Assembly: GCA_036365515.1 (NCBI GenBank)
Contig: CM070874.1
Span: 168,267,297-168,331,296, forward strand
Source of the DNA: Torymus aiolomorphi
Lineage: Eukaryota > Arthropoda > Insecta > Hymenoptera > Torymidae
Reading direction: 5' to 3'
Length of the DNA stretch: 64,000 nucleotides
In this document: one piece after another, positions 1 to 64,000 of the stretch
Layout: each line of letters opens with the position of its first letter
Position numbering within the stretch: position 1 is the stretch's first letter
Position numbers and translations under genes: made by a program
Notes under the pieces: model-generated
Told to the model about the DNA's origin: nothing
Seen by the model: only the letters and a program-made list of their open reading frames with translations
Databases searched by the model: none

Positions 1-188
1 TAATTTGCAACTTCTCTCGTCAAAATCCATTGAGTAATTGCCAAGAAAACTTGCTTACCAGTTGATTTTTCTAAAATGACATAATTCTGCATAAAGTGGA
101 TTAAAAAACCTATATCTTGGGATTTTGTATTAGAAACAAGTTATATTAGTGATACATATTCTTTATTTTATAGTAATTATATTTTAAT

Positions 189-894
189 TTATTTTTTTAG
201 GTAATTTTGGCCCCAGGAGCCATTAGGTATAAGATATTCATAAACAGCAAGAGTATCATGGTTTAGATTGTCGGAAATCACAGCAATGCTTACATATTTA
301 AGTTCTTTATTTTCTTTATAGTACATCACAACTGTAAAAGCAGTTGCTTGGTTGTTGTTCCAGTGATACGATTGTGTAGAATTTTCTATAACAAACACAT
401 CATTTTCTGCAAAATCGCAACACAAGAAATTCTCATTCTTGAAGGTTGTTTTTAAGTTACTTACAAAAAGTGATTGTTTCTTAGCGAAAAAATCGTGAGA
501 TTTTAATTTTATTAATTTTTCCCCCAGTATGTCCATAAATTCGTGCACATTTACAGTTTTGGAAGCTATTGTACACCGATCTGTTTGAAAACATAATTGA
601 TACTCGATTTGAAAAATATCATTCTTATCAAAACATTCAAGCAAATGTTTTTGTAATATAGACATATTGGGGCAATCCAAACAGTCACCCAAATAGCATC
701 TAACATGTGCATCATTATACACAATTGTTTGGCTGCAATCGTGGTAGTTTTTAAGAGGCAATTGAGTGTCTTTAGTTACTAAAGGATATTCACTTCTTAA
801 AAGTGTTGGAAGGTTAGACAAATTTTTAGGTGCAGGGTGATCATTTTTATTTAAAGGATGTATGCATTTTAATTTCCAAGTTGAATCCATTTTA
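189..894 (-). pseudogene. C-terminal exon of a transposon-associated uncharacterised protein (copy A)
   Basis: An open frame of about 230 codons whose motifs match, from memory, a multi-copy uncharacterised protein family of arthropods and cnidarians that looks transposase-like. Visible landmarks are a C-x4-C-x2-C cluster (CYLGDCLDC), TDRCT, an EFMDILGEKL helix, CDFAEN, a HWNNNQAT motif and ISDNLNHDT. The acidic residues in DFAEN and SDNLNHD could be catalytic, but that is inference. The first in-frame ATG is at 890, yet the frame stays open upstream and runs into the end of a mariner at 895, so that ATG is probably internal. A splice acceptor lies just beyond the mariner. The frame stops after NYLKK, short of where I would expect the family to end. 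A second, more decayed member lies at 10207-12749. Function unknown. Confidence 0.6.
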
Positions 895-2212
895 CCTTCT
901 GTCAAAAAAGTACCCGGAAAAGTTTTTTTAAATCTCCCGCGTTATAGATATTTGAAAATTTTTTTTTTTGTATGTTGGCATCATTGTACCAAATTATGAT
1001 GCCAAGTTTGGGCGCGTTCCATCAAGCAGTTTGTTTACGCCAGCTGTTATAGTCAGTTAAGCTCAGTAGTGCGTCACGATTTTCACAATGAATACAAATA
1101 TTTAATAAAGAGTTTGCCTCAAATTTTGTGTTACCAACGAAATTTCGTGCGCAGAATCTTTGAAAATGTTGGAAAAGACTTATGGGGAATCAGTTTTATC
1201 AAAAACACAAATTTACGATTGGTACAAAGCATTCAAGGAAGGTCGAGAAGTGTGTGAAGATTTGCCTCGGTTCGGATGGCCATCGACAGCATCCACCGAG
1301 GAGAACATTAAAAAAGTGAAACAAACCGTATTGGAAAATCGCCATTCAGGCTTAAGAGAGATAGCACAAGAGCTAAACATCTCCTACGAGTCAGTTCGTA
1401 CGATTTTGGTGGATGTTTTGGGCATGAAACGCGTCGCCGCTCGACTTGTTCCAAAAGAGCTGAATTTTCTTCAAAAAGAGTACCGCAGACAGATCTCTTT
1501 GGACATGCTGGATCGTGCTAATTCCGATCCGACATTCATGGAACGCATTATAACTGGAGATAAGACATGAGTCTACGAGTTTGACATGCAAAAAAGTCAA
1601 CAGACATCTCAATTTCAAACAAAAGACGAGCCAAAACCGAGAAAACCACGTCGAAGTCGATCAAAAGTGAAAGTCATGCTGACTATTTTCTTTGATATTC
1701 ATGGTTTGGTGCATCATGAATTCCTACCAGAGGGACAGACGGTCAATAAACAATATTATTTGAGCGTTTTGAAGCGTTTGCATGAAAAAATCCGTCAAAA
1801 ACGGCCAGAATTGTGGAAGAACAATTCGTGGATTTTGCACGACGATAATGCACCACCGCATAGAGCCGCAGTTGTAACCGAATTTAAGGCCAAAAACTCA
1901 ATAAATACAATCGAGCAACCACCGTATTCACCAGATTTGGCCCCATGTGACTTTTTCTGTTCCCGAAACTAAAATTACCTCTCCGTGAAAAACGTTTTGA
2001 AACGATCGAAGCCATAAAACAAAATTCGTTGAGGGAACTGAAGGCCATCCCAGAAAACGCTTATAAAAAATGTTTTGATGATTGGAAAAATCGTTGGCAC
2101 ATGTGTGTTGCATCAAATGGGGCCTACTTTGAAGGCGACAAAATAAATATTGATAAATAATTGAATATTGTGTGTTTTATTTAAAAATTCCGAGTAGTTT
2201 TTTGACAGATAG
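895..2212 (+). mobile_element. mariner transposon (decayed)
   Basis: A 1.32-kb Tc1/mariner-superfamily element. Its terminal inverted repeats pair: the left end at 895 carries TCTGTCAAAAAAGTACCCGG and the right end at 2212, read in reverse, carries TCTGTCAAAAAACTACTCGG. TA target duplications flank it at 893-894 and 2213-2214. It holds one transposase pseudogene. It inserted into the coding exon described at 189-894. Confidence 0.9.
1088..2160 (+). pseudogene. mariner transposase, inactivated
   Basis: DD34D transposase that would cut and paste the surrounding mariner. The helix-turn-helix region (KTQIYDWYKAFKEGR, then LNISYESVRTIL) and the catalytic segments (TGDKT at the first Asp, HDDNAPPH, YSPDLAPCDFF) are recognisable. 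It is dead: two consecutive in-frame stops lie near the ancestral start (1103-1108), a TGA at 1568-1570 replaces the Trp of the usual DETW motif, and one T is missing in the CDFF codons near 1950, shifting the remaining frame to its stop at 2160. The start at 1088 is inferred from the element layout. It is clearly diverged from the intact mariner at 35155-36448. Confidence 0.9.
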
Positions 2213-2214
2213 TA

Positions 2215-2260
2215 GTTGCTACAATAAACAAAAGAAATAATAAAACAAAGAGTCACCGAT
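2215..2260 (-). other. Splice acceptor and exon start displaced by mariner
   Basis: On the minus strand a pyrimidine-rich stretch (about 2221-2257) ends in TTATTGTAG, with the AG at 2220-2219. Four exon bases (CAAC) follow, then the TA target duplication of the mariner. After conceptual removal of the mariner, these bases join the frame of the 189-894 exon without a stop. This marks an exon boundary of copy A; the preceding exon was not identified. Confidence 0.55.
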
Positions 2261-2720
2261 GATTTAATCGTCAAATACACGAAATACATTATGAAATCCC
2301 AGTTTGATTGTATTGACAGAAATTCGAAAAAATTTCGAAGGGGAAACAGATAAAAAGTCATTGCAATTATACTCTTTCGACGTGACAATTCACATACAGG
2401 TTGAAAATTTCGATATGAAAGCCACCTATCGAATGAAAAATGAATGATGCGGTGCCGCGCGATATGCCGCGCGACGTACTCCACGATACCGCGCGCAGGA
2501 GAGGCGTTGTGTCTACTCTTTCGCGTTCTATTTCTTGAAGAAAACATCTTGAGCAATTGTTGGAAGATATCATTTCCTATGTAAAAAATGCTCAGCTTTT
2601 GATCTAAATGGTGACAAAAATATTAAAAATATACTTATTGAGATATAAGATGTTTTGTAGTTTTTGAAGGTGAAAATGGACAATTTCGGAAAAACTGCCT
2701 ACATCATTGGAAAGCTGACG

Positions 2721-2820
2721 AAAAAATATATAGGAAACGCTTATGAAAAAATATATAGGAAACGCTTATGAAAAAATATATAGGAAACGCTTATGAAAAA
2801 ATATATAGGAAACGCTTATG
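2721..2820. repeat. Perfect 25-bp tandem repeat, four copies
   Basis: Four exact tandem copies of a 25-bp unit that begins AAAAAATATATAGG and ends AAACGCTTATG, with a partial fifth copy running into a T-run. No coding role seen. Confidence 0.95.
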
Positions 2821-2822
2821 AA

Positions 2823-4747
2823 AAAATTTTTTTTAGATGCATTTAGTATCAGAAACATGAGCATGCAAAATAAATGCATGAGTGTGAGGTGTACATGCGT
2901 AATCAAGTGATTACTTCAGAATCAAAAAGATGTCGAAGACGGGATTTGGGATGACAGAGGTAATATTGCGTAGATTTCGAAGGTTGAGGCAGAGACATAG
3001 ATACAGAGAGATAGAGACATAGAGACAGAGACATAAAATGTATGAATAATAATAATTTTCTAAATCAATCATGCGATCAAAAATGCTAATTATTGGTTTT
3101 CCTTGATATTTCAAAATCTTCTAACTTTTTTCCCTTAGCTTGTCCAGTACCGAAGCTGGTCAGATTTTAAAGGATTTCAAAAGAAGAATCCAAAAAAAAT
3201 TTGTCGAACAGAAAATATTATACCGCTCTCTCAATATTCTTTAATGAAGGTATAGTAAAAACCAGCGAATCAGACATGCAAATTTCATGAATTAAAAAAT
3301 ACTACTATTTTGTACACCAAAATTCCTAACTGTTTCCCAATCAATGTTCGATACAAAAAGATTAAAAAATTTTAAGTAAAAAGATGACAAATATTGGATT
3401 TTAAAAAATATTGCATAGCTTTTTTATTTATGCAAATATAGACCTAAAATTTTAGGAACATGTTTTTTCATAAAATACTAAAAATACAAAAATTTTGAAC
3501 GATTTGAAAATTTTGACCTGCTTCTTCACATGAAATATCCCATATATTAAAAATATTCTTTTATTACCAAGTTCAGCAAATTTTAAAAGATAAAGGTCTA
3601 CTATACTAGCTTTAAAATTACTGCCACATGAATTATTTTTGTATTTCTTTTACCTGACCAATCATATAATCTCTCAATAAAAGTTTAATTGAAATAACCA
3701 AATTTTCGCGTATACAAAAGTGCTTATATTTTTCAAACTTATTAAATGACTTACTGTATCGTAGAAAATATGCCTTATTAAAAGTACATAATTTCTTTAT
3801 TATTTGCAGAGGTCTCAATATTCAGCGTTGAAGGATGTCAGCTTCACACGGAAACTCGACAAACATACACAGATTTACGTCATACAGCTCTTAAAACTTG
3901 AAAAATGAATGGCCATTTTTCTATCGACATTGTAATTTTATGCCGTGTGTGAATAACTTAAAAAAACTTATAAAAAACTGAAATTTTGAAGAATACAGAA
4001 CGTATTCTAATTTTCATAGCATGAAGTAATCTTCCAGTTATGCTGATTTTGAAGAAAAATGAGAAGACTACGTTCGTTGCATCCAAGCACTTCGTCCAAA
4101 AACTTTTAGTCTTAGAGTGACATCAATCAATCAAATGAAAATAAGTAAATAATTAACATGATAATAAATCCATGGCCCCTAAGGCTCATAAAATTTGATT
4201 TCAGTTACATAAATATTAGATTAACAGATATTAAAATTAATTGAACTTGAAAAATAATACTAAAATTATAACTTAAGGCGAAATAGTTGTTCCAATTATA
4301 CATACACTCTATTTTATTCTAATTCTTAGAAGTGGTATGAAGAAAACTATGATAAAAAAAATTTTGAACCGTTATATGTAAAGAAATTTATTAAAACTTT
4401 TTTTGATGTTACATATTGAAAAGTTTTCAGATTTAGTCTACGCAATATCATCTAGATGAAATTTATACGAATTTTATAGTATGCGTAAGGAAATTTTTGT
4501 TAGGTTTATTGTTATTTCATATACAATAGTAATAAAACTTTAATGACTTAGTAAATGTACATAGCAAGATGTCAAAAAATTGACAAACTACAGTAGTGAA
4601 GCCCAAAAAAAAAATAATAAATAAATGTCACTTTATAAAAAGAAGCTTAAAATGTGTTTCGTTGATTATTTAATTCTTCACATTTTTATTAATTTCTTTT
4701 ATTATTAATTGCTTTTTAGACCATAACATTTAAATATGTTTATTAAA
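2823..4747. other. AT-rich spacer, no gene recognised
   Basis: No open frame here resembles a protein I know. It contains a short degenerate GACAGA/GATAGA simple repeat at about 2985-3035. The preceding stretch 2261-2720 is also non-coding apart from a 70-bp CpG-rich patch (2447-2516) that could be promoter or exon sequence for the gene fragment at 189-894; I cannot tell which. Confidence 0.5.
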
Positions 4748-4985
4748 ATTGTATAAAGGGATCCTGAAAGGACCAATTTTCGAATACATAATCTAAAAAA
4801 AATTATTTTAGAAGGTGCGACGTTCATCAGACGGTTTTTCTGACCTCTTCAAGCATAAGCACTGTTCTGAGCTGGTGAAAAGGAACGTTCTCTTTCCAGC
4901 GGCATCAGTACATTTGTGCAAGTAGAAGGAGCATATTTATATACAAAGTTAGTTTGTTTACATTTTCAGATGCAGGTTTCTAAAA
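4748..4985 (+). repeat. Left inverted terminal repeat of the Penelope-like element
   Basis: Read forward, this stretch aligns along its whole length with the reverse complement of 7126-7356. Shared blocks include AAGCACTGTTCTGAGCTG, CATTTGTGCAAGTAGAAG and TACATTTTCAGA. Mismatches are scattered. Confidence 0.85.
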
Positions 4986-5033
4986 TCATGGTCAAAAAGG
5001 AGATACTAACTAGCTGAAACCAACTCCCGCAAC

Positions 5034-6990
5034 TTGTTTCTTCATCACTCAAGGAGTCACGACGTATTCCCTAACAATGTAACCAACGAGCTTCAAAGAT
5101 TAAAAAACATATCCTTCCTCAGTAAGTGCTGCTTCGACAAATTCAAGAAAGAAAACGATAGATTACTTTACAGAATCTTAAAACTTGAAATTAAAGATAA
5201 TCATGTTCACATATATTTCTTACACAAACTACTAAATAGACTAAAATCAAAGTTAAAATCTAATATAGACACTCTGAAACTCGATAACTTTCAATTTGAC
5301 TGAAGAAAAAAGTTTACTAATCTTTATCGAGACATCTAATAAGCTCAATAAGAAACTAGATACACTAACAAATAGAAATAAGAAAAATTTCTGTCGTAAA
5401 AAATTTAACGGATGTAAATCTATCTGAATTTGTTTTAAATATTGTCTCATTAGATCTGAAATATAACGTAACATCTAAAATGATCAAATTTGATAAAGTC
5501 ACTACCATAAAAAATCTTGAAAGTAAATTGAATAGTGCAAAAATAGACAATCAAATAAAAAACGAAACCCGGGAGAACATGTCGAACAATATAAATAGAG
5601 ACATGCACACGCACCCGCTGATGACTTAGAATTTACTAGAGATTTAAATTCAACCAAAAAATTTTTGAAAGAAAACCCTCATATCTTCTTTACACACGCT
5701 GATAAAGGAAATCTATTTGTGTGTATAAATGTATCAGATCATCAGAATAAAATGAAGAAATCCGCTCAGAAGATTACAATAAGAAGTTCACAAACATTTA
5801 TCACATCTAAATAACACTGATTATTTACAAAAAAAGTTTCATAATAATTATCTCACACAAACAAATACTTCACTCCCAAGAGCATACGGTTACCAAAAAT
5901 TCATAAGAACAGCATTTAAGACCTATCATCTCTACTATTAGCAGTCCTACACATTTTCTGGCTAAAACCATACTTAATGTACTCAAAACGTGCAATCCTA
6001 CGTTATTTTCACATATCAACAACACTTTTGAATTAAAAGATAAGATAAACAATATTATAATTTCAACAGATCACGTTTTATTGTCTCTTCATATCAGCTC
6101 GATATTTACAAATATTCCATGTCAATTGGTGTTAAAAAGCATAGACAGACGTTTTTCTCACTTACATAACAAATACAAAATTCCATTCCATGAAATTCGT
6201 AAAATAGTAAATTTCCTTTTCGATAACACATATTTCTCTTTCAATGACATGACATATAAAAACAGACATTCGGTACACCCATGGGCTCACCCCATTATTC
6301 GCTGACATTGTAATGGAAGATTTGTAAACAGATTGTCTCAGTGTTCTTAAAGATATGCATAATTGTACTCCTATATTTTACTTTAGATATGTCGATGACA
6401 ACCCACGTCTTAAATTCACTCATTAAATTGAAGAAAATAATAGCATATATTTTTGCACATCACTCTTATCAAAAATAATGATCGAATCACTACAAATTGG
6501 TACCAAAAACCAACTACATCCCAAAGACTTATAATTTCAAATCCAACGATACTGTTCAACAAAAAAGAAACATGTTTTTATAATACTAACATAAAGAAAA
6601 TAAAAAAGCTACTTGCTATTAATGACTATCCTAAAAAATTCATAGACACGTGTATTCACAACAGACTATGCAAAATACGATTTACAGAACAAACATCTGA
6701 TTTAAATAATAACCCACAACAAAAAATAACTGTACCCATTCCATACGAAAATAATTGCTTTATAAAATGCTCAAGTTCATCTGCAAAATATAATATTAAA
6801 ACAGTGCCTCTCATCAATAAAAAAACTTCACAATATTATTAAGTTAGGTAAAGACAAAGTAAATAAATTGAACACTTGTGAAATAGTATACAAAATTAAT
6901 TGTGATTCATGCCCAGCTACTTATATAGGACAAACAAAAATACTGCTTAAAACTAGAATAGAAGAACATAATCTGGTAGAAATAAGAAAA
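5034..6990 (+). pseudogene. Penelope-like reverse transcriptase / GIY-YIG endonuclease remains
   Basis: Pieces in several frames, in element order. First an N-terminal helical region (5034-5303). Then an ADKGN motif (near 5700). Next RT core block SIFTNIP (6081-6305), then a MGSP-like stretch written as HPWAHPII with ADIVMEDL continuing in another frame. After this come RYVDDN (near 6390), TNWYQKPT (6453-6842) and the GIY-YIG start CPATYIGQTKILLKTRIEEH (about 6905-6970). The residue normally Asp before SSIFTNIP (SLD) reads His (SLHIS), a loss of a catalytic metal ligand, while YVDD is intact. Multiple stops and frameshifts separate the pieces. Confidence 0.8.
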
Positions 6991-7125
6991 CTGTTAAAAT
7001 TTTAGATAGAGAGAGTAATTATCAAAAACGGTTAATATCTGAAATGCTACATATAAACATAAATAACCACACAATTAACAAGATAGAAGACACACAAACT
7101 TTAATTATCACATATAAAAGTTTAT

Positions 7126-7356
7126 TTAGAAACCTGCTTCTGAAAATGTAGACAAACTGACTTTGTATATAAATACGATGCTTCTACTTGCACAAATGTA
7201 TTGACGCCGCTGGAAAAAAAACGCTCCTTTCATCAGCTCAGAACAGTGCTTATGCCTGAAGAGATCGTCTGACGAAACGTCACACCTTGTAAAATAATTG
7301 TTTCTTAGACTATTTATTGGAAATTAGCCCTTTCAAGATTCCTTTACACAATTATA
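7126..7356 (-). repeat. Right inverted terminal repeat of the Penelope-like element
   Basis: Reverse complement of the left repeat at 4748-4985. It lies directly after the GIY-YIG remnant and before the broken Copia junction. Confidence 0.85.
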
Positions 7357-7411
7357 ATTACCAATGAAGGGTGCTACCGAAAATACTCATTTAGATATTG
7401 TTGGATAAAAT

Positions 7412-8092
7412 GACAAATACTAATATGTATATTGGATCTTTACCCTTTTTGGTTACATACAAGCAATAATCATAGTTACTTTATTCAAAACCTAAATTTT
7501 TTAAATCTTTGTACCATACTCTCGGACTTTCTCAGAGTCCATACAACGCTTTTCGCAATCTTAGCACTTTGTTATTGCCTAATTCATAACCTTTAGGTTC
7601 ATTTACATATACTTCTGACTTTACATCTTCATTTAGGAATGCCGTTTCAACATTCATCTGATCAATAAACAATTTATTTTTACAACAATAAGATAATACA
7701 ATTTTTAAAGTTTGCATTTTGCCTACAGGTGAGTAAACATTCTCAATATGTTCCTTTTGTTGAAAGCCTTTTACAACTAACCTCGCTTTATAAGTATTAT
7801 CATTTTTTCTTTTATAAATCCACTTAACATCAATGATTTCTTTATCTTTCGGTTTATCAATAATTTCCCAAGTATTATTTTTAATTAAACTTTTAATTTC
7901 TGAATCCATTGCTTTTTGCCATTCATTGTTATCGCTAAAATTTAGCGCCTCCTCAAATGTATTAGAAGTATTCGCATTTACATAATTTACATAAATAAAA
8001 TGAGAAACTTGGTTTCCAAATCTATTTACGGGACTTTTTTTCCTTTCAGACTTTCTAAGTAGTTTTAAATTTTCAGAACTAGTACTTGGCAA
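7412..8092 (-). pseudogene. Copia reverse transcriptase, N-terminal half
   Basis: RVT_2-type reverse transcriptase. Seen motifs: WQKAMDSEI, NNTWEII, WIYKRKND, YKARLVVKGF, YSPVGK, then the core MNVETAFLNEDV and PKGYE, and KALYGL followed by a TGA where the family has a basic residue. Coding continues as ESPRVWYKDL, meets a TAA after GFE, then SNYDYCLYV and LVFV, and is lost just where VDD should follow (about 7414). It therefore lacks the polymerase active-site Asp pair and RNase H. Confidence 0.85.
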
Positions 8093-8269
8093 AATTTCTA
8101 CATTTTCATTTTAATTCGTATTACTTTCAGTATCACTATCTGCTTCATTATTGTCAAAACTTTCATACTTGTCATTTTCTTTTTCAGATTGAGAATTTTC
8201 ATTTGTATCATCGATTTCATTTTCTTCATATTCATTAATTTTTTCATCATTAGAATTTTCCAAACAAAT

Positions 8270-9069
8270 TAATTTTAATATTTTCCTCAACTACCTGTAC
8301 ATGTCTAGCATTAATGACTCTATTATTTACTAATACTCTCTAGCCGTTTTCAGCATAGCCTACTAGTACTCCTAACTCGGTTTTATTATCCCACTTCCCA
8401 TTTCTTAAATTTTTTGGTACCCTGACAAAAACTCTACTCCCATATATTTTTAAATTTTCCACATTAGGTTTTTTACCAAAGAATATTTCATAAGGAGTTT
8501 TATTTTCCTGAGTGTTTGCGATTGTACGATCTAGCTTCTCTGATTAAACATCTACCAATGTCCATAGCCAAACTATTGTACCTTTCCGCTACCCCATTAA
8601 GTTCATGGTCGTAGGGTGGATATGGTGATAATTCTATTCCTTTAGACCTAATAAAGTCATAAATTTCTTTATTTAAATACTCTTTACCATTGTCACAACA
8701 TAATTTCTTTACATTTTTGTTGAAAATATTTTCTACTTGATTAATAAATTCAATGAAACACTTTGCTGTTTCTGATTTATTTTTAATGCAAAAGATTCTT
8801 GTACTATAATCATCGATAAATGATAAAAAGTATTTTTCTTCGCCGTAGCCTATTGTATTATGCGGACCGTTCAAGTCAGTATGAATTAATTCTAAAATTT
8901 CTTTTGTTTTCGATCTGTTGTTATTGAACGGTACATTTGCCATTTTTCTTTGTATACAGTATAGATGATCTAACGCTCCATGCCATTTTTCTTTATCAGT
9001 TAACTTAGTTGCATATACACGCGCTTCATTGCAAGATTTTTTAACTACATAACTTTTCATATAGTACAA
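8270..9069 (-). pseudogene. Copia integrase
   Basis: Integrase core with the DDE triad visible: HTDLNGP, CCDNGKEY and LNGVAERYN. FIDDYSTR follows the first Asp as in Copia. The zinc-binding region is degenerate (WHGALDHLYCI). The frame at 8500-9069 is open; coding then continues past a break with FFGKKPNVENLKIYG and VFVRVPKNLRNGKWD (8340-8500), the GKKP region that follows the Copia catalytic core. Joins DNA ends to target DNA in an active element; here inactive. Confidence 0.85.
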
Positions 9070-9096
9070 GTTTTCTATTTGCTTAGCAACAGCTAT

Positions 9097-10056
9097 TCAC
9101 TCTCTCGACTGATTATATATTTTTGCGTTATCATTCTTTGCTACTACGGTACAACTCTTTGCTATCTTCGAAAGACTTAACAAATTTTGTTTTATTCCTT
9201 GTACATAATATACGTTACTTAATTCTACTTTACTGGTACTGTAATAATTTTTGAAATTTAACGTTATTTTTCCTATTTTAGTTGCTTTGAATAATTTGCC
9301 GTCTGATAACTTAACATCAAGCGGAATTTTTAATTTTACAAAGTTATCAAAGAACTTATCATTTTTTACTATGTGGTTAGTACAACCACTGTCTAATAAC
9401 CAATTTAACTCACTTTCGCTATCTTCACTGTAGTCGTCGGTTGTTACCTGGTTTGTTTGAGGGGGTGTTGCCCAAGCTGCTGAAGACTCTGCTTCGGTTG
9501 ATTTAGGTATGCCTACTGGCTTGAATATCCCTCTGCCTCTGCCTCGTTGACCTTCACTGAAGATTCGTTGACTGCTACGTCCTCTCGTACCTCTGCCTCT
9601 ACTGTTGCCTTGTTTGCAGTCCGTTTGGTAGTGTCCAAATTGTCCACATGAGTAACATTTTCCTTTTGTTTTAGTCGAAAATGTGCTTACGTTACTTTTC
9701 TTGTCACTGTCTGTCTTGTTCATATTTTTCTCTTTTATCTTGGACTTCACATAGTCCATTGTAATCTGCTCCTCTAATATAACGTAAATAAAATCTCCAA
9801 TGTAACTTGACGGTAGGCTCTTAATTAAATATCTCATTTTTTCATCTTCTTCTAGCTTTCCTCCGGCAGCTTTAAATTCATTTACAGCCTTTTCAAAATC
9901 AGCAAAAAATTTGTCTACTTGCTCATAATTTTTTAACTTGACTTTTTTGAGTTTATTTCTGCATAATGTCTGCATGGCTGTGGATTTTGTCAAATATATT
10001 TTATCGAATTTTTGTACCATATCGTGTGCTGTTTTGCACTCTCCAATGTACTCTAC
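9097..10056 (-). pseudogene. Copia Gag and protease
   Basis: The frame from EYIGECKTAHDMV onward is the second half of a Copia Gag (UBN2-type), followed by a CCHC zinc knuckle CYSCGQFGHYQTDC, an RG-rich tail and the retropepsin active site WLLDSGCTNHI. The translated start upstream of EYIGEC comes from a simple repeat (10057-10170), so the true N-terminus is missing. The frame closes at IYNQSRE, just before the integrase zinc region. Confidence 0.85.
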
Positions 10057-10170
10057 GAAAAAAAAAATCCCGGCTGGAGTGGGGAAAAAAAGGATTTTTC
10101 GTTCGAGCGGGGAAAAATGGATTTTTTTTCGTTTGAGCGGGGAAAAATGGATTTTTTTCATTCTTTCCTA
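10057..10170. repeat. Short G-rich 29-bp tandem repeat at the Copia edge
   Basis: About three copies of a unit containing CGTTYGAGCGGGGAAAAATG and a T-run. In layout (T-run, CG, G-rich box) it resembles the longer repeat series in the arms of the 10456-12320 element, so it may be a stray end of a related element. Confidence 0.6.
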
Positions 10171-10206
10171 AATCACGCTCGAAATGCACGATTTTCTACA
10201 TAGCTT

Positions 10207-10455
10207 TCAGGCATAAAAAAGGCCCATTTCATGCACATGTTGAAAAAAAGTAATTTCCCTACTCTCTGAACACATTGTACATTCGTTTACAAAACATAAA
10301 TCAATTGGATCAGAACACATTGTTGCTTTTATTATTTCCGAATGAGTTTCATCTAACTCGGAAACTTTACTTCCTCTTAAGTGAATCAGACTCGTTAGAA
10401 ATAGATTAAAATTTGGACAATAGATGCATAGACAAACTTCTTTAATAGGGTTATG
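10207..10455 (-). pseudogene. Uncharacterised transposon-associated gene, copy B, middle part
   Basis: Minus-strand frame with KEVCLCIYCPNFNLFL, then DPIDLCFVNECTMC, closing with a stop after GLFYA. These correspond to the VCVCxxHQN and CxxxxCxxC blocks that precede the region kept in copy A (189-894). It begins right at the left edge of the 10456-12320 element; its N-terminal part lies on the other side (12321-12749). Confidence 0.6.
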
Positions 10456-11268
10456 TCGTCGCGCGGTACGAGAAAAGCCAACTTGGAAGTTATAGGCAAA
10501 GAAAAGCCAAAAACGCGTCTAAGGGGAAGAAAAGCCAACAAACGGATTTGCCGCGAAAAAAAGCCAGTTTGCGCTTTCCCAGACGAAAAAAAGCCAGTTT
10601 GACTTTTCCCAGACGAAGAAAGGCCAGTTTCCGCCATCCCTGGATGAAAAATCCCAACTGATGATATTTAGCGCAAGAAAAAATCTAATTCTGTTAGCGA
10701 AAATACTTTTACGTACATGTATTGAATAATGCTGTATGTTATGCTTGTAAATTTTAATTGTCGTAATAAAATTACTCTTAATACTATTAATAAACGGTAC
10801 TAGGAATCTTGAATCAATGTAATGACAGTTCCTGGTTTGTTAGTGGCTTTGAATATATGTCAACAGCACTGCAACGCCGTTCATGAATTATAGTATACTC
10901 GCAATCGCAGGTTTGTAGCGCTTTCGGATATATCCGAAAAAAGAGCAACGGTTCCAAGCTGCAGGCCCGTAGTACAGCCTTCCATGCGTTTGACGCGGCA
11001 GTGCCGGGGATACTGCGTTCCTAAGAGTTTTTCTATGTAAGTAGAACAATAAATGTACAATTGCAAGTACATTATCATTCATGAACGACTTATTGCAGTG
11101 CTTTTGACAAATGTTCAAAGTTAATGATAAAAGAAACCGAAATTATCAGTACACTGGTTCGAGATTCCTAGTACCATTTATTAATAGTATAATAGTAATT
11201 GTATTGTGATAATTAAAATTTACAAGCACAATAAACAGCATTATTTATTAATACGCGTACGTAATAGT

Positions 11269-11419
11269 ATATTGTGTACCAAGGGCATAAAGTGGGCCTT
11301 TTTAGACCGAGTGGGAAGTTTGCAGTACGAGTCGAAGGCGAGTGCGTCCGCGAGCCGTAGACGAGTACTGCAATCACACGAGGTCAAAAGACCCACTAAG
11401 CCCTTGGTGCACACCATAT
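11269..11419. mobile_element. Small MITE-like element
   Basis: About 150 bp with inverted ends: left TGTGTACCAAGGGC and, inverted at the right, GTGTGCACCAAGGGC, followed by AAGTGGG/TAGTGGG blocks. The core is GC-rich. It lies within the DNA that interrupts the right arm of the 10456-12320 element. Open frames crossing it are not genes. Confidence 0.65.
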
Positions 11420-11741
11420 TTTTTGTGACACAGGTATTGATTTTCGCGTTGTTACATCAACTACCCACCTGGGAATTGAATGACACTTACATTTTGATTT
11501 CAATTTATTTCAACATATTTAAAATCGGTTATCTATGTTTTCGGCGCGGACGGTGGCGCCATCTCCATGTTTTTCATACCAACTGACCGTTGGAGTGTTG
11601 CGCTCGAATGCGCTGCTTTTCTTTAGTTCGAAAATATAGTTGAGCGGACGTGACAGTATTAGAATATTGTTATAAGAGTAAAGTACTATTTAAATTAGTT
11701 ATCAGTATTTAGTATTTAAAAGTTTTAATTTTTCCTGAACG

Positions 11742-11852
11742 ATGAGTGAAAGTGATATTGAAGAATACGCGCAGTGCATGCCGCCTGAAATTTGTAATCT
11801 CGCAGAAATCGTATCGTTGGATTTATTACCAACTAAATCTAAAGTACATTAA
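11742..11852 (+). pseudogene. Short frame resembling a tyrosine-recombinase N-terminus
   Basis: A 36-codon frame beginning MSESDIEEYA and ending LLPTKSKVH before a stop. The LLPTKSK motif recalls the start of insect Crypton-like or DUF3504 tyrosine-recombinase proteins, where LLPxKS is followed by a Tyr-rich helix. Only the beginning is present. This is recall from memory and weak. Confidence 0.3.
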
Positions 11853-11921
11853 AACATGTAATTAGTAAAAATAAGACACGCGGATAAAGAAAAAAAAATA
11901 GAAGAACGATTATTGAAAACG

Positions 11922-12020
11922 GTTACTTTTGCGCCCGCTTCGGCTACTTTTGCACCCGCTACCTACTTTTGCGCCCGCTTACCTACTTTTGCGCCCGCTT
12001 AGCTACTTTTGCACCCGTTG
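11922..12020. repeat. 19-bp minisatellite
   Basis: Five imperfect copies of CTACTTTTGCGCCCGCTTA with spacing from 13 to 19 bp. Lies between the short frame at 11742 and the right arm of the inverted-repeat element. Confidence 0.85.
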
Positions 12021-12320
12021 GTCTAAAACCGTTCACTTTTGGCCCTATTTTTAGGTTTAAAAAACGCGAAAATCGTGCCTGTGTTACAAAAAAGTATTTT
12101 CCCTAACAAAATTGGATTTTTTTCTCGCGCGAAATGTCGCCAGTTGGCATTTTTCGTCCAGGGGTGGCACAAACTGGCTTTTCTTCGTCTGGGAGGGCGC
12201 AAACTGGCTTTTTTTCGCGGCAAAGCCGTTTGTTGGCTTTTCTTCACCTTAGACGTATTTTTGGCTTTTCTTCGCCTGTAACTTCAAAGTTGGCTTTTTT
12301 TTTCGTGTCGCGCGATACTG

Positions 12321-12749
12321 TATGACATATTTTGGTCGCCAACTGTAAAACTTCGACTTTCCAATTATTAAATCTGGATTTTTATTTTTAAAGTCTTAGT
12401 ACATTTCTTTGACACTTCGAGTAAGAAAACGTTTAATTTTTTCTTTTTTTTTTTCAGATTTTTTAGGACTTTGTATCGAACAATTAAAGTCATCATTTAA
12501 AGAATATTCTATAGCATATAAAGAATATTCTGAGGCTTTATCAATCGAATGACCAGAGAATAAATTTTGCTCTGAATATATACCTTTGTTTTCTACGATA
12601 TTTTTCGCTTTATTCATCATGTACATTGTTACATTAGGAAAATAAGATAAAATTTCATTTTTTATTAAAGATAAAGTCAATAAAGTCAACATTTTTATTT
12701 TTTCTGATATCGTTGTACACTGTTGCAGAGATAAATCAATATTTTGCAT
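12321..12749 (-). pseudogene. Uncharacterised transposon-associated gene, copy B, N-terminal part
   Basis: Opens at 12749 with a helix-turn-helix-like region (SEKIKMLTLL, then FPNVTMYMMNKAKNIVENKG), as at the start of the same family as copy A. A TAA at 12394-12396 interrupts after KEMY; the frame then continues DFKNKNPDLIIGKSKF and WRPKYVI up to the inserted element at 12320. Its continuation is at 10207-10455. LINE-A begins about 120 bp away on the other strand. Confidence 0.6.
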
Positions 12750-12869
12750 CCACTCCTTTCAATGACATGAAGTTTCGGTTGACACGCTGGATTCAACAGA
12801 AATGCCATACATAGCATTACATTCAGTGTCAAGTTTATAAGAAAATTCTAAGAGTAGAACATAGAAAAG

Positions 12870-13603
12870 ATGGCGTCGGGAGGTGGGCAGCCTTCCGGAG
12901 AGCTGCCTGATAAAAATCAAGATGAAGTATATGAATTCCACCCAAACCAAAAAGTTTTATTTGTGATATGTATAGTGTGTGAAGAGGTTTATTATAAAAG
13001 TGACTATGCAAAGTGTAGAGACAAAAAATACATAAGTGATGTTTTTATGATATGTCCCAAACATGTGGAGCTCAACATAATCTTGAAAGACAGTAAAGTT
13101 AATCTTAGTGAATCTGCAAGAACATTAATTGTGAAAATTAAATGTATAAAAGAAGAACTAATTAAACAGCAAATCTTAAATGAAATATCTATTATAGAAA
13201 ATTCACGAAGAGTAGATGAATATGATAAACTTGATGCCACTATACTGTCTGAAAACGCGGAACTAGATAATCTACAAACTGAAAGTAAAATCTTAAAAGA
13301 ACTAAACCATGAACTTACTGACAAAAAGGCTATATTAAAAGAACTTTTAGAAAATATTAAAAACGGAAAGGTTAAAGATTCAGAAATAAAGCAGTATAAC
13401 CAAAAAACATATGCAGAAGTTATAACTGCGAAATCGCCAATTCAAACTAAAAGAATACCCTAAATAATAGTTAAAAACCTCAACAAAGAACCTAAATACT
13501 TCACTATATTATCTAAAAATATATGTGATTGTTTAATAGAAAAAAAAGATATACAAATTAAATATGTGAAAAAAGTGAATGACAGTGAAACTGAAATAAG
13601 AAG
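12870..13603 (+). pseudogene. LINE-A ORF1, first part
   Basis: Starts at ATG 12870. The N-terminal region has a PHD-like Cys/His pattern (ICIVCEEVYYKSDYAKC then MICPKH), followed by a long coiled coil rich in Glu, Leu and Asn. This is ORF1 of a CR1/Jockey-type LINE, an RNA-binding nucleoprotein partner of ORF2. It aligns along its length with LINE-B ORF1 at 20962-21525. A stop after KRIP (13461-13463) interrupts; coding resumes as IIVKNLNKEPKYF and runs to 13603, where a solo-LTR-like insert begins. The ORF1 zinc-knuckle part resumes at about 14700. Confidence 0.8.
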
Positions 13604-14699
13604 TGTAACACTCTGCTGGGGATCAGGGCACAGGTTCGCGGGTAATTAGGGTAGCAAAATAATTCTGGTTAACACACTAGAATTTATTCCATAAAAATAC
13701 TACTTAGACATAAAAATACACAATGGTACGTGCGTCCCTCGCACCGCAGAACTAATCGCCGGCTAGCAAAGCTGGAGCAACTACCCACTATCTCTATATG
13801 CAGCTTCAGCTCGAACTGAAGCAGTTTGCGCGGATTCGGAGTACGCGACTCCCGACGCGAACGCGCACGCACACACGTGAAGAAACTCGAAAGGAAAACT
13901 ATAAGGGAGACAAACCTCGGCCAGGCGATGATGCTGTGCAGCCCACTGGCCCCCTCTCTCTCATTGCGAAGGACGGGGCGATGACGAGATACGCGCGTCT
14001 CGGAGTCCGCTCGCAGGCTCTCTTTCTCTCTCGACGGCGATAGCTGTCCCGACGATCTCGGCGGAACGAACAGCGGTGAGGTGTCGGCAGCAATACGGTG
14101 AAGCACTCGTGGAGCGGCGTCATTGAGGCACGGGCGATCAATCAAGCTTTAGGCACACACGCGACACGGCTGTAGGCGGCAGAATGCCGGCTGGGAGTGT
14201 GTGCGCAGCTCTGCTGTGCCTCAGTTCACCGATCGGCCGTCTCCTTTACTGCGCGGCGTGCGAGCAGTCCTTATGGCAGACGATGCTCGCACGCGTCGTA
14301 AGTGTCGAACGGCCGATACGGCGCTGCGCCGCAGTGTCTCTCCTTCTTCGCTCGCGTCGACTGCTGCTGTCAGCAGCATGAGAGAGCGTGACCACGAGGC
14401 TCGCTATTTCTCCAGCTTCAGCTCTCCTCGCTGTAGCTGCTGCACGCCTCCTCGTTCCTGGCCAGCCTAGTACGAGAGGGGAAAAACCTCCAAAGGAGAT
14501 GCGCGCATGGACACGGGGTATGGGGAGGGACTGTACGCGCGTATGTGTGTGTGTGCATGTACGACATTGCGCATCGAGTCGTCGCTCGCCGCAACCACCG
14601 TGCACTTGTATCTTTGCGCATTCTATGTGATGTGCAATTTGCTACGTCACAGAAGTAAGAATGAAAGAAGTGCTATAGCAACAGCTTAGTTACTTAACA
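13604..14699 (-). mobile_element. Putative solo LTR inside LINE-A ORF1
   Basis: A 1.1-kb GC-rich block with TG...CA type ends: TGTAACACTCTGCTGG at the left and CTTAACA at the right. LINE-A ORF1 is present on both sides. The flanks AGAAG and AGAAA could be a damaged 5-bp duplication. Read on the minus strand it would end CCCCAGCAGAGTGTTACA, a typical insect LTR end. No internal genes. The many overlapping frames inside are by-products of GC-rich sequence. Confidence 0.55.
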
Positions 14700-15376
14700 A
14701 GAAACTTTCCGATAATTGTAAAACCATTATTGAAAGTATTGAATTACCTAAAAGGAAAATTGTTGGAGTTGATAACTATGCTAATAGGAGCTTGAAAGAA
14801 TTGGAAGAAGACTTGAACGAGAGGAACTTTAATGATTACAATGAACAGTGTAAAATACTGCACATAAATCATAAAGATGGTGATTCTAGAAAGATAAGCA
14901 TAATAGTAGAAGTGTCAAGAGAATTATACAAACACCTAAAAAATTATCAAGACAGAATTTTTATTGGACACGAATGCTGCAATGTATGGGATCTAATCAA
15001 CGTTAAGCCGTGTTTTAACTGTGGACGGTTTGGGCACAGTACAATGAAATTCATCTGCACAGTGTGATAAATCTGAAAATAGATGTATCAATTGCTTTTT
15101 TAGCAACTTCAAATACAGTACAACTTACGAGGTTAACCACATGGCTAATGATACGGAAAAATGTGCAATACTAAAAAATAAACTCAACAGATACATAGAT
15201 ATGACTGACTATCCGATAAAACCTGCTATACCAAGATACGTACGTAATGTAGAAAACAGCAGCAAAACTACTAAGGTAAAAACCGTGATCAATGTACTAA
15301 ATAAGAAAACTGCGAGTGGAGCTAGTGCATTGCAGCGTTCAAGCAGTTTGCAACGATCTCCCCAGCGAAAGGAATA
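14700..15376 (+). pseudogene. LINE-A ORF1, zinc-knuckle part
   Basis: Continuation of LINE-A ORF1. KIVGVDNYANRSLKELEEDLN is followed by CCHC-type knuckles (CFNCGRFGHS, then cysteines of a second unit in a shifted frame) and a conserved tail MANDTEKCAIL, DMTDYPIKPAIPRYV, all alignable with LINE-B at 20039-20953. A frame break near 15050 splits the knuckles (15067 stop; the frame restarts before 15141). Ends at 15375-15377 with TAA overlapping the ORF2 ATG. Confidence 0.8.
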
Positions 15377-15633
15377 ATGGATCAACACATCGACTTTGTA
15401 GAAGAATTACAAAAGGAAGTAGTAAGCGAAGAAATTTCTTATATGAATCTGAAAACTCTTAATGGAAATTTAAATAGAAATGATAGTCTTATACTACATG
15501 TTAATATTAGAAGCTTAAATTGTAATCGTGATAAATTGGAAGTTTTCATTAAGAGTTTAAAGATCAAACCAAATATAATTGTATGCACGGAAACTTGGAA
15601 TTTATTAAACTCTCAATTTTTCCAAATACAAGG
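15377..15633 (+). pseudogene. LINE-A ORF2, start of endonuclease domain
   Basis: Starts MDQHIDFVEELQ with its ATG overlapping the ORF1 stop, a layout LINE-B shares. HVNIRSLNCN and IIVCTETWN are the first motifs of an AP-endonuclease-like domain (Asn and Glu of the active site). Coding is cut at CAAGG (15629-15633) by the insert 15634-21974 and continues in frame from 21980. Confidence 0.85.
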
Positions 15634-16867
15634 TGTTACGTGCCTAATATCTTAATTTATTAATTTATTAATTTTTAATTTTATTAATTTATTATTAAAG
15701 CGTGCAACGATTGTTAATTTCATTGTAGCTCGCCATTGCGCAAAACAATTAGGAAATAAGAATTGCGCGATGACCAGGAATCGCTGCACTAGCAGGGCAA
15801 TGGCCTTGATCCAGCGCGACGACCGCGAGGAAACGCATATGCCGCGAGGAGAACAGGCGTTGTATTGGATCAGTGGCAGCACCTCCCGGGCTCCTCTCGC
15901 GCTCCCTCCCTTACCTGCGTCGATAGGATCTATGGGAGCGAGAGAGATAGCGAACGACTGTAGTGGGAGGGAATTTTCGCGGATCTAGGTGTGCGGGCTG
16001 CGAAAATTCGTTGCCATGACAGTCGAGTTAATTTATCAATAGAAGACAGTTGAGTTTAATTATCCATAAAGTACAGTCGCGTTTATTTTGTATCAATTAG
16101 TCAAACGTAATTTTTATAAGTGCCTATATTATTGTTATTGTACTACCATATTAAGTGTAAGAGTATTGTCATTGTGTACGAGAAAATTGTTACTATATTG
16201 GACTTACCACTTTGGACTACTGGACCACATTAAAAGAAAATAAAACTAAGGAACATGTGAACATTCAGCGAGTACCTTTATTTCAATCCAATACCGAATC
16301 CAATAAATATTATTCTATTAGCAACTGGGGAGATCATTAATCTACGACAAGGTAAGGATCCCTTATTTATCATCGGTAATTTACTCGGGCATTATTCCCT
16401 TACGTTTAATTATTAATACGTTTATTAATTGAATATCGGTTTTTTTCCTAACTTGCATATATTTGTTTGATCTATTTGTCTGTCGGATATATCTATTAGC
16501 CGTGTGTGATTTCTTTTATCGCGAAATTCGTAAAATAACTCCATAAACGCGGGAGGTAGTGGATCGAGGTTTCGTCGTTCGCTCGACCCCCACTTCTCTC
16601 TCACGCTCTCTCTCTCTTTACGCGATACGGCATGCGCGGGAGGTAGTGCATCGAGGTTCCGTCGCTTCGTTAATATTATCTTTTGTTACCAATAATTAAT
16701 TAGCATAAATTCGTTATTGTGACTATCTTCATGATTGTATCGCCGCGCGTTTATTTAACAAATAATAATAATAAATAAATGGTTTCATATATATTCACGC
16801 ATGTAAATAATTAATAGTAAATTAATACTAATATAATAACATAAATATTTTTGTTTTATTATAATAA

Positions 16868-16870
16868 TAT

Positions 16871-16909
<39 letters not shown>
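16868..16909 (-). repeat. TAAA-type microsatellite tail of LINE-B
   Basis: About ten TTTA units on the plus strand, that is TAAA repeats at the 3' end of the minus-strand LINE. This fits target-primed reverse transcription of a LINE with a simple-repeat tail. The 3' UTR, without genes, spans about 16910-17327. Confidence 0.85.
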
Positions 16910-16911
<2 letters not shown>

Positions 16912-17327
16912 CAGAAAAGTTACAATGCAGTTTACAAAGTAAAATCTATTAGAGGTAAACATTGTTACCTGTACAATAGTCTGGTTGCATACAACTAATA
17001 CTATATCTATAACTTAAAACTAACAGATTACTCATTCGAGTAACATAAACATTTTCAAAAACTTTATTTCATTTAACAATTTATATATTCTATAAATAAA
17101 ATCCGCCAAAACGTAATATTATAATCTTCATTTTTCCAAAAGTAAACAGTGAAAATGATATGAAGTTGTGCGTAATGTTACAATTAAATGTTATTATCGA
17201 AAGAGCTTTTGTTTTAATTTGTACTTAATTGTACTCTTCTTATAATTTAAAATTTTGAGATCATTAGGCAATTCGTTAAATACCCTCATAGCTTCTACCA
17301 GACTATCTTTATCACTAATAGCTTTGG

Positions 17328-19454
17328 TCATTTTAGGTAGTTGTAGGGATTTTTTCTAGTATTGCGTTTTATTGTAAGAAAAGCATCTTTTAGATTATTA
17401 TAATGATAGCATAAGGATTCTAGAGTGAACATTTGTTCTATTTTTAGCGGAGTGTTGTGCACCTGGAATTTATTTTTGGCAATGATTTTGAGCAATTTAT
17501 TTTGGATTTGTTGTATTATTTTAATTTCTGTTCTACAAGCACCCCCCCAAGCAATGATGCCATAGTTTATAACATTATGAAAGAAGGAGTAATAAATAAT
17601 CATCAATGCGTTTGTATCCATAATTTTTCTTAGCTTTGCGAGTATAAATATTAAATATTTTGTTCTGTTAATTAAATATTTAATGTGACTATCCCATTTC
17701 ATATTAAAGTCGAAAATTAATCCCAAGTACTTGTAACATTCTGTTCTAGTTATTTGCTGATTTTGTATATTTATATTTACATTAATTGGGACACTATCAC
17801 GATAGTTACCGAAAGTTATAAACTTAGTTTTTTGTATATTTAGGGATAGCTTATTTAAAGCAAGCCATTCCGCCGCTTGATCTAGTAGTTTGTTTATTCT
17901 ATCCTGCGCCATTGACCACGTGTCTTCACTAGAAATGATGACAGTGTCATCAGCGTAGGACAGAATAGACCCTTCCGGCATATCTCTCAATAGATCGTTT
18001 ACATATAATATAAAAAGTATCGGTCCTAATATTCTTCCCTGTGGAACCCCACAAGATACATATTTGTATTCACTTAATTGGTTTTGTATTCGAATTTTTT
18101 GTTGTCTATCGGAGAGATAGCTTTTGAACAAAAGTAAGACCTTTCCTCTTATTCCATAACGTTCTAATTTGCTAAGTAATATGTCATGGTTAACAGTATT
18201 GAACGCTTTTGCCAGATCTAAAAAAGTAGCAATAATACGTTTGCTTTTATCTAGATTTTGATAGATTTTATGTGTTATGTAGTTAAGTGCATCCGCCGTA
18301 CCTTTGTTTTTAACAAAGCCATATTGGTGTTCAGAAAGTATTTGATGTTTTTCCAAAAAAGTATAAAGTCTGTTATAAAGTATTTTTTCAAAAATTTTGG
18401 CAACATTGGATATTAGAGATATTGGTCTGTAGTTAGAAATGCATGATTTGCTTCCAGCTTTGTGGATAGGGACAACTTCGGCACTTTTGAGATTATCTGG
18501 CCAGATAGACTTTTCAATACTCAAGTTGTATATATGTTCTAAAGGAATAATTATGTAGTTTGCTAACGTCTTTAAAATTTTTGTATTTATATTATCTACA
18601 CCTCCAGCTTTGTTTTTCATGTTACGTATAATTGTATTTATTTCAAGTGCATCAGCGGGTTCTAAAAACATTGATTTGTTATTTGGTTTAGGCATATTCA
18701 ATCTTTTATTTGTAGGTTGTATAATTTTTTTACTTACTTCAGATCCTACTTCACAAAAATACTTATTCATAACATTAGCAATTTCCCTTTGATCTTCTAT
18801 TTTTTTATTGTCTTGATCGTAAATATTAATTATATTATTTGATTGCACTTTGTTTTTTCCTAATTTCTTATTTATTAAGTTCCACAGTTGTCTAGGATTG
18901 TTGTCACATTTTTTAAACGTTTCGAAGTCAAATTTGTGTTTGGCATCTTTAATAATCTTATCTAATATTTTACAATAGTCCCTGTATTCTTTTTTTGCGG
19001 ATTCACTAGTTGGGTTTCTTTTAAAAATATTATATAAAGTTTCTTTAGTTTTACATGATATTATAATTGCGTTTGTGATCCATATCTTTCTAGGAATCAT
19101 ATTTTTTTGTTTATTTTGTTTTTGTGAAAAAGTTGCCTTCTCAACACATCTATTCACTAGTTCAACTAATAACTCTGAGGCAGAGTTAGGATTTTGTATA
19201 GTCAAAATCGAATTCCAGTCTATGCTTCTAGCTACGTTAATTAGTTTTTTATAATTTATGGTTTTATTGTTCTGCTTTCTTGAGTCGCTATGTATTATAT
19301 GATCGAAAGTTAAAAACAAAGGGTAGTGATCAGTAAATGGAGTAGTTATTTTGTAGGCTTTTGTTGTTAGATTTTTACTTTTTAGATACATATTATCGAT
19401 ACATGAACCCCGAAGATATTTTCTGGGTCTGGTCGTGTGACTCCAAGGAAACAT
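17328..19454 (-). CDS. LINE-B ORF2, reverse transcriptase
   Basis: A long uninterrupted frame covering the endonuclease end and the whole RT. After GSCIDNMYLKS and FTDHYPLF (last endonuclease motifs) comes a linker, then RT motifs: GGVDNINTKILK, AEVVPIHKAGSK, NYRPISLIS, FLDLAKAFNTVNHD (catalytic Asp), GVPQGRILGPILFILYVND, SYADDTVI (catalytic Asp pair) and KTKFITFG. The C-terminal part has the AWGGACRTEIKIIQQIQNK segment seen in CR1/Jockey elements. The first codons (MFPWSHTTRPRKY) are in the wrong frame relative to the endonuclease, so the true protein starts at about 20060 and a one-base change near 19420 splits it. Makes cDNA at the nicked target. Confidence 0.9.
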   Translation of the reverse strand: MFPWSHTTRPRKYLRGSCIDNMYLKSKNLTTKAYKITTPFTDHYPLFLTFDHIIHSDSRKQNNKTINYKKLINVARSIDWNSILTIQNPNSASELLVELVNRCVEKATFSQKQNKQKNMIPRKIWITNAIIISCKTKETLYNIFKRNPTSESAKKEYRDYCKILDKIIKDAKHKFDFETFKKCDNNPRQLWNLINKKLGKNKVQSNNIINIYDQDNKKIEDQREIANVMNKYFCEVGSEVSKKIIQPTNKRLNMPKPNNKSMFLEPADALEINTIIRNMKNKAGGVDNINTKILKTLANYIIIPLEHIYNLSIEKSIWPDNLKSAEVVPIHKAGSKSCISNYRPISLISNVAKIFEKILYNRLYTFLEKHQILSEHQYGFVKNKGTADALNYITHKIYQNLDKSKRIIATFLDLAKAFNTVNHDILLSKLERYGIRGKVLLLFKSYLSDRQQKIRIQNQLSEYKYVSCGVPQGRILGPILFILYVNDLLRDMPEGSILSYADDTVIISSEDTWSMAQDRINKLLDQAAEWLALNKLSLNIQKTKFITFGNYRDSVPINVNINIQNQQITRTECYKYLGLIFDFNMKWDSHIKYLINRTKYLIFILAKLRKIMDTNALMIIYYSFFHNVINYGIIAWGGACRTEIKIIQQIQNKLLKIIAKNKFQVHNTPLKIEQMFTLESLCYHYNNLKDAFLTIKRNTRKNPYNYLK

Positions 19455-20070
19455 GGGGTATACTCATGTTCTAAAAGATGATTCAAAAAATCTTGGCTTA
19501 AAGTCATGTCATATGCACTATCAAGAGATTTGCTCATTATATTAATATTGAAGTCTCCGATTAACCAATGATTTTTACTGTTTATATAATTCATAATGTA
19601 TTTTTTACACTCAAAATAAATTCTGTTTTCGAGATGTCATGGCATCTGTAGACAGCCGAGATTATTAACTCATCTTTATTTTTTAGTCTAATTCTGGAAC
19701 ATAGAAAACTAACTCTATCAATTACTATTGTTTCTGTGTCTTCAAATATTTTACTATTTATATATACAAGAACCCCGTCGTTTTGGTTAATTCTACTATT
19801 ATTATAAAAAATTTTGTAATTAGGTAATTGATATTGTTTATAGTTTTCCAGTTTTCTAGTCTCTGTACAAACAATTACACATGGTTTAACATACAGACTC
19901 TCAATAATAATTTCTAGATTTTTTAGATTAGCATTTATGCTTCTTATATTTACATACATAATTAGATTATTTTGGCCTGTTAGATTATTGTTGAGAGTCT
20001 GCATGTTAGCGCAGCTACATTCACGTTGTAAGAAGTTTTCAATGTCTTGCTGGACTTGATCCATTATCAT
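19382..20070 (-). pseudogene. LINE-B ORF2, AP-endonuclease domain
   Basis: MYVNIRSINAN, VCTETRKL, NDGVLVYIN, SAVYRC and WLIGDFNINIM are AP-endonuclease motifs (active-site Asn, Glu, then GDFN). The domain starts at MDQVQQDIENF near 20062, overlapping the end of ORF1. Two single-base breaks occur: in an A-run near 19600 and near 19420 before GSCIDNM, where the RT frame takes over. Confidence 0.85.
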
Positions 20071-20953
20071 TTAGCGATTCTCTCGAAGACTGCAAGCCCA
20101 AGGGGGCAATGGATAAAACAGATTGACTCATTGACATTGCAGTAACAGTATGTGGCTGTGTTTGATTAGTTGTAATTTTGATGTTTTCTACTTTACCGAT
20201 GAGTCTGGGTACATAAGGCCTCACTGGGTAATCTGTCATATCTATATCTCGGTTGATTTTACCTTTTAAGATTTTGCATTTCTCACTGTCATTCGCCATG
20301 TGGTTAACCTCAAAATTCGTTTTATATTTAGTGTTGCTGTAGAAACAATTTACACATGTGAAATTATCTTTTATTTGACATTGTGCTGATATATGAGATC
20401 CTGCACATTTTAAACATGTTAAATCATTAGAGCACTTATTTAAATTATGTCCAAAACGTCCACACTTGTAACATGGCTTGATATTTATTAAGTCATATAT
20501 TTTACAGTTTTGATATCCTACGTAGATTTTATTATTATAACATTCTCTTATTATCTTGTATATCTCCGAAGGAACTTCAATAATAGCTGTTATTGTATTA
20601 TTTTTGGTATTTTTATAAGTACTTAACACTACACATTTTCCATCACAGTCTTTAAAATTTCTTGTGTTGATGTCACTTTCTAATTCTTCATCATTCATAT
20701 TTTCAAAATTGTCTATACCCACCACCTTTATTTTCGGTTTAGAGATGCTTTCTGTTCCTATTTTACACTTATCCGACATTTTACTACTTAAAATTTTGGC
20801 TGCTTTATTGGTACCATCTTCGTTAAGGTAGTTAATGTTGATTTCCTTGTTATTTTTTACCTGTAAACTTTTCGTGTTGATTGTTTTTTCTTTCGTTAAA
20901 TAGTGGGTAACCCTTTTTTTAATTTTGTTTATGTCGTCGTCCTCATTTTTCAT
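20039..20953 (-). CDS. LINE-B ORF1, zinc-knuckle part
   Basis: About 300 codons. The central part is shared with LINE-A (KIKVVGIDNFENMNDEELESD), followed by CCHC knuckles CYKCGRFGHNLNKC and CLKCAGSHISAQC plus a further CVNC cluster. The tail has DMTDYPVRPYVPRL. Likely binds element RNA. Its start is a continuation of the upstream frame 20962-21525; the two are separated by one base in an A-run near 20975. Confidence 0.85.
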   Translation of the reverse strand: MKNEDDDINKIKKRVTHYLTKEKTINTKSLQVKNNKEININYLNEDGTNKAAKILSSKMSDKCKIGTESISKPKIKVVGIDNFENMNDEELESDINTRNFKDCDGKCVVLSTYKNTKNNTITAIIEVPSEIYKIIRECYNNKIYVGYQNCKIYDLINIKPCYKCGRFGHNLNKCSNDLTCLKCAGSHISAQCQIKDNFTCVNCFYSNTKYKTNFEVNHMANDSEKCKILKGKINRDIDMTDYPVRPYVPRLIGKVENIKITTNQTQPHTVTAMSMSQSVLSIAPLGLQSSRESLNDNGSSPARH

Positions 20954-20961
20954 TTGAATAA

Positions 20962-21525
20962 TTATTTTCGGTATGCGTTTTTTAAGGGTTTACTGTTAAT
21001 TGTAGCTTCAGCATACGTTTTCTTGTTAGTTGTTACTTCTGAGTTTACTTTTTCTTTTTCAGCATTTAGAAGTTCCCTGAGTAAATAATTTTTCTCTTGT
21101 AGCTCCTTGTTAAGTTCTCTTAATAGAGTTGTTTCAATTTTTAAATTTTCCAGTTCAGTGTTATTATCAAAGATTGTTTCATTATGAGGGTCTTCAACGT
21201 TAGTACCATTGGCAGCTGCAATTTCATCTAGTATTTCTTTTTGTATTACCTCTTTTCGTGTAGCTTTTATTTCCGCTATTATCAATTTTACATCGTCACT
21301 CAAGGTATCCACGTTGAAATTTGAGGTTAGTTTCAGATGCGCATGCTTCGGGCATACTGCCAAGATTTCACCAATTCTTTTTGTGTTTTTCAATATATCA
21401 AAACAACTAAAGTGGTAAGGATCCTCACAAAAAAAACAAACTATCGCACCAAATCTGGCACTAGAATGACACTTATAATATTTATCAGGCGGCTTACCGG
21501 CGGGGGCTGTATGCTGCCCCGCCAT
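20962..21525 (-). CDS. LINE-B ORF1, PHD-like finger and coiled coil
   Basis: Starts at ATG 21525. A PHD-like Cys/His finger (CFFCEDPYHFSCFD then AVCPKH) is followed by a coiled coil ending near KKTYAEATINSK. The same order is present in LINE-A at 12870. A stop after AYRK is produced by a one-base change in an A-run; the other frame (RIPKIII) continues into the zinc-knuckle part. A PHD-like finger may direct chromatin binding; that is inference. Confidence 0.82.
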   Translation of the reverse strand: MAGQHTAPAGKPPDKYYKCHSSARFGAIVCFFCEDPYHFSCFDILKNTKRIGEILAVCPKHAHLKLTSNFNVDTLSDDVKLIIAEIKATRKEVIQKEILDEIAAANGTNVEDPHNETIFDNNTELENLKIETTLLRELNKELQEKNYLLRELLNAEKEKVNSEVTTNKKTYAEATINSKPLKNAYRK

Positions 21526-21979
21526 CTTGAACGGTTTTAAAGATATTCCGACTAAACAATTAACATCTAAATTAAAATATATTACTAAACCCTAGTCCGG
21601 ATTTCCCCCATGCAATAAGTAGCTGGGTTGATTCATTCTAGCATGAATCGGCAAAACTACTGAAGATTGGGATATACGATCCGTCGAGATTTAGGACTAA
21701 CACAAGTAAAGTGTCCCACAATAGCCTCAGATACACAAGGAAGAACAAGATTAAAAGGATTATGAGGATATAACAGGTATCGTACGGAACAAGTGAGGGA
21801 ACCCAGCCCTCATATTAGCCCTTTTCCTAGGAGTAGATTTCAATTCTTTGTGTAGTTACCGGAATCAAGGCTAGTTAGCATTATAGGTAAAAGGAATGAT
21901 AGATGTCCTGGGGCGACATCCAAAAATTTATAGTTCTGCCCTTACGTGCGAGAAATCTAACCTCTCACGTAACACAAGG

Positions 21980-23173
21980 TTATAAAATATACTACAATGA
22001 TAGTAAGAAAAATCAAAATGATGGAGTTGTCGTATATATAAAAGACTTCGTAACTGAAATAACAGAAACCATTGAGAACGGTAGGCTAAAAATATTAAAT
22101 TCACGCATAACCTTGAATAATAACAGTACTATAGAAATATCAGCTTTATACAGATGCCGCGATCTTCCTTGTCTTGAATTTATAACTAAGCTAAAAGCAT
22201 ATTTAAATAGCAAAAGAAATATAAAAAATCATCTAATTATCGGTGATTTTAATATTAACATTATGAAGGAAACACACGTAGACCGAATGACAACATGGGA
22301 AATAGCACGTGCATTGACAACATTTATATTAGAAATAAGTCTATTGATACTATATCTTTTAAACTACTAATACCCTTTACTGACCACTACCCTATATTTA
22401 TGAAATTAAGCAAATCACCGAAGCAAAAGAAAAATACTACTAATTATAGTTACAATTATAATGAACTTTACAGAGTAGCTAGCATAAAAAAATTGGAGTA
22501 ATATAGAGTCAATGAATGATCCTGATACAGCTACTAAACTACTGATATGTGAAATAAGAGACTGTCTGGAAAAATCTAGGAGTATATTCAAAATAAAAAA
22601 TAATAAGAGTAATCCTAGAAAAGAGTGGATTACTAAAGCACTCATGATCTCATGTCAAAAGAAAGAACAATTGTACATTAAGATGCGTAAAGAACCAAAT
22701 AATAATAAAATAAAATTAGAATACAAGAACTATACTAAGTGTCTTGATAAGATCGTCGAAGAGGCCAAAATTAAGCACGAAAGAAAATTATTTAAGAATA
22801 ATATCAATAATTCTAAGCAACTTTAGAAACAAATAAAAATAAAACTTGGAGCAAATTCACAAAATGAAAACACAATAAGTAAAATAAAAGTAAATAATCA
22901 AACTACGATAAATGATCCAAAACATATTGATAATCACATGAACTCATATTTTTTGTAATATCGGAGAAGATCTAAGTAATAAAATTACTAATACTAAGGA
23001 AAAAAGATTATATCTACCACCAATGAATAGCAACTCTATCTTCATTAAACCAACTAATAATGCTGAGATTTTAAATATAATTAAGAATATGAAAATGAAA
23101 AATGGTGGAGTAGATAACATTACAACAAAAGCCTTAAAAATATTATCAAACCTAATTGTTAATTCATTGAAGC
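21980..23173 (+). pseudogene. LINE-A ORF2, endonuclease end and RT start
   Basis: Resumes exactly where 15633 stopped: codons across the junction read FQIQG then YKIYYN, matching LINE-B spacing. Then NDGVVVYI, SALYRC, LIIGDFNINIM, and after a break near 22290 CIDNIYIRNKS and FTDHYPIF. Frames at 22295-22501 and 22512-22826 are separated by point changes. A stop after NNSKQL and further breaks follow, then GGVDNITTKALKILSN. Coding is cut again after LIVNSLK at 23173 by the Gypsy insertion and continues at 53462. Confidence 0.85.
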
Positions 23174-25345
<2,172 letters not shown>

Positions 25346-25562
25346 GGTAGGGCGCGTGGGCGGTGGCTCAGCTTGATCGGCGTCGATGTTGGCGATTAGA
25401 CATTGTGATCTAGTTCCTCAACATAAGGTATTACAAGGATAATAAGAATTAGGAAATTCATACGTCATTCGCTCATACACACAGGGCAACCAACACGACG
25501 GGGTGGGGTGAGAATAGAGAGAAAGGGGTGTCACTCTCTCGCTGGCGTGGTTCGACCCTACC
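25346..25562 (-). other. Gypsy 3' untranslated stretch
   Basis: Between the integrase stop and the part of the LTR that aligns with the right copy. I did not find a convincing polypurine tract on the minus strand, so the exact LTR start is uncertain here. Confidence 0.4.
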
Positions 25563-26801
25563 TTACTCTACTACATGTCGCGGGGGTAAATAACGTTTTA
25601 ATTCACCTACGTGTACCTTCGCGTTTTTTCGACTACCCTCCATCTCTAACAGGTATACGGTGGGAGATAATTTCGCGGTTACCTCGTACGGACCTTCGTA
25701 TTTCGGCGCGAGCTTCGCGGAATACCCTTGGGCGGCATTCGATAGCGAATGGACGCGGCGCATAACTCTATCTCCTACTGCGTACTCTACTACTCGTTTC
25801 TCGCGGTTGTAATATTTACTCTGTTTTGCGTTACTCGCGTCGATGTGTTTCGCCACTAAATCTTGAAGCGCATCGAGTCGGTTGACGCCATCTTTCCATA
25901 CTTTCGGATCCAATCTTACTATGGGCTTCTTCTTCTCCACTTCTCTACTCAGGCTCTTCACGGGACGGGGGTAACGGCCGTAATTCAAAAATGCAGGTGA
26001 CGTCTTCAAGCTGGCTTGATGGGCGGTATTGATCGCGTGGCGAAATTCATGCAGGTGAGCATCCCAGTTCCGGTGGTTTCCTTCGACGAAGGTCGCGATC
26101 ATGGTTTTTAACGTCCTGTTGCTTCTCTCCACCGGGTTGGCCTGGGGGTGATATGGGGGCGTGGTGATGTGGCATATTCCATATTCCTCCAGGGTCTGCT
26201 GCAACACCTGATTTACAAATTCAGTGCCGTTGTCTGTCAACAAGTACTCTGGCGTCTCCCATCTAAACAATATGAGTTCCTCCAGGGCGCGGGCGACTGC
26301 TTTACCATCAGCTTTTCTCAGTGGCTTCAACTCTAGCCAACGGGTGAACAAATCCTGTAGCACCAGTACGTACCGATATTGTCCTTTGCTGCGTGGTAAT
26401 TCTATCATGTCGGTGTCTATTATGCACCACGGGCGTTCCACGACTCTTCTCCCCATTAGTCCTTAGGGCCCTTGCTGCGTACTTTTGAACCGTTGGCAGC
26501 TCTCACACGTGCGCACATAGTCATATACATCTCGGTAGACTCCTGACCAAAAATACTCTCTGGCCATTCGGTGATAGGTTTTCTCGACTCCTAGGTGACC
26601 GGCGGAGGTGATACAGTGGCTATCGTGAAGTACTCTCTCTCGCTGTTCTAGCGGCACCACAAGACGCCATCCTTCTTCTCCGTCGGTTACTGGATCCAGT
26701 AGCGGATCTCTCTTGTATTTGTAGAGCAGCTCATCTTCTACCTTCCATCCATCATACTTTATTGGGAGTGGGCGACCTCCTGTCTCTTCTGGATGTACCA
26801 C
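25563..26801 (-). pseudogene. Gypsy integrase
   Basis: N-terminal zinc-binding HHCC region (DSHCITSAGHLGVEKTYHR, then CESCQRF), followed by the catalytic core with the DDE triad: CIIDTDMIELP, LLTDNGTEF and NPVERSNR. A C-terminal region with GDRVMRRVH and YEGPYEVTAKLSPTVYLL is the usual Gypsy tail. A single TAA at 26463-26465, in frame, separates the zinc finger from the core. The link to the upstream RT frame has a one-base shift near 26770. Inserts element DNA into the genome; this copy is broken. Confidence 0.9.
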
Positions 26802-28750
26802 TGGTCGGTGATCACTCCCATCTCTGCTACCTCCATGTCATCTTCCTCGAACATCCGTGAAAGAGCGTCTGGGACCTTATGCATCGCGCCTTTCCGATGC
26901 ACGATATTAAGGTCCCAATGTTGCAGTTCGAGGGCCCACCTCGCTAACCTCCCTGTCGGTTCCTTCATGGTTCTCAACCATTTGAGGGCGCTGTGGTCAG
27001 TGACGGCGGTGAACCCATACCCTTCTAGGTAGGGGCGGAGCTTCTTCAAGGACCAGACTAGCGCTAAGCATTCTCGCTCGGTGGTCGTGTAATTTCTCTC
27101 CGCTGGAGTTAGGGCTCGGGAAATATACAAAATCGGATGTTCACCATCTTCATATTCTTGCACCAGCACGGCACCTAGGGCTGAACCACTGGCGTCGCAT
27201 TGCACGATAAACGGCTTGCTGAAGTCGGGGCGTGCGAGTACAGGGGCGTTAGTAAGAGCTCGTTTTAGCTCGTCAAACGCCTCCTTCTGGCTCTCCTCCC
27301 AAATCCACCTCTGTGACTTCCGCAGTAATTTCAGCAATGGCACCTTCAGATCTGCGCAATTCTTAATGAACCTCTCATACCAGTTTACGATACCCAGGAA
27401 ACCTCTCAACTGGCGTAAATTCGTGGGCGTAGGGTAATTGAGGAGGGCTGCGACGCGGTCCGGGTCTGGGCGGAGGCCTTCATGGTCGAGAAACCCCAGA
27501 TAGGTCACGCTGGAGGAGCAAAACTCGCATTTGTCGGTATTTATCTTCAGGCGGGCGTCTACCAACTTTTTCAACACGATCTCGACCCACTTCAGGTGCT
27601 CCTCAAACGTCTCGGTGGCCACAATAATGTCGTCGAGGTAGCCAAACACATATGGTTCTAACTCTGGGCCAAGAAGGACGTCGATTAGGCGCTGAAAGGT
27701 CATGGGAGCATTCGTGAGTCCAAAAGGCATTCTTTTAAACTGCCACAACCCTGAGCCTGGCACTGCGAAGGCGGTGTATTTCTTGCTATCCTGGGCCATT
27801 GGTATTTGGTGGTAGGCGGCTTTCAAGTCAATCTTGGACAAATATTGCGCACCACGGAGTTTTTCCAAGATCGAATCCATGTTTGGCAACGGATACGCGT
27901 CCTTCTTGGTTACTTTGTTCAGAGGGCGGTAGTCGATGCATGGTCGGTAGCCCCCGTCTCTCTTGCGTAGAATCACTGGTGCGCTGCTATAATCGCTCGC
28001 AGAGCGCTCAATGATTCCCTCGGCGTCCATCTTCCTCACCTCTTCCTGGGCGATTCCTAGTATCTTCGGCGACATTCGTCGTGGCTTCTCTTTGATGGGC
28101 GTTGGATCGGTGACGCGAATGTGATGTTCCGTCAGATCCGTCAACCCTGGGGCGAACTGAGCGGAGCTTAATACCTTCTCCACGGTGGTTCTCTCTTCCT
28201 CTTTCAGCTCCGAAATTCCAGCGCACTCGGCGTACACGACTGGATTGCGATCGTTCCCTCTCTGCGCGAAATTCGTCCACTCTCCTCTGGCTCTCCACAT
28301 TTCTCTTGCGGGGCGTACCTCGACGTCAAATTTCTCGAATAAATCCATGCCTAGGATTATATCGTGCTCTATCCCTCGGATAGCTTTGAGCGACAATGTT
28401 TCCTGGTAACCGCCTATTTCAAAACTCACTTGCAGCTCTCCCACGATGCGGTTGACGTTCCCCGTGACACTCTTCACGGTGGTGGCGGACTGTCGCAGGC
28501 GGTTGGCGTAACGATCGATTACTCTCGGGCCGGCCAATGACACCATTGCCCCCGAATCTACCAACGCTCGGTACGGCTCGCCATCTAGGATGATCTCAAT
28601 AAACGGGCGGTTCTCACTGCTCATTTCGGCCACCTGGCCGTCTGTTCCGATCTCTACGAGCACGGAGGCTGAGTCTTCACTCATCATCTCCTCCTCTTTC
28701 TCCTCCGGGGGCTCTATCTCCCATTCTGTCCCGGCAAGCATCTTCTCCAC
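26759..28750 (-). CDS. Gypsy protease, reverse transcriptase and RNase H
   Basis: A 663-codon open frame. Retropepsin active site YRALVDSGAMVSLAG (about residues 58-73) and its GMDLF partner region. RT motifs RRMSPKILGIAQEEVRKM, YRPCIDYRPLN, SKIDLKAAYHQIPM (catalytic Asp), FKRMPFGLTNAPMTFQRL and FGYLDDIIVA (catalytic Asp pair). RNase H begins at FIVQCDASGSALGAVL, followed by YTTTERECLALVW and FTAVTDHSALKWL. All core residues look intact. The frame closes shortly after RNase H (VAHSQ) through a one-base shift into integrase. Gag lies upstream. Confidence 0.92.
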   Translation of the reverse strand: MEKMLAGTEWEIEPPEEKEEEMMSEDSASVLVEIGTDGQVAEMSSENRPFIEIILDGEPYRALVDSGAMVSLAGPRVIDRYANRLRQSATTVKSVTGNVNRIVGELQVSFEIGGYQETLSLKAIRGIEHDIILGMDLFEKFDVEVRPAREMWRARGEWTNFAQRGNDRNPVVYAECAGISELKEEERTTVEKVLSSAQFAPGLTDLTEHHIRVTDPTPIKEKPRRMSPKILGIAQEEVRKMDAEGIIERSASDYSSAPVILRKRDGGYRPCIDYRPLNKVTKKDAYPLPNMDSILEKLRGAQYLSKIDLKAAYHQIPMAQDSKKYTAFAVPGSGLWQFKRMPFGLTNAPMTFQRLIDVLLGPELEPYVFGYLDDIIVATETFEEHLKWVEIVLKKLVDARLKINTDKCEFCSSSVTYLGFLDHEGLRPDPDRVAALLNYPTPTNLRQLRGFLGIVNWYERFIKNCADLKVPLLKLLRKSQRWIWEESQKEAFDELKRALTNAPVLARPDFSKPFIVQCDASGSALGAVLVQEYEDGEHPILYISRALTPAERNYTTTERECLALVWSLKKLRPYLEGYGFTAVTDHSALKWLRTMKEPTGRLARWALELQHWDLNIVHRKGAMHKVPDALSRMFEEDDMEVAEMGVITDQWYIQKRQEVAHSQ

Positions 28751-28824
28751 TTGCTCTCACACCTTATTCAAGTCCGCTACTCCGTCTGCAGCTGGCGATA
28801 ACCCCGCCTGACTCTGAGCTCCCC

Positions 28825-29620
28825 CTACATTTGGCGGCGGGTCCGGCTTTTCAGAAGTTCGCTGCATCTCTCCGTTGGCGCGGTGTTCTCACTGGCGAAG
28901 TCTCTTCCTTCGGGCGGTGGCGACGTGCACGGAGATGGCACAACAACGTTCTCCCTTTTTCCTCCTTCCTTCTCTACTTCTTCCTGTGGAGTTACAGCCT
29001 CCCCTTGCATAGTGAGCGACAAATTCTTCCTCGTTCCGTTTGCTCCTAGGCTAGTTGGCTGCGGGCTCTTCCTCTTCCTCGAATGTTCCCTGCATCTCTC
29101 CGTTGGCGCGATGTTCTCACTGGCGAAGTCTCTTCCTTCGGGCGGTGGCGGCGCGCACAGCGAGGGCACAACAGCGCTCTCTCTTACCTCTACCCTCACG
29201 TGTCTCGGTTTACTTGCTTCCTCTCGCTGTCTCTCCTCTTCGCTCTCCCTCTCTTCGCTTCTTCTCTCTTCTTCAGCTGATTTCATCTCCTCCGCTATCC
29301 TCTCTTCTTCTTGCTGCCTCTCTGCTTCGGCTCTCCCCCTCTTCTCCTCTTCTTTCACCGTCTCCTCCTCTCGTCTCCGTACCGCCACTGTTTCCCCACT
29401 GGGCCCGAGGGTGGACACACCCTAGACAGTTTGCGAACGTCACTCCTGGCTGGCCACAGACTTGGCACGTTACGTTCGCAGGCGGTCGTGGCGGTCTCAA
29501 CGGACAATCGGGTGCGATGTGACCCACTTGGTGGCAGGCATAACACTCTCGTTGAGGGCATTTATTTGCTCAGTGGCCTATTTCCTCGCAAATATAACAT
29601 GCTCCTATAAACCGGCCGTT
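28825..29620 (-). pseudogene. Gypsy Gag C-terminal region: zinc knuckles, charged coiled coil, duplicated segment
   Basis: Three knuckles: CYICEEIGH with a TGA directly after the His then ANKC, CYACHQVGHIAPDC, and CQVCGQPGVTFANC (about 29430-29605). Next a highly charged Glu/Arg segment (29230-29400), then two copies of a segment reading VPSxCxxPPPEGRDFASEN and APTERC (near 29090-29180 and 28860-28950). The in-frame TGA in the first knuckle and a shift near 29410 break the protein. Plus-strand Ser/Leu-rich frames here are shadows. Confidence 0.75.
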
Positions 29621-29621
29621 G

Positions 29622-30936
29622 TCATCTCTCCTCCGCGTGCCATCGTCTGCCTGGGGCCCATAATTCCTGCCGCTGTGGTCTTCCTCTCCCTCGGCGTTGT
29701 TCCCCTCCAATGCTTCCGTAGGTCACTGCATTACTAGCGGGCAGTGGGTTCGTGCTCGGTGGAGGTGCTGCTTTCGATGGCGAGGGCGGCGTGGTTGTCG
29801 GTGGCCCGGCTGGCCGCTTCGCGCCCACCGCGGCGACTTCTTCTTGTGTCCTCCCTTCTTTCTTCTCCTTGTCCTTTTTCCTTCTCTCTTTGCGCCGGTG
29901 GTTTGCAGCTTCTCCCTCACTGTCGCTGGTGTCGTCGCCTACTCCGACCATTGCTACGACTTTGGCCGCTCGACTACTCTTGATGAAAGCTGCCCCTTGC
30001 AGCTTCATTTTCTCCATTGGTTTTGGCGACGTGTGGCGGCGATCTATTTCCATCTGACGCTCTAGCTTGACCCCATACTCCTTAATCATCTGGAGCGAGG
30101 TTACCTTCTTATCGAATAGCGCCGCTCGATACTCCGGCAGTATATTTTTATACGCTATCTTCACCAGTTTCTTCTCTGGCGGTGGACGTTTAAAGTGGCC
30201 AACGATATACCTGAAACAGGACAGGAAGTTTGTGAAATTCTCGTTTTTGGCTTGTGTCCTGGCGTGTAACTCCTCCTCAATGTCGGTCTTGTCTAGCGCT
30301 CCGATGAACTGCAGTCTAAATTCCTTCTTGAACTCGCTCCACGTGCTAATGTCGTCTTGAGTCGTGAGATACCATCTCCATGCGCTCTTCGATAGGATGC
30401 TCGGGAGCGCTCGCAATAAGTCGCTATCGGCCATACTCGACTTTTTTCTCCACGCTAACAACATCGTGAGAAATTCCTCTGGCCCGTCTCGGTCTTCTCC
30501 CGAGAACTGTATCCTCCATGCCTGCACCTCCCTCCGGTACTTCCAGTCCCGGCTTGCGTTTCACCGTCGCCACCTAGGCCGTAGCCTCTCCTCATCGCTC
30601 TCGCTGCTACTGCTCTCCGACGAGTTACTATCGTCGCTGCTCTCTGACGATGAGCTGTCCTCCGAGGGGCTACGTCTTCGGCGGTGTCGTTTCGGCTCCT
30701 CCTTCCTTCTCTTCTGTTTCTCACTACGGCTGCCATCTCGTTCTCGCTCTGTCGCTTCTCTTCTTTCATATGTTCCCCTTGGCGTTTGTCGTCTCCGCTC
30801 TCCAACGTCTTCCTCTTCTCGTCTGCATTGGTTCCTCGTCTTCCTCTTCTCGTCTGCATTGGTTCCTCGTCTTCCTCTTCTCGTCTGCATCGGTCGGTCT
30901 TTTCTGATTCTCGCTGGCGGTGCTTCTTTCTTCTGC
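29622..30936 (-). pseudogene. Gypsy Gag, capsid-like domain and Arg/Glu-rich linker
   Basis: The frame 29622-30527 holds a Retrotrans_gag-type domain: WRIQFSGEDRDGPEEFLTML, LLRALPSILSKSAWRWYL, EFKKEFRLQFIG and FKRPPPEKKLVKIAY. Upstream (30530-30936) is a very basic and acidic Arg/Glu-rich linker with repeated RREEEDEEPMQT units in the DNA (about 27 bp, three copies near 30820-30890). This linker is interrupted at 30941 by the Transib; the rest of Gag lies beyond 47981 and the codons join in frame across the 5-bp duplication. Confidence 0.8.
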
Positions 30937-30941
30937 CGCCG
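30937..30941. repeat. Left target-site duplication of the Transib (CGCCG)
   Basis: CGCCG directly precedes CACAGTG at 30942. The same five bases follow CACTGTG at 47977-47981. GC-rich 5-bp duplications are characteristic of Transib and RAG-type transposition. Confidence 0.85.
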
Positions 30942-31715
30942 CACAGTGTGAAAAAAATTTTTTTTTCGTTCGTAAACCTAATATCTCGAGATTCCGTCTA
31001 CCGATTTTGGTCAATTTTGGACTGAATGCACTTAAGGTAATATGGAATAAGAGAAAAATATTTGTAACACCAAAAAATAATTTTTAAAGCCTGAAAATCC
31101 ACTTGAAAATCAGGTATTATCGGTTATTAGCAATAAATCCAACCATACTGTTACGACTCGTGTTTATTTTCACGTATAAACAATGTTGCTTATATATTTC
31201 AGACTAAGAAACAAAAATCAAATCAAAAATATGACCGTCAAATTATATATTTTCAGAAAAATCAATATAACTTGAAAAAATGATTTTTTTCATACTGAAA
31301 AAACAAACATTTCTTTACAAAATACAATATATTGTTAAAGCTTCTTAAACGACTTGCAATAATTAAAAAGAATATTCCTAAGTGAAATAATGCATAAAAT
31401 GTATAACATAACCTTGAAAAAGCCTTTCGATCTGGAAAATGCAGCGTTTATTACTTACTGCTGATTAAATGTTGTATATCAAATTAAATTTTGTTACTGA
31501 CTTTATTAAATACTCTATTAAGCCAAATCTAAAAAGCCTCCCAACCTCTCAAATATGTCTGCAATAATTAAACCAAATAATAGACATAACTTTTTTGCTC
31601 ATCAAAATGTAATCTATAAAAGAATTGTATTTTAGTTTTAATAAATACACGTCTTCAACCCTTCTTAACCCTGCCAATAGCGAGTTTAGTTATGTGTGCT
31701 ATATAAGCAAATAAA
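30942..31715 (+). repeat. Left terminal inverted repeat of the Transib
   Basis: Begins CACAGTGTGAAAAAAA. It aligns as the reverse complement of about 47193-47976 almost throughout, with scattered mismatches and one roughly 30-bp length difference near the inner part. Ends inward near a CTGCCAATAGCGAG block that resembles the neighbouring satellite. Confidence 0.9.
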
Positions 31716-32089
31716 AAAAAAACTTTTAACTATTGTATCAGTTAAGATGTGTTGCTTAGAATCGCTATATTTTACTTTCAATAAGTAAATTATTAACCAA
31801 CCCCTAAGCCCATCAACCACTCAAACCTTGCCTATAGCGAGTTCCAGGTTATGTAAGCAGTAAGTAAATTCAACAAAGCTTGATCCACTGAATACGGTTA
31901 TTTATATACGCTTAACCACGGTTATTTATATACTACTTTCAATGAATTAACTATTAGCCAAACCCCAAGCTCCTTAATCTACCCCACAGAAAGTTACAAT
32001 AAAAATAAAACCTATTTTGCTTTATCCTAAAGGAAGCTTTGTGATAGTAAAAATATTAGTTCATTAAAAATACGATAGGACTGTATTTT

Positions 32090-34550
32090 GAGGTCTCAGC
32101 CCAAGCCCCTAAACCCACCTACCCGACGATAACGAGTTAAAAATCTCAAATGTAAATGCTAAACCCCAAGCCCCTAAACCCACCTACCCGACGATAACAA
32201 GTTACAAATCTAAAACGTAAATACTAAACCCCAAGCCCCAAAACCCACCTACACCACGATAACGAATTCCAAATCTAAAACGTAAATGCTAGACTCCAAG
32301 CTCCTAAACCCACCTAGCCCACGCACAACGAGTTGTAAATCTAAAACGTAAATTCGAAACCCGAAGCCCCTAAACACACCTCCCCCACGCACAACGAGTT
32401 ATAAATCTGAAACGTAAATTCTAAACCCACCTACCCCTCAAATAACGACTTATAAATCTCAAACGTAAATGCTAAACTCCAAGCTCCAAAACCCAGCTAC
32501 CCCACGCACAATGAGTTGTAAATCTAAAACGTAAATTCTAAACCGGAAGCTCCTAAACCCATCTACCCCACGGATAACGAGTTACAAATCTAAAACGTAA
32601 ATGCTAAAAACCAAGCCCTTGAACCCCCTACCCCATGCACAGCGAGTTATAAATCTATCACGTAAATTCTAAACAGTAAGCTCCTAATCCCAACTAACCC
32701 ACGCTCAATGAGTTGTAAATCTATCACGTAAATTCTAAATGTCAAGCCCCTAAATCCACCTAGCCCATGCACAACGACTTACAAATCTCAAACATAAATG
32801 CTATACCCGTAGTCCCTAAACCCACCTATCCCACGATAAGAAGTTAAAAATCTAAATCATAAATTCTAAACCCACCTCCCCCACGCACGAGTTATAAATT
32901 TGAAACGTTAATTCTATACCCCCCTGCCCCTCGGATAACGACTTAGAAATCTCAAACGTAAATGCTAAACCCCCAGCCCCTGAGCCCACCTACTACATCC
33001 ACAAAGAGTTATGAATCTAAAACGTAAATTCTAATCCCCAAGCTCCTAAACCCACCTACCACACGGATAACGAGTTACAAATCTAAAACGTAAATGCTAA
33101 ACACCAAGCCCCTGACCCACCCTACCCCATGCACAACGAGTTATAAATCTTAAACGTAAGTGTTAAATCCCAAGCCCCTGAATCTACCTACCCCACGGAT
33201 TACGAGTTATAAATCTAAAATGTAAATTCTAAACCTCAAGCCCCTAAACCCACCTACCCCACGATGACGAGTTACAAATCTAAAACGTTAATGCTAAAGA
33301 CCAGCCCCTGACCCCCCCTACCCCATGCACAATGAGTTATAAATCTATCACGTAAATTATAAAAATTAAGCTCCTAATTCCAACTACCCCATGCTCAATG
33401 AGTTGTAAATCTATCACGTAAATTATAAATGTCAAGCCCCTAAATCCACCTAGCCCATGCAAACGACTTACAAATCTCAAACATAAATGCTATATCCCTA
33501 GCCCCTAAACCCATCTACCCCACGATAATGAGTTAAAAATCTAAATCGTAAATTCTATACCCGAAGCCTCTAAAGCTACCTCCCCCACGCACGAGTTATA
33601 AATCTTAAACGTTAATTCTAAACCCCCCTACCCCTCGGATAACGTCTTACAAATCTCAAACGTAAATGCTAAACCCCCAGCCCCTGAGCCCACCAACTAC
33701 ATCCACAACGAGTTATGAATCTAAAACGTAAATTCTAAACCCCAAGCTCCTACACCCACCTATCTCACGGATAACGAGTTACAAATCTAAAACGTAAATG
33801 CTAAACACCAAACCCCTGACCCTCCCTACCCCATGCACAACGAGTTATAAATCTTAAGCGTAAGTGTTAAATCCCAAGACCCTGAATCTACCTACCCCAC
33901 GGATTACGAGTTATAAATCTAAACCGTAAATTCTAAACCCCAAGCCCCTAGACCCACGTCCCCACGCACAATGATTTATAAAACTGAAACGTAAATTCTA
34001 AACCCACCTACCCCTCGGATAACGTCTTACAAATCTCAAACGTAAATGCTAAACCCCCAGCCCCTGAGCCCACCAACTACATCCACAACGAGTTATGAAT
34101 CTAAAACGTAAATTCTAAACCCCAAGCTCCTACATCCACCTATCTCATGGATAACGAGTTACAAATCTAAAACGTAAATGCTAAACACCAAGCCCCTCCC
34201 TACCCCATGCACAACGAGTTATAAATCTTAAGCGTAAGTGTTAAATCCCAAGACCCTGAATCTACCTACCCCACGGATTACGAGTTATAAATCTAAAACG
34301 TAAATACTAAACCACAAGCCCCTAAACCCACCTACCCCACGATGACGAGTTACAAATCTGAAACGTAAATTCTCAACCCCATATCCCTAAAACCACCTAC
34401 CCCACGATAACGAGTTACAAATCTAAAACGCAAAAGCTAAACCCCAAGCCCCTAAACCTACCTTCTCAACGGATAGCAAGTTATAAATCTAAAACGTTAA
34501 TTCCAAACCCCTAGCTCCTAAACCCACCTACCCTACGCACAACGAGTTAA
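32090..34550. repeat. 65-bp satellite array with G-quadruplex-capable units
   Basis: About 2.4 kb of head-to-tail units near 65 bp, roughly 35-40 copies, each with CCCCAAG, CCCCTAAACCCACC and TACCCCACG, then ACGAGTTAYAAATCTAAAACG. Units diverge by several per cent and some are shortened. On the minus strand each good unit has four G-runs within about 27 bases, a classic quadruplex pattern. Degenerate units occur outside the array at 31660-31990. No genes in it. Confidence 0.9.
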
Positions 34551-34571
34551 TAAATAAATTTTAAAAAATGT

Positions 34572-34990
34572 TTTTAACGAAATTTCAATATTGCTAAAGT
34601 AGCTATCGTCAATTATAAAAGAGTTCAACTATCAATGTTGATCTTTTTTATTTCGATCCAATTCAATATTGGAAGGGCTCATTTTTTTCTTTGTGCAATT
34701 TCATAGCGAGTCAACGATATCAAAATGAAAAATTTTCAAAACCTCCAAAGATACCTCCACTTTTTTATAGTTTTGTGTAGGCTTTTTAGACAGTTGAGTT
34801 AAACAAATAGTTGTATCTGTGCAGGTTTTGAAAATTTTTTAATTTTTGTATTTTTGCTGCCGATGAAATTGCACAAGAAACAAAATGAGCACTTCCAATT
34901 TTGAATCGGGTCAAAAATAAAAAAGATTAACACGAATTTTTTTTTTTATTTGGCAATATTTACTTTTTCAATATTGAAATTTCGTTCAGA
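34572..34990. mobile_element. Foldback (long inverted repeat) element
   Basis: Two arms of about 180 bp (34572-34755 and 34815-34990) are imperfect reverse complements. Shared blocks include ACGAAATTTCAATATTG, a TTTTTTATTT run, CTCATTTT with TTGTGCAATTTCAT, and AAAATTTTCAAAACCT. The loop is about 60 bp. AT-rich, no genes. It lies between the satellite and the intact mariner. Confidence 0.75.
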
Positions 34991-35154
34991 AAAAAATTTT
35001 TTTGTTCCTTTATGAATCATATTATTATGTGATACCGTTTTTTACGGTATAGATACCATATAAACAAACGATTCTAAAAAATGATATTAATCTTCCCAAT
35101 TTACGCGGTGAATCCACCTTAACTGCAAGTTAAATAGTAAAAATCGTTGCTATA

Positions 35155-36448
35155 CGAGGGTCATTTGACAAGTACCTAGCCTTACCGCCAGATGGTGCCA
35201 CTATCGCACCAGAAATACACTACAGTGCAGTATCTTCCAGTAAACGGTTACAGACAAAATTTCAGCCGGATCGGAGTTGTAGTTTATTTTTGAGAGCGTG
35301 TGAAAGCAAATGTGTCCGTTGATTTTTGAAAAAATGGAGAAAGAACAATATCGGTCGGTGATTCGATTCTTGTTTTTGGAAGGGAAATCGCGCAGTGAAA
35401 TTAAAGAACGCTTGGATGCAGTGTATGGGGATGCTTCTCCTTCGATGGCGACCGTTAAATTTTGGTATAATGAGTTTCAACGTGGTCGTACGTCGGTTTT
35501 TGATAATCCACGCCCAGGTGCTCCGAAAACGGCCACTACGGAGGAGAACGTGACAAAAATACACGATATCGTTTTGTCAGACCGCCGATTAAAGGTGCAC
35601 GAGATAGCTGCGATAGTAGGCATCTCAGAAGAACGCGTGTGGCATATCCTACATGAGATTTTAGGCATGAGGAAGCTGTCACCAAGGTGGGTGCCGCGTT
35701 TGCTGACTGCAGACAACAAGCGCATCCGTGTGACCAGTTCAGAGCAGTGTTTGGAGCTGTTTAATCGCAATCCAAAAGAGTTTTTGCGTTGTTACGTGAC
35801 CGTCGACGAAACATGGATTCACTACTACACTCCAGAGACCAAGGAGCAGTCAAAACAGTGGACCTTACCCGGTGAACCTGCTCCGAAGAAGGCGAAGACG
35901 GTCCCGTCGGCCGGAAAGGTGATGGCCACTGTTTTCTGGGATTCTCAAGGTGTGATTTTTATTGACTATCTGGAGAAGGGCAAAACGGTCACAGGACAGT
36001 ACTACGCCGAACTATTGAGCCGATTTGACGCCGTGTTAGAAGAAAAACGGCCCCATTTGTCTAAAAAGAAAGTGCTTTTCCACCACGATAATGCACCGAC
36101 TCACACTTCTGCACTCGCCACGGCTAAATTGGTCGAATTACGCTACGAACTGCTGCCCCATCCACCGTATTCTCCAGATTTGGCTCCGTGCGACTTTTTT
36201 TTGTTTCCGAACCTAAAAAATTCGCTCGCCGGGAAGAGATTCCACTCCAATAACGAAATAATCGCCGCCACGGAGGCCTATTTTGCAAACCAAGAGAAAA
36301 CATTGTTTTCATCGGGGTTAAAAAAATTGGAACACCGCTGGACCAAGTGTATTCAACTAAAAGGAGACTACATTGAAAAATAAATTTTATTTTTTGTAAA
36401 ATTTTGGTGTTTTCATTTGTAGGCTAGATACTTATCAAATGACCCTCG
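35155..36448 (+). mobile_element. mariner transposon, apparently intact
   Basis: A 1.29-kb element with near-identical ends: CGAGGGTCATTTGACAAGTA at the left and, inverted at the right, CGAGGGTCATTTGATAAGTA. TA duplications are at 35153-35154 and 36449-36450. It carries one uninterrupted transposase frame. Nested in the Transib, upstream of the Transib transposase exons. Confidence 0.95.
35334..36383 (+). CDS. mariner transposase, full length
   Basis: 349 residues from the ATG at 35334, chosen because MEKEQYRSVIRFLFLEGKS is the usual mariner start; an in-frame ATG at 35310 would add eight residues. Two helix-turn-helix regions (RSEIKERLDAVYGDASPSMATVKFW and LKVHEIAAIVGISEERVWHIL), the linker motif GMRKLSPRWVPRLL, and a complete DD34D triad: TVDETWIHYY, HHDNAPTH and YSPDLAPCDFF with 34 residues between the second and third Asp. 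No stop or frameshift. Binds the terminal repeats and performs cut-and-paste movement at TA. May be able to act on this element and on related copies. Confidence 0.95.
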   Translation: MEKEQYRSVIRFLFLEGKSRSEIKERLDAVYGDASPSMATVKFWYNEFQRGRTSVFDNPRPGAPKTATTEENVTKIHDIVLSDRRLKVHEIAAIVGISEERVWHILHEILGMRKLSPRWVPRLLTADNKRIRVTSSEQCLELFNRNPKEFLRCYVTVDETWIHYYTPETKEQSKQWTLPGEPAPKKAKTVPSAGKVMATVFWDSQGVIFIDYLEKGKTVTGQYYAELLSRFDAVLEEKRPHLSKKKVLFHHDNAPTHTSALATAKLVELRYELLPHPPYSPDLAPCDFFLFPNLKNSLAGKRFHSNNEIIAATEAYFANQEKTLFSSGLKKLEHRWTKCIQLKGDYIEK

Positions 36449-36789
36449 TAGTAACCTGTTTATTATTTATCAAATTATGAAACTGCAGATTCAAGACTCA
36501 CGCACAGCAAAGTTTTAAATACGTTTATGTTTATTATTAATACATTTTAGATTGTATACTACTACTGGTAACACTACTAGTAAGTAGTGTTAATTATATA
36601 GCAGTGTAAATATATACATTAATTTCTAAATTAATAATTAAGACGATAAAAGTGTGGTTAGATATGGAAAAAGAAAGAGGAAATAACGAAAAGTAATTGT
36701 TGATTATTTTTATTAGGTTTTCTAAATCGGTATTATTTATTTTTCTAATTCGCTCATTAATTTATTAAAGAAGTGTTAAAAAAAAGAGA

Positions 36790-39700
36790 GGTCGACCAAA
36801 GAAAATTCCACGTATTCGTCATAATAGTGGAAGAAAACGAGAATTTGATATGGAAACTGCTGGTAAAACTACGCGATATTTAATGGCAAAGAAGATTATA
36901 ACATTAGTTGATAACAACGAAGAGTTTCTAGAGTATACTTTAAATCTCTGTCGGACGATCAATAAAAAATCCACTAATAAGGTATAAAACTTAAGTTTTT
37001 ACGGAAACATATGTAGTTGAGATTTATTTGGATTATTTTTTCTTGATACCTTTCCAATACATATACATATACATACTAATGGAATTAGCGATAAAACATT
37101 GTAATTTAAATAGCTTAAAGTACATTTTATTCGAATCGTAATTAACTTTTTGACTGCATTTACGAAAGGGTCACATTGACAATTTAACGAATATCACTAG
37201 AATAATTTTGAGTTCTGTTTAAGGCTAATACAAATATGAGTTATTAATTATTGAAACTATAAAATGATTTTGCTGATACGTTTTTATCACAAAAAATCAC
37301 TGAAAATGTTCCAGAGAATCTTTTCCTAAAATTTTGAGAAAATGAATCAAAGTTTAAGGCGTCTACAATTTTTTCGTCGAGAAAAAGAAAGAGGTCACAT
37401 ATACTATATAAGGCATATATAGGTTTTTCTGAAACGTCCGTATCAATTACATTTTATTATTTGTTTGTGCGTTTGTGCATATTTCTGAAAAGAAAACTAT
37501 TAAGTTTTATTAAGGGTTACAATAGAATGGGATAGAATATAATGGAATAGATAGAATAAGGGTTAACCAAAAATAGTTGTAACAAAAATAAAAAACTGTT
37601 TTAAGACACTCTTTAATGCATAATTTTTGTTCAAAATAATTTAGATTTGTTTTTCGTTTAAAATTTTTCAAGCTGAAAATTTTTATAATAAAGTTTTCAG
37701 ACTGTAAGTAATATTTAATGTATTGAATTTGAAGATATCACATCTTTTCAATAAGTATATGCTTTTTCATTAAAATTAGTGTAGTCAATAATAATTATAA
37801 CAACGATGCAGCTATGTAGGGATACAATTATTAATCTGTATAAAACGTTATATAATTATTGTATTATGGTTATGTAAATAAATTTTTCAACAAGTAATTG
37901 ATTAATATTAATTAAAAAATATTTTTATATCAGAATCATGATAAAGATATGGATGATACCGAATTTGACGAAGATAAAGTGCAAGTGAATCACACTGACG
38001 AATCGGCTTTAGCTTTGTATGTTGAGAGTGATTTGAATAATAAAAGTTATTCATTGATTGCAACTGACTGTCGATTAAGGGGCTTTAAATATTTAACATC
38101 GTATCCGTTTCTCCAAAAAGCCATGGCTAATTGTACACCAGCGAATATAAACTGTTCAGAAGTTGAAGCTGTCGTACCAGTTGAAAATATGCTCAACATT
38201 ACAGCAGAAAGGTTGTGCGAAGCAGCTGCTTCAGATTGGAACTGCGAAGAATTACGTAATGTTGAGTTATATGTTACTTCTGGATTTGACAGTTCTATGG
38301 GACATCTAAATCCACAACAAGGTTACGCTAATACCGATAATATTAATTCGAATACTCAGCAGAATTTATTAGTGATCAGTTGTTTGGTCCAAAAACTTGC
38401 AGGATCAAATAATTGTTCGTGGACAAATCCTATTCCACAGAGTATTCGTTTTTGTAGACCATTAAGGTACTATTAGGATTTTTTTCACTTTTTTTCAATG
38501 ACGAACGAACATTTCTGTTAATTACTTGAATAAATTTTTAAAGTTGAGAGCAGTTTGTTTTTTTCTGTAAATTTTGCGTTTCTGGATTCAACAAAAAAAC
38601 TTTAAATTTTTTATATATAAAATATATAAAAGTTAAAATATACACTAAAGTTTGAATTGATTATTACTCATTTTTGAGAGCCTTAATACACAAAAAAACA
38701 TATAAACTTTCTAAAAGAACAAACTATTGACTATTTGTTAAACTGTAAATATATTTATTGTTCAGCTTGTTATTTATTCTTATCCATTTCTGTATACCTT
38801 AATCAAATTTTAATAACACTTATATCATTTCCCTCCATCTATAAGGATCTCGTTTGAAAAAGAAGACAGTGAAACTATAATAAAAGAATACAATCGATTA
38901 AGCCAAGAGTTTTCTTTGTTAAAACGACATAAATTTCAAATTTCGAATGGAAAAAGAGTGACAGTTAAGTTTATCGTTTCTCAAACTTTGTACGATGGAA
39001 AGTGTGTCAATTGTATTCTTCAGAATAATGCTACAACTAGATGCCCCATATGTGGTGTATCATCACATAAATTTGGTGATTCAACAAAAACTTTTGAACC
39101 ACAAGAAGATTCGTTACATTTAGAGATAGGTCTCCTGCATTGCGAAATAAAAGCTTTTGGATACTTACTGCACCTTGCCTATAGAACGACAATAATGGAG
39201 TGGGATAGAAAACAGCATTTGAAAGGTAACATTTGAAAATAACGTTACGTACTAATAATATTTCAGTTTTAAAATAATAGAAAATTCACTTAGTTTCGTT
39301 AAAGTTCCTTTTTCTATGAATTTGATTAAAAAATTGAAATACAAATAAAATATTTGTGAAAATAAAAAAGATGTTTAATGATGTCAAACTTGATTTTAGA
39401 TACTTTCATTAACATAATCCAAAATTGTACTGAAACATCTAAATATAACATAAATAAATTACATAAACAAGAAAAAAAAAACCGCTGCCAATTCATTGGC
39501 AGGTAGCTTCCTCCAACTAAATTTGATTATGTCAATTATTAATTAGTTACTAAGTAATATTTATCTGGTTGAATTTTATGAAATAGGTTCAAATACGCGA
39601 CTGAATTTTCTAATATGACTTGATTCAAATGGAAGAAAAAAAATTTGTCTAAAATCATCAAATAAATAAGTAAAAGTTAACTCTATCGCACTTTATTTCT

Positions 39701-40909
39701 ACATATAAAGTATACTAATAAGTCTTCGTTGTCATTTCTTTAGTTAACGTGGCTGAAAATAAAATATTCGTTATTAGACGATGAAATTTAAAGTGATATT
39801 TGCGGCCTGCTAGACCAAGAAATACATTTCTTTAGTTTTCAATTTTTTTCTCAAAAACTAATGGATAGAATCGCTTAAAATTTTAACCAATTACCATTAT
39901 ATTGTGTACTACCATGATTTTTCTCTAGCAATCTACAGATTGTTGCCCGAATTATAACGATTTCAAAATAAAACATAACAAATTCTAACCTTAAATATCT
40001 CTTTAATTTATGAAGGAATATTATCGCCCAACGAACTCAGGCAATGATTATATAAAATTTACCTATATACAAAATTTTAGATCGATTGGTTGAAATAAAT
40101 AAATAAATAAATGAGATCAAAATTTCAAAAAAAAAAGTAAAAACTATAACACAAAGTGATTTTAAGAATTAAGATTTACTCACGCACATTATTTATATTT
40201 TTCTAGAAAAGAATTGTATGAAATCCAATTTTCAAATACTATTTTTATAAATTAATTTGACTTTATATGTTAAAATTTAAACTTTTACGACGTGTATTTA
40301 TTAGATGTATTTTTAGAGGATGCAAATCAACAAACTGAAAAAATAAAAAAACAAGTAAACACAGCATTTGGAATAAGAGTTCATCAAGTATGGCAAGGCC
40401 ATGGAACTACTAACACTGGAAATCTAGCTCGCATATGCTTTAATGATCCATTAGAATTTTCTGAAGCTTTAGGAATTGATTTAAAATTGGTTAATAATAT
40501 TGCATTGATTTTACATTTACTTCGAAGTAAAGAAGAAATAGAGATTGAAAACTTTGAAACACTTTGTGGAAAAACATACGAACTAAACTACACGCTTTAT
40601 CCGTGGTCACGGATGTGTCCCACATTACACAAGTTGTTGAAACATAGTAGTGCTATCATTCAACATTTTCCTCTACCAATAGCTTATTATTCAGAAGATG
40701 CAAGCGAATCGTGGCACAAGCTTTATAGAAAAAATTTAGTTTCCCATGCACGTCAAACAAGCAGAAAAGACCGACTCTTTGATACATTTTAAAGGGCTAT
40801 ATACCTTACAGATCTCTTAATTTCATTAATATACATTAATAATCGTTTAAAGGGTCAGCTGCAACATCCAATTACACAAGAAATGAGAAAATATCTAAAG
40901 AATTGGTAA
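36790..40909 (+). pseudogene. Transib transposase gene, at least four exons
   Basis: Exons: about 36790-36981 (basic RGRPKKIPRIR start, donor GTATAA), 37934-38466 (acceptor ATATCAG; GFDSSMGHL carries the probable first catalytic Asp; ends CRPLR), 38846-39225 (LYDGKCVNC, CPICG zinc pair, LHCEIKAFGYLLHLAYR), 40305-40909 (HGTTNTGNLAR, PTLHKLLKHSSAIIQHF, SEDASESWHK with the probable catalytic Glu). All junctions are GT-AG and keep frame. The order matches Transib proteins, relatives of RAG1. A TAA at 40790-40792 comes about 40 codons before the natural end (KNW, stop 40907-40909). LHCEI sits where RAG1 has LHCDI, which may mean loss of the second catalytic Asp if that alignment is right. The N-terminus may be incomplete. 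Confidence 0.8.
36982..37933 (+). other. First intron of the Transib transposase gene
   Basis: AT-rich, GT...CAG bounded, no frames of note. The other introns are 38467-38845 and 39226-40304, also AT-rich and empty as far as I can see. Confidence 0.6.
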
Positions 40910-43745
40910 AAATATCAAAATAAGCACAGTTAAAAGAATGCACATAATTCAATACTTACAATAGTGTTGAATTGTTGTCCAATACGTCATCAAAAATTTT
41001 TACTTGTCTTTTTTATTTACATCAAAAATTATGACAAAATCAATGAAACAATATCTCTTCAACATTTATCAAATGCATGTGTTAGCGTAATGTTTAATAT
41101 TCAGCTGCTTCTAAGATCGACCAAGCTCTCGAGGTTAACAGGACGCGAGCTCTCGTCTTGAGTAGCCAATCAGTTGACGTGTTATTGCCGCCCCCCAAAA
41201 TCGCGAGGCTCTTCGCGAGCTCGTCATCGCGTCGCTATACGCTTTGCGCTCAGTCAGTTTTCGCTCGGAGAGTACGCAAGGGCACTACACTCCGTGTCAG
41301 CTCTCTAGACACACACACACACAATCACGCACACTACAGATTGTAGCACACGGCAAATAATAAAGGCTAGGCGCTGTTTTTTGTATCTAAAGTTTGTGTG
41401 ATTACTGGCAACCCCGACTTCCAAATAATTCCATCCCAACATTAAAAATTTTTTGGTCCTTCGAGCCGGATCGTGTGTGTGTGTAAGCTCATCGAGCGAG
41501 TGACTACGGTGATTAGCAGGCAGTGTCGTCTCTACATCAGTGAGACAAAGCCACCAGAGAGAAAACCCGCAGAAGGCCGTTTTCCGGATCACGGCACGTA
41601 CGCATCAAGCACGAGAACCTTCCACTGCTTCGGAAATCACCAGTCTCTGCTGCATGCCAGCCAGTTTCGCCCCAGACGACGCGGGTAAGCAGCCACTGCA
41701 TCGTCGCACAAAATCGTGCATTTGCTGCAAGACTAAGGCGAGCACCGTCAAAGCAGCTCTCCCTCGTCACCTGCAAGTCTTCTCGACGGGAGTAAGGCCA
41801 CAGCAAGGAACCGACGCCATTTTGGCCGGCTCGCGAAGGCCGGCTCGCGAATTCACCGGCGCGCACGCGTGCTCACGCAACAAGGCAGTCACTCTACCTT
41901 ATCGGCGCAGCACTCAACACGAGCATTCTTGCTCGACGAAGAGGATCGTCTCAGCGATTGCACTCTCAGTAGCCGCTGCTCATCATCGTTGCCAGTCCGA
42001 CGCATCTCATCGCCACATCGGAGCGAGGAGGTAGGCGGCATTACATTCGCAGAGGACGGCATCAAACAGACGCTCTTCGCATTCTCGCCGCTTCGCTCTT
42101 TACACGAGCGGCGAGAGAATTTTCTCAGTAGAGAACAGCGCCGAGCAGGCTCCTTCGCATCCTCGCCGCACGCTCTTTACACGGACGACGAGGAAATCTA
42201 CCAGCAGGTAAATAGCGTTGTCTCGCCCTATACACGCGGCCAGAGAGAACTCTTTCCCTCTCTCACGTTCACCGCTGCTGCGTCGGCTGCCGACACGCGA
42301 CCATCGAATGCGCGGCAGAACCTGCGAGCAGCCGACTACACTAACGCGATCGGCGCCATTTTAAGCACTGCCAATCCTGCCGCTGCCGTCGATGCCAATC
42401 GGTATAGAAGACGAAGCCGCACACGCTCTCAAACTGGCGTCGCTACGGAAAGATGTTTTTTGACACTGAAATGCAAATTCTTGATTGACGTCAAGACGCT
42501 CACTGCCGCGCAGCCCCTCGTTGCTGCTCCGACGCACACGCTGTGCAATTGCGGCTCTTCTACATCAACTAGAACTTCACTACGCCTGCGCCGCGCTGCT
42601 ACAGCTACTCGGAATTCTCCCTCGCCCTTGCTACTAGATCTTCAATTCATCAATACCTTGCTCTCCCGTCGTGCACCAGCATCTGTCCAGCGACTCCAGA
42701 TATGCTTGGCAGCTCCAGACTACGTCTTCATCATTGCAGCTGACAGGTTATGGGGAGGCTCTGGAGCATCTGATGCGAGAGAGCGTTTCAATTTATAGCC
42801 CTTTTCTAATTCAACTATATTTAAAGTCAGACCTTCTGTTACATGTAATTCTTCAATGTCTTAAGTTTGATTCCATCTGTTAAAATTGAATAGTGCAGAT
42901 TAGTAAATGCACTGTAATTTTTCTTCTCTTTTGGATGAATTAAATTTGTCCAATGACTATTAAGTAAAATCTTATATAAGATCACTGTTTAGCTCTCAAT
43001 TTGTTTAAGTTCAGAATTAATTTAAGTTCAGTTGTAAAGCTTTAAAGTTAATTTGAGTTGCCGCATTTTCTTAATGTTACAGTATTTTGAAATATTTAGA
43101 ACTAAATAAACTTTAGTTTATATCTCTATCACTATAATCAGGTTTGTTCACCCGAAACTTATTATTGTATCGTATTTTCAGCCACAATCAATCAAAGAAC
43201 AGCACATCTACCTCTGCAGTGATCATCCCGCCACTTAAGTATCAGTGCAGCCCTCGATACTGCACACATCAACGGTTAAGGTAACATTTTCTCTCATGCT
43301 TGTCTCGACATCGATCCCAGGCTCTCCTTGCAGTTTTGTTTTTTTTTTTAGATCGTTTCTGGTTGGTATTCAGGTTTGTTTAATAACCTCGTAGTGCACT
43401 CTCGAGCAGACCTTTATGAGTTGCAACCGTTCACTCCAAGTATCTATGTTAGTTGATAATCACTTCATCTCAATCGGGTGGTGATAGTGAGAGCTTCAAC
43501 CTCTCACTGCACAAAATCTCTTTCGCATTCAACCTTCATTGTCTGCATACTTCTAAGAAAGTGATTAGTCAATTTAAGAGTTTTGGTTCTCTAACTTAGA
43601 CATTTTGATCTCCATTTAGAATAATAAATTTAAAATGCAAATTATAATGATAAGCGCCTTTCAATTCGAGTTAAGTTCTTAATCTATCTAAAGCTAGTGT
43701 TCTTCTGTGTTTCAACTCGCCTCTTGAAATCTTAGATTCGTCGAC

Positions 43746-46690
43746 ATGGAGGAGCTTTACTCCAAGCAGTTACATTCTCAAGTCAAAGTCGCTAATGCCT
43801 TTGATAATTTCAAGAAAAAGGGCAAAGCAAGTATGTCTAAAGGTGCGGCAAAGGCGCGCATGGACGGTTTAGATACCGTTTATTTTGATTGCAAAGCCGT
43901 TCACGGCGAAATTCTCCAGCTGTCCAAGCTAGATCGCAAACACGAATACTTTACATCTAAATTGGCTGACGCTATCAAAGAGTACTATTTTGATGTAATG
44001 GATGAGTTCAATGATTTCATTTTAAGTCTCGAAGCGACTTCAGCTGCCACAGCTTCCACGGGCAAGCTCTCTGTAACCCCTCAAGCTCCCGCTCAGTCAA
44101 TCGACGTGTTGAAGCATTACTCAAAGCTTCGTTCGCTCAATCTTTGCCTCAGGTCGAAATACCAAAGTTCTCCGGTAAGCACTCTGAATGGGGGAACTTC
44201 AAAGATCTCTTTCGTTCCACTATTCATCAAAGGGAGGACTTATCTCAGGTGATGAAGTTGCTGCACCTAAAGACTCTTCTCACCGGTGAAGCCTTGGACA
44301 AGGTAAAGTCCCTCCCTACCAAAGATGAAAATTACCAGAAAGCTTGGGATAATCTAACAAAGTACTATGAGAATAGCCGTAGGTTGGTCGATTCTTATCT
44401 CTCTGATTTCGCCGCAATAAAGCCTATGAAGAGTGAGACCTTGTCAGAACTCAAGAGGCTCATGAAAGAAACGATGACTCCTTTAAACGCTTTAGCCGCT
44501 CTCGAGCAGCCAGTTGAACAGTGGAGTTCAATTTTGGTGTATTTTACAGTCAGTTGCTTTGATGTTAGTACTCGCAAAGATTGGGAAAGGCATCAAAACA
44601 ATGCAGTTGAAACTCCAACATGGACTCAATTAAAGGCTTTTACAAGCACTCAGCTTCTCACCTTAGAAGCAGTAGAGAGAGGCTGTAAAGCTAGTTTGTC
44701 GATTTCTTCAAAAGCTTCGGCTCAATCTCAAAAATCACCAAAGGATAATAATCTCTCGTCCCACAACGTGATCGCCTCCAATCAGAAAACTTCCAATAAA
44801 ATCAATCAATCAGAGCAACTCTGCTCCTGTTGCAAGCAATCACATTACATTGCACGCTGCGACTCCTTCAAGTCCAAGCCTATACAGGAACGCAGAGATT
44901 TCGTGAAGCAATCCAATTTATGCTTCAATTGCCTCGACAGACACCTCATCCAAGTTTGCAAGTCAGACAAGAGGTGTTTCACGTGCAAGGGGAAGCATCA
45001 TACCCTGTTACACATTCAAACCACTGACGGTCAACCCTCAGACGTGCCTACCGTACACGTCGCTACTCAAATCACGATGTCACCTTCTCTTACTCTTCGA
45101 AAAGCTGAAAGTGCATCTCACTTGACCAAAGTGCCTCGTAATATCTTCAAGCTGGTACTGCTAGCAACTGCAAGAGTTTTCGTCGAATCTCCAAATGGCT
45201 TTAGAGTGCTGGTCAGAGCTTTAATCGATCAATGCTCTCAAGTCTTGATAGCTTCTCAGTCTTTATGCCAAAGATTGAAGCTAAATATAAGCCCCTTCGC
45301 GTGCCTATCCACGGAGTCGGCAGCAATGCAGCAGCTGTCTCATCTGAGGTCGTTCAGTTTTCCATTAAACCGCACTTCCAGTCGGATTTCTCATGTGAAG
45401 TACAGGCTCTAGTACTTCCTCGCATTTCGGCCTATTCTCCCCCTGCGTTGGAGGGGAATCTAGAACTGTCACATCTAGACAATTTAGACTTAGCAGATCC
45501 AAATTTTATGGAAAAGGGACATATCGACCTTCTCTTAGGTGCTTCAGTTCACGCAAAAATAATAGAAGGTAGAATTATCAGAGGCAAGGCCAACGAACCT
45601 ATCGCTTCACTCTCGTTGCTAGGTTGGCTGATCTCGGGCGAGTGCCCTGTGCCAGAACCAGTCTTTCCAGCGGAGGCAACCACTTCTCACTGTGTGCAGC
45701 TCCCCCCACTCGATCAGATGATCGAGCGTTTCTGGCTGGTGGAGGAAATACCAAAACCAACCTTGCTTACAGCAGAAGAGCAAGAGTGCGAAAACCACTT
45801 TGTGGCTACGCACTCTCGAGACCCCTCAGGACGCTACGTAGTTCGCCTGCCCTTCAAGACGCCAACGAACTCTCCCCCATTATTAGGCGACTCGTACACA
45901 GCCGCTTTTCGCGCTCTGCAACGTATGGGGGCTCGCTTCGCAAAAGACGAAAAGCTCCAAGATGCGTACTTGAAATTCATGCAAGAATACGGACTTTTGA
46001 ATCATATGATTCTTGCCTCCGAAGCACCTGTTCGTAAAGACGATTCTGAATCCTTTTTCTTGCCACATCATGGCGTTTGGAAGGAGGCTAGTACGACAAC
46101 CAAACTGCGCACAGTTTTCAACGGTTCCGCTGGTACTAAATCAGGAAAATCTCTAAACGACCTGCTTCAAACGGGCCCTAATCTACTCCCAAATCTTGTT
46201 GATTTAGTATGTCGATGACGCATCTACAAGTACGTTCTCTCTGCTGACGTTGAGAAGATGTACCGCCAAATACTAATTCACGATGAGGATCAGCATCTTC
46301 AGTCAGTCTTGTGGCGCGTCGACAGCGCTCTTCCTGTAGATACCTTTCGCTTACGCACTGTCACTTATGGCCTCATTAGCTCAACGTTCATCGCTCAACG
46401 AGTACTGAAGCAATTGGCCTCTGATCATGAAGCAGACTTTCCTCTCGGCGCTCAAGTACTCAAGAACGATATCTACATGGACGATGTGTTGTCGGGAGCC
46501 CACTGTTTGAAAGAGGCTAGGAAAAAGCAGGAGGAAATAATCGATATACTCAGAGTGGGCGGCTTTTCAATTCGAAAATGGTCTTCCAACGAAGCTGAGC
46601 TTGTAAAATGGCTCCCTTCTGAAATGTTAGCTATAGATCCCCTCATTCTCTTCGATAATTCCACATCGTTAGCAATATTGGGAATTTCTT
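43746..46690 (+). pseudogene. BEL/Pao gag-pol (Gag, protease, reverse transcriptase)
   Basis: ATG at 43746. Gag has a DUF1759-type region (PQVEIPKFSGKHSEWGNF, then AWDNLTKYYENSRRLVDSYL) and Cys-rich knuckles (CSCCKQSHYIARC, CFNCLDRHLIQVC, CFTCKGKHHTLLH). The protease site reads ALIDQCSQ where DSGSQ is usual, probably inactive. DUF1758-like and Pao RT regions follow: LDLADPNF, LLGASVHAKIIEG, LRTVFNGSA, SADVEKMYRQILIH, RTVTYGLISSTFIAQRVL and NDIYMDDVLSGA with YMDD intact. Breaks: frameshifts near 44130 and 45290, TGA at 46216-46218, stop at 46699. Confidence 0.88.
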
Positions 46691-46770
46691 GGCGCCCTTA
46701 ATGGCGCTCTTAATCTGGCATTAGCTTCAATTGATAAATTAACATTGTCTGCTTTGGCTTAATAACGCAG

Positions 46771-46779
46771 ATGAGGGGG
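46771..46779 (+). promoter_or_regulatory. Putative polypurine tract of BEL/Pao
   Basis: ATGAGGGGG directly precedes TGTTGGGGAAATAG, which has the form of an LTR start. In LTR elements this tract primes plus-strand DNA synthesis. Confidence 0.5.
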
Positions 46780-46843
46780 TGTTGGGGAAATAGAAAAATT
46801 GAGAACGATTAAGAACCGGTTAGGGTCCTGATAGAATTATCAT

Positions 46844-46912
46844 CCCAGTGGCGCAAATGGTAGCGTAGCTGCCCGGTATGCAGAAGGTTGTCGGTTCGAT
46901 CCCGACCTGGGC
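46844..46912 (+). tRNA. tRNA-like sequence (tRNA pseudogene or SINE head)
   Basis: CCCAGTGGCGCAAATGGTAG has an A-box form and GGTTCGATCC is a good B-box. CCCAG and CTGGG can form an acceptor stem, GTCGG/CCGAC the T-arm, and CTGC/GCAG a four-pair anticodon stem. The anticodon loop reads CCGGTAT, lacking the U at position 33, so it is probably not a working tRNA. A T-run terminator follows (46918-46924). A tRNA-derived SINE is the main alternative. Confidence 0.55.
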
Positions 46913-46924
46913 CGTTATTTTTTT

Positions 46925-47192
46925 CGTTCTCATTTTTTCATTCTATACGTTTACCTTTCCTTTCCTCATCCTTTAAAAATTCTTGACTGCACTTTAAAAT
47001 TATTAAAATAATTGGGCATTAATATCCTTGACTGCTTTACTCTAATAGCTTAGAATAATTAGAGATGTGTAAGTATACACATGTAAAAAGAATAAAATCG
47101 ATGATTGATAAGTTAGGCACCTTCCTTATCCTTTATCGATTGCCCGTAATAGCCATTAGCTTCATTTATTAATTTCTTTTTATTTGCTTATA
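46925..47192. other. AT-rich spacer before the right Transib repeat
   Basis: No gene seen. Lies between the tRNA-like sequence and the inner end of the right Transib terminal repeat. Confidence 0.5.
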
Positions 47193-47976
47193 TAGCACAC
47201 ATAACCAAACTCGCTATTGGCAGGGTTAAGAAGGGTTGAAGTCGTGTATTTATTAAAACTAAAATACAATTCTTTTATAGATTACATTTTGATGAGCAAA
47301 AAAGTTATGTCTATTATTTGGTTTAATTATTGCAGACATAACCTTAAACTCGCTATGAATAGGGTTTGAGAGGTTGGGAGGCTTTTTAGATTTGGCTTAA
47401 TAGAGTATTTAATAAAGTCAGTATCAAAATTTAATTTGAAATACAACATTTAATCAGCAATAAGTAATAAACGCTGCATTTTCCAGATCGAAAGGCTTTT
47501 TCAAGGTTATGTTATACATTTTATGTATTATTTCACTTAGGAATATTCTTTTTAATTATTCAAGTCGTTTAAGAAGCTTTAACAATATATTGTATTTTGT
47601 AAAGAAATGTTTGTTTTTTCAGTATGAAAAAAATCATTTTTTCAAGTTATATTCATTTTTCTGAAAAAAATATAATTTGACGGTCATATTTTTGATTTCA
47701 TTTTTGTTTCTTAGTCTGAAATATATAAGCAACATTGTTTATACGTGAAAAGAAATCGAGTCGTAACAGTATGGTTGGATTTATTGCTAATAACCGAAAA
47801 TACCTGATTTTCAAGTGGATTTTCAGGCTTTAAAAATTATTTTTTGGTGTTACAAATATTTTTCCCTTATTCCATATTACCTCAAGTGTATTCAGTCCAA
47901 AATTGACCATAATCGGTAGACGGAATTTCGAGATATTAGGTTTACGAACGAAAAAAAAATTTTTTTTCACACTGTG
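47193..47976 (-). repeat. Right terminal inverted repeat of the Transib
   Basis: Reverse complement of 30942-31715, ending TTTTTTTCACACTGTG at 47976. The inner part contains an extra roughly 30-bp block (ACCTTAAACTCGCTATGAATAGGG region) absent from the left repeat; it resembles the satellite core. Confidence 0.9.
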
Positions 47977-47981
47977 CGCCG

Positions 47982-49397
47982 CTGCTATCCCTCTCACTGC
48001 TACTTCGTGTGGGGCGTTCTTCTCTGCGTTGCTCGGCTGGGGGGTGTCTTTTTTTCTTGTTCACCTCCCTACGATGTGCTTCGTAATCTCTCCCTCTGGC
48101 AAACCGGAGCAGGTTATTGCAAGGCTGGCTGGCTATGTTGAATCCTTCTTGTATCTGTCGCCTAGGCGGCGTAATGTTTTCCCGCCGTGGCGTCACGCAT
48201 GGCTTGCATCCGGCTCCCGGTGGGGCTGCGTCTTCCATCGACACTCGTCGTCTTGCTTGGGCTTTCTTCGTTGCCAGTTGTGCCGCAACTTGCGTCAGCT
48301 TCGCGCTCGTGTACGCGTCTACCTCGGTGTCGTCGCTCGTCGTCCCTTCGCCATTGTTCCACCCGTCGGCATACAGACTGGCGTTAATCGATGTTGACGG
48401 TCGGGTCGGTGGTGCTGCTGGCTGTGGCGTTGTCGGTTGCATTGTTGCCAGCGTGGCGGTTGAGGTTGTCGGTTGACGTGGCCGCGGCGTCGGTTGCGTC
48501 GACGAAACTCCATGTCCGGGGCTTATTCTGGTGGCCTGGTCTCTGTGGCGTCGTGATCATCCTCACATACTGTACCCCCAACGTGCTCAGCTGCCAGCTT
48601 CGTGCCTTTCCGGTCCAGTAATTTCTCAGCTCGGGGGTGACGTTGAGGTATTGAGGCAGGCCTGACACGGTTCGGTGCTCCTGGCGGTGGTAGCATTCAT
48701 CACAGGTAAGGCGGCTGAAGTGTAACTGGCGGTGGGCGTTCCTCGCGTCGTCAGTCCGGAGGTCGATGTCACCGGTTCCACTGCTCCTACGATCTCCTGG
48801 ATCTGCATCTCCATTAAGCGCGAGCGTAGTCTCTCATCATCGCCGGTGGTGGTGGTGGTACTCTCCCCCGTCTCCTTCTGGTTGGATTTTGGCTTCCGCC
48901 CTCGTTTAGTTTTAGGCTGTACTACCAGCTCCTCCTCATTTGTTGACTCCCGGCCGTAGGGTGCTCCTTCCTGTTCATCCTCCTCGTACCATGGAATGTC
49001 CTTCAGCGGGAGGTCAGCTTCCCTCAGACTTGCTCGCAGCAATCTGTCTTGACGTTCACCGATGTCGCCTCGAGTGCTCAGCTGCTTGTCCCTCAGTGTT
49101 ACTTTCAGTTGTTGGGGTGACAGGTGTATAACTTCCAAGTTTATGGCCCTCACCTTCCGGATCTTCAGAAACTTCTTCATGGTTGTTTGATGGTTGATCT
49201 TCTTCTTCACCTCTCAGCGGTTGGATTCGTTCGCGCCGATAATTCGCACTACAATAATTATGCACAACGCGGAGATGGGCGGTGGTGTTTGAAAACCCAA
49301 GGTACATGCGGGCAGCCTCAAAAGCGCCTTGAATATCGCTCGAGGGGTCCACGAACGGGATGAATGTACCAATTACTTTCCCTCCTACTTCCTCCAC
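47982..49397 (-). pseudogene. Gypsy Gag N-terminal region with SAP domain
   Basis: Three overlapping frames in Gag order. 49056-49397: VIGTFIPFVDPSSDIQGAF and YLGFSNTTAHLR. 48626-49210: HLSPQQLKVTLRDKQLSTRG, a SAP-type DNA-binding helix pair (about residues 29-63 of that frame), then a basic KTKRGRKPKS stretch. 48384-48668 and 47982-48442: Pro/Thr-rich linker. No clear ATG for the first frame (GTG at 49397). Frameshifts near 49100, 48640 and 48420. The frame leaving at 47982 continues at 30936 once the Transib and one CGCCG are removed. Confidence 0.7.
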
Positions 49398-50145
49398 GGT
49401 GGCACGAGTTCACAAAAAAAATTAACTACGAAGTGACTAAAATTCAAAAAAGAATACACTAGAACTTTTCAGTTTCTTTCACACGCCACGCCAGCGTGAG
49501 GGTCCTTTGGGGCATGTTTCCACGCAAACGGTCGTGTCTCACTGGTGGTGAGGGATTTTATTTTATACTTGGTGGGATATATACTGTTTTATAATTTATA
49601 TATGTATATCTAAGTAAGTTAAATCTCTAGAATACCTTCCTTTTTCCACCTAAAATGGTCAAAAACCTCGGCACGTAACAAGATGTATGGATTCGGTTAC
49701 TGCAGACCTCGGTCAACTCCGAAACGGTGGCGCAACAAGAAAATTATTTAAATTTTTGTTGTAATTTGGCAAATTTTCTGGGCGTACGAGGGCGGTGGCA
49801 GTGAGACACGCCGTTCTTCGTAGAACACTATAGCAATTTCGCAAAAAGGTCACTTTCAGGTCGGCCGAATCGCAACCTGACTATCGCCTGAATTGAAGAG
49901 CCGCTGCTCAAAATGGTGGCTGGCAGTAGCGCACTATTCGCGGCGTGCACTCGGGCTCGCTCTCCCCCTCTCTCTCTCTCGTCCACGCACACACACACAA
50001 CAATTGAACTTTTTAAATAAATATAGTAAAAAAAAAGTAATACTAGTATATGTCGGTGCGAGTCCGCTCGACTCACAATTTGTTCCCTCTCTTGCGTGTC
50101 TCGGCTTGTCGATTCGCGTAATTTTCCCTAATGTCGGTGTCGGCC
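49398..50145 (-). other. Gypsy untranslated leader
   Basis: Between the primer-binding site and gag. No credible gene. It contains two imperfect direct repeats with GAGTCGAGCGG-like text near 50060 but nothing I can name. Confidence 0.5.
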
Positions 50146-50162
50146 CCACGTTGCTGGCGCCA
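50146..50162 (-). promoter_or_regulatory. Gypsy primer-binding site
   Basis: On the minus strand, TGGCGCCAGCAACGTGG starts two bases inside the LTR end (...CAACGTCACA, then AA). TGGCGCC matches the 3' end expected for a tRNA-Lys type primer. It fixes the element's orientation as minus and the LTR boundary at 50165. Confidence 0.8.
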
Positions 50163-50901
50163 TTTGTGACGTTGCGGATTTCCCCCCCCCCCCTCTTCAC
50201 AACGTTCTAACTCGCCCTGAGGGCTTGAAATGCGCGATAAACTCTCGCGCCCGCTATAAATTCCCCACGACTCCCCTCTCTCTAAACACGATACTGCGCG
50301 AGCGCGGTCAGAATTTTTATTGAAGGGCGCCAGACCACGGTTACGACGCGTTCTCTGCTCTTCCTCCTCTGCCTGGCTATGGACTCTCCTTCCTCTGGGT
50401 GTGGGCGGTGTTGCGACGGCCTGGGGCGGCCGATACCCTCGGTGACTAAGGAAAATGCGCGGGTGACTACACAGAACACAACACTCAAAATAAAGTAACA
50501 ACAAGGCAGCTAGCGATTATGATCTTTAATAGCACTGATAAATCATTTCTCCGGCGGTCAGCGTTGCACGCAGTCACTTTTGGCGGAACGCGGTTGACAA
50601 AATGGCCGCTGGCGGGTATTCACGCGCACGCAAGAGAGAACCGCCTCTACGTGCTCCCCGCTGGGAGCTATCGCTCGCACTACACACAAGAAAATTGATA
50701 AAATTGTGGGTCGGGGGGGGGGGGGCAGAAACAAAGTTGCCTCCCGACGACAGTAAACCAGTTTCTTACCGATGCACGCCTGTCGCTCGTATGGACCTTC
50801 AACTCTCTCTCTCGCTCTTTCTCTCTCTCTCTCTACGGTGGTTTACAGCGCGAAGCACAAATTGGCGGTGGACAGCGATCCTCTTTTCCTCTGGAGCTCA
50901 C

Positions 50902-51031
<130 letters not shown>

Positions 51032-52451
51032 CAACAAAAACTCTCCCTACTCTCTCCGAAACTACCAACTTTTCACCGACTTTCCGTAATTACTACGAAC
51101 TCTCTCGCGCTCTTTCGAAATGCTGTCTCGCACTCTCCAAACTACTTCGCACAACACTCTCCAATACTACTATAACTTCGCAATAATTACTTCCGACAAC
51201 TAACTAGGTGTGCACGAGACGACAATCCAGGACTAAGTGAAGAAGAAGGAAGCGGTGCCTGCTCGCTTCCGTCTTCTTCCTCGGTGGCGTCTCTCTCTTT
51301 CTCTCTCGCTCTCATTCAATTAGATAGGTCGGTGGGCAGATTGGCAGCAAGTATCGGCGCGCATCGCGATTTTCTTTTTCCTTTTGTGGTGAAACTTATT
51401 CATTCAAACCAATTAGGGCTCTAATTACTCGGTGGCTGTGATTGGCCATGCGCGACGGCAACGATTGCCGAGTCGATTCCCGCTGCCACCTGTTGCGCGC
51501 GGATTTTAAACCGGCATAACCTGGCTTAATTCTCTGCGCTTAGTAGCGGCGCGCCTTTAGACGGCGGCGCGCCTCCACGCTTTGATGCGGCGGTCGTGCT
51601 CTTATCGCTATTTCTCTCTCTCCTTCCTACATGTGCGCCGCTGCGCACTATCTCTCTCACTCATACTGGTGCGCCGCTGCGCTCGCTATCTCCCTCACTC
51701 ATACGCACCCGGCTGTGTGCAGCTCGCAGGCTACCGAGCCGGATTCTCGCTCTCTCTCGCTCTCATGCTTCGTGGCTCTCGCTTGCTCTCTCCCTATTAT
51801 ACATGTGCGCCGCTGCACACTCTATCACTCATACGTTCTCGGCTGTGTGCAGCTCGCAGGCTACCGAGCCTAGTTCTCGCTCTCCCTCGCTCTCATAATT
51901 CGCGGCTCTCGCCTTTTCTCTCTCCCTCTTCCTCGCAAGCGGTGTGCAGCTCGTAGGCTGCCGCCCCCCCCCCTTTCTCGCTCAGTATGAGCAGCATCGA
52001 CGCGTCGTCGCACATGTTCTCTCTCTCGGTCTCGCGTTTCGCTGGCTGCCGGCCTCGTGGCCGTCGCACAGCCGCAATAAGTAGTAGTGGTCGCGCGTGC
52101 TCGTGTGGGTGTTTTGTCTGTGGGCCTGTAGTGCGTGGGTGCGGCGCGAGTGTGTATCGGCGGCCGGCATCTACCTTCGGCGGCGTCTCTCTCTGCAACA
52201 TGGCGGCCGGGCTCACTTGGGCACGTCCACATTCGGCGCACAATCTTAATTTCCGTGTGTGTCGTCTGCGAGCGTGCGAGCAGATAGCTCGGCTCTCATC
52301 GCCTCAGTGCTGCCTGCTGCTGTTCGCTCTCTTCCTCACTGCGCAGCGTCGACGTCGGCGTGGACTCCGAGGCTGCAGTTACCTCGGTGTCGTCTGCTAC
52401 CTGCCTCGGAAGCGTCGTAGACTCACTCGACAGAGTGAGACAAAAAATGTG

Positions 52452-53190
52452 TTTTCTTACTCGCCCACCCGAAAGTACGTACTTCCGGCCCACATCTCCG
52501 AGCCGAAAGAGAAACTTTCGCATCCTATTTTAGACCAACTGCGCGCTCTGATTGGCTGACGAAATTTCCTAACCCGCGGCGCTTGAGCGCCCGCGCGCAT
52601 GTCCGAGGAAAGATGTTTGTGCGGTGTGAAGGTTAGACACGTACGAAATAAACAGAGGAAAGTGCACGGGTGACGAGAAAAAAGAGTTAGTTGAAATAAA
52701 AAGTGGTGTTGTCTTTTTTTAATGAATGTGTTTCTGATGCCCGCCCCGACCAGCAAAACCTCGGCTTCGCCTCGGTCTTGCAAATGTCGGGCGGGCATCA
52801 AACCATCTGTGTAACAGCGAAAGTAGCAGACGGCCAAAAAACCAGCTCTCCACGCCGGGCCGAAAGAAAGAACAGTCGGTAATATCGACCGAGCTACCCA
52901 AAGCGGCCGAGAGAGGCATTACTATCGAGCGGGCCGAAAGAAAAATTAACCTTTAGAGGACGGGGATTTGGGTTTACTGTTTTCTCTCACTTTTCTATAG
53001 AAATCGAGTTTTTGTGATGTCTCACATCTCAAAACTAACACATGTAAAGGGTCGATCATGGGCATGGCCCGTATAGGGGCCATCCCGTCCTCTAAAGGTT
53101 AACACTCAAACACAGCTAGCAGACGATAACGCAATTTTATCAATTATTTAACAATTACAGAACGTACTTTCGGCCGGGGAGTAAGAAAAA
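52452..53190. repeat. Inverted-repeat block with CCGAAAGTACGT ends
   Basis: TTTTCTTACTC and CCGAAAGTACGTACTTCCGG-type text at the left (52452-52489) pairs with the inverse of AACGTACTTTCGGCCGG and GAGTAAGAAAA at the right (53161-53190). Inside is a hairpin 52736-52799 (arms GATGCCCGCCCCGAC/GTCGGGCGGGCATC) and a TTAA MITE. Probably a non-autonomous DNA element. Confidence 0.55.
52950..53098. mobile_element. piggyBac-type MITE
   Basis: 149 bp with inverted ends CCTTTAGAGGACGGG and CCCGTCCTCTAAAGG, flanked on both sides by TTAA (52946-52949 and 53099-53102), the piggyBac target. No coding capacity. Confidence 0.85.
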
Positions 53191-53206
53191 TAGTATAGAA
53201 TACTTG

Positions 53207-53301
53207 GACCGGAAATTGGATGCCCTGGCCGTGCGTCATGACGCCCTCGGCTTCGCCTCGGGCGTCATACCACGCACGGCCCGGAAATCCAATTTCCGGC
53301 C
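53207..53301. repeat. Long two-stage palindrome
   Basis: An outer stem GGAAATTGGAT / ATCCAATTTCC and inner stems GGCCGTGCGT / ACGCACGGCC and ATGACGCCC / GGGCGTCAT surround a loop CTCGGCTTCGCCTC. The same loop text occurs in the hairpin at 52736-52799. Confidence 0.85.
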
Positions 53302-53461
53302 CACGTATCGTAATGTACTATTAGCTATGTGTACAACTGTGTACACATAGCTCGGTGTCGATGTATTTCGTGTCACCCTCCGCCACATTTTGCTCGCAAT
53401 CAAATAATCACATTTTGTTGCTTTCTCAAGGAGGTGTAGAAAACGCACATCGTTACAAAGC

Positions 53462-53733
53462 ATATATTCAACCTCTGTTTCGAGAATTCAATATGGCCTG
53501 AACCACTAAAAATGGCTGAAGTTATACCACTCTACGAATCAGGTAATAGAATGGAAGTATCAAATTACAGACCAAGCTCCCTAATTTATAATCTAACAAA
53601 AGTACTTGAAAAAATTGTCTACGTTAGAATATAATCTTTTTTTAACAAACACAATCTACTCGTAAACAACCAATATGGATTTATAAAAAATAAAGGCACT
53701 AAGGATGTTTTGAGTTATATAACAAATCAAGGA
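53462..53733 (+). pseudogene. LINE-A ORF2, reverse transcriptase middle part
   Basis: Continues LINE-A from 23173 without losing a codon: LK then HIFNLCFENSIWPEPLKMAE. NYRPSSLI, LEKIVY and QYGFIKNKGTKDVLSYIT follow, all alignable with LINE-B RT. A TAA after YVRI is a nonsense change. Coding ends abruptly after TNQ at about 53733; no further RT is seen, so LINE-A is cut a fourth time or truncated here. Confidence 0.85.
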
Positions 53734-54091
53734 GCGCGGGAGCGTTCCGAAGGCAAGTATAGAAAAGCCTAATGGAGCGACCCGTGCTACATATACATTG
53801 AAATGAGTGTACGAAAAATTCAATGCGCTTTTACGTATACTGCGTTAGTTTTTACTATATAACATATCCCTCTTAATTGAAAGCCATTTCATTGCTCTAC
53901 TCAAATCAAAAGATTTTATTTAAAAAGATTATCTCGTTTAAAAGATATAGAGATCTGAATTTTTTATGTACTGTTTCCTTTCCAAACTTTTCTCCTTGTT
54001 ATTCAGATATCCGGTTTGCAGCTCTTACGACACTTCCGGTTGTCGTCTATCTTATACGTTTGCATATCTATATTGATATCTTACTTAAGCT

Positions 54092-54172
<81 letters not shown>

Positions 54173-55636
54173 TCACAGTAAATAAACATATCTTACTCGA
54201 CTCGAAAAGAAAGAGAGAGAGAGAGAAGAATATACAACAAAAACTAACAAAAAAATTGTAGTACTTTAAAGGAGAAAGAGAGAGAGGAAAGATATAAGTA
54301 GGTGTAATAACGAATAAAAATTGTAATTCTAAAATAACCTCAAAATATGGTTATTATTTTATTTTTATATTAATTTTCAATCAGCTGCTGGCATGGCATG
54401 TGCATATATATATACTTTGAATTTTGAGAATCTATATATAAATGGATGGCAAAATAAGTAAATCGGGAATACGTAAATTTTTTCTACTAACCTATAAACC
54501 TACTTCTCTACTGAATACTATGAATTTGAGAATTATATAAAGGAATAGAAATCACATAAAATAACTAAATTGGGAATACGATTTATTTAGTAAGACCTAA
54601 TTGCCTATAAAATAAATTTGAAAATAATAGAAATAAATAATGCTAGGTACAAAGGAGGTTAATTTTGCTACACGTGCAGAAAGGAGTCAACTTGACTGTG
54701 TGTTAAAAAAGGGGTCGACTTGTTTGCACGGCAAAAAAGGGAGGGTAACAAAGAAAAATAACCTTTTTTTTATTTTTCAACTAATGTTACTTTTCTTTTT
54801 CCGAGCAGTTAAATTAACTTCTTTCTTAACGTACAGATTAGTTAACTTCCTTCTTAATGTGCAATTTGCGTGTAATTTGAAAGGCAACGGAATAAAAATT
54901 ATTATTTCAGAATTCTAATGAAGGAAGCGTATTTTAAACATAAAAATAGGGTTATGTGGACATTCGATTTACAAATTAGGACTTTTTTAAGTGTATACTT
55001 ACATGAAGTTTTCTTGGAAAAATTCTACAATGAAATTTTTTTAACGAAATATCTCAAATTAAGTATTACTTACGCAAAATACTGAATAATAATATTTGGA
55101 AAAGATAATATTACTTAATGCTGAATATTTTTCCGTTGTATAATATCCTTTTTCCTCATAATCGACGAATATAATTTTTGCATCATTCAATATATTTTTC
55201 TAAATATTTTTATTCAGTATTTTACATGAACAATACTTTATTCGAGATCTTGTATTAAAAAAAAATTGTAGAAAAATTTGTGAAAATCGTCATTTGAGAA
55301 TACCCATGAAGTAGTCCTATTTTATTTATCAAATTCCCAAATAATCTTATTTTCATGTTTATTTTAAAAAAACACTTCATATGAATTTTAAAATAAATTT
55401 TTTTTGTCAATTTTCGAATAATGATTTTGTCATAATGAAATGATGTATTTCGGGAAAGACTATATGTGTAGACTACTTAAATTAATTTGATAATGAATCA
55501 TAAAAAGTATGATTGTGTAGTAACTTAAAATCTGTAATAAAAATTTAGGTTATTTAATAAATCCAATTTAATTAATTATAACGAAGTACTTAGCTTTATT
55601 TTATTTGAACCGGCATCCTTTTTCGTTTAGCTATTC
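53734..55636. other. AT-rich non-coding stretch with a TA microsatellite
   Basis: No recognisable gene. It contains a (TA)n tract at about 54091-54168, which explains the poly Ile-Tyr frames read across it. The start (53734-53860) is GC-richer and may be the edge of an unrecognised element. Confidence 0.5.
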
Positions 55637-56045
55637 TCAGTCCCGTTTCAAAATCTCTCCTCCCAATATTAATTCAGCCATCGATAATTTTTCTTCATTT
55701 AGTATTTCAATATAGGTTAAATTTTGAATTTCTAAATAGATGTGTCCGTTTTCTGTAAAATAATAAATATATATTAATTGCACCATGAATGTTTACTATA
55801 ATGTAAGATATTAATTGAAACGTTTTTTTACCTGCTATATATATTTCCCCTGTTATTCTCAATTTGGATCCTTCTGTAAATTTGTCTCGTTCTCCAGTAC
55901 CATTTATAAAAACTATTTCTAATTTAAGGGTTTTATCTGTGATAGGACCAAGTAATTTACTTAAATTTGTATTCGAAATAGCAAATTCACTCATTAAATA
56001 TCCTTCAGTTTTAATTTTAATTATACATGTTGAATTCTTAATTTA

Positions 56046-56092
<47 letters not shown>

Positions 56093-56740
56093 ATAAATAT
56101 TACTAATAAGTCCATTTGATTGTTTCACTTCTTCAAAAGTTTTAATTGTTAAGGATGTAATGTCTTCCGATACATCGCGATTAGCTATCGTACTAATTTT
56201 GGAATTATTTTTTAAGTGGAATTCATATTGCATATTGCCGCTATTAAAATTAGAACTTTCTTTGGCAACTACTGTTTGTAATAGAATGATCTAGAAATAA
56301 TTTTAATTAATAATAGTTGTTATATTATTTTTATGAAATTATATTAAAATGACCGCATTATAGTTGATTTTATCTTCAAATATTTCGATATCCTTATTCC
56401 ATATATTACATTGAATTTTGCATCCGTCATTATTATTTAAAATAAATTTAAATATGTCGTATGATTTTCCAGTAGCCTTAGAAATTATCGTACGGGGATT
56501 TTCTACTGCTTCAATATATCCAATAACCATACTTATAAAATATATAAATTTAATAAATATTTTTTTAAAGTATATTAAATTTATTAATTTTTTAAGAATA
56601 GAATAAAATAATTTACACATTTTTGTCGCCAATATGAATTTTATTTTTCAAAAAATCAGATGGTGTGTACGTAAATGAAATTTTTGATTTTTTTTTCCTG
56701 GTGTTTCATTAGTATTATTTGATTTTGGGCGTTTCGACAT
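55637..56740 (-). CDS. RPA-like single-strand DNA-binding protein gene, five exons
   Basis: My exon model: 56740-56617, 56531-56354, 56290-56104, 56036-55832, 55752-55637, with introns of 63-85 bp. Intron 4 has clean signals (GTAAAA...TTTTACAG) and intron 3 contains a (TA)n tract. An OB-fold of RPA1 type is visible: GYIEAVENPRTIISKATGKSYDIFKF spans the first strands, then CKIQCNIWNKDIEIFEDKI. Exon 4 has MSEFAISNTNLSKLLG and exon 5 ends GGEILKRD. Exon 1 needs one base change in a 9-A run to stay open from MSKRPKS to SDFLKNKIHIGDKN. Intron 2's donor GTCATT is weak. Many Helitrons carry RPA-like genes, so it may belong to the upstream Helitron. Confidence 0.6.
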
Positions 56741-57179
56741 TTTGGTATCTGTAAATGATATTAATTTTATATGTGTTTTATATGTATTAATGGAGTTCTA
56801 ATATTCATTTTCACATTGAAATTGTATAACATAGCGTTTTAAAAAGAAGAAATTAAAAATGATCAAAATTTTAATAATTGTTCGATTCTTTTAATTTATA
56901 GTTCTGTCAATGATAGAACTTATTCACTTATACATAAACGAATAGTGGTAGTAGTATAGTTACATGACAACAATTAACTGAAAAGTTATTTTTGTCGGCC
57001 GTGCCTTAGTTGTCGGAATGTTCCACAGATATTGAATGGTTGTAGTATATGCAAAAAAGCAATTGATGTCGTTTATGCAAAAAAGCAATTGATGTCGGTA
57101 GCCGTGGCTAACTCGTCTTGCGAATTGGTGTCTTCGTTTATAGTTTAAAGCTCTTCATTTTATATTTCAAAATAATCTT

Positions 57180-59046
57180 TATACATCATTCAAAAATTTC
57201 CTTCCATACTATATTTTCAATTTCATCAGAATGATTCGAATCATTTTCAATAAATAAATTTTCTGGGTTTGTACATCTTGACAAAGCTACATATAATTGG
57301 CCATGAGAGAATAAAGGCCGCCTAAAATATATTCCAAGTTTATTGAAGCTTTGACCTTGTGACTTGTTAATAGTTATCGCGAAGGCTAAGACGACAGGAA
57401 ATTGTTTTCGATATAATATAAAAGGTAAAGACGATGATTCTCCTGAATTTAAAGTTATTTTAGGTATGTAAGCTATTTGTCCTTTTGTAACCAGTTACTA
57501 TCATGGCTTTTATATTGTACTTGTGCAATTCTAAAATTTTTAATCTTGTACCATTACACAATCCATCGTTAATACTAATGTTCCTTATGAGCATAACAAT
57601 GGCATTGGGTTTTAATACTAATTTATGAAATGGTAGCCCTGGAAATTTTAAAGAATTTAAATATTCTATTGAATAATTTAATTGAACATCTTCATCACTT
57701 TGATCTACTCCTTTTGGTTTAGCATAATCAATACTATAATAAATTTTCTCTGTTGAATCTATTCTTTTAAGTACTTCATTATTCAAGTGATAAATATCTT
57801 GATTATGACCAGATAAAATTGCCCTATCTGATAAATCTTCCTTGTCAGTTATAGTGGAACCATAAATTTTTTCACATATATTGTCGACTTTCCATTTTTC
57901 AGATATTGATAAAGACGATACTTGTCCGTCACCGATTTCTAACAAGAATTTTGAAAATTTTATTTTATTGGATCTCATATTTTTAGTTAATTTTAATATT
58001 TTAAATTTTGGCCACAAATTAGAACGTTTGATAGATTCATTAATTATAGTGATTCTACATCCATTTTTCAATACTGGCAAAATTTGTCTGAAATCTCCTC
58101 CTAAAATTAATAATTTTCCAGCAAAAGGTATTGAATCGACTTGGCAACAATCTCTTAAAGTTTTATCAACAACTTCTAATGCTTTTTTAGGAATCATTGA
58201 TGCTTCATCCCAAATGAGTACATCACATTCACGTAACCTTCTTTTATCTGAATCTAATTTCAAAAATGTTGTTTCAATATTTGATAAATCTAATGGCAAT
58301 TTAAAAGTTCTGTGACTTGTCATTCCTTCCGGAAGTAGTATAGAAGCAATTCCAGTCCATGCCATAGAAACAACTTTTTGTCCTTCTCCTAAATAATAAT
58401 GAATTAATGTTTTGTAAAGAAATGTTTTCCCAGTACCTCCGGGACCATCAATAAAAATCATACGATCATTAGTTTGTATTATGAAATTGAAAATATCATT
58501 TTGTTCATTATTTAATTGATTTTTATGTTCTTGAAATAACTGTTTGTGTTTATCAATTATTATTTTTTTTTCATGAGCCGATAGTTCATAAGTCAAATCA
58601 TTAAATGTTGGTAATCCGAATTCAGAGCATGACAAATTTTCACCTTTTAAAATTTCATCAATTTCTCTTAATGCTCGATGCTCTTGATTATCTTTGAAAT
58701 CTTCACTAAAATATTTTTTGAAAGATTCCCAAAGTTCACAAGCAAAAGGAATATCATCATTAATAAGAAACCAAGCAAAAAATTTTCTAAATTCTTTTGG
58801 CATCATAATGGAACATGCTTCTTCAAAAATATTGAAAATTTCATTATCATTTTTTACTAATCCCATTGCAATTGCTGTTTCTTTAAAAGTTTTGTAGGAT
58901 ACATTTTCGAACTTTTTTAAATCTGCAAAACATATTGCTCCTTTTACACGATTTAATATCAACTTTAAATGGAATCGTTCTATATCCTTAGGACTGACAC
59001 TATTCATTCTACCAATAGATTTTGAAAATATTTTTTTTTTTGCCAT
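57180..59046 (-). pseudogene. Helitron helicase (Pif1-like, SF1)
   Basis: The 57460-59046 frame has Walker A (FIDGPGGTGKTFLYKTLI), SMAWTGIASILLPEGMTSH, Walker B (LIWDEASMI), LILGGDFRQILPV and LTKNMRS. It closes after TNSLHT because of a one-base change near 57478; the other frame continues TKGQIAYIP, VVLAFAITINKSQGQ, LYVALSRC and ends at about 57180, completing motifs V-VI. The start MAKKKIFSKS lies in an 11-A run where the upstream Rep frame should join, so it is probably not a true start. Unwinds DNA during rolling-circle transposition. Confidence 0.9.
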
Positions 59047-61471
59047 ACTTTTTTTGATGAATTGAATAAATAATACTTTGGTATATTAGAATATTTAATT
59101 TTTCTCGCTTCTTCATCTTCTAAATTTAATTGAAACCACGCCGTTAGAGTTGTATTATTATTTTTATTTAAAACTTCGTCTTCTTTATTTTCTTCAAAAT
59201 ATATATACTGTTGATTTTCCGTATGAATAGCTAAACGAATAATTGTGTGTGACCTTCCTGACAATGGTAATTCTTCTATTCTCCATGCTGCTTCTATTGG
59301 ACTAACATATCTCCCATTAAGATAGTCAGTAATTTCATCATATATTTCACATTGATGTGTATCAGAATTTTTTTCGATACACTTACATATGCTTTGTCAA
59401 ACCCTTTATGAATATATTTATAAAGATATTTGATAGACATGACCGAATAAGATATTTCGCAATTTATATGACATTGATATTTTTTCAAAAGTGTAGGATT
59501 GTAAGGAACTACCATTGAATTATCTACTTTCACTATTTCACCATTTACTTTTGAATTGTATGTATAACTATTTAAATTATTTCTTCGTTTATATTGGGGA
59601 AATCCATTTTTGTCAAAATGTGTAAAATCACTGAATTCTTTTGGATAGTTTTTCGAACAAACATCTTTCTCCTTGTTATAACAGAGGGAATTTTCTGTAT
59701 GGGGACCATGCAACATGTGTTTGATAACTAATGCTTGTAATTCTTTATCATCATTTGGAATTTCAGCACTCACATATTTATCAATGTCTTGTGGATTCAA
59801 TAATTTGTTTTCATAATTTAAGATAAATAATAAATGAGCATGAGGTAATCCTCTTTTTGAAATTCAATTGTGTAAATATATGCCAGTATTTCGCCAAAAA
59901 TATTTCCACTTAAAATATCTGCTAAAATTGCTCGTAATTTAGTATTAAATAATCTTGCTGTTAAATTAGGAATATCATTACATGTGGTTCCTCGAGGGAA
60001 GTTTGATAGTACTCTTTTTAAGTTCCGGCCAATTTGGATTACACGTTACAGTAATAAATAAATCAGGTCTTCCAACAGCTCTATTTATAGCCATTGCATC
60101 TTGATATAATTGATGCATATGTCTAGGACTACCAATATGAGTTGATGGTAAAATAAAAAGATGTCCCAAACGTTCTTTGTTCTCGAAATTTTTTGATTTA
60201 TTTGAAGCATTTTTTCCAACATGATCTAATAACCCTTGATAACATGCAACTCTTAATTTTCCTTGATTTTGTCTAAAATAATCCATTCTTGTACTTTCTA
60301 TGACTATATATGCATGTATTATGTATTGTTGAGTCAATCGTCCACTACATAAAATTGGATTGAAAATTGGTCCTGGCCGATAAGCAATTCGGTTTGAATA
60401 ATATTGCAAAGCAGTCAATCTTTTATTATTTTCTGAATTTTGATGTAAATCGGGATTCCATCCTAAGTCTCCTGAAGGAAATAAAATAGGAAATACCATC
60501 GGATCCAAATGATGAGATAACTTATGTATGAAAATATGTGATGTACTGTTATCCGGATTTCTTGGATAAATACACAAATCAAAAGATGATGGAATTTCTC
60601 CTTCTCGTGAAATAATTAAAGCGGCACATTCCGCAGTTTTTGGTTTACTATAAACATTTTGGTTCAATTTTATATTTCGAACAAAATATAACTTGTATTG
60701 AGGAATTTGAGTATTTTTTGATAATTCATATAAATGCTTGTATTTTTTTGCATATGGGTTGTCATTTAATATTCTATTTAATATTGTGAAATGTTCTTCT
60801 AATAATGCTTTGTTATTTTTCAATCTTAACTGATTTGCTGTATACTCATCATAAATGTAAATTTGACCATTTTGAGGATGTTGATTAGGTTCAACGATAA
60901 CTGATTTCGGAGATGTATGCCAAACTTGGCCTTGGATTTTTAAATTATAAACTCCTTTATTTTTATTGTTAATTACTGCATTGAAACTCGCAAATGAGTA
61001 TTTATTATTGTAATAACGGATTAGTTCTTTAAATTTTTTGTCATACAGAAGTTCTTTCAAATCTTCGTTATACTCTGATAAAGGAGGTAAAATAACTTTT
61101 CCGTTATGACAACAACTTTTTTTTGAAAATTCTGTTTCCCAAAAAACTGCAGAACAATTAGAGCATACATAATCCATATTGCCTGAATCTACATAATTTA
61201 AGTTTGGAGGGCACATCTTTCTAATTTTTTGTATCTTTCTCCTCTTATAAATTCGATTTGAAGACATATTACTTGCAATATCAAGCTTACGTTTCTTAGC
61301 CAACCGTTTTTCATTCAAATTGCTTACAACATTTGTACATCTTTTCTTATTCATTCGTCCTTCATTTATGTTGACAACCCGATCGTTTTGTCTTTTATTA
61401 TTTACTCTTACTTCATTCATATTAATTACTCTATCCTTTTTTCTCTTGTTCTCTACCCTTTCTTCATTCAT
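59004..61471 (-). pseudogene. Helitron Rep region (Helitron_like_N and HUH nuclease)
   Basis: 59978-61471: the end of the 17-residue repeats, then CSNCSAVFWETE and a Cys-rich segment, DPMVFPILFPSGDLGW, RIAYRPGPIF and VTCNPNWPEL. After a shift near 60000: GTTCNDIPNLTARLF and YIYTIEFQK, then another shift in an A-run and RGLPHAHLLF with the HUH nuclease motif (near 59850). 59294-59800: LLKKYQCHINCEISYSV, then after a shift near 59370 CEIYDEITDYLNGRYVS, and 59004-59264: the Rep-helicase linker. The HUH nuclease nicks and joins DNA ends. Four frame breaks in this copy. Confidence 0.88.
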
Positions 61472-63147
61472 GTTCGTAATTCTATCTTTTCCCTTTTATT
61501 TTCCACCTTTCCTTCACTCATGTTCGTGACACGATCTTTTTCCCTCTTATTTTCCAGCCTTCCTTCACTCATGTTCATAACTCTATCTTTTTCCCTCTTA
61601 TTTTCCAGCCTTCCTTCACTCATGTTCATAACTCTATCTTTTTCCCTCTTATTTTCCAGCCTTCCTTCACTCATGTTCATAACTCTATCTTTTTCCCTCT
61701 TATTCTGCAGCCTTTCCTCAATCATATTAAAAACTCTATCATTTTGTCTTTTATTTCCTATCCTTCCTTCACTCATATTTATAATTCGATCCTTTTCTCT
61801 CTTGCTCTCTATTCTATCTTCTTTCATAGTAGTGATCCTATCACTTTGTCGCTTTCTGTTTACTCTTTCTTCATTCATATTACAAATACGATCAAGTTTT
61901 CGTTTCTTCTCTAATTTATCACCATCAAGATACCGATTTTTTCTACATACGTTAATTTCATCTTTATTTTTAGCATAATGTAACCGACGATATTGATTTT
62001 GATAGTCTTTAAGAAAAAAAGTATTTTCGATTTCAAGAACATCATAATGTCCACTATCCAAGTTTCCAGATAATAAAAGAACTAATTTATTTCTGCTATT
62101 GCACGGACCGAATTCCCTTGCATTATAATATCCTTGATATACTGTAACTTTTACATTGTAAATACTGACAAAAGCGGCAATCTCAACTTCTCCACCAAAA
62201 CTACCATTTTTAGACATATTTAGTTTGTAAGAATTTGGATCAGTAATTGTTGTGTTGTAAGAACTGTTTCCTAATATAAAAGATTCATAAATTATCCAAT
62301 CATTTATAATTTTATTTACTAATTTCAATCGAATTTGTCTATGTTTCTCTTGATTATTGAATACAAATTCTGCAAATGCGCGGAAAAGACAGTTACCATC
62401 CGGTTTCATTTCATGTTTTATATCTCTTTTTAAGATATCATTCATTTCTTCATTCATGTTCATAACAGTTTCTTCAATCTTATTGTTCACTCGTTCTTCA
62501 TTACTATTAACAACTGCATCGGTTTCCCTCATATCTTCCAATCTTTCTTCATTGATATTAACAATTATATCCTTTTCTATCTGATTTTCCTTGTCATTCA
62601 TATTAACAACTCTACCTTTTTCCCGATTATTTTTCAACCTTCTTTCACTGAGGTTCGTGATTCTATCCTTTTGTCTCTTTTTTTCCATCGACCAATAATT
62701 TCGATCGTTTCCAGACAAAAAAATATTTTCAATATCAAGAATATCATAATGACCACTATCCAAGCTTCCAGATAATAAAAGAACTAATTTATTTCTGCTA
62801 TTACATGCACCGAATTCCCTTGCATTATAATATCCTTGATGTACTATAACTTTTACATTGTAAATACTAACAAAAGCAGCAATCTCAACTTCTCCACCAA
62901 AACTACCATTAGTAGACATATGTAGTTTGTAAGAATTTGAATCAGTAATTATTGTGTTGTAAGAATTGTCTCCTAATACAAAAGATTCATAAACTATCCA
63001 ATCACTTATAATTTTATCCACTAATTTCAATCGAATTTGTCTATGTTGCTCTTGATCACTAAATAAAAATTCTGCAAATGCTCGGAAAAGACAGTTACCA
63101 TCTGGTTTCATTTTATGTTTTATAATTCTTTTTGAGATCTTATTCAT
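61468..63147 (-). CDS. Helitron N-terminal region: tandem OTU domains and 17-residue repeats
   Basis: 559 codons from the ATG at 63147. OTU-type cysteine-protease domain 1 at about residues 10-140 has KPDGNCLFRAFAEF (catalytic Asp and Cys19) and SGSLDSGHYDIL (catalytic His). Domain 2 at about residues 240-360 repeats these as KPDGNCLFRAFAEFVF and SGNLDSGHYDVL, almost identical. Around them is an array of about 17-residue units of the form NMSEGRLENKREKDRVM. The frame closes at KIELRT because one T is missing in a run near 61493; the array and Rep follow in the next frame. OTU domains remove ubiquitin; their role in Helitrons is unknown. Confidence 0.88.
   Translation of the reverse strand: MNKISKRIIKHKMKPDGNCLFRAFAEFLFSDQEQHRQIRLKLVDKIISDWIVYESFVLGDNSYNTIITDSNSYKLHMSTNGSFGGEVEIAAFVSIYNVKVIVHQGYYNAREFGACNSRNKLVLLLSGSLDSGHYDILDIENIFLSGNDRNYWSMEKKRQKDRITNLSERRLKNNREKGRVVNMNDKENQIEKDIIVNINEERLEDMRETDAVVNSNEERVNNKIEETVMNMNEEMNDILKRDIKHEMKPDGNCLFRAFAEFVFNNQEKHRQIRLKLVNKIINDWIIYESFILGNSSYNTTITDPNSYKLNMSKNGSFGGEVEIAAFVSIYNVKVTVYQGYYNAREFGPCNSRNKLVLLLSGNLDSGHYDVLEIENTFFLKDYQNQYRRLHYAKNKDEINVCRKNRYLDGDKLEKKRKLDRICNMNEERVNRKRQSDRITTMKEDRIESKREKDRIINMSEGRIGNKRQNDRVFNMIEERLQNKREKDRVMNMSEGRLENKREKDRVMNMSEGRLENKREKDRVMNMSEGRLENKREKDRVTNMSEGKVENKREKIELRT
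61500..61745 (-). repeat. Near-identical 51-bp coding repeats
   Basis: About five 51-bp units encoding the 17-residue motif, three of them essentially identical (61560-61700). The wider degenerate array spans about 61240-61920. Identity this high suggests recent unit duplication or gene conversion. Confidence 0.9.
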
Positions 63148-64000
63148 TTTATTATATCAAATATGAGGAATCGTAGAATACCTATATGAAAATACATGAA
63201 ATTCAATGTATTATAGGAAAAAGAAAAATATTACTTTTTGAAAAAACCTTACACTTTAAAAGATCCAAAAATATTTCTTGATTGGCCTTTTAAAGTTGAT
63301 TGCCACACATCAGCTATGAAATAAGCTTTAGAAAATAAGGCGAAAAGGCTGACACAATCCTATTTAATATAAATTTGTTACCATCAATGAACAGAACAAT
63401 ATAAAAATATAAATTTTTTAGAATGTAGATTTTTCTAAAAATTATTTTTCTATTTTAATAATTTTAGTGTGATAAAATAATTCAAGAATATTAGTTACTT
63501 TTAAAGTAAAGGGTATATATGACTGACAAAGTCAATATATTATTATATATTTGTATGTATCTTTGTTTCTCAATGGAAATATCATATTTCAAACTGGTCA
63601 AAAAAAGGTACACAAAATATGATACATAACTATATATAATAGTGTAAAAATTATTTTTTTAATTTCTTCTTTTTTAACATTTTGATATTGAATATAACGT
63701 TATAATGTTGAATATTTATTAAATGTTATACTTATTGCTCTTACTTATTTATTAGATATTATTCTTAATCTAATTTAAGCGATTCGTTCGGTTTTCGATC
63801 GTTTTGCGAGGTATCAATCTCGAATCAACATTCTTTCAACGTTATACTTGATTTTCAATTACATATTATAATATTTTTTATACTTTTTTACTTTTTCTTT
63901 TGTTTGTTTTTTTATATTAATAGAGCGTAAATTTAATTTCTTGAAATTGTTATTTAATTGCTCCATATTACATGGTTCCAAACGTTTCATATATTCAAAA
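63148..64000. other. AT-rich flank, no gene seen
   Basis: Expected to contain the 5' end of the Helitron, but I could not fix it. No repeat or coding frame recognised. Confidence 0.4.

Follow-up and report, generated by a model that had tools for sequence, protein, structure and literature searches.

A Transib element with long terminal inverted repeats, flanked by CGCCG duplications within a gypsy element of Torymus aiolomorphi

We found that the window (the whole 64,000-nucleotide stretch of Torymus aiolomorphi DNA analysed) contains a new member of the already known Transib superfamily, which occupies 17,035 bp between its target duplications (30942-47976). The element is very probably a low-copy Transib with long terminal repeats that entered a gypsy element at CGCCG by cut-and-paste and later acquired nested insertions and a premature stop. 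The Transib family is related to the enzyme that rearranges antibody genes. By analogy, the transposase would bind the element's ends, cut at the heptamer CACAGTG, leave hairpins on the flanks, and join the ends 5 bp apart, the last step of which would give rise to the 5-bp duplication.

The left terminal inverted repeat (30942-31721, forward strand, 780 bp) and the right one (47173-47976, reverse strand, 804 bp) both begin, read inward, with CACAGTGTG, the first bases of which are CACAGTG, and exact copies of CGCCG flank them at 30937-30941 and 47977-47981. Both features had been claimed in a sequence-only reading of this DNA and proved correct to the base. The repeats were delimited by their alignment and, on the left, also by a sister copy and 12 other ends in the genome. 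Specifically, alignment of the two 0.8-kb ends yielded 94.3% identity over 806 columns (gaps counted), with substitutions at 18 of 778 aligned bases and five gap events, the largest of 24 bp. The proposed likeness to the V(D)J signal holds for the heptamer, which is identical, and not for a full recombination signal, which we rejected, as the best nonamer scores behind the heptamer (spacers of 11-13 and 22-24) were 4/9 on the left and 6/9 on the right, neither of them beyond chance (14% of left-repeat positions score at least 6 by the same rule).

The interrupted host is a Ty3/gypsy element on the reverse strand, one part of which (23174-30936) contains a long direct repeat, integrase, reverse transcriptase, and gag, and the other (47982-52257) N-terminal gag-like frames and a second long direct repeat. 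Matches to the joined flanks crossed the insertion point in 36 of 42 cases, the remaining six being the element's own flanks (two) and partial pieces (four). All seven of the 36 junctions that were fetched carried a single 5-mer (CGCCG in five, CGCCA and CGCCT in one each). These empty sites thus prove the insertion and, together with the sequence read at both flanks, support the GC-rich 5-bp target duplication proposed earlier. A relative's gag protein was also considered as spanning the insertion point and was rejected, its alignment ending ~155 bp short and none running across the junction.

Several features occupy the interior. A tandem array of ~38 degenerate 65/66-bp units (32100-34555, forward strand) is followed by an imperfect palindrome of ~440 bp (34563-35002) and by a nested mariner of 1,294 bp (35155-36448, forward strand), which has an open transposase frame (35334-36380) and a TA duplicated at 35153-35154 and 36449-36450. 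Beyond the Transib transposase gene lies a BEL/Pao fragment (41079-46701, forward strand) comprising an LTR-like stretch (41079-41441, edges placed by eye), a gag with DUF1759 (PF03564), and a partial reverse transcriptase (PF00078), the latter scoring 27.4 bits, under the Pfam cut-off of 29.6. Between this piece and the right repeat is a tRNA-Thr(GGT)-like sequence (46841-46915, forward strand).

The sister copy (L043, on C3) shares its end and palindrome with the window copy, along with a shorter version of the array; it lacks the mariner and has a single TA at the exact site. Transposase exons with 91% and 93% identity lie on the same strand 10.7-12 kb inside its end, and we infer that they belong to it; its right end was not among the 17 terminal-repeat matches in the genome. 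The 65-bp array and the long repeats are family traits, not peculiarities of the window copy. The mariner landed inside the window copy, the sister copy representing the empty site, and a BEL/Pao element likely landed there as well. Nested insertion, rather than useful cargo, seems to account for much of the 17 kb, since the sister copy is free of the mariner and ~5.6 kb consists of the BEL/Pao fragment. The same two observations speak against the earlier notion that 17 kb is the intrinsic size of a cargo-bearing element; its heavy contents are present as described, but the genes belong to other mobile elements.

A giant Transib that moves the BEL/Pao genes, mariner, and array as one unit is, in our assessment, very unlikely. 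It would account for all of the contents lying between intact ends with one duplication, and a relative may be large too, with ~18.7 kb between its end and an opposite repeat fragment. The one observation that leans toward shared cargo is a BEL/Pao-type gag frame (DUF1759, E = 2.3e-34) located 6.1-7.7 kb inside a second Transib end (L044; C1:109593916, 78%), within 8 kb of which no transposase match was found. However, no DNA common to L044 and the window beyond the repeat was detected at E = 1e-6, so that this gag looks like a different BEL/Pao insert. Moreover, the mariner's absence from the sister copy already refutes the mariner part, genes of the mariner and BEL/Pao kinds belong to elements that move themselves, and the BEL/Pao fragment breaks off at a partial reverse transcriptase.

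The array as an expanded terminal-repeat motif was not supported by alignment, the scores being 29 for the left repeat (shuffle mean of 32) and 36 for the right, with 233 and 69 of 300 shuffles, respectively, reaching them. A weaker link between array and repeats may exist, as the sequence immediately inward of the left repeat resembles the 65-bp unit (0 of 300 shuffles were as good) and ATAGCGAGTT-like words occur in both, with 11 on the forward and two on the reverse strand of the element, as compared with one on both strands of the other 46,955 bases.

The spliced transposase gene anticipated from the sequence is real, with its initial span (36790-40909) now replaced by five exons on the forward strand (36664-40789). 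These are a tentative exon 1 with an ATG start (36664-36692), placed by donor site and phase; exon 2 (36771-36981), with an RGRPKK motif; exon 3 (37934-38466); exon 4 (38846-39225), with a CPIC motif; and exon 5 (40317-40789). Together they encode 542 aa before an in-frame stop near the C terminus (40790-40792), past which likeness to relatives goes on. The catalytic D, D, and E are all retained at residues 199, 308, and 515 (codons 38288-38290, 38994-38996, and 40706-40708) and align with D126, D225, and E436 of Hztransib from Helicoverpa zea, which are named as its catalytic acids in passages of PMC6941560. Judging from the premature stop, this copy probably no longer makes its own full-length enzyme; a relative at C3:99011423 with the same end type has a spliced transposase, itself broken, in unchanged orientation.

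The closest database match to the protein was from Brassicogethes aeneus (43% identity over 98%). Against solved structures, hand-joined exons 3-5 matched the H. zea Transib transposase at E = 1.6e-41 and amphioxus RAG1L at E = 0.69, and a family profile combining the transposase with 24 of the 32 sequences that it matched in the database gave E = 3.5e-147 for the former, 1.4e-12 for RAG1L, and 2.9e-12 for vertebrate RAG1. Single-sequence and profile searches therefore both uphold the identification as a Transib transposase. A RAG-like transposon of the ProtoRAG type (RAG1L/RAG2L), in place of a Transib proper, would share the heptamer ends, the 5-bp duplication, and the profile likeness to RAG1; we consider it extremely unlikely, given that the profile match is ~135 orders of magnitude stronger for the H. 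zea Transib than for RAG1L, and that no RAG2-like gene was noticed among frames of at least 90 aa or found in the six frames run against Pfam.

Elsewhere in the genome, the 17 terminal-repeat matches comprised the element's own two, three that fell short of the end, and 12 that reached it, all of which were read. Eight of these 12 other ends stop exactly at CACAGTG and four differ from it by one base. The outer 5-mer was CGSCG in seven and one mismatch off in five. Only for the window element and a short element in another gypsy copy (L055) did the 5-mers flanking the two ends agree. Two pairs of ends were rejected as single simple elements, C3:79492737 with 79524785 (flanking 5-mers TGGCG and CGCCG, forward strand) and 123648177 with 123740668 (unequal 5-mers). 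A sample of the genome made up of eight 3-kb loci and 22 blocks of 10 kb (two adjoining the window plus 20 others, all from contig C2) contained no terminal-repeat match at E = 1e-10. We give next to no credence to an assembly artefact or to inverted repeats arisen by chance; no evidence in favour was found, and the recurrence of the heptamer at 12 other ends, together with the empty sites, refutes this reading.

The short element in L055 is a Transib-type miniature element of ~750 bp at the very same base position of its gypsy copy, with CACAGTG ends, a CGCCG duplication, and long inverted repeats (by eye); behind the heptamer its sequence is unlike that of the window element. At C3:166627157, a further gypsy match begins right at the junction. 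Two such dissimilar elements at one nucleotide in two gypsy copies raise a conceivable, if rather unlikely, scenario in which CGSCG target choice is so strict that a fixed base in the gypsy gag region forms a reusable landing pad for Transibs with long repeats (several hundred bases), one family being array-backed, and in which arrays and long repeats might be multi-site transposase platforms.

With its clean boundaries, the sister ends and empty sites, and a target consensus sharpened to CGSCG, this Transib is of use for understanding target choice by RAG-related enzymes. It also serves as a warning that a seemingly giant Transib with cargo can be a copy stuffed with other mobile elements.

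Among known systems, RAG1/RAG2 and the RAGL transposons (ProtoRAG) have heptamer-type ends and a 5-bp duplication in common with the window element, according to excerpts of PMC7204232; their catalytic protein is distantly similar, a far weaker match than Transib, and the window element differs in having no nonamer; a RAG2-like gene, which in the ProtoRAG type faces the RAG1-like gene, was not noticed among its frames of at least 90 aa. Its CGCCG fits the Transib target duplication CNNNG given in part of PMC7764229. Short repeats, initially taken as the Transib norm, appear in passages on Transib-type miniature elements (13-27 and 36-57 bp; PMC7764229, PMC9033116) and on TransibSU-1_PM (13 bp; PMC4411706), whereas an excerpt on Hztransib speaks of "long TIRs" (PMC1852546). 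Transib1 of Drosophila simulans and D. melanogaster, which belongs to the same superfamily, is listed at 3,030 bp in a portion of PMC12230796. Hztransib (PDB 6pqn and others), for which sections of PMC6941560 report a flank hairpin, has the same transposase family and DDE acids as the window element. At 3,518 bp, with a deduced product of 489 aa and a GCTCG duplication (from the same excerpt of PMC1852546), it contrasts with the 17,035 bp and 542 aa before the stop found here, and the five exons, 65-bp array, and nested elements are the window element's; the two share a 5-bp duplication and terminal repeats called long.

The window (C2:168267297-168331296, in a genome of 1.08 Gb and 21 contigs) carries a Transib element of 17,035 bp at 30942-47976. 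Alignment of its inverted repeats, located at 30942-31721 (left) and 47173-47976 (right), revealed that each starts with CACAGTGTG, the right one read inward, and yielded 94.3% identity over 806 columns, or 18 differences in 778 positions when substitutions alone were counted. The pentamer CGCCG adjoins the element on both sides (30937-30941 and 47977-47981). Thus the repeats, heptamer starts and duplicated flanks proposed by the sequence-only reading were all borne out to the base.

Both flanks belonged to a single minus-strand Ty3/gypsy element, which has long direct repeats at 23174-25337 and 50165-52257 (matching at 87-92%) and encodes gag, reverse transcriptase and integrase domains. The named relatives of its pol were mostly from Trichogramma, plus Copidosoma and Diaphorina, among the 120 listed of 246, which points to a chalcidoid wasp as the probable host. 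A genome search with the flanks joined by one CGCCG, in which 40 of the 73 candidates were scored, recovered at least 42 matches: the window's own two flanks, four partial pieces, and 36 that cross the junction. Seven of these 36 were read, and all were gapless across the point within the 65 columns shown, with a single 5-mer there (CGCCG in five, CGCCA in one, CGCCT in one). These empty sites demonstrate that the element inserted into the gypsy element. One gypsy match, at C3:166627157, begins at the insertion point (query 348-592); either this copy is broken or the site may hold a third insert. Another gypsy copy (L055, C4:87198880-87199720) harbors a short Transib-type element of ~750 bp at exactly the same CGCCG, with CACAGTG ends, a CGCCG duplication and long inverted repeats discerned by eye, although the sequence behind its heptamer differs from that of the window element; because L055 was found using this very site as the query, alone it is no evidence for an excess of inserts there.

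Elsewhere in the window, a Helitron-like element on the minus strand (57460-63156) encoded a PIF1 helicase, a Helitron N-terminal domain and an OTU protease domain, the last of which gave matches in two stretches, and self-alignment exposed repeats with a period of ~51 bp at 61340-61879. At 1109-1972 lay broken mariner frames, recognized by eye; a copia-type retroelement occupied 7532-10167, and a non-LTR retroelement encoding reverse transcriptase was present at 17328-21591.

Of the 17 genomic matches to the left repeat, two belong to the element itself and three stop short of the end; the remaining 12 extend to it. All 12 of these ends were read. The heptamer was exactly CACAGTG in eight and had one mismatch in four. 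Seven had CGCCG or CGGCG as the outer 5-mer, and in five it differed from this by one base.

The transposase gene, encoding 542 aa, is split into five exons whose borders follow GT-AG and whose phases agree, with exon 1 tentative. Compared with solved structures, exons 3-5 matched the Transib transposase of H. zea at E 1.6e-41, but amphioxus RAG1L at only 0.69. A profile combining this protein with 24 of the 32 hits it gave in the database matched H. zea Transib (3.5e-147), RAG1L (1.4e-12) and vertebrate RAG1 (2.9e-12), in keeping with the Transib assignment first made from sequence alone. The top database hit was from Brassicogethes aeneus (43% over 98%). All three catalytic acids quoted for Hztransib in PMC6941560 were kept, where we infer that a constant 17-residue offset links the chain numbering to that of the paper. 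The sole break seen was a stop codon in frame, close to the C terminus, past which similarity to relatives continues.

Two sequences of other mobile elements, together ~6.9 of the 17.0 kb, were located inside the element: a nested mariner (35155-36448) with an open transposase frame, and a putatively nested BEL/Pao fragment (~41079-46701) encoding a DUF1759 gag and partial reverse transcriptase. Between this fragment and the right repeat lay a tRNA-Thr(GGT)-like sequence (46841-46915), with inverted flanking words on visual inspection; it may be a short element derived from a tRNA. A 65-bp array (~2.5 kb in the window element) and a palindrome were shared with L043, a sister copy on C3, in which the order was heptamer, repeat, shorter array, palindrome and then just one TA where the window element has its mariner. 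From ~2420 bp inside its end, L043 contained two nearly identical inverted copies of a long frame, and nearby a Penelope-like frame with reverse transcriptase (26.1 bits) and GIY-YIG (20.4 bits) matches, both slightly below Pfam cut-offs. Stop-free transposase exons, 91% and 93% identical and on the same strand, were placed 10.7-12 kb inside the L043 end, outside the contiguous sequence read from it; the right end of L043 was absent among the 17 left-repeat matches, and its last transposase exon among the transposase matches listed.

The genome is Transib-rich: at least 87 stretches resembled the transposase (80 of 990 candidates scored), some being exons of one gene and some lying in frames of ~590-644 aa. 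Only the window gene and its sister's exceeded 90% identity among the matches listed. A second group of ends (~70% identity) included C3:99011423, with a spliced transposase broken by stops (five pieces, 58-75% identity, 2.6-13.3 kb from its end). Its opposite repeat survived as a 294-bp piece ~18.7 kb away, which matches positions 324-615 of the C3:99011423 end at 97% identity; the outer 323 bp were not found, with ~3 kb of the interval lying outside the sequence read. Long repeats are hence not confined to a single Transib group in this genome.

Our best reading is that the element moved by the usual Transib cut-and-paste route into CGSCG, a preferred target, and then decayed. The ends, target and transposase of such an event were observed here, while hairpin cutting during transposition would be expected by analogy with Hztransib and RAG. 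Later decay would have proceeded through nested insertions, that of BEL/Pao being putative, and the stop codon, and the element is presumably inactive at present. One observation leans toward shared cargo instead of nested insertion: L044 (C1:109585917-109593916), which carries another Transib end (C1:109593916, 78% identity), has a BEL/Pao-type gag frame (304-1848, minus strand; DUF1759, E 2.3e-34) 6.1-7.7 kb inside that end, and no transposase match within the 8 kb read. Since its DNA had no match to the window BEL/Pao piece at E 1e-6, we consider the L044 gag probably a separate insertion.

Among published Transibs, repeats of miniature forms are short (13-27 and 36-57 bp; PMC7764229, PMC9033116), those of TransibSU-1_PM are 13 bp (PMC4411706), and Hztransib is described as having 'long TIRs' (PMC1852546). 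Our literature search, within the text accessible to it, returned no Transib with 0.8-kb repeats or 17-kb length; because that search did not extend to Kapitonov and Jurka's founding paper of 2005, we make no claim that repeats of this length are new. The target duplication of Transibs is given as CNNNG in PMC7764229, and the CGSCG target here is a sharper form of that consensus.
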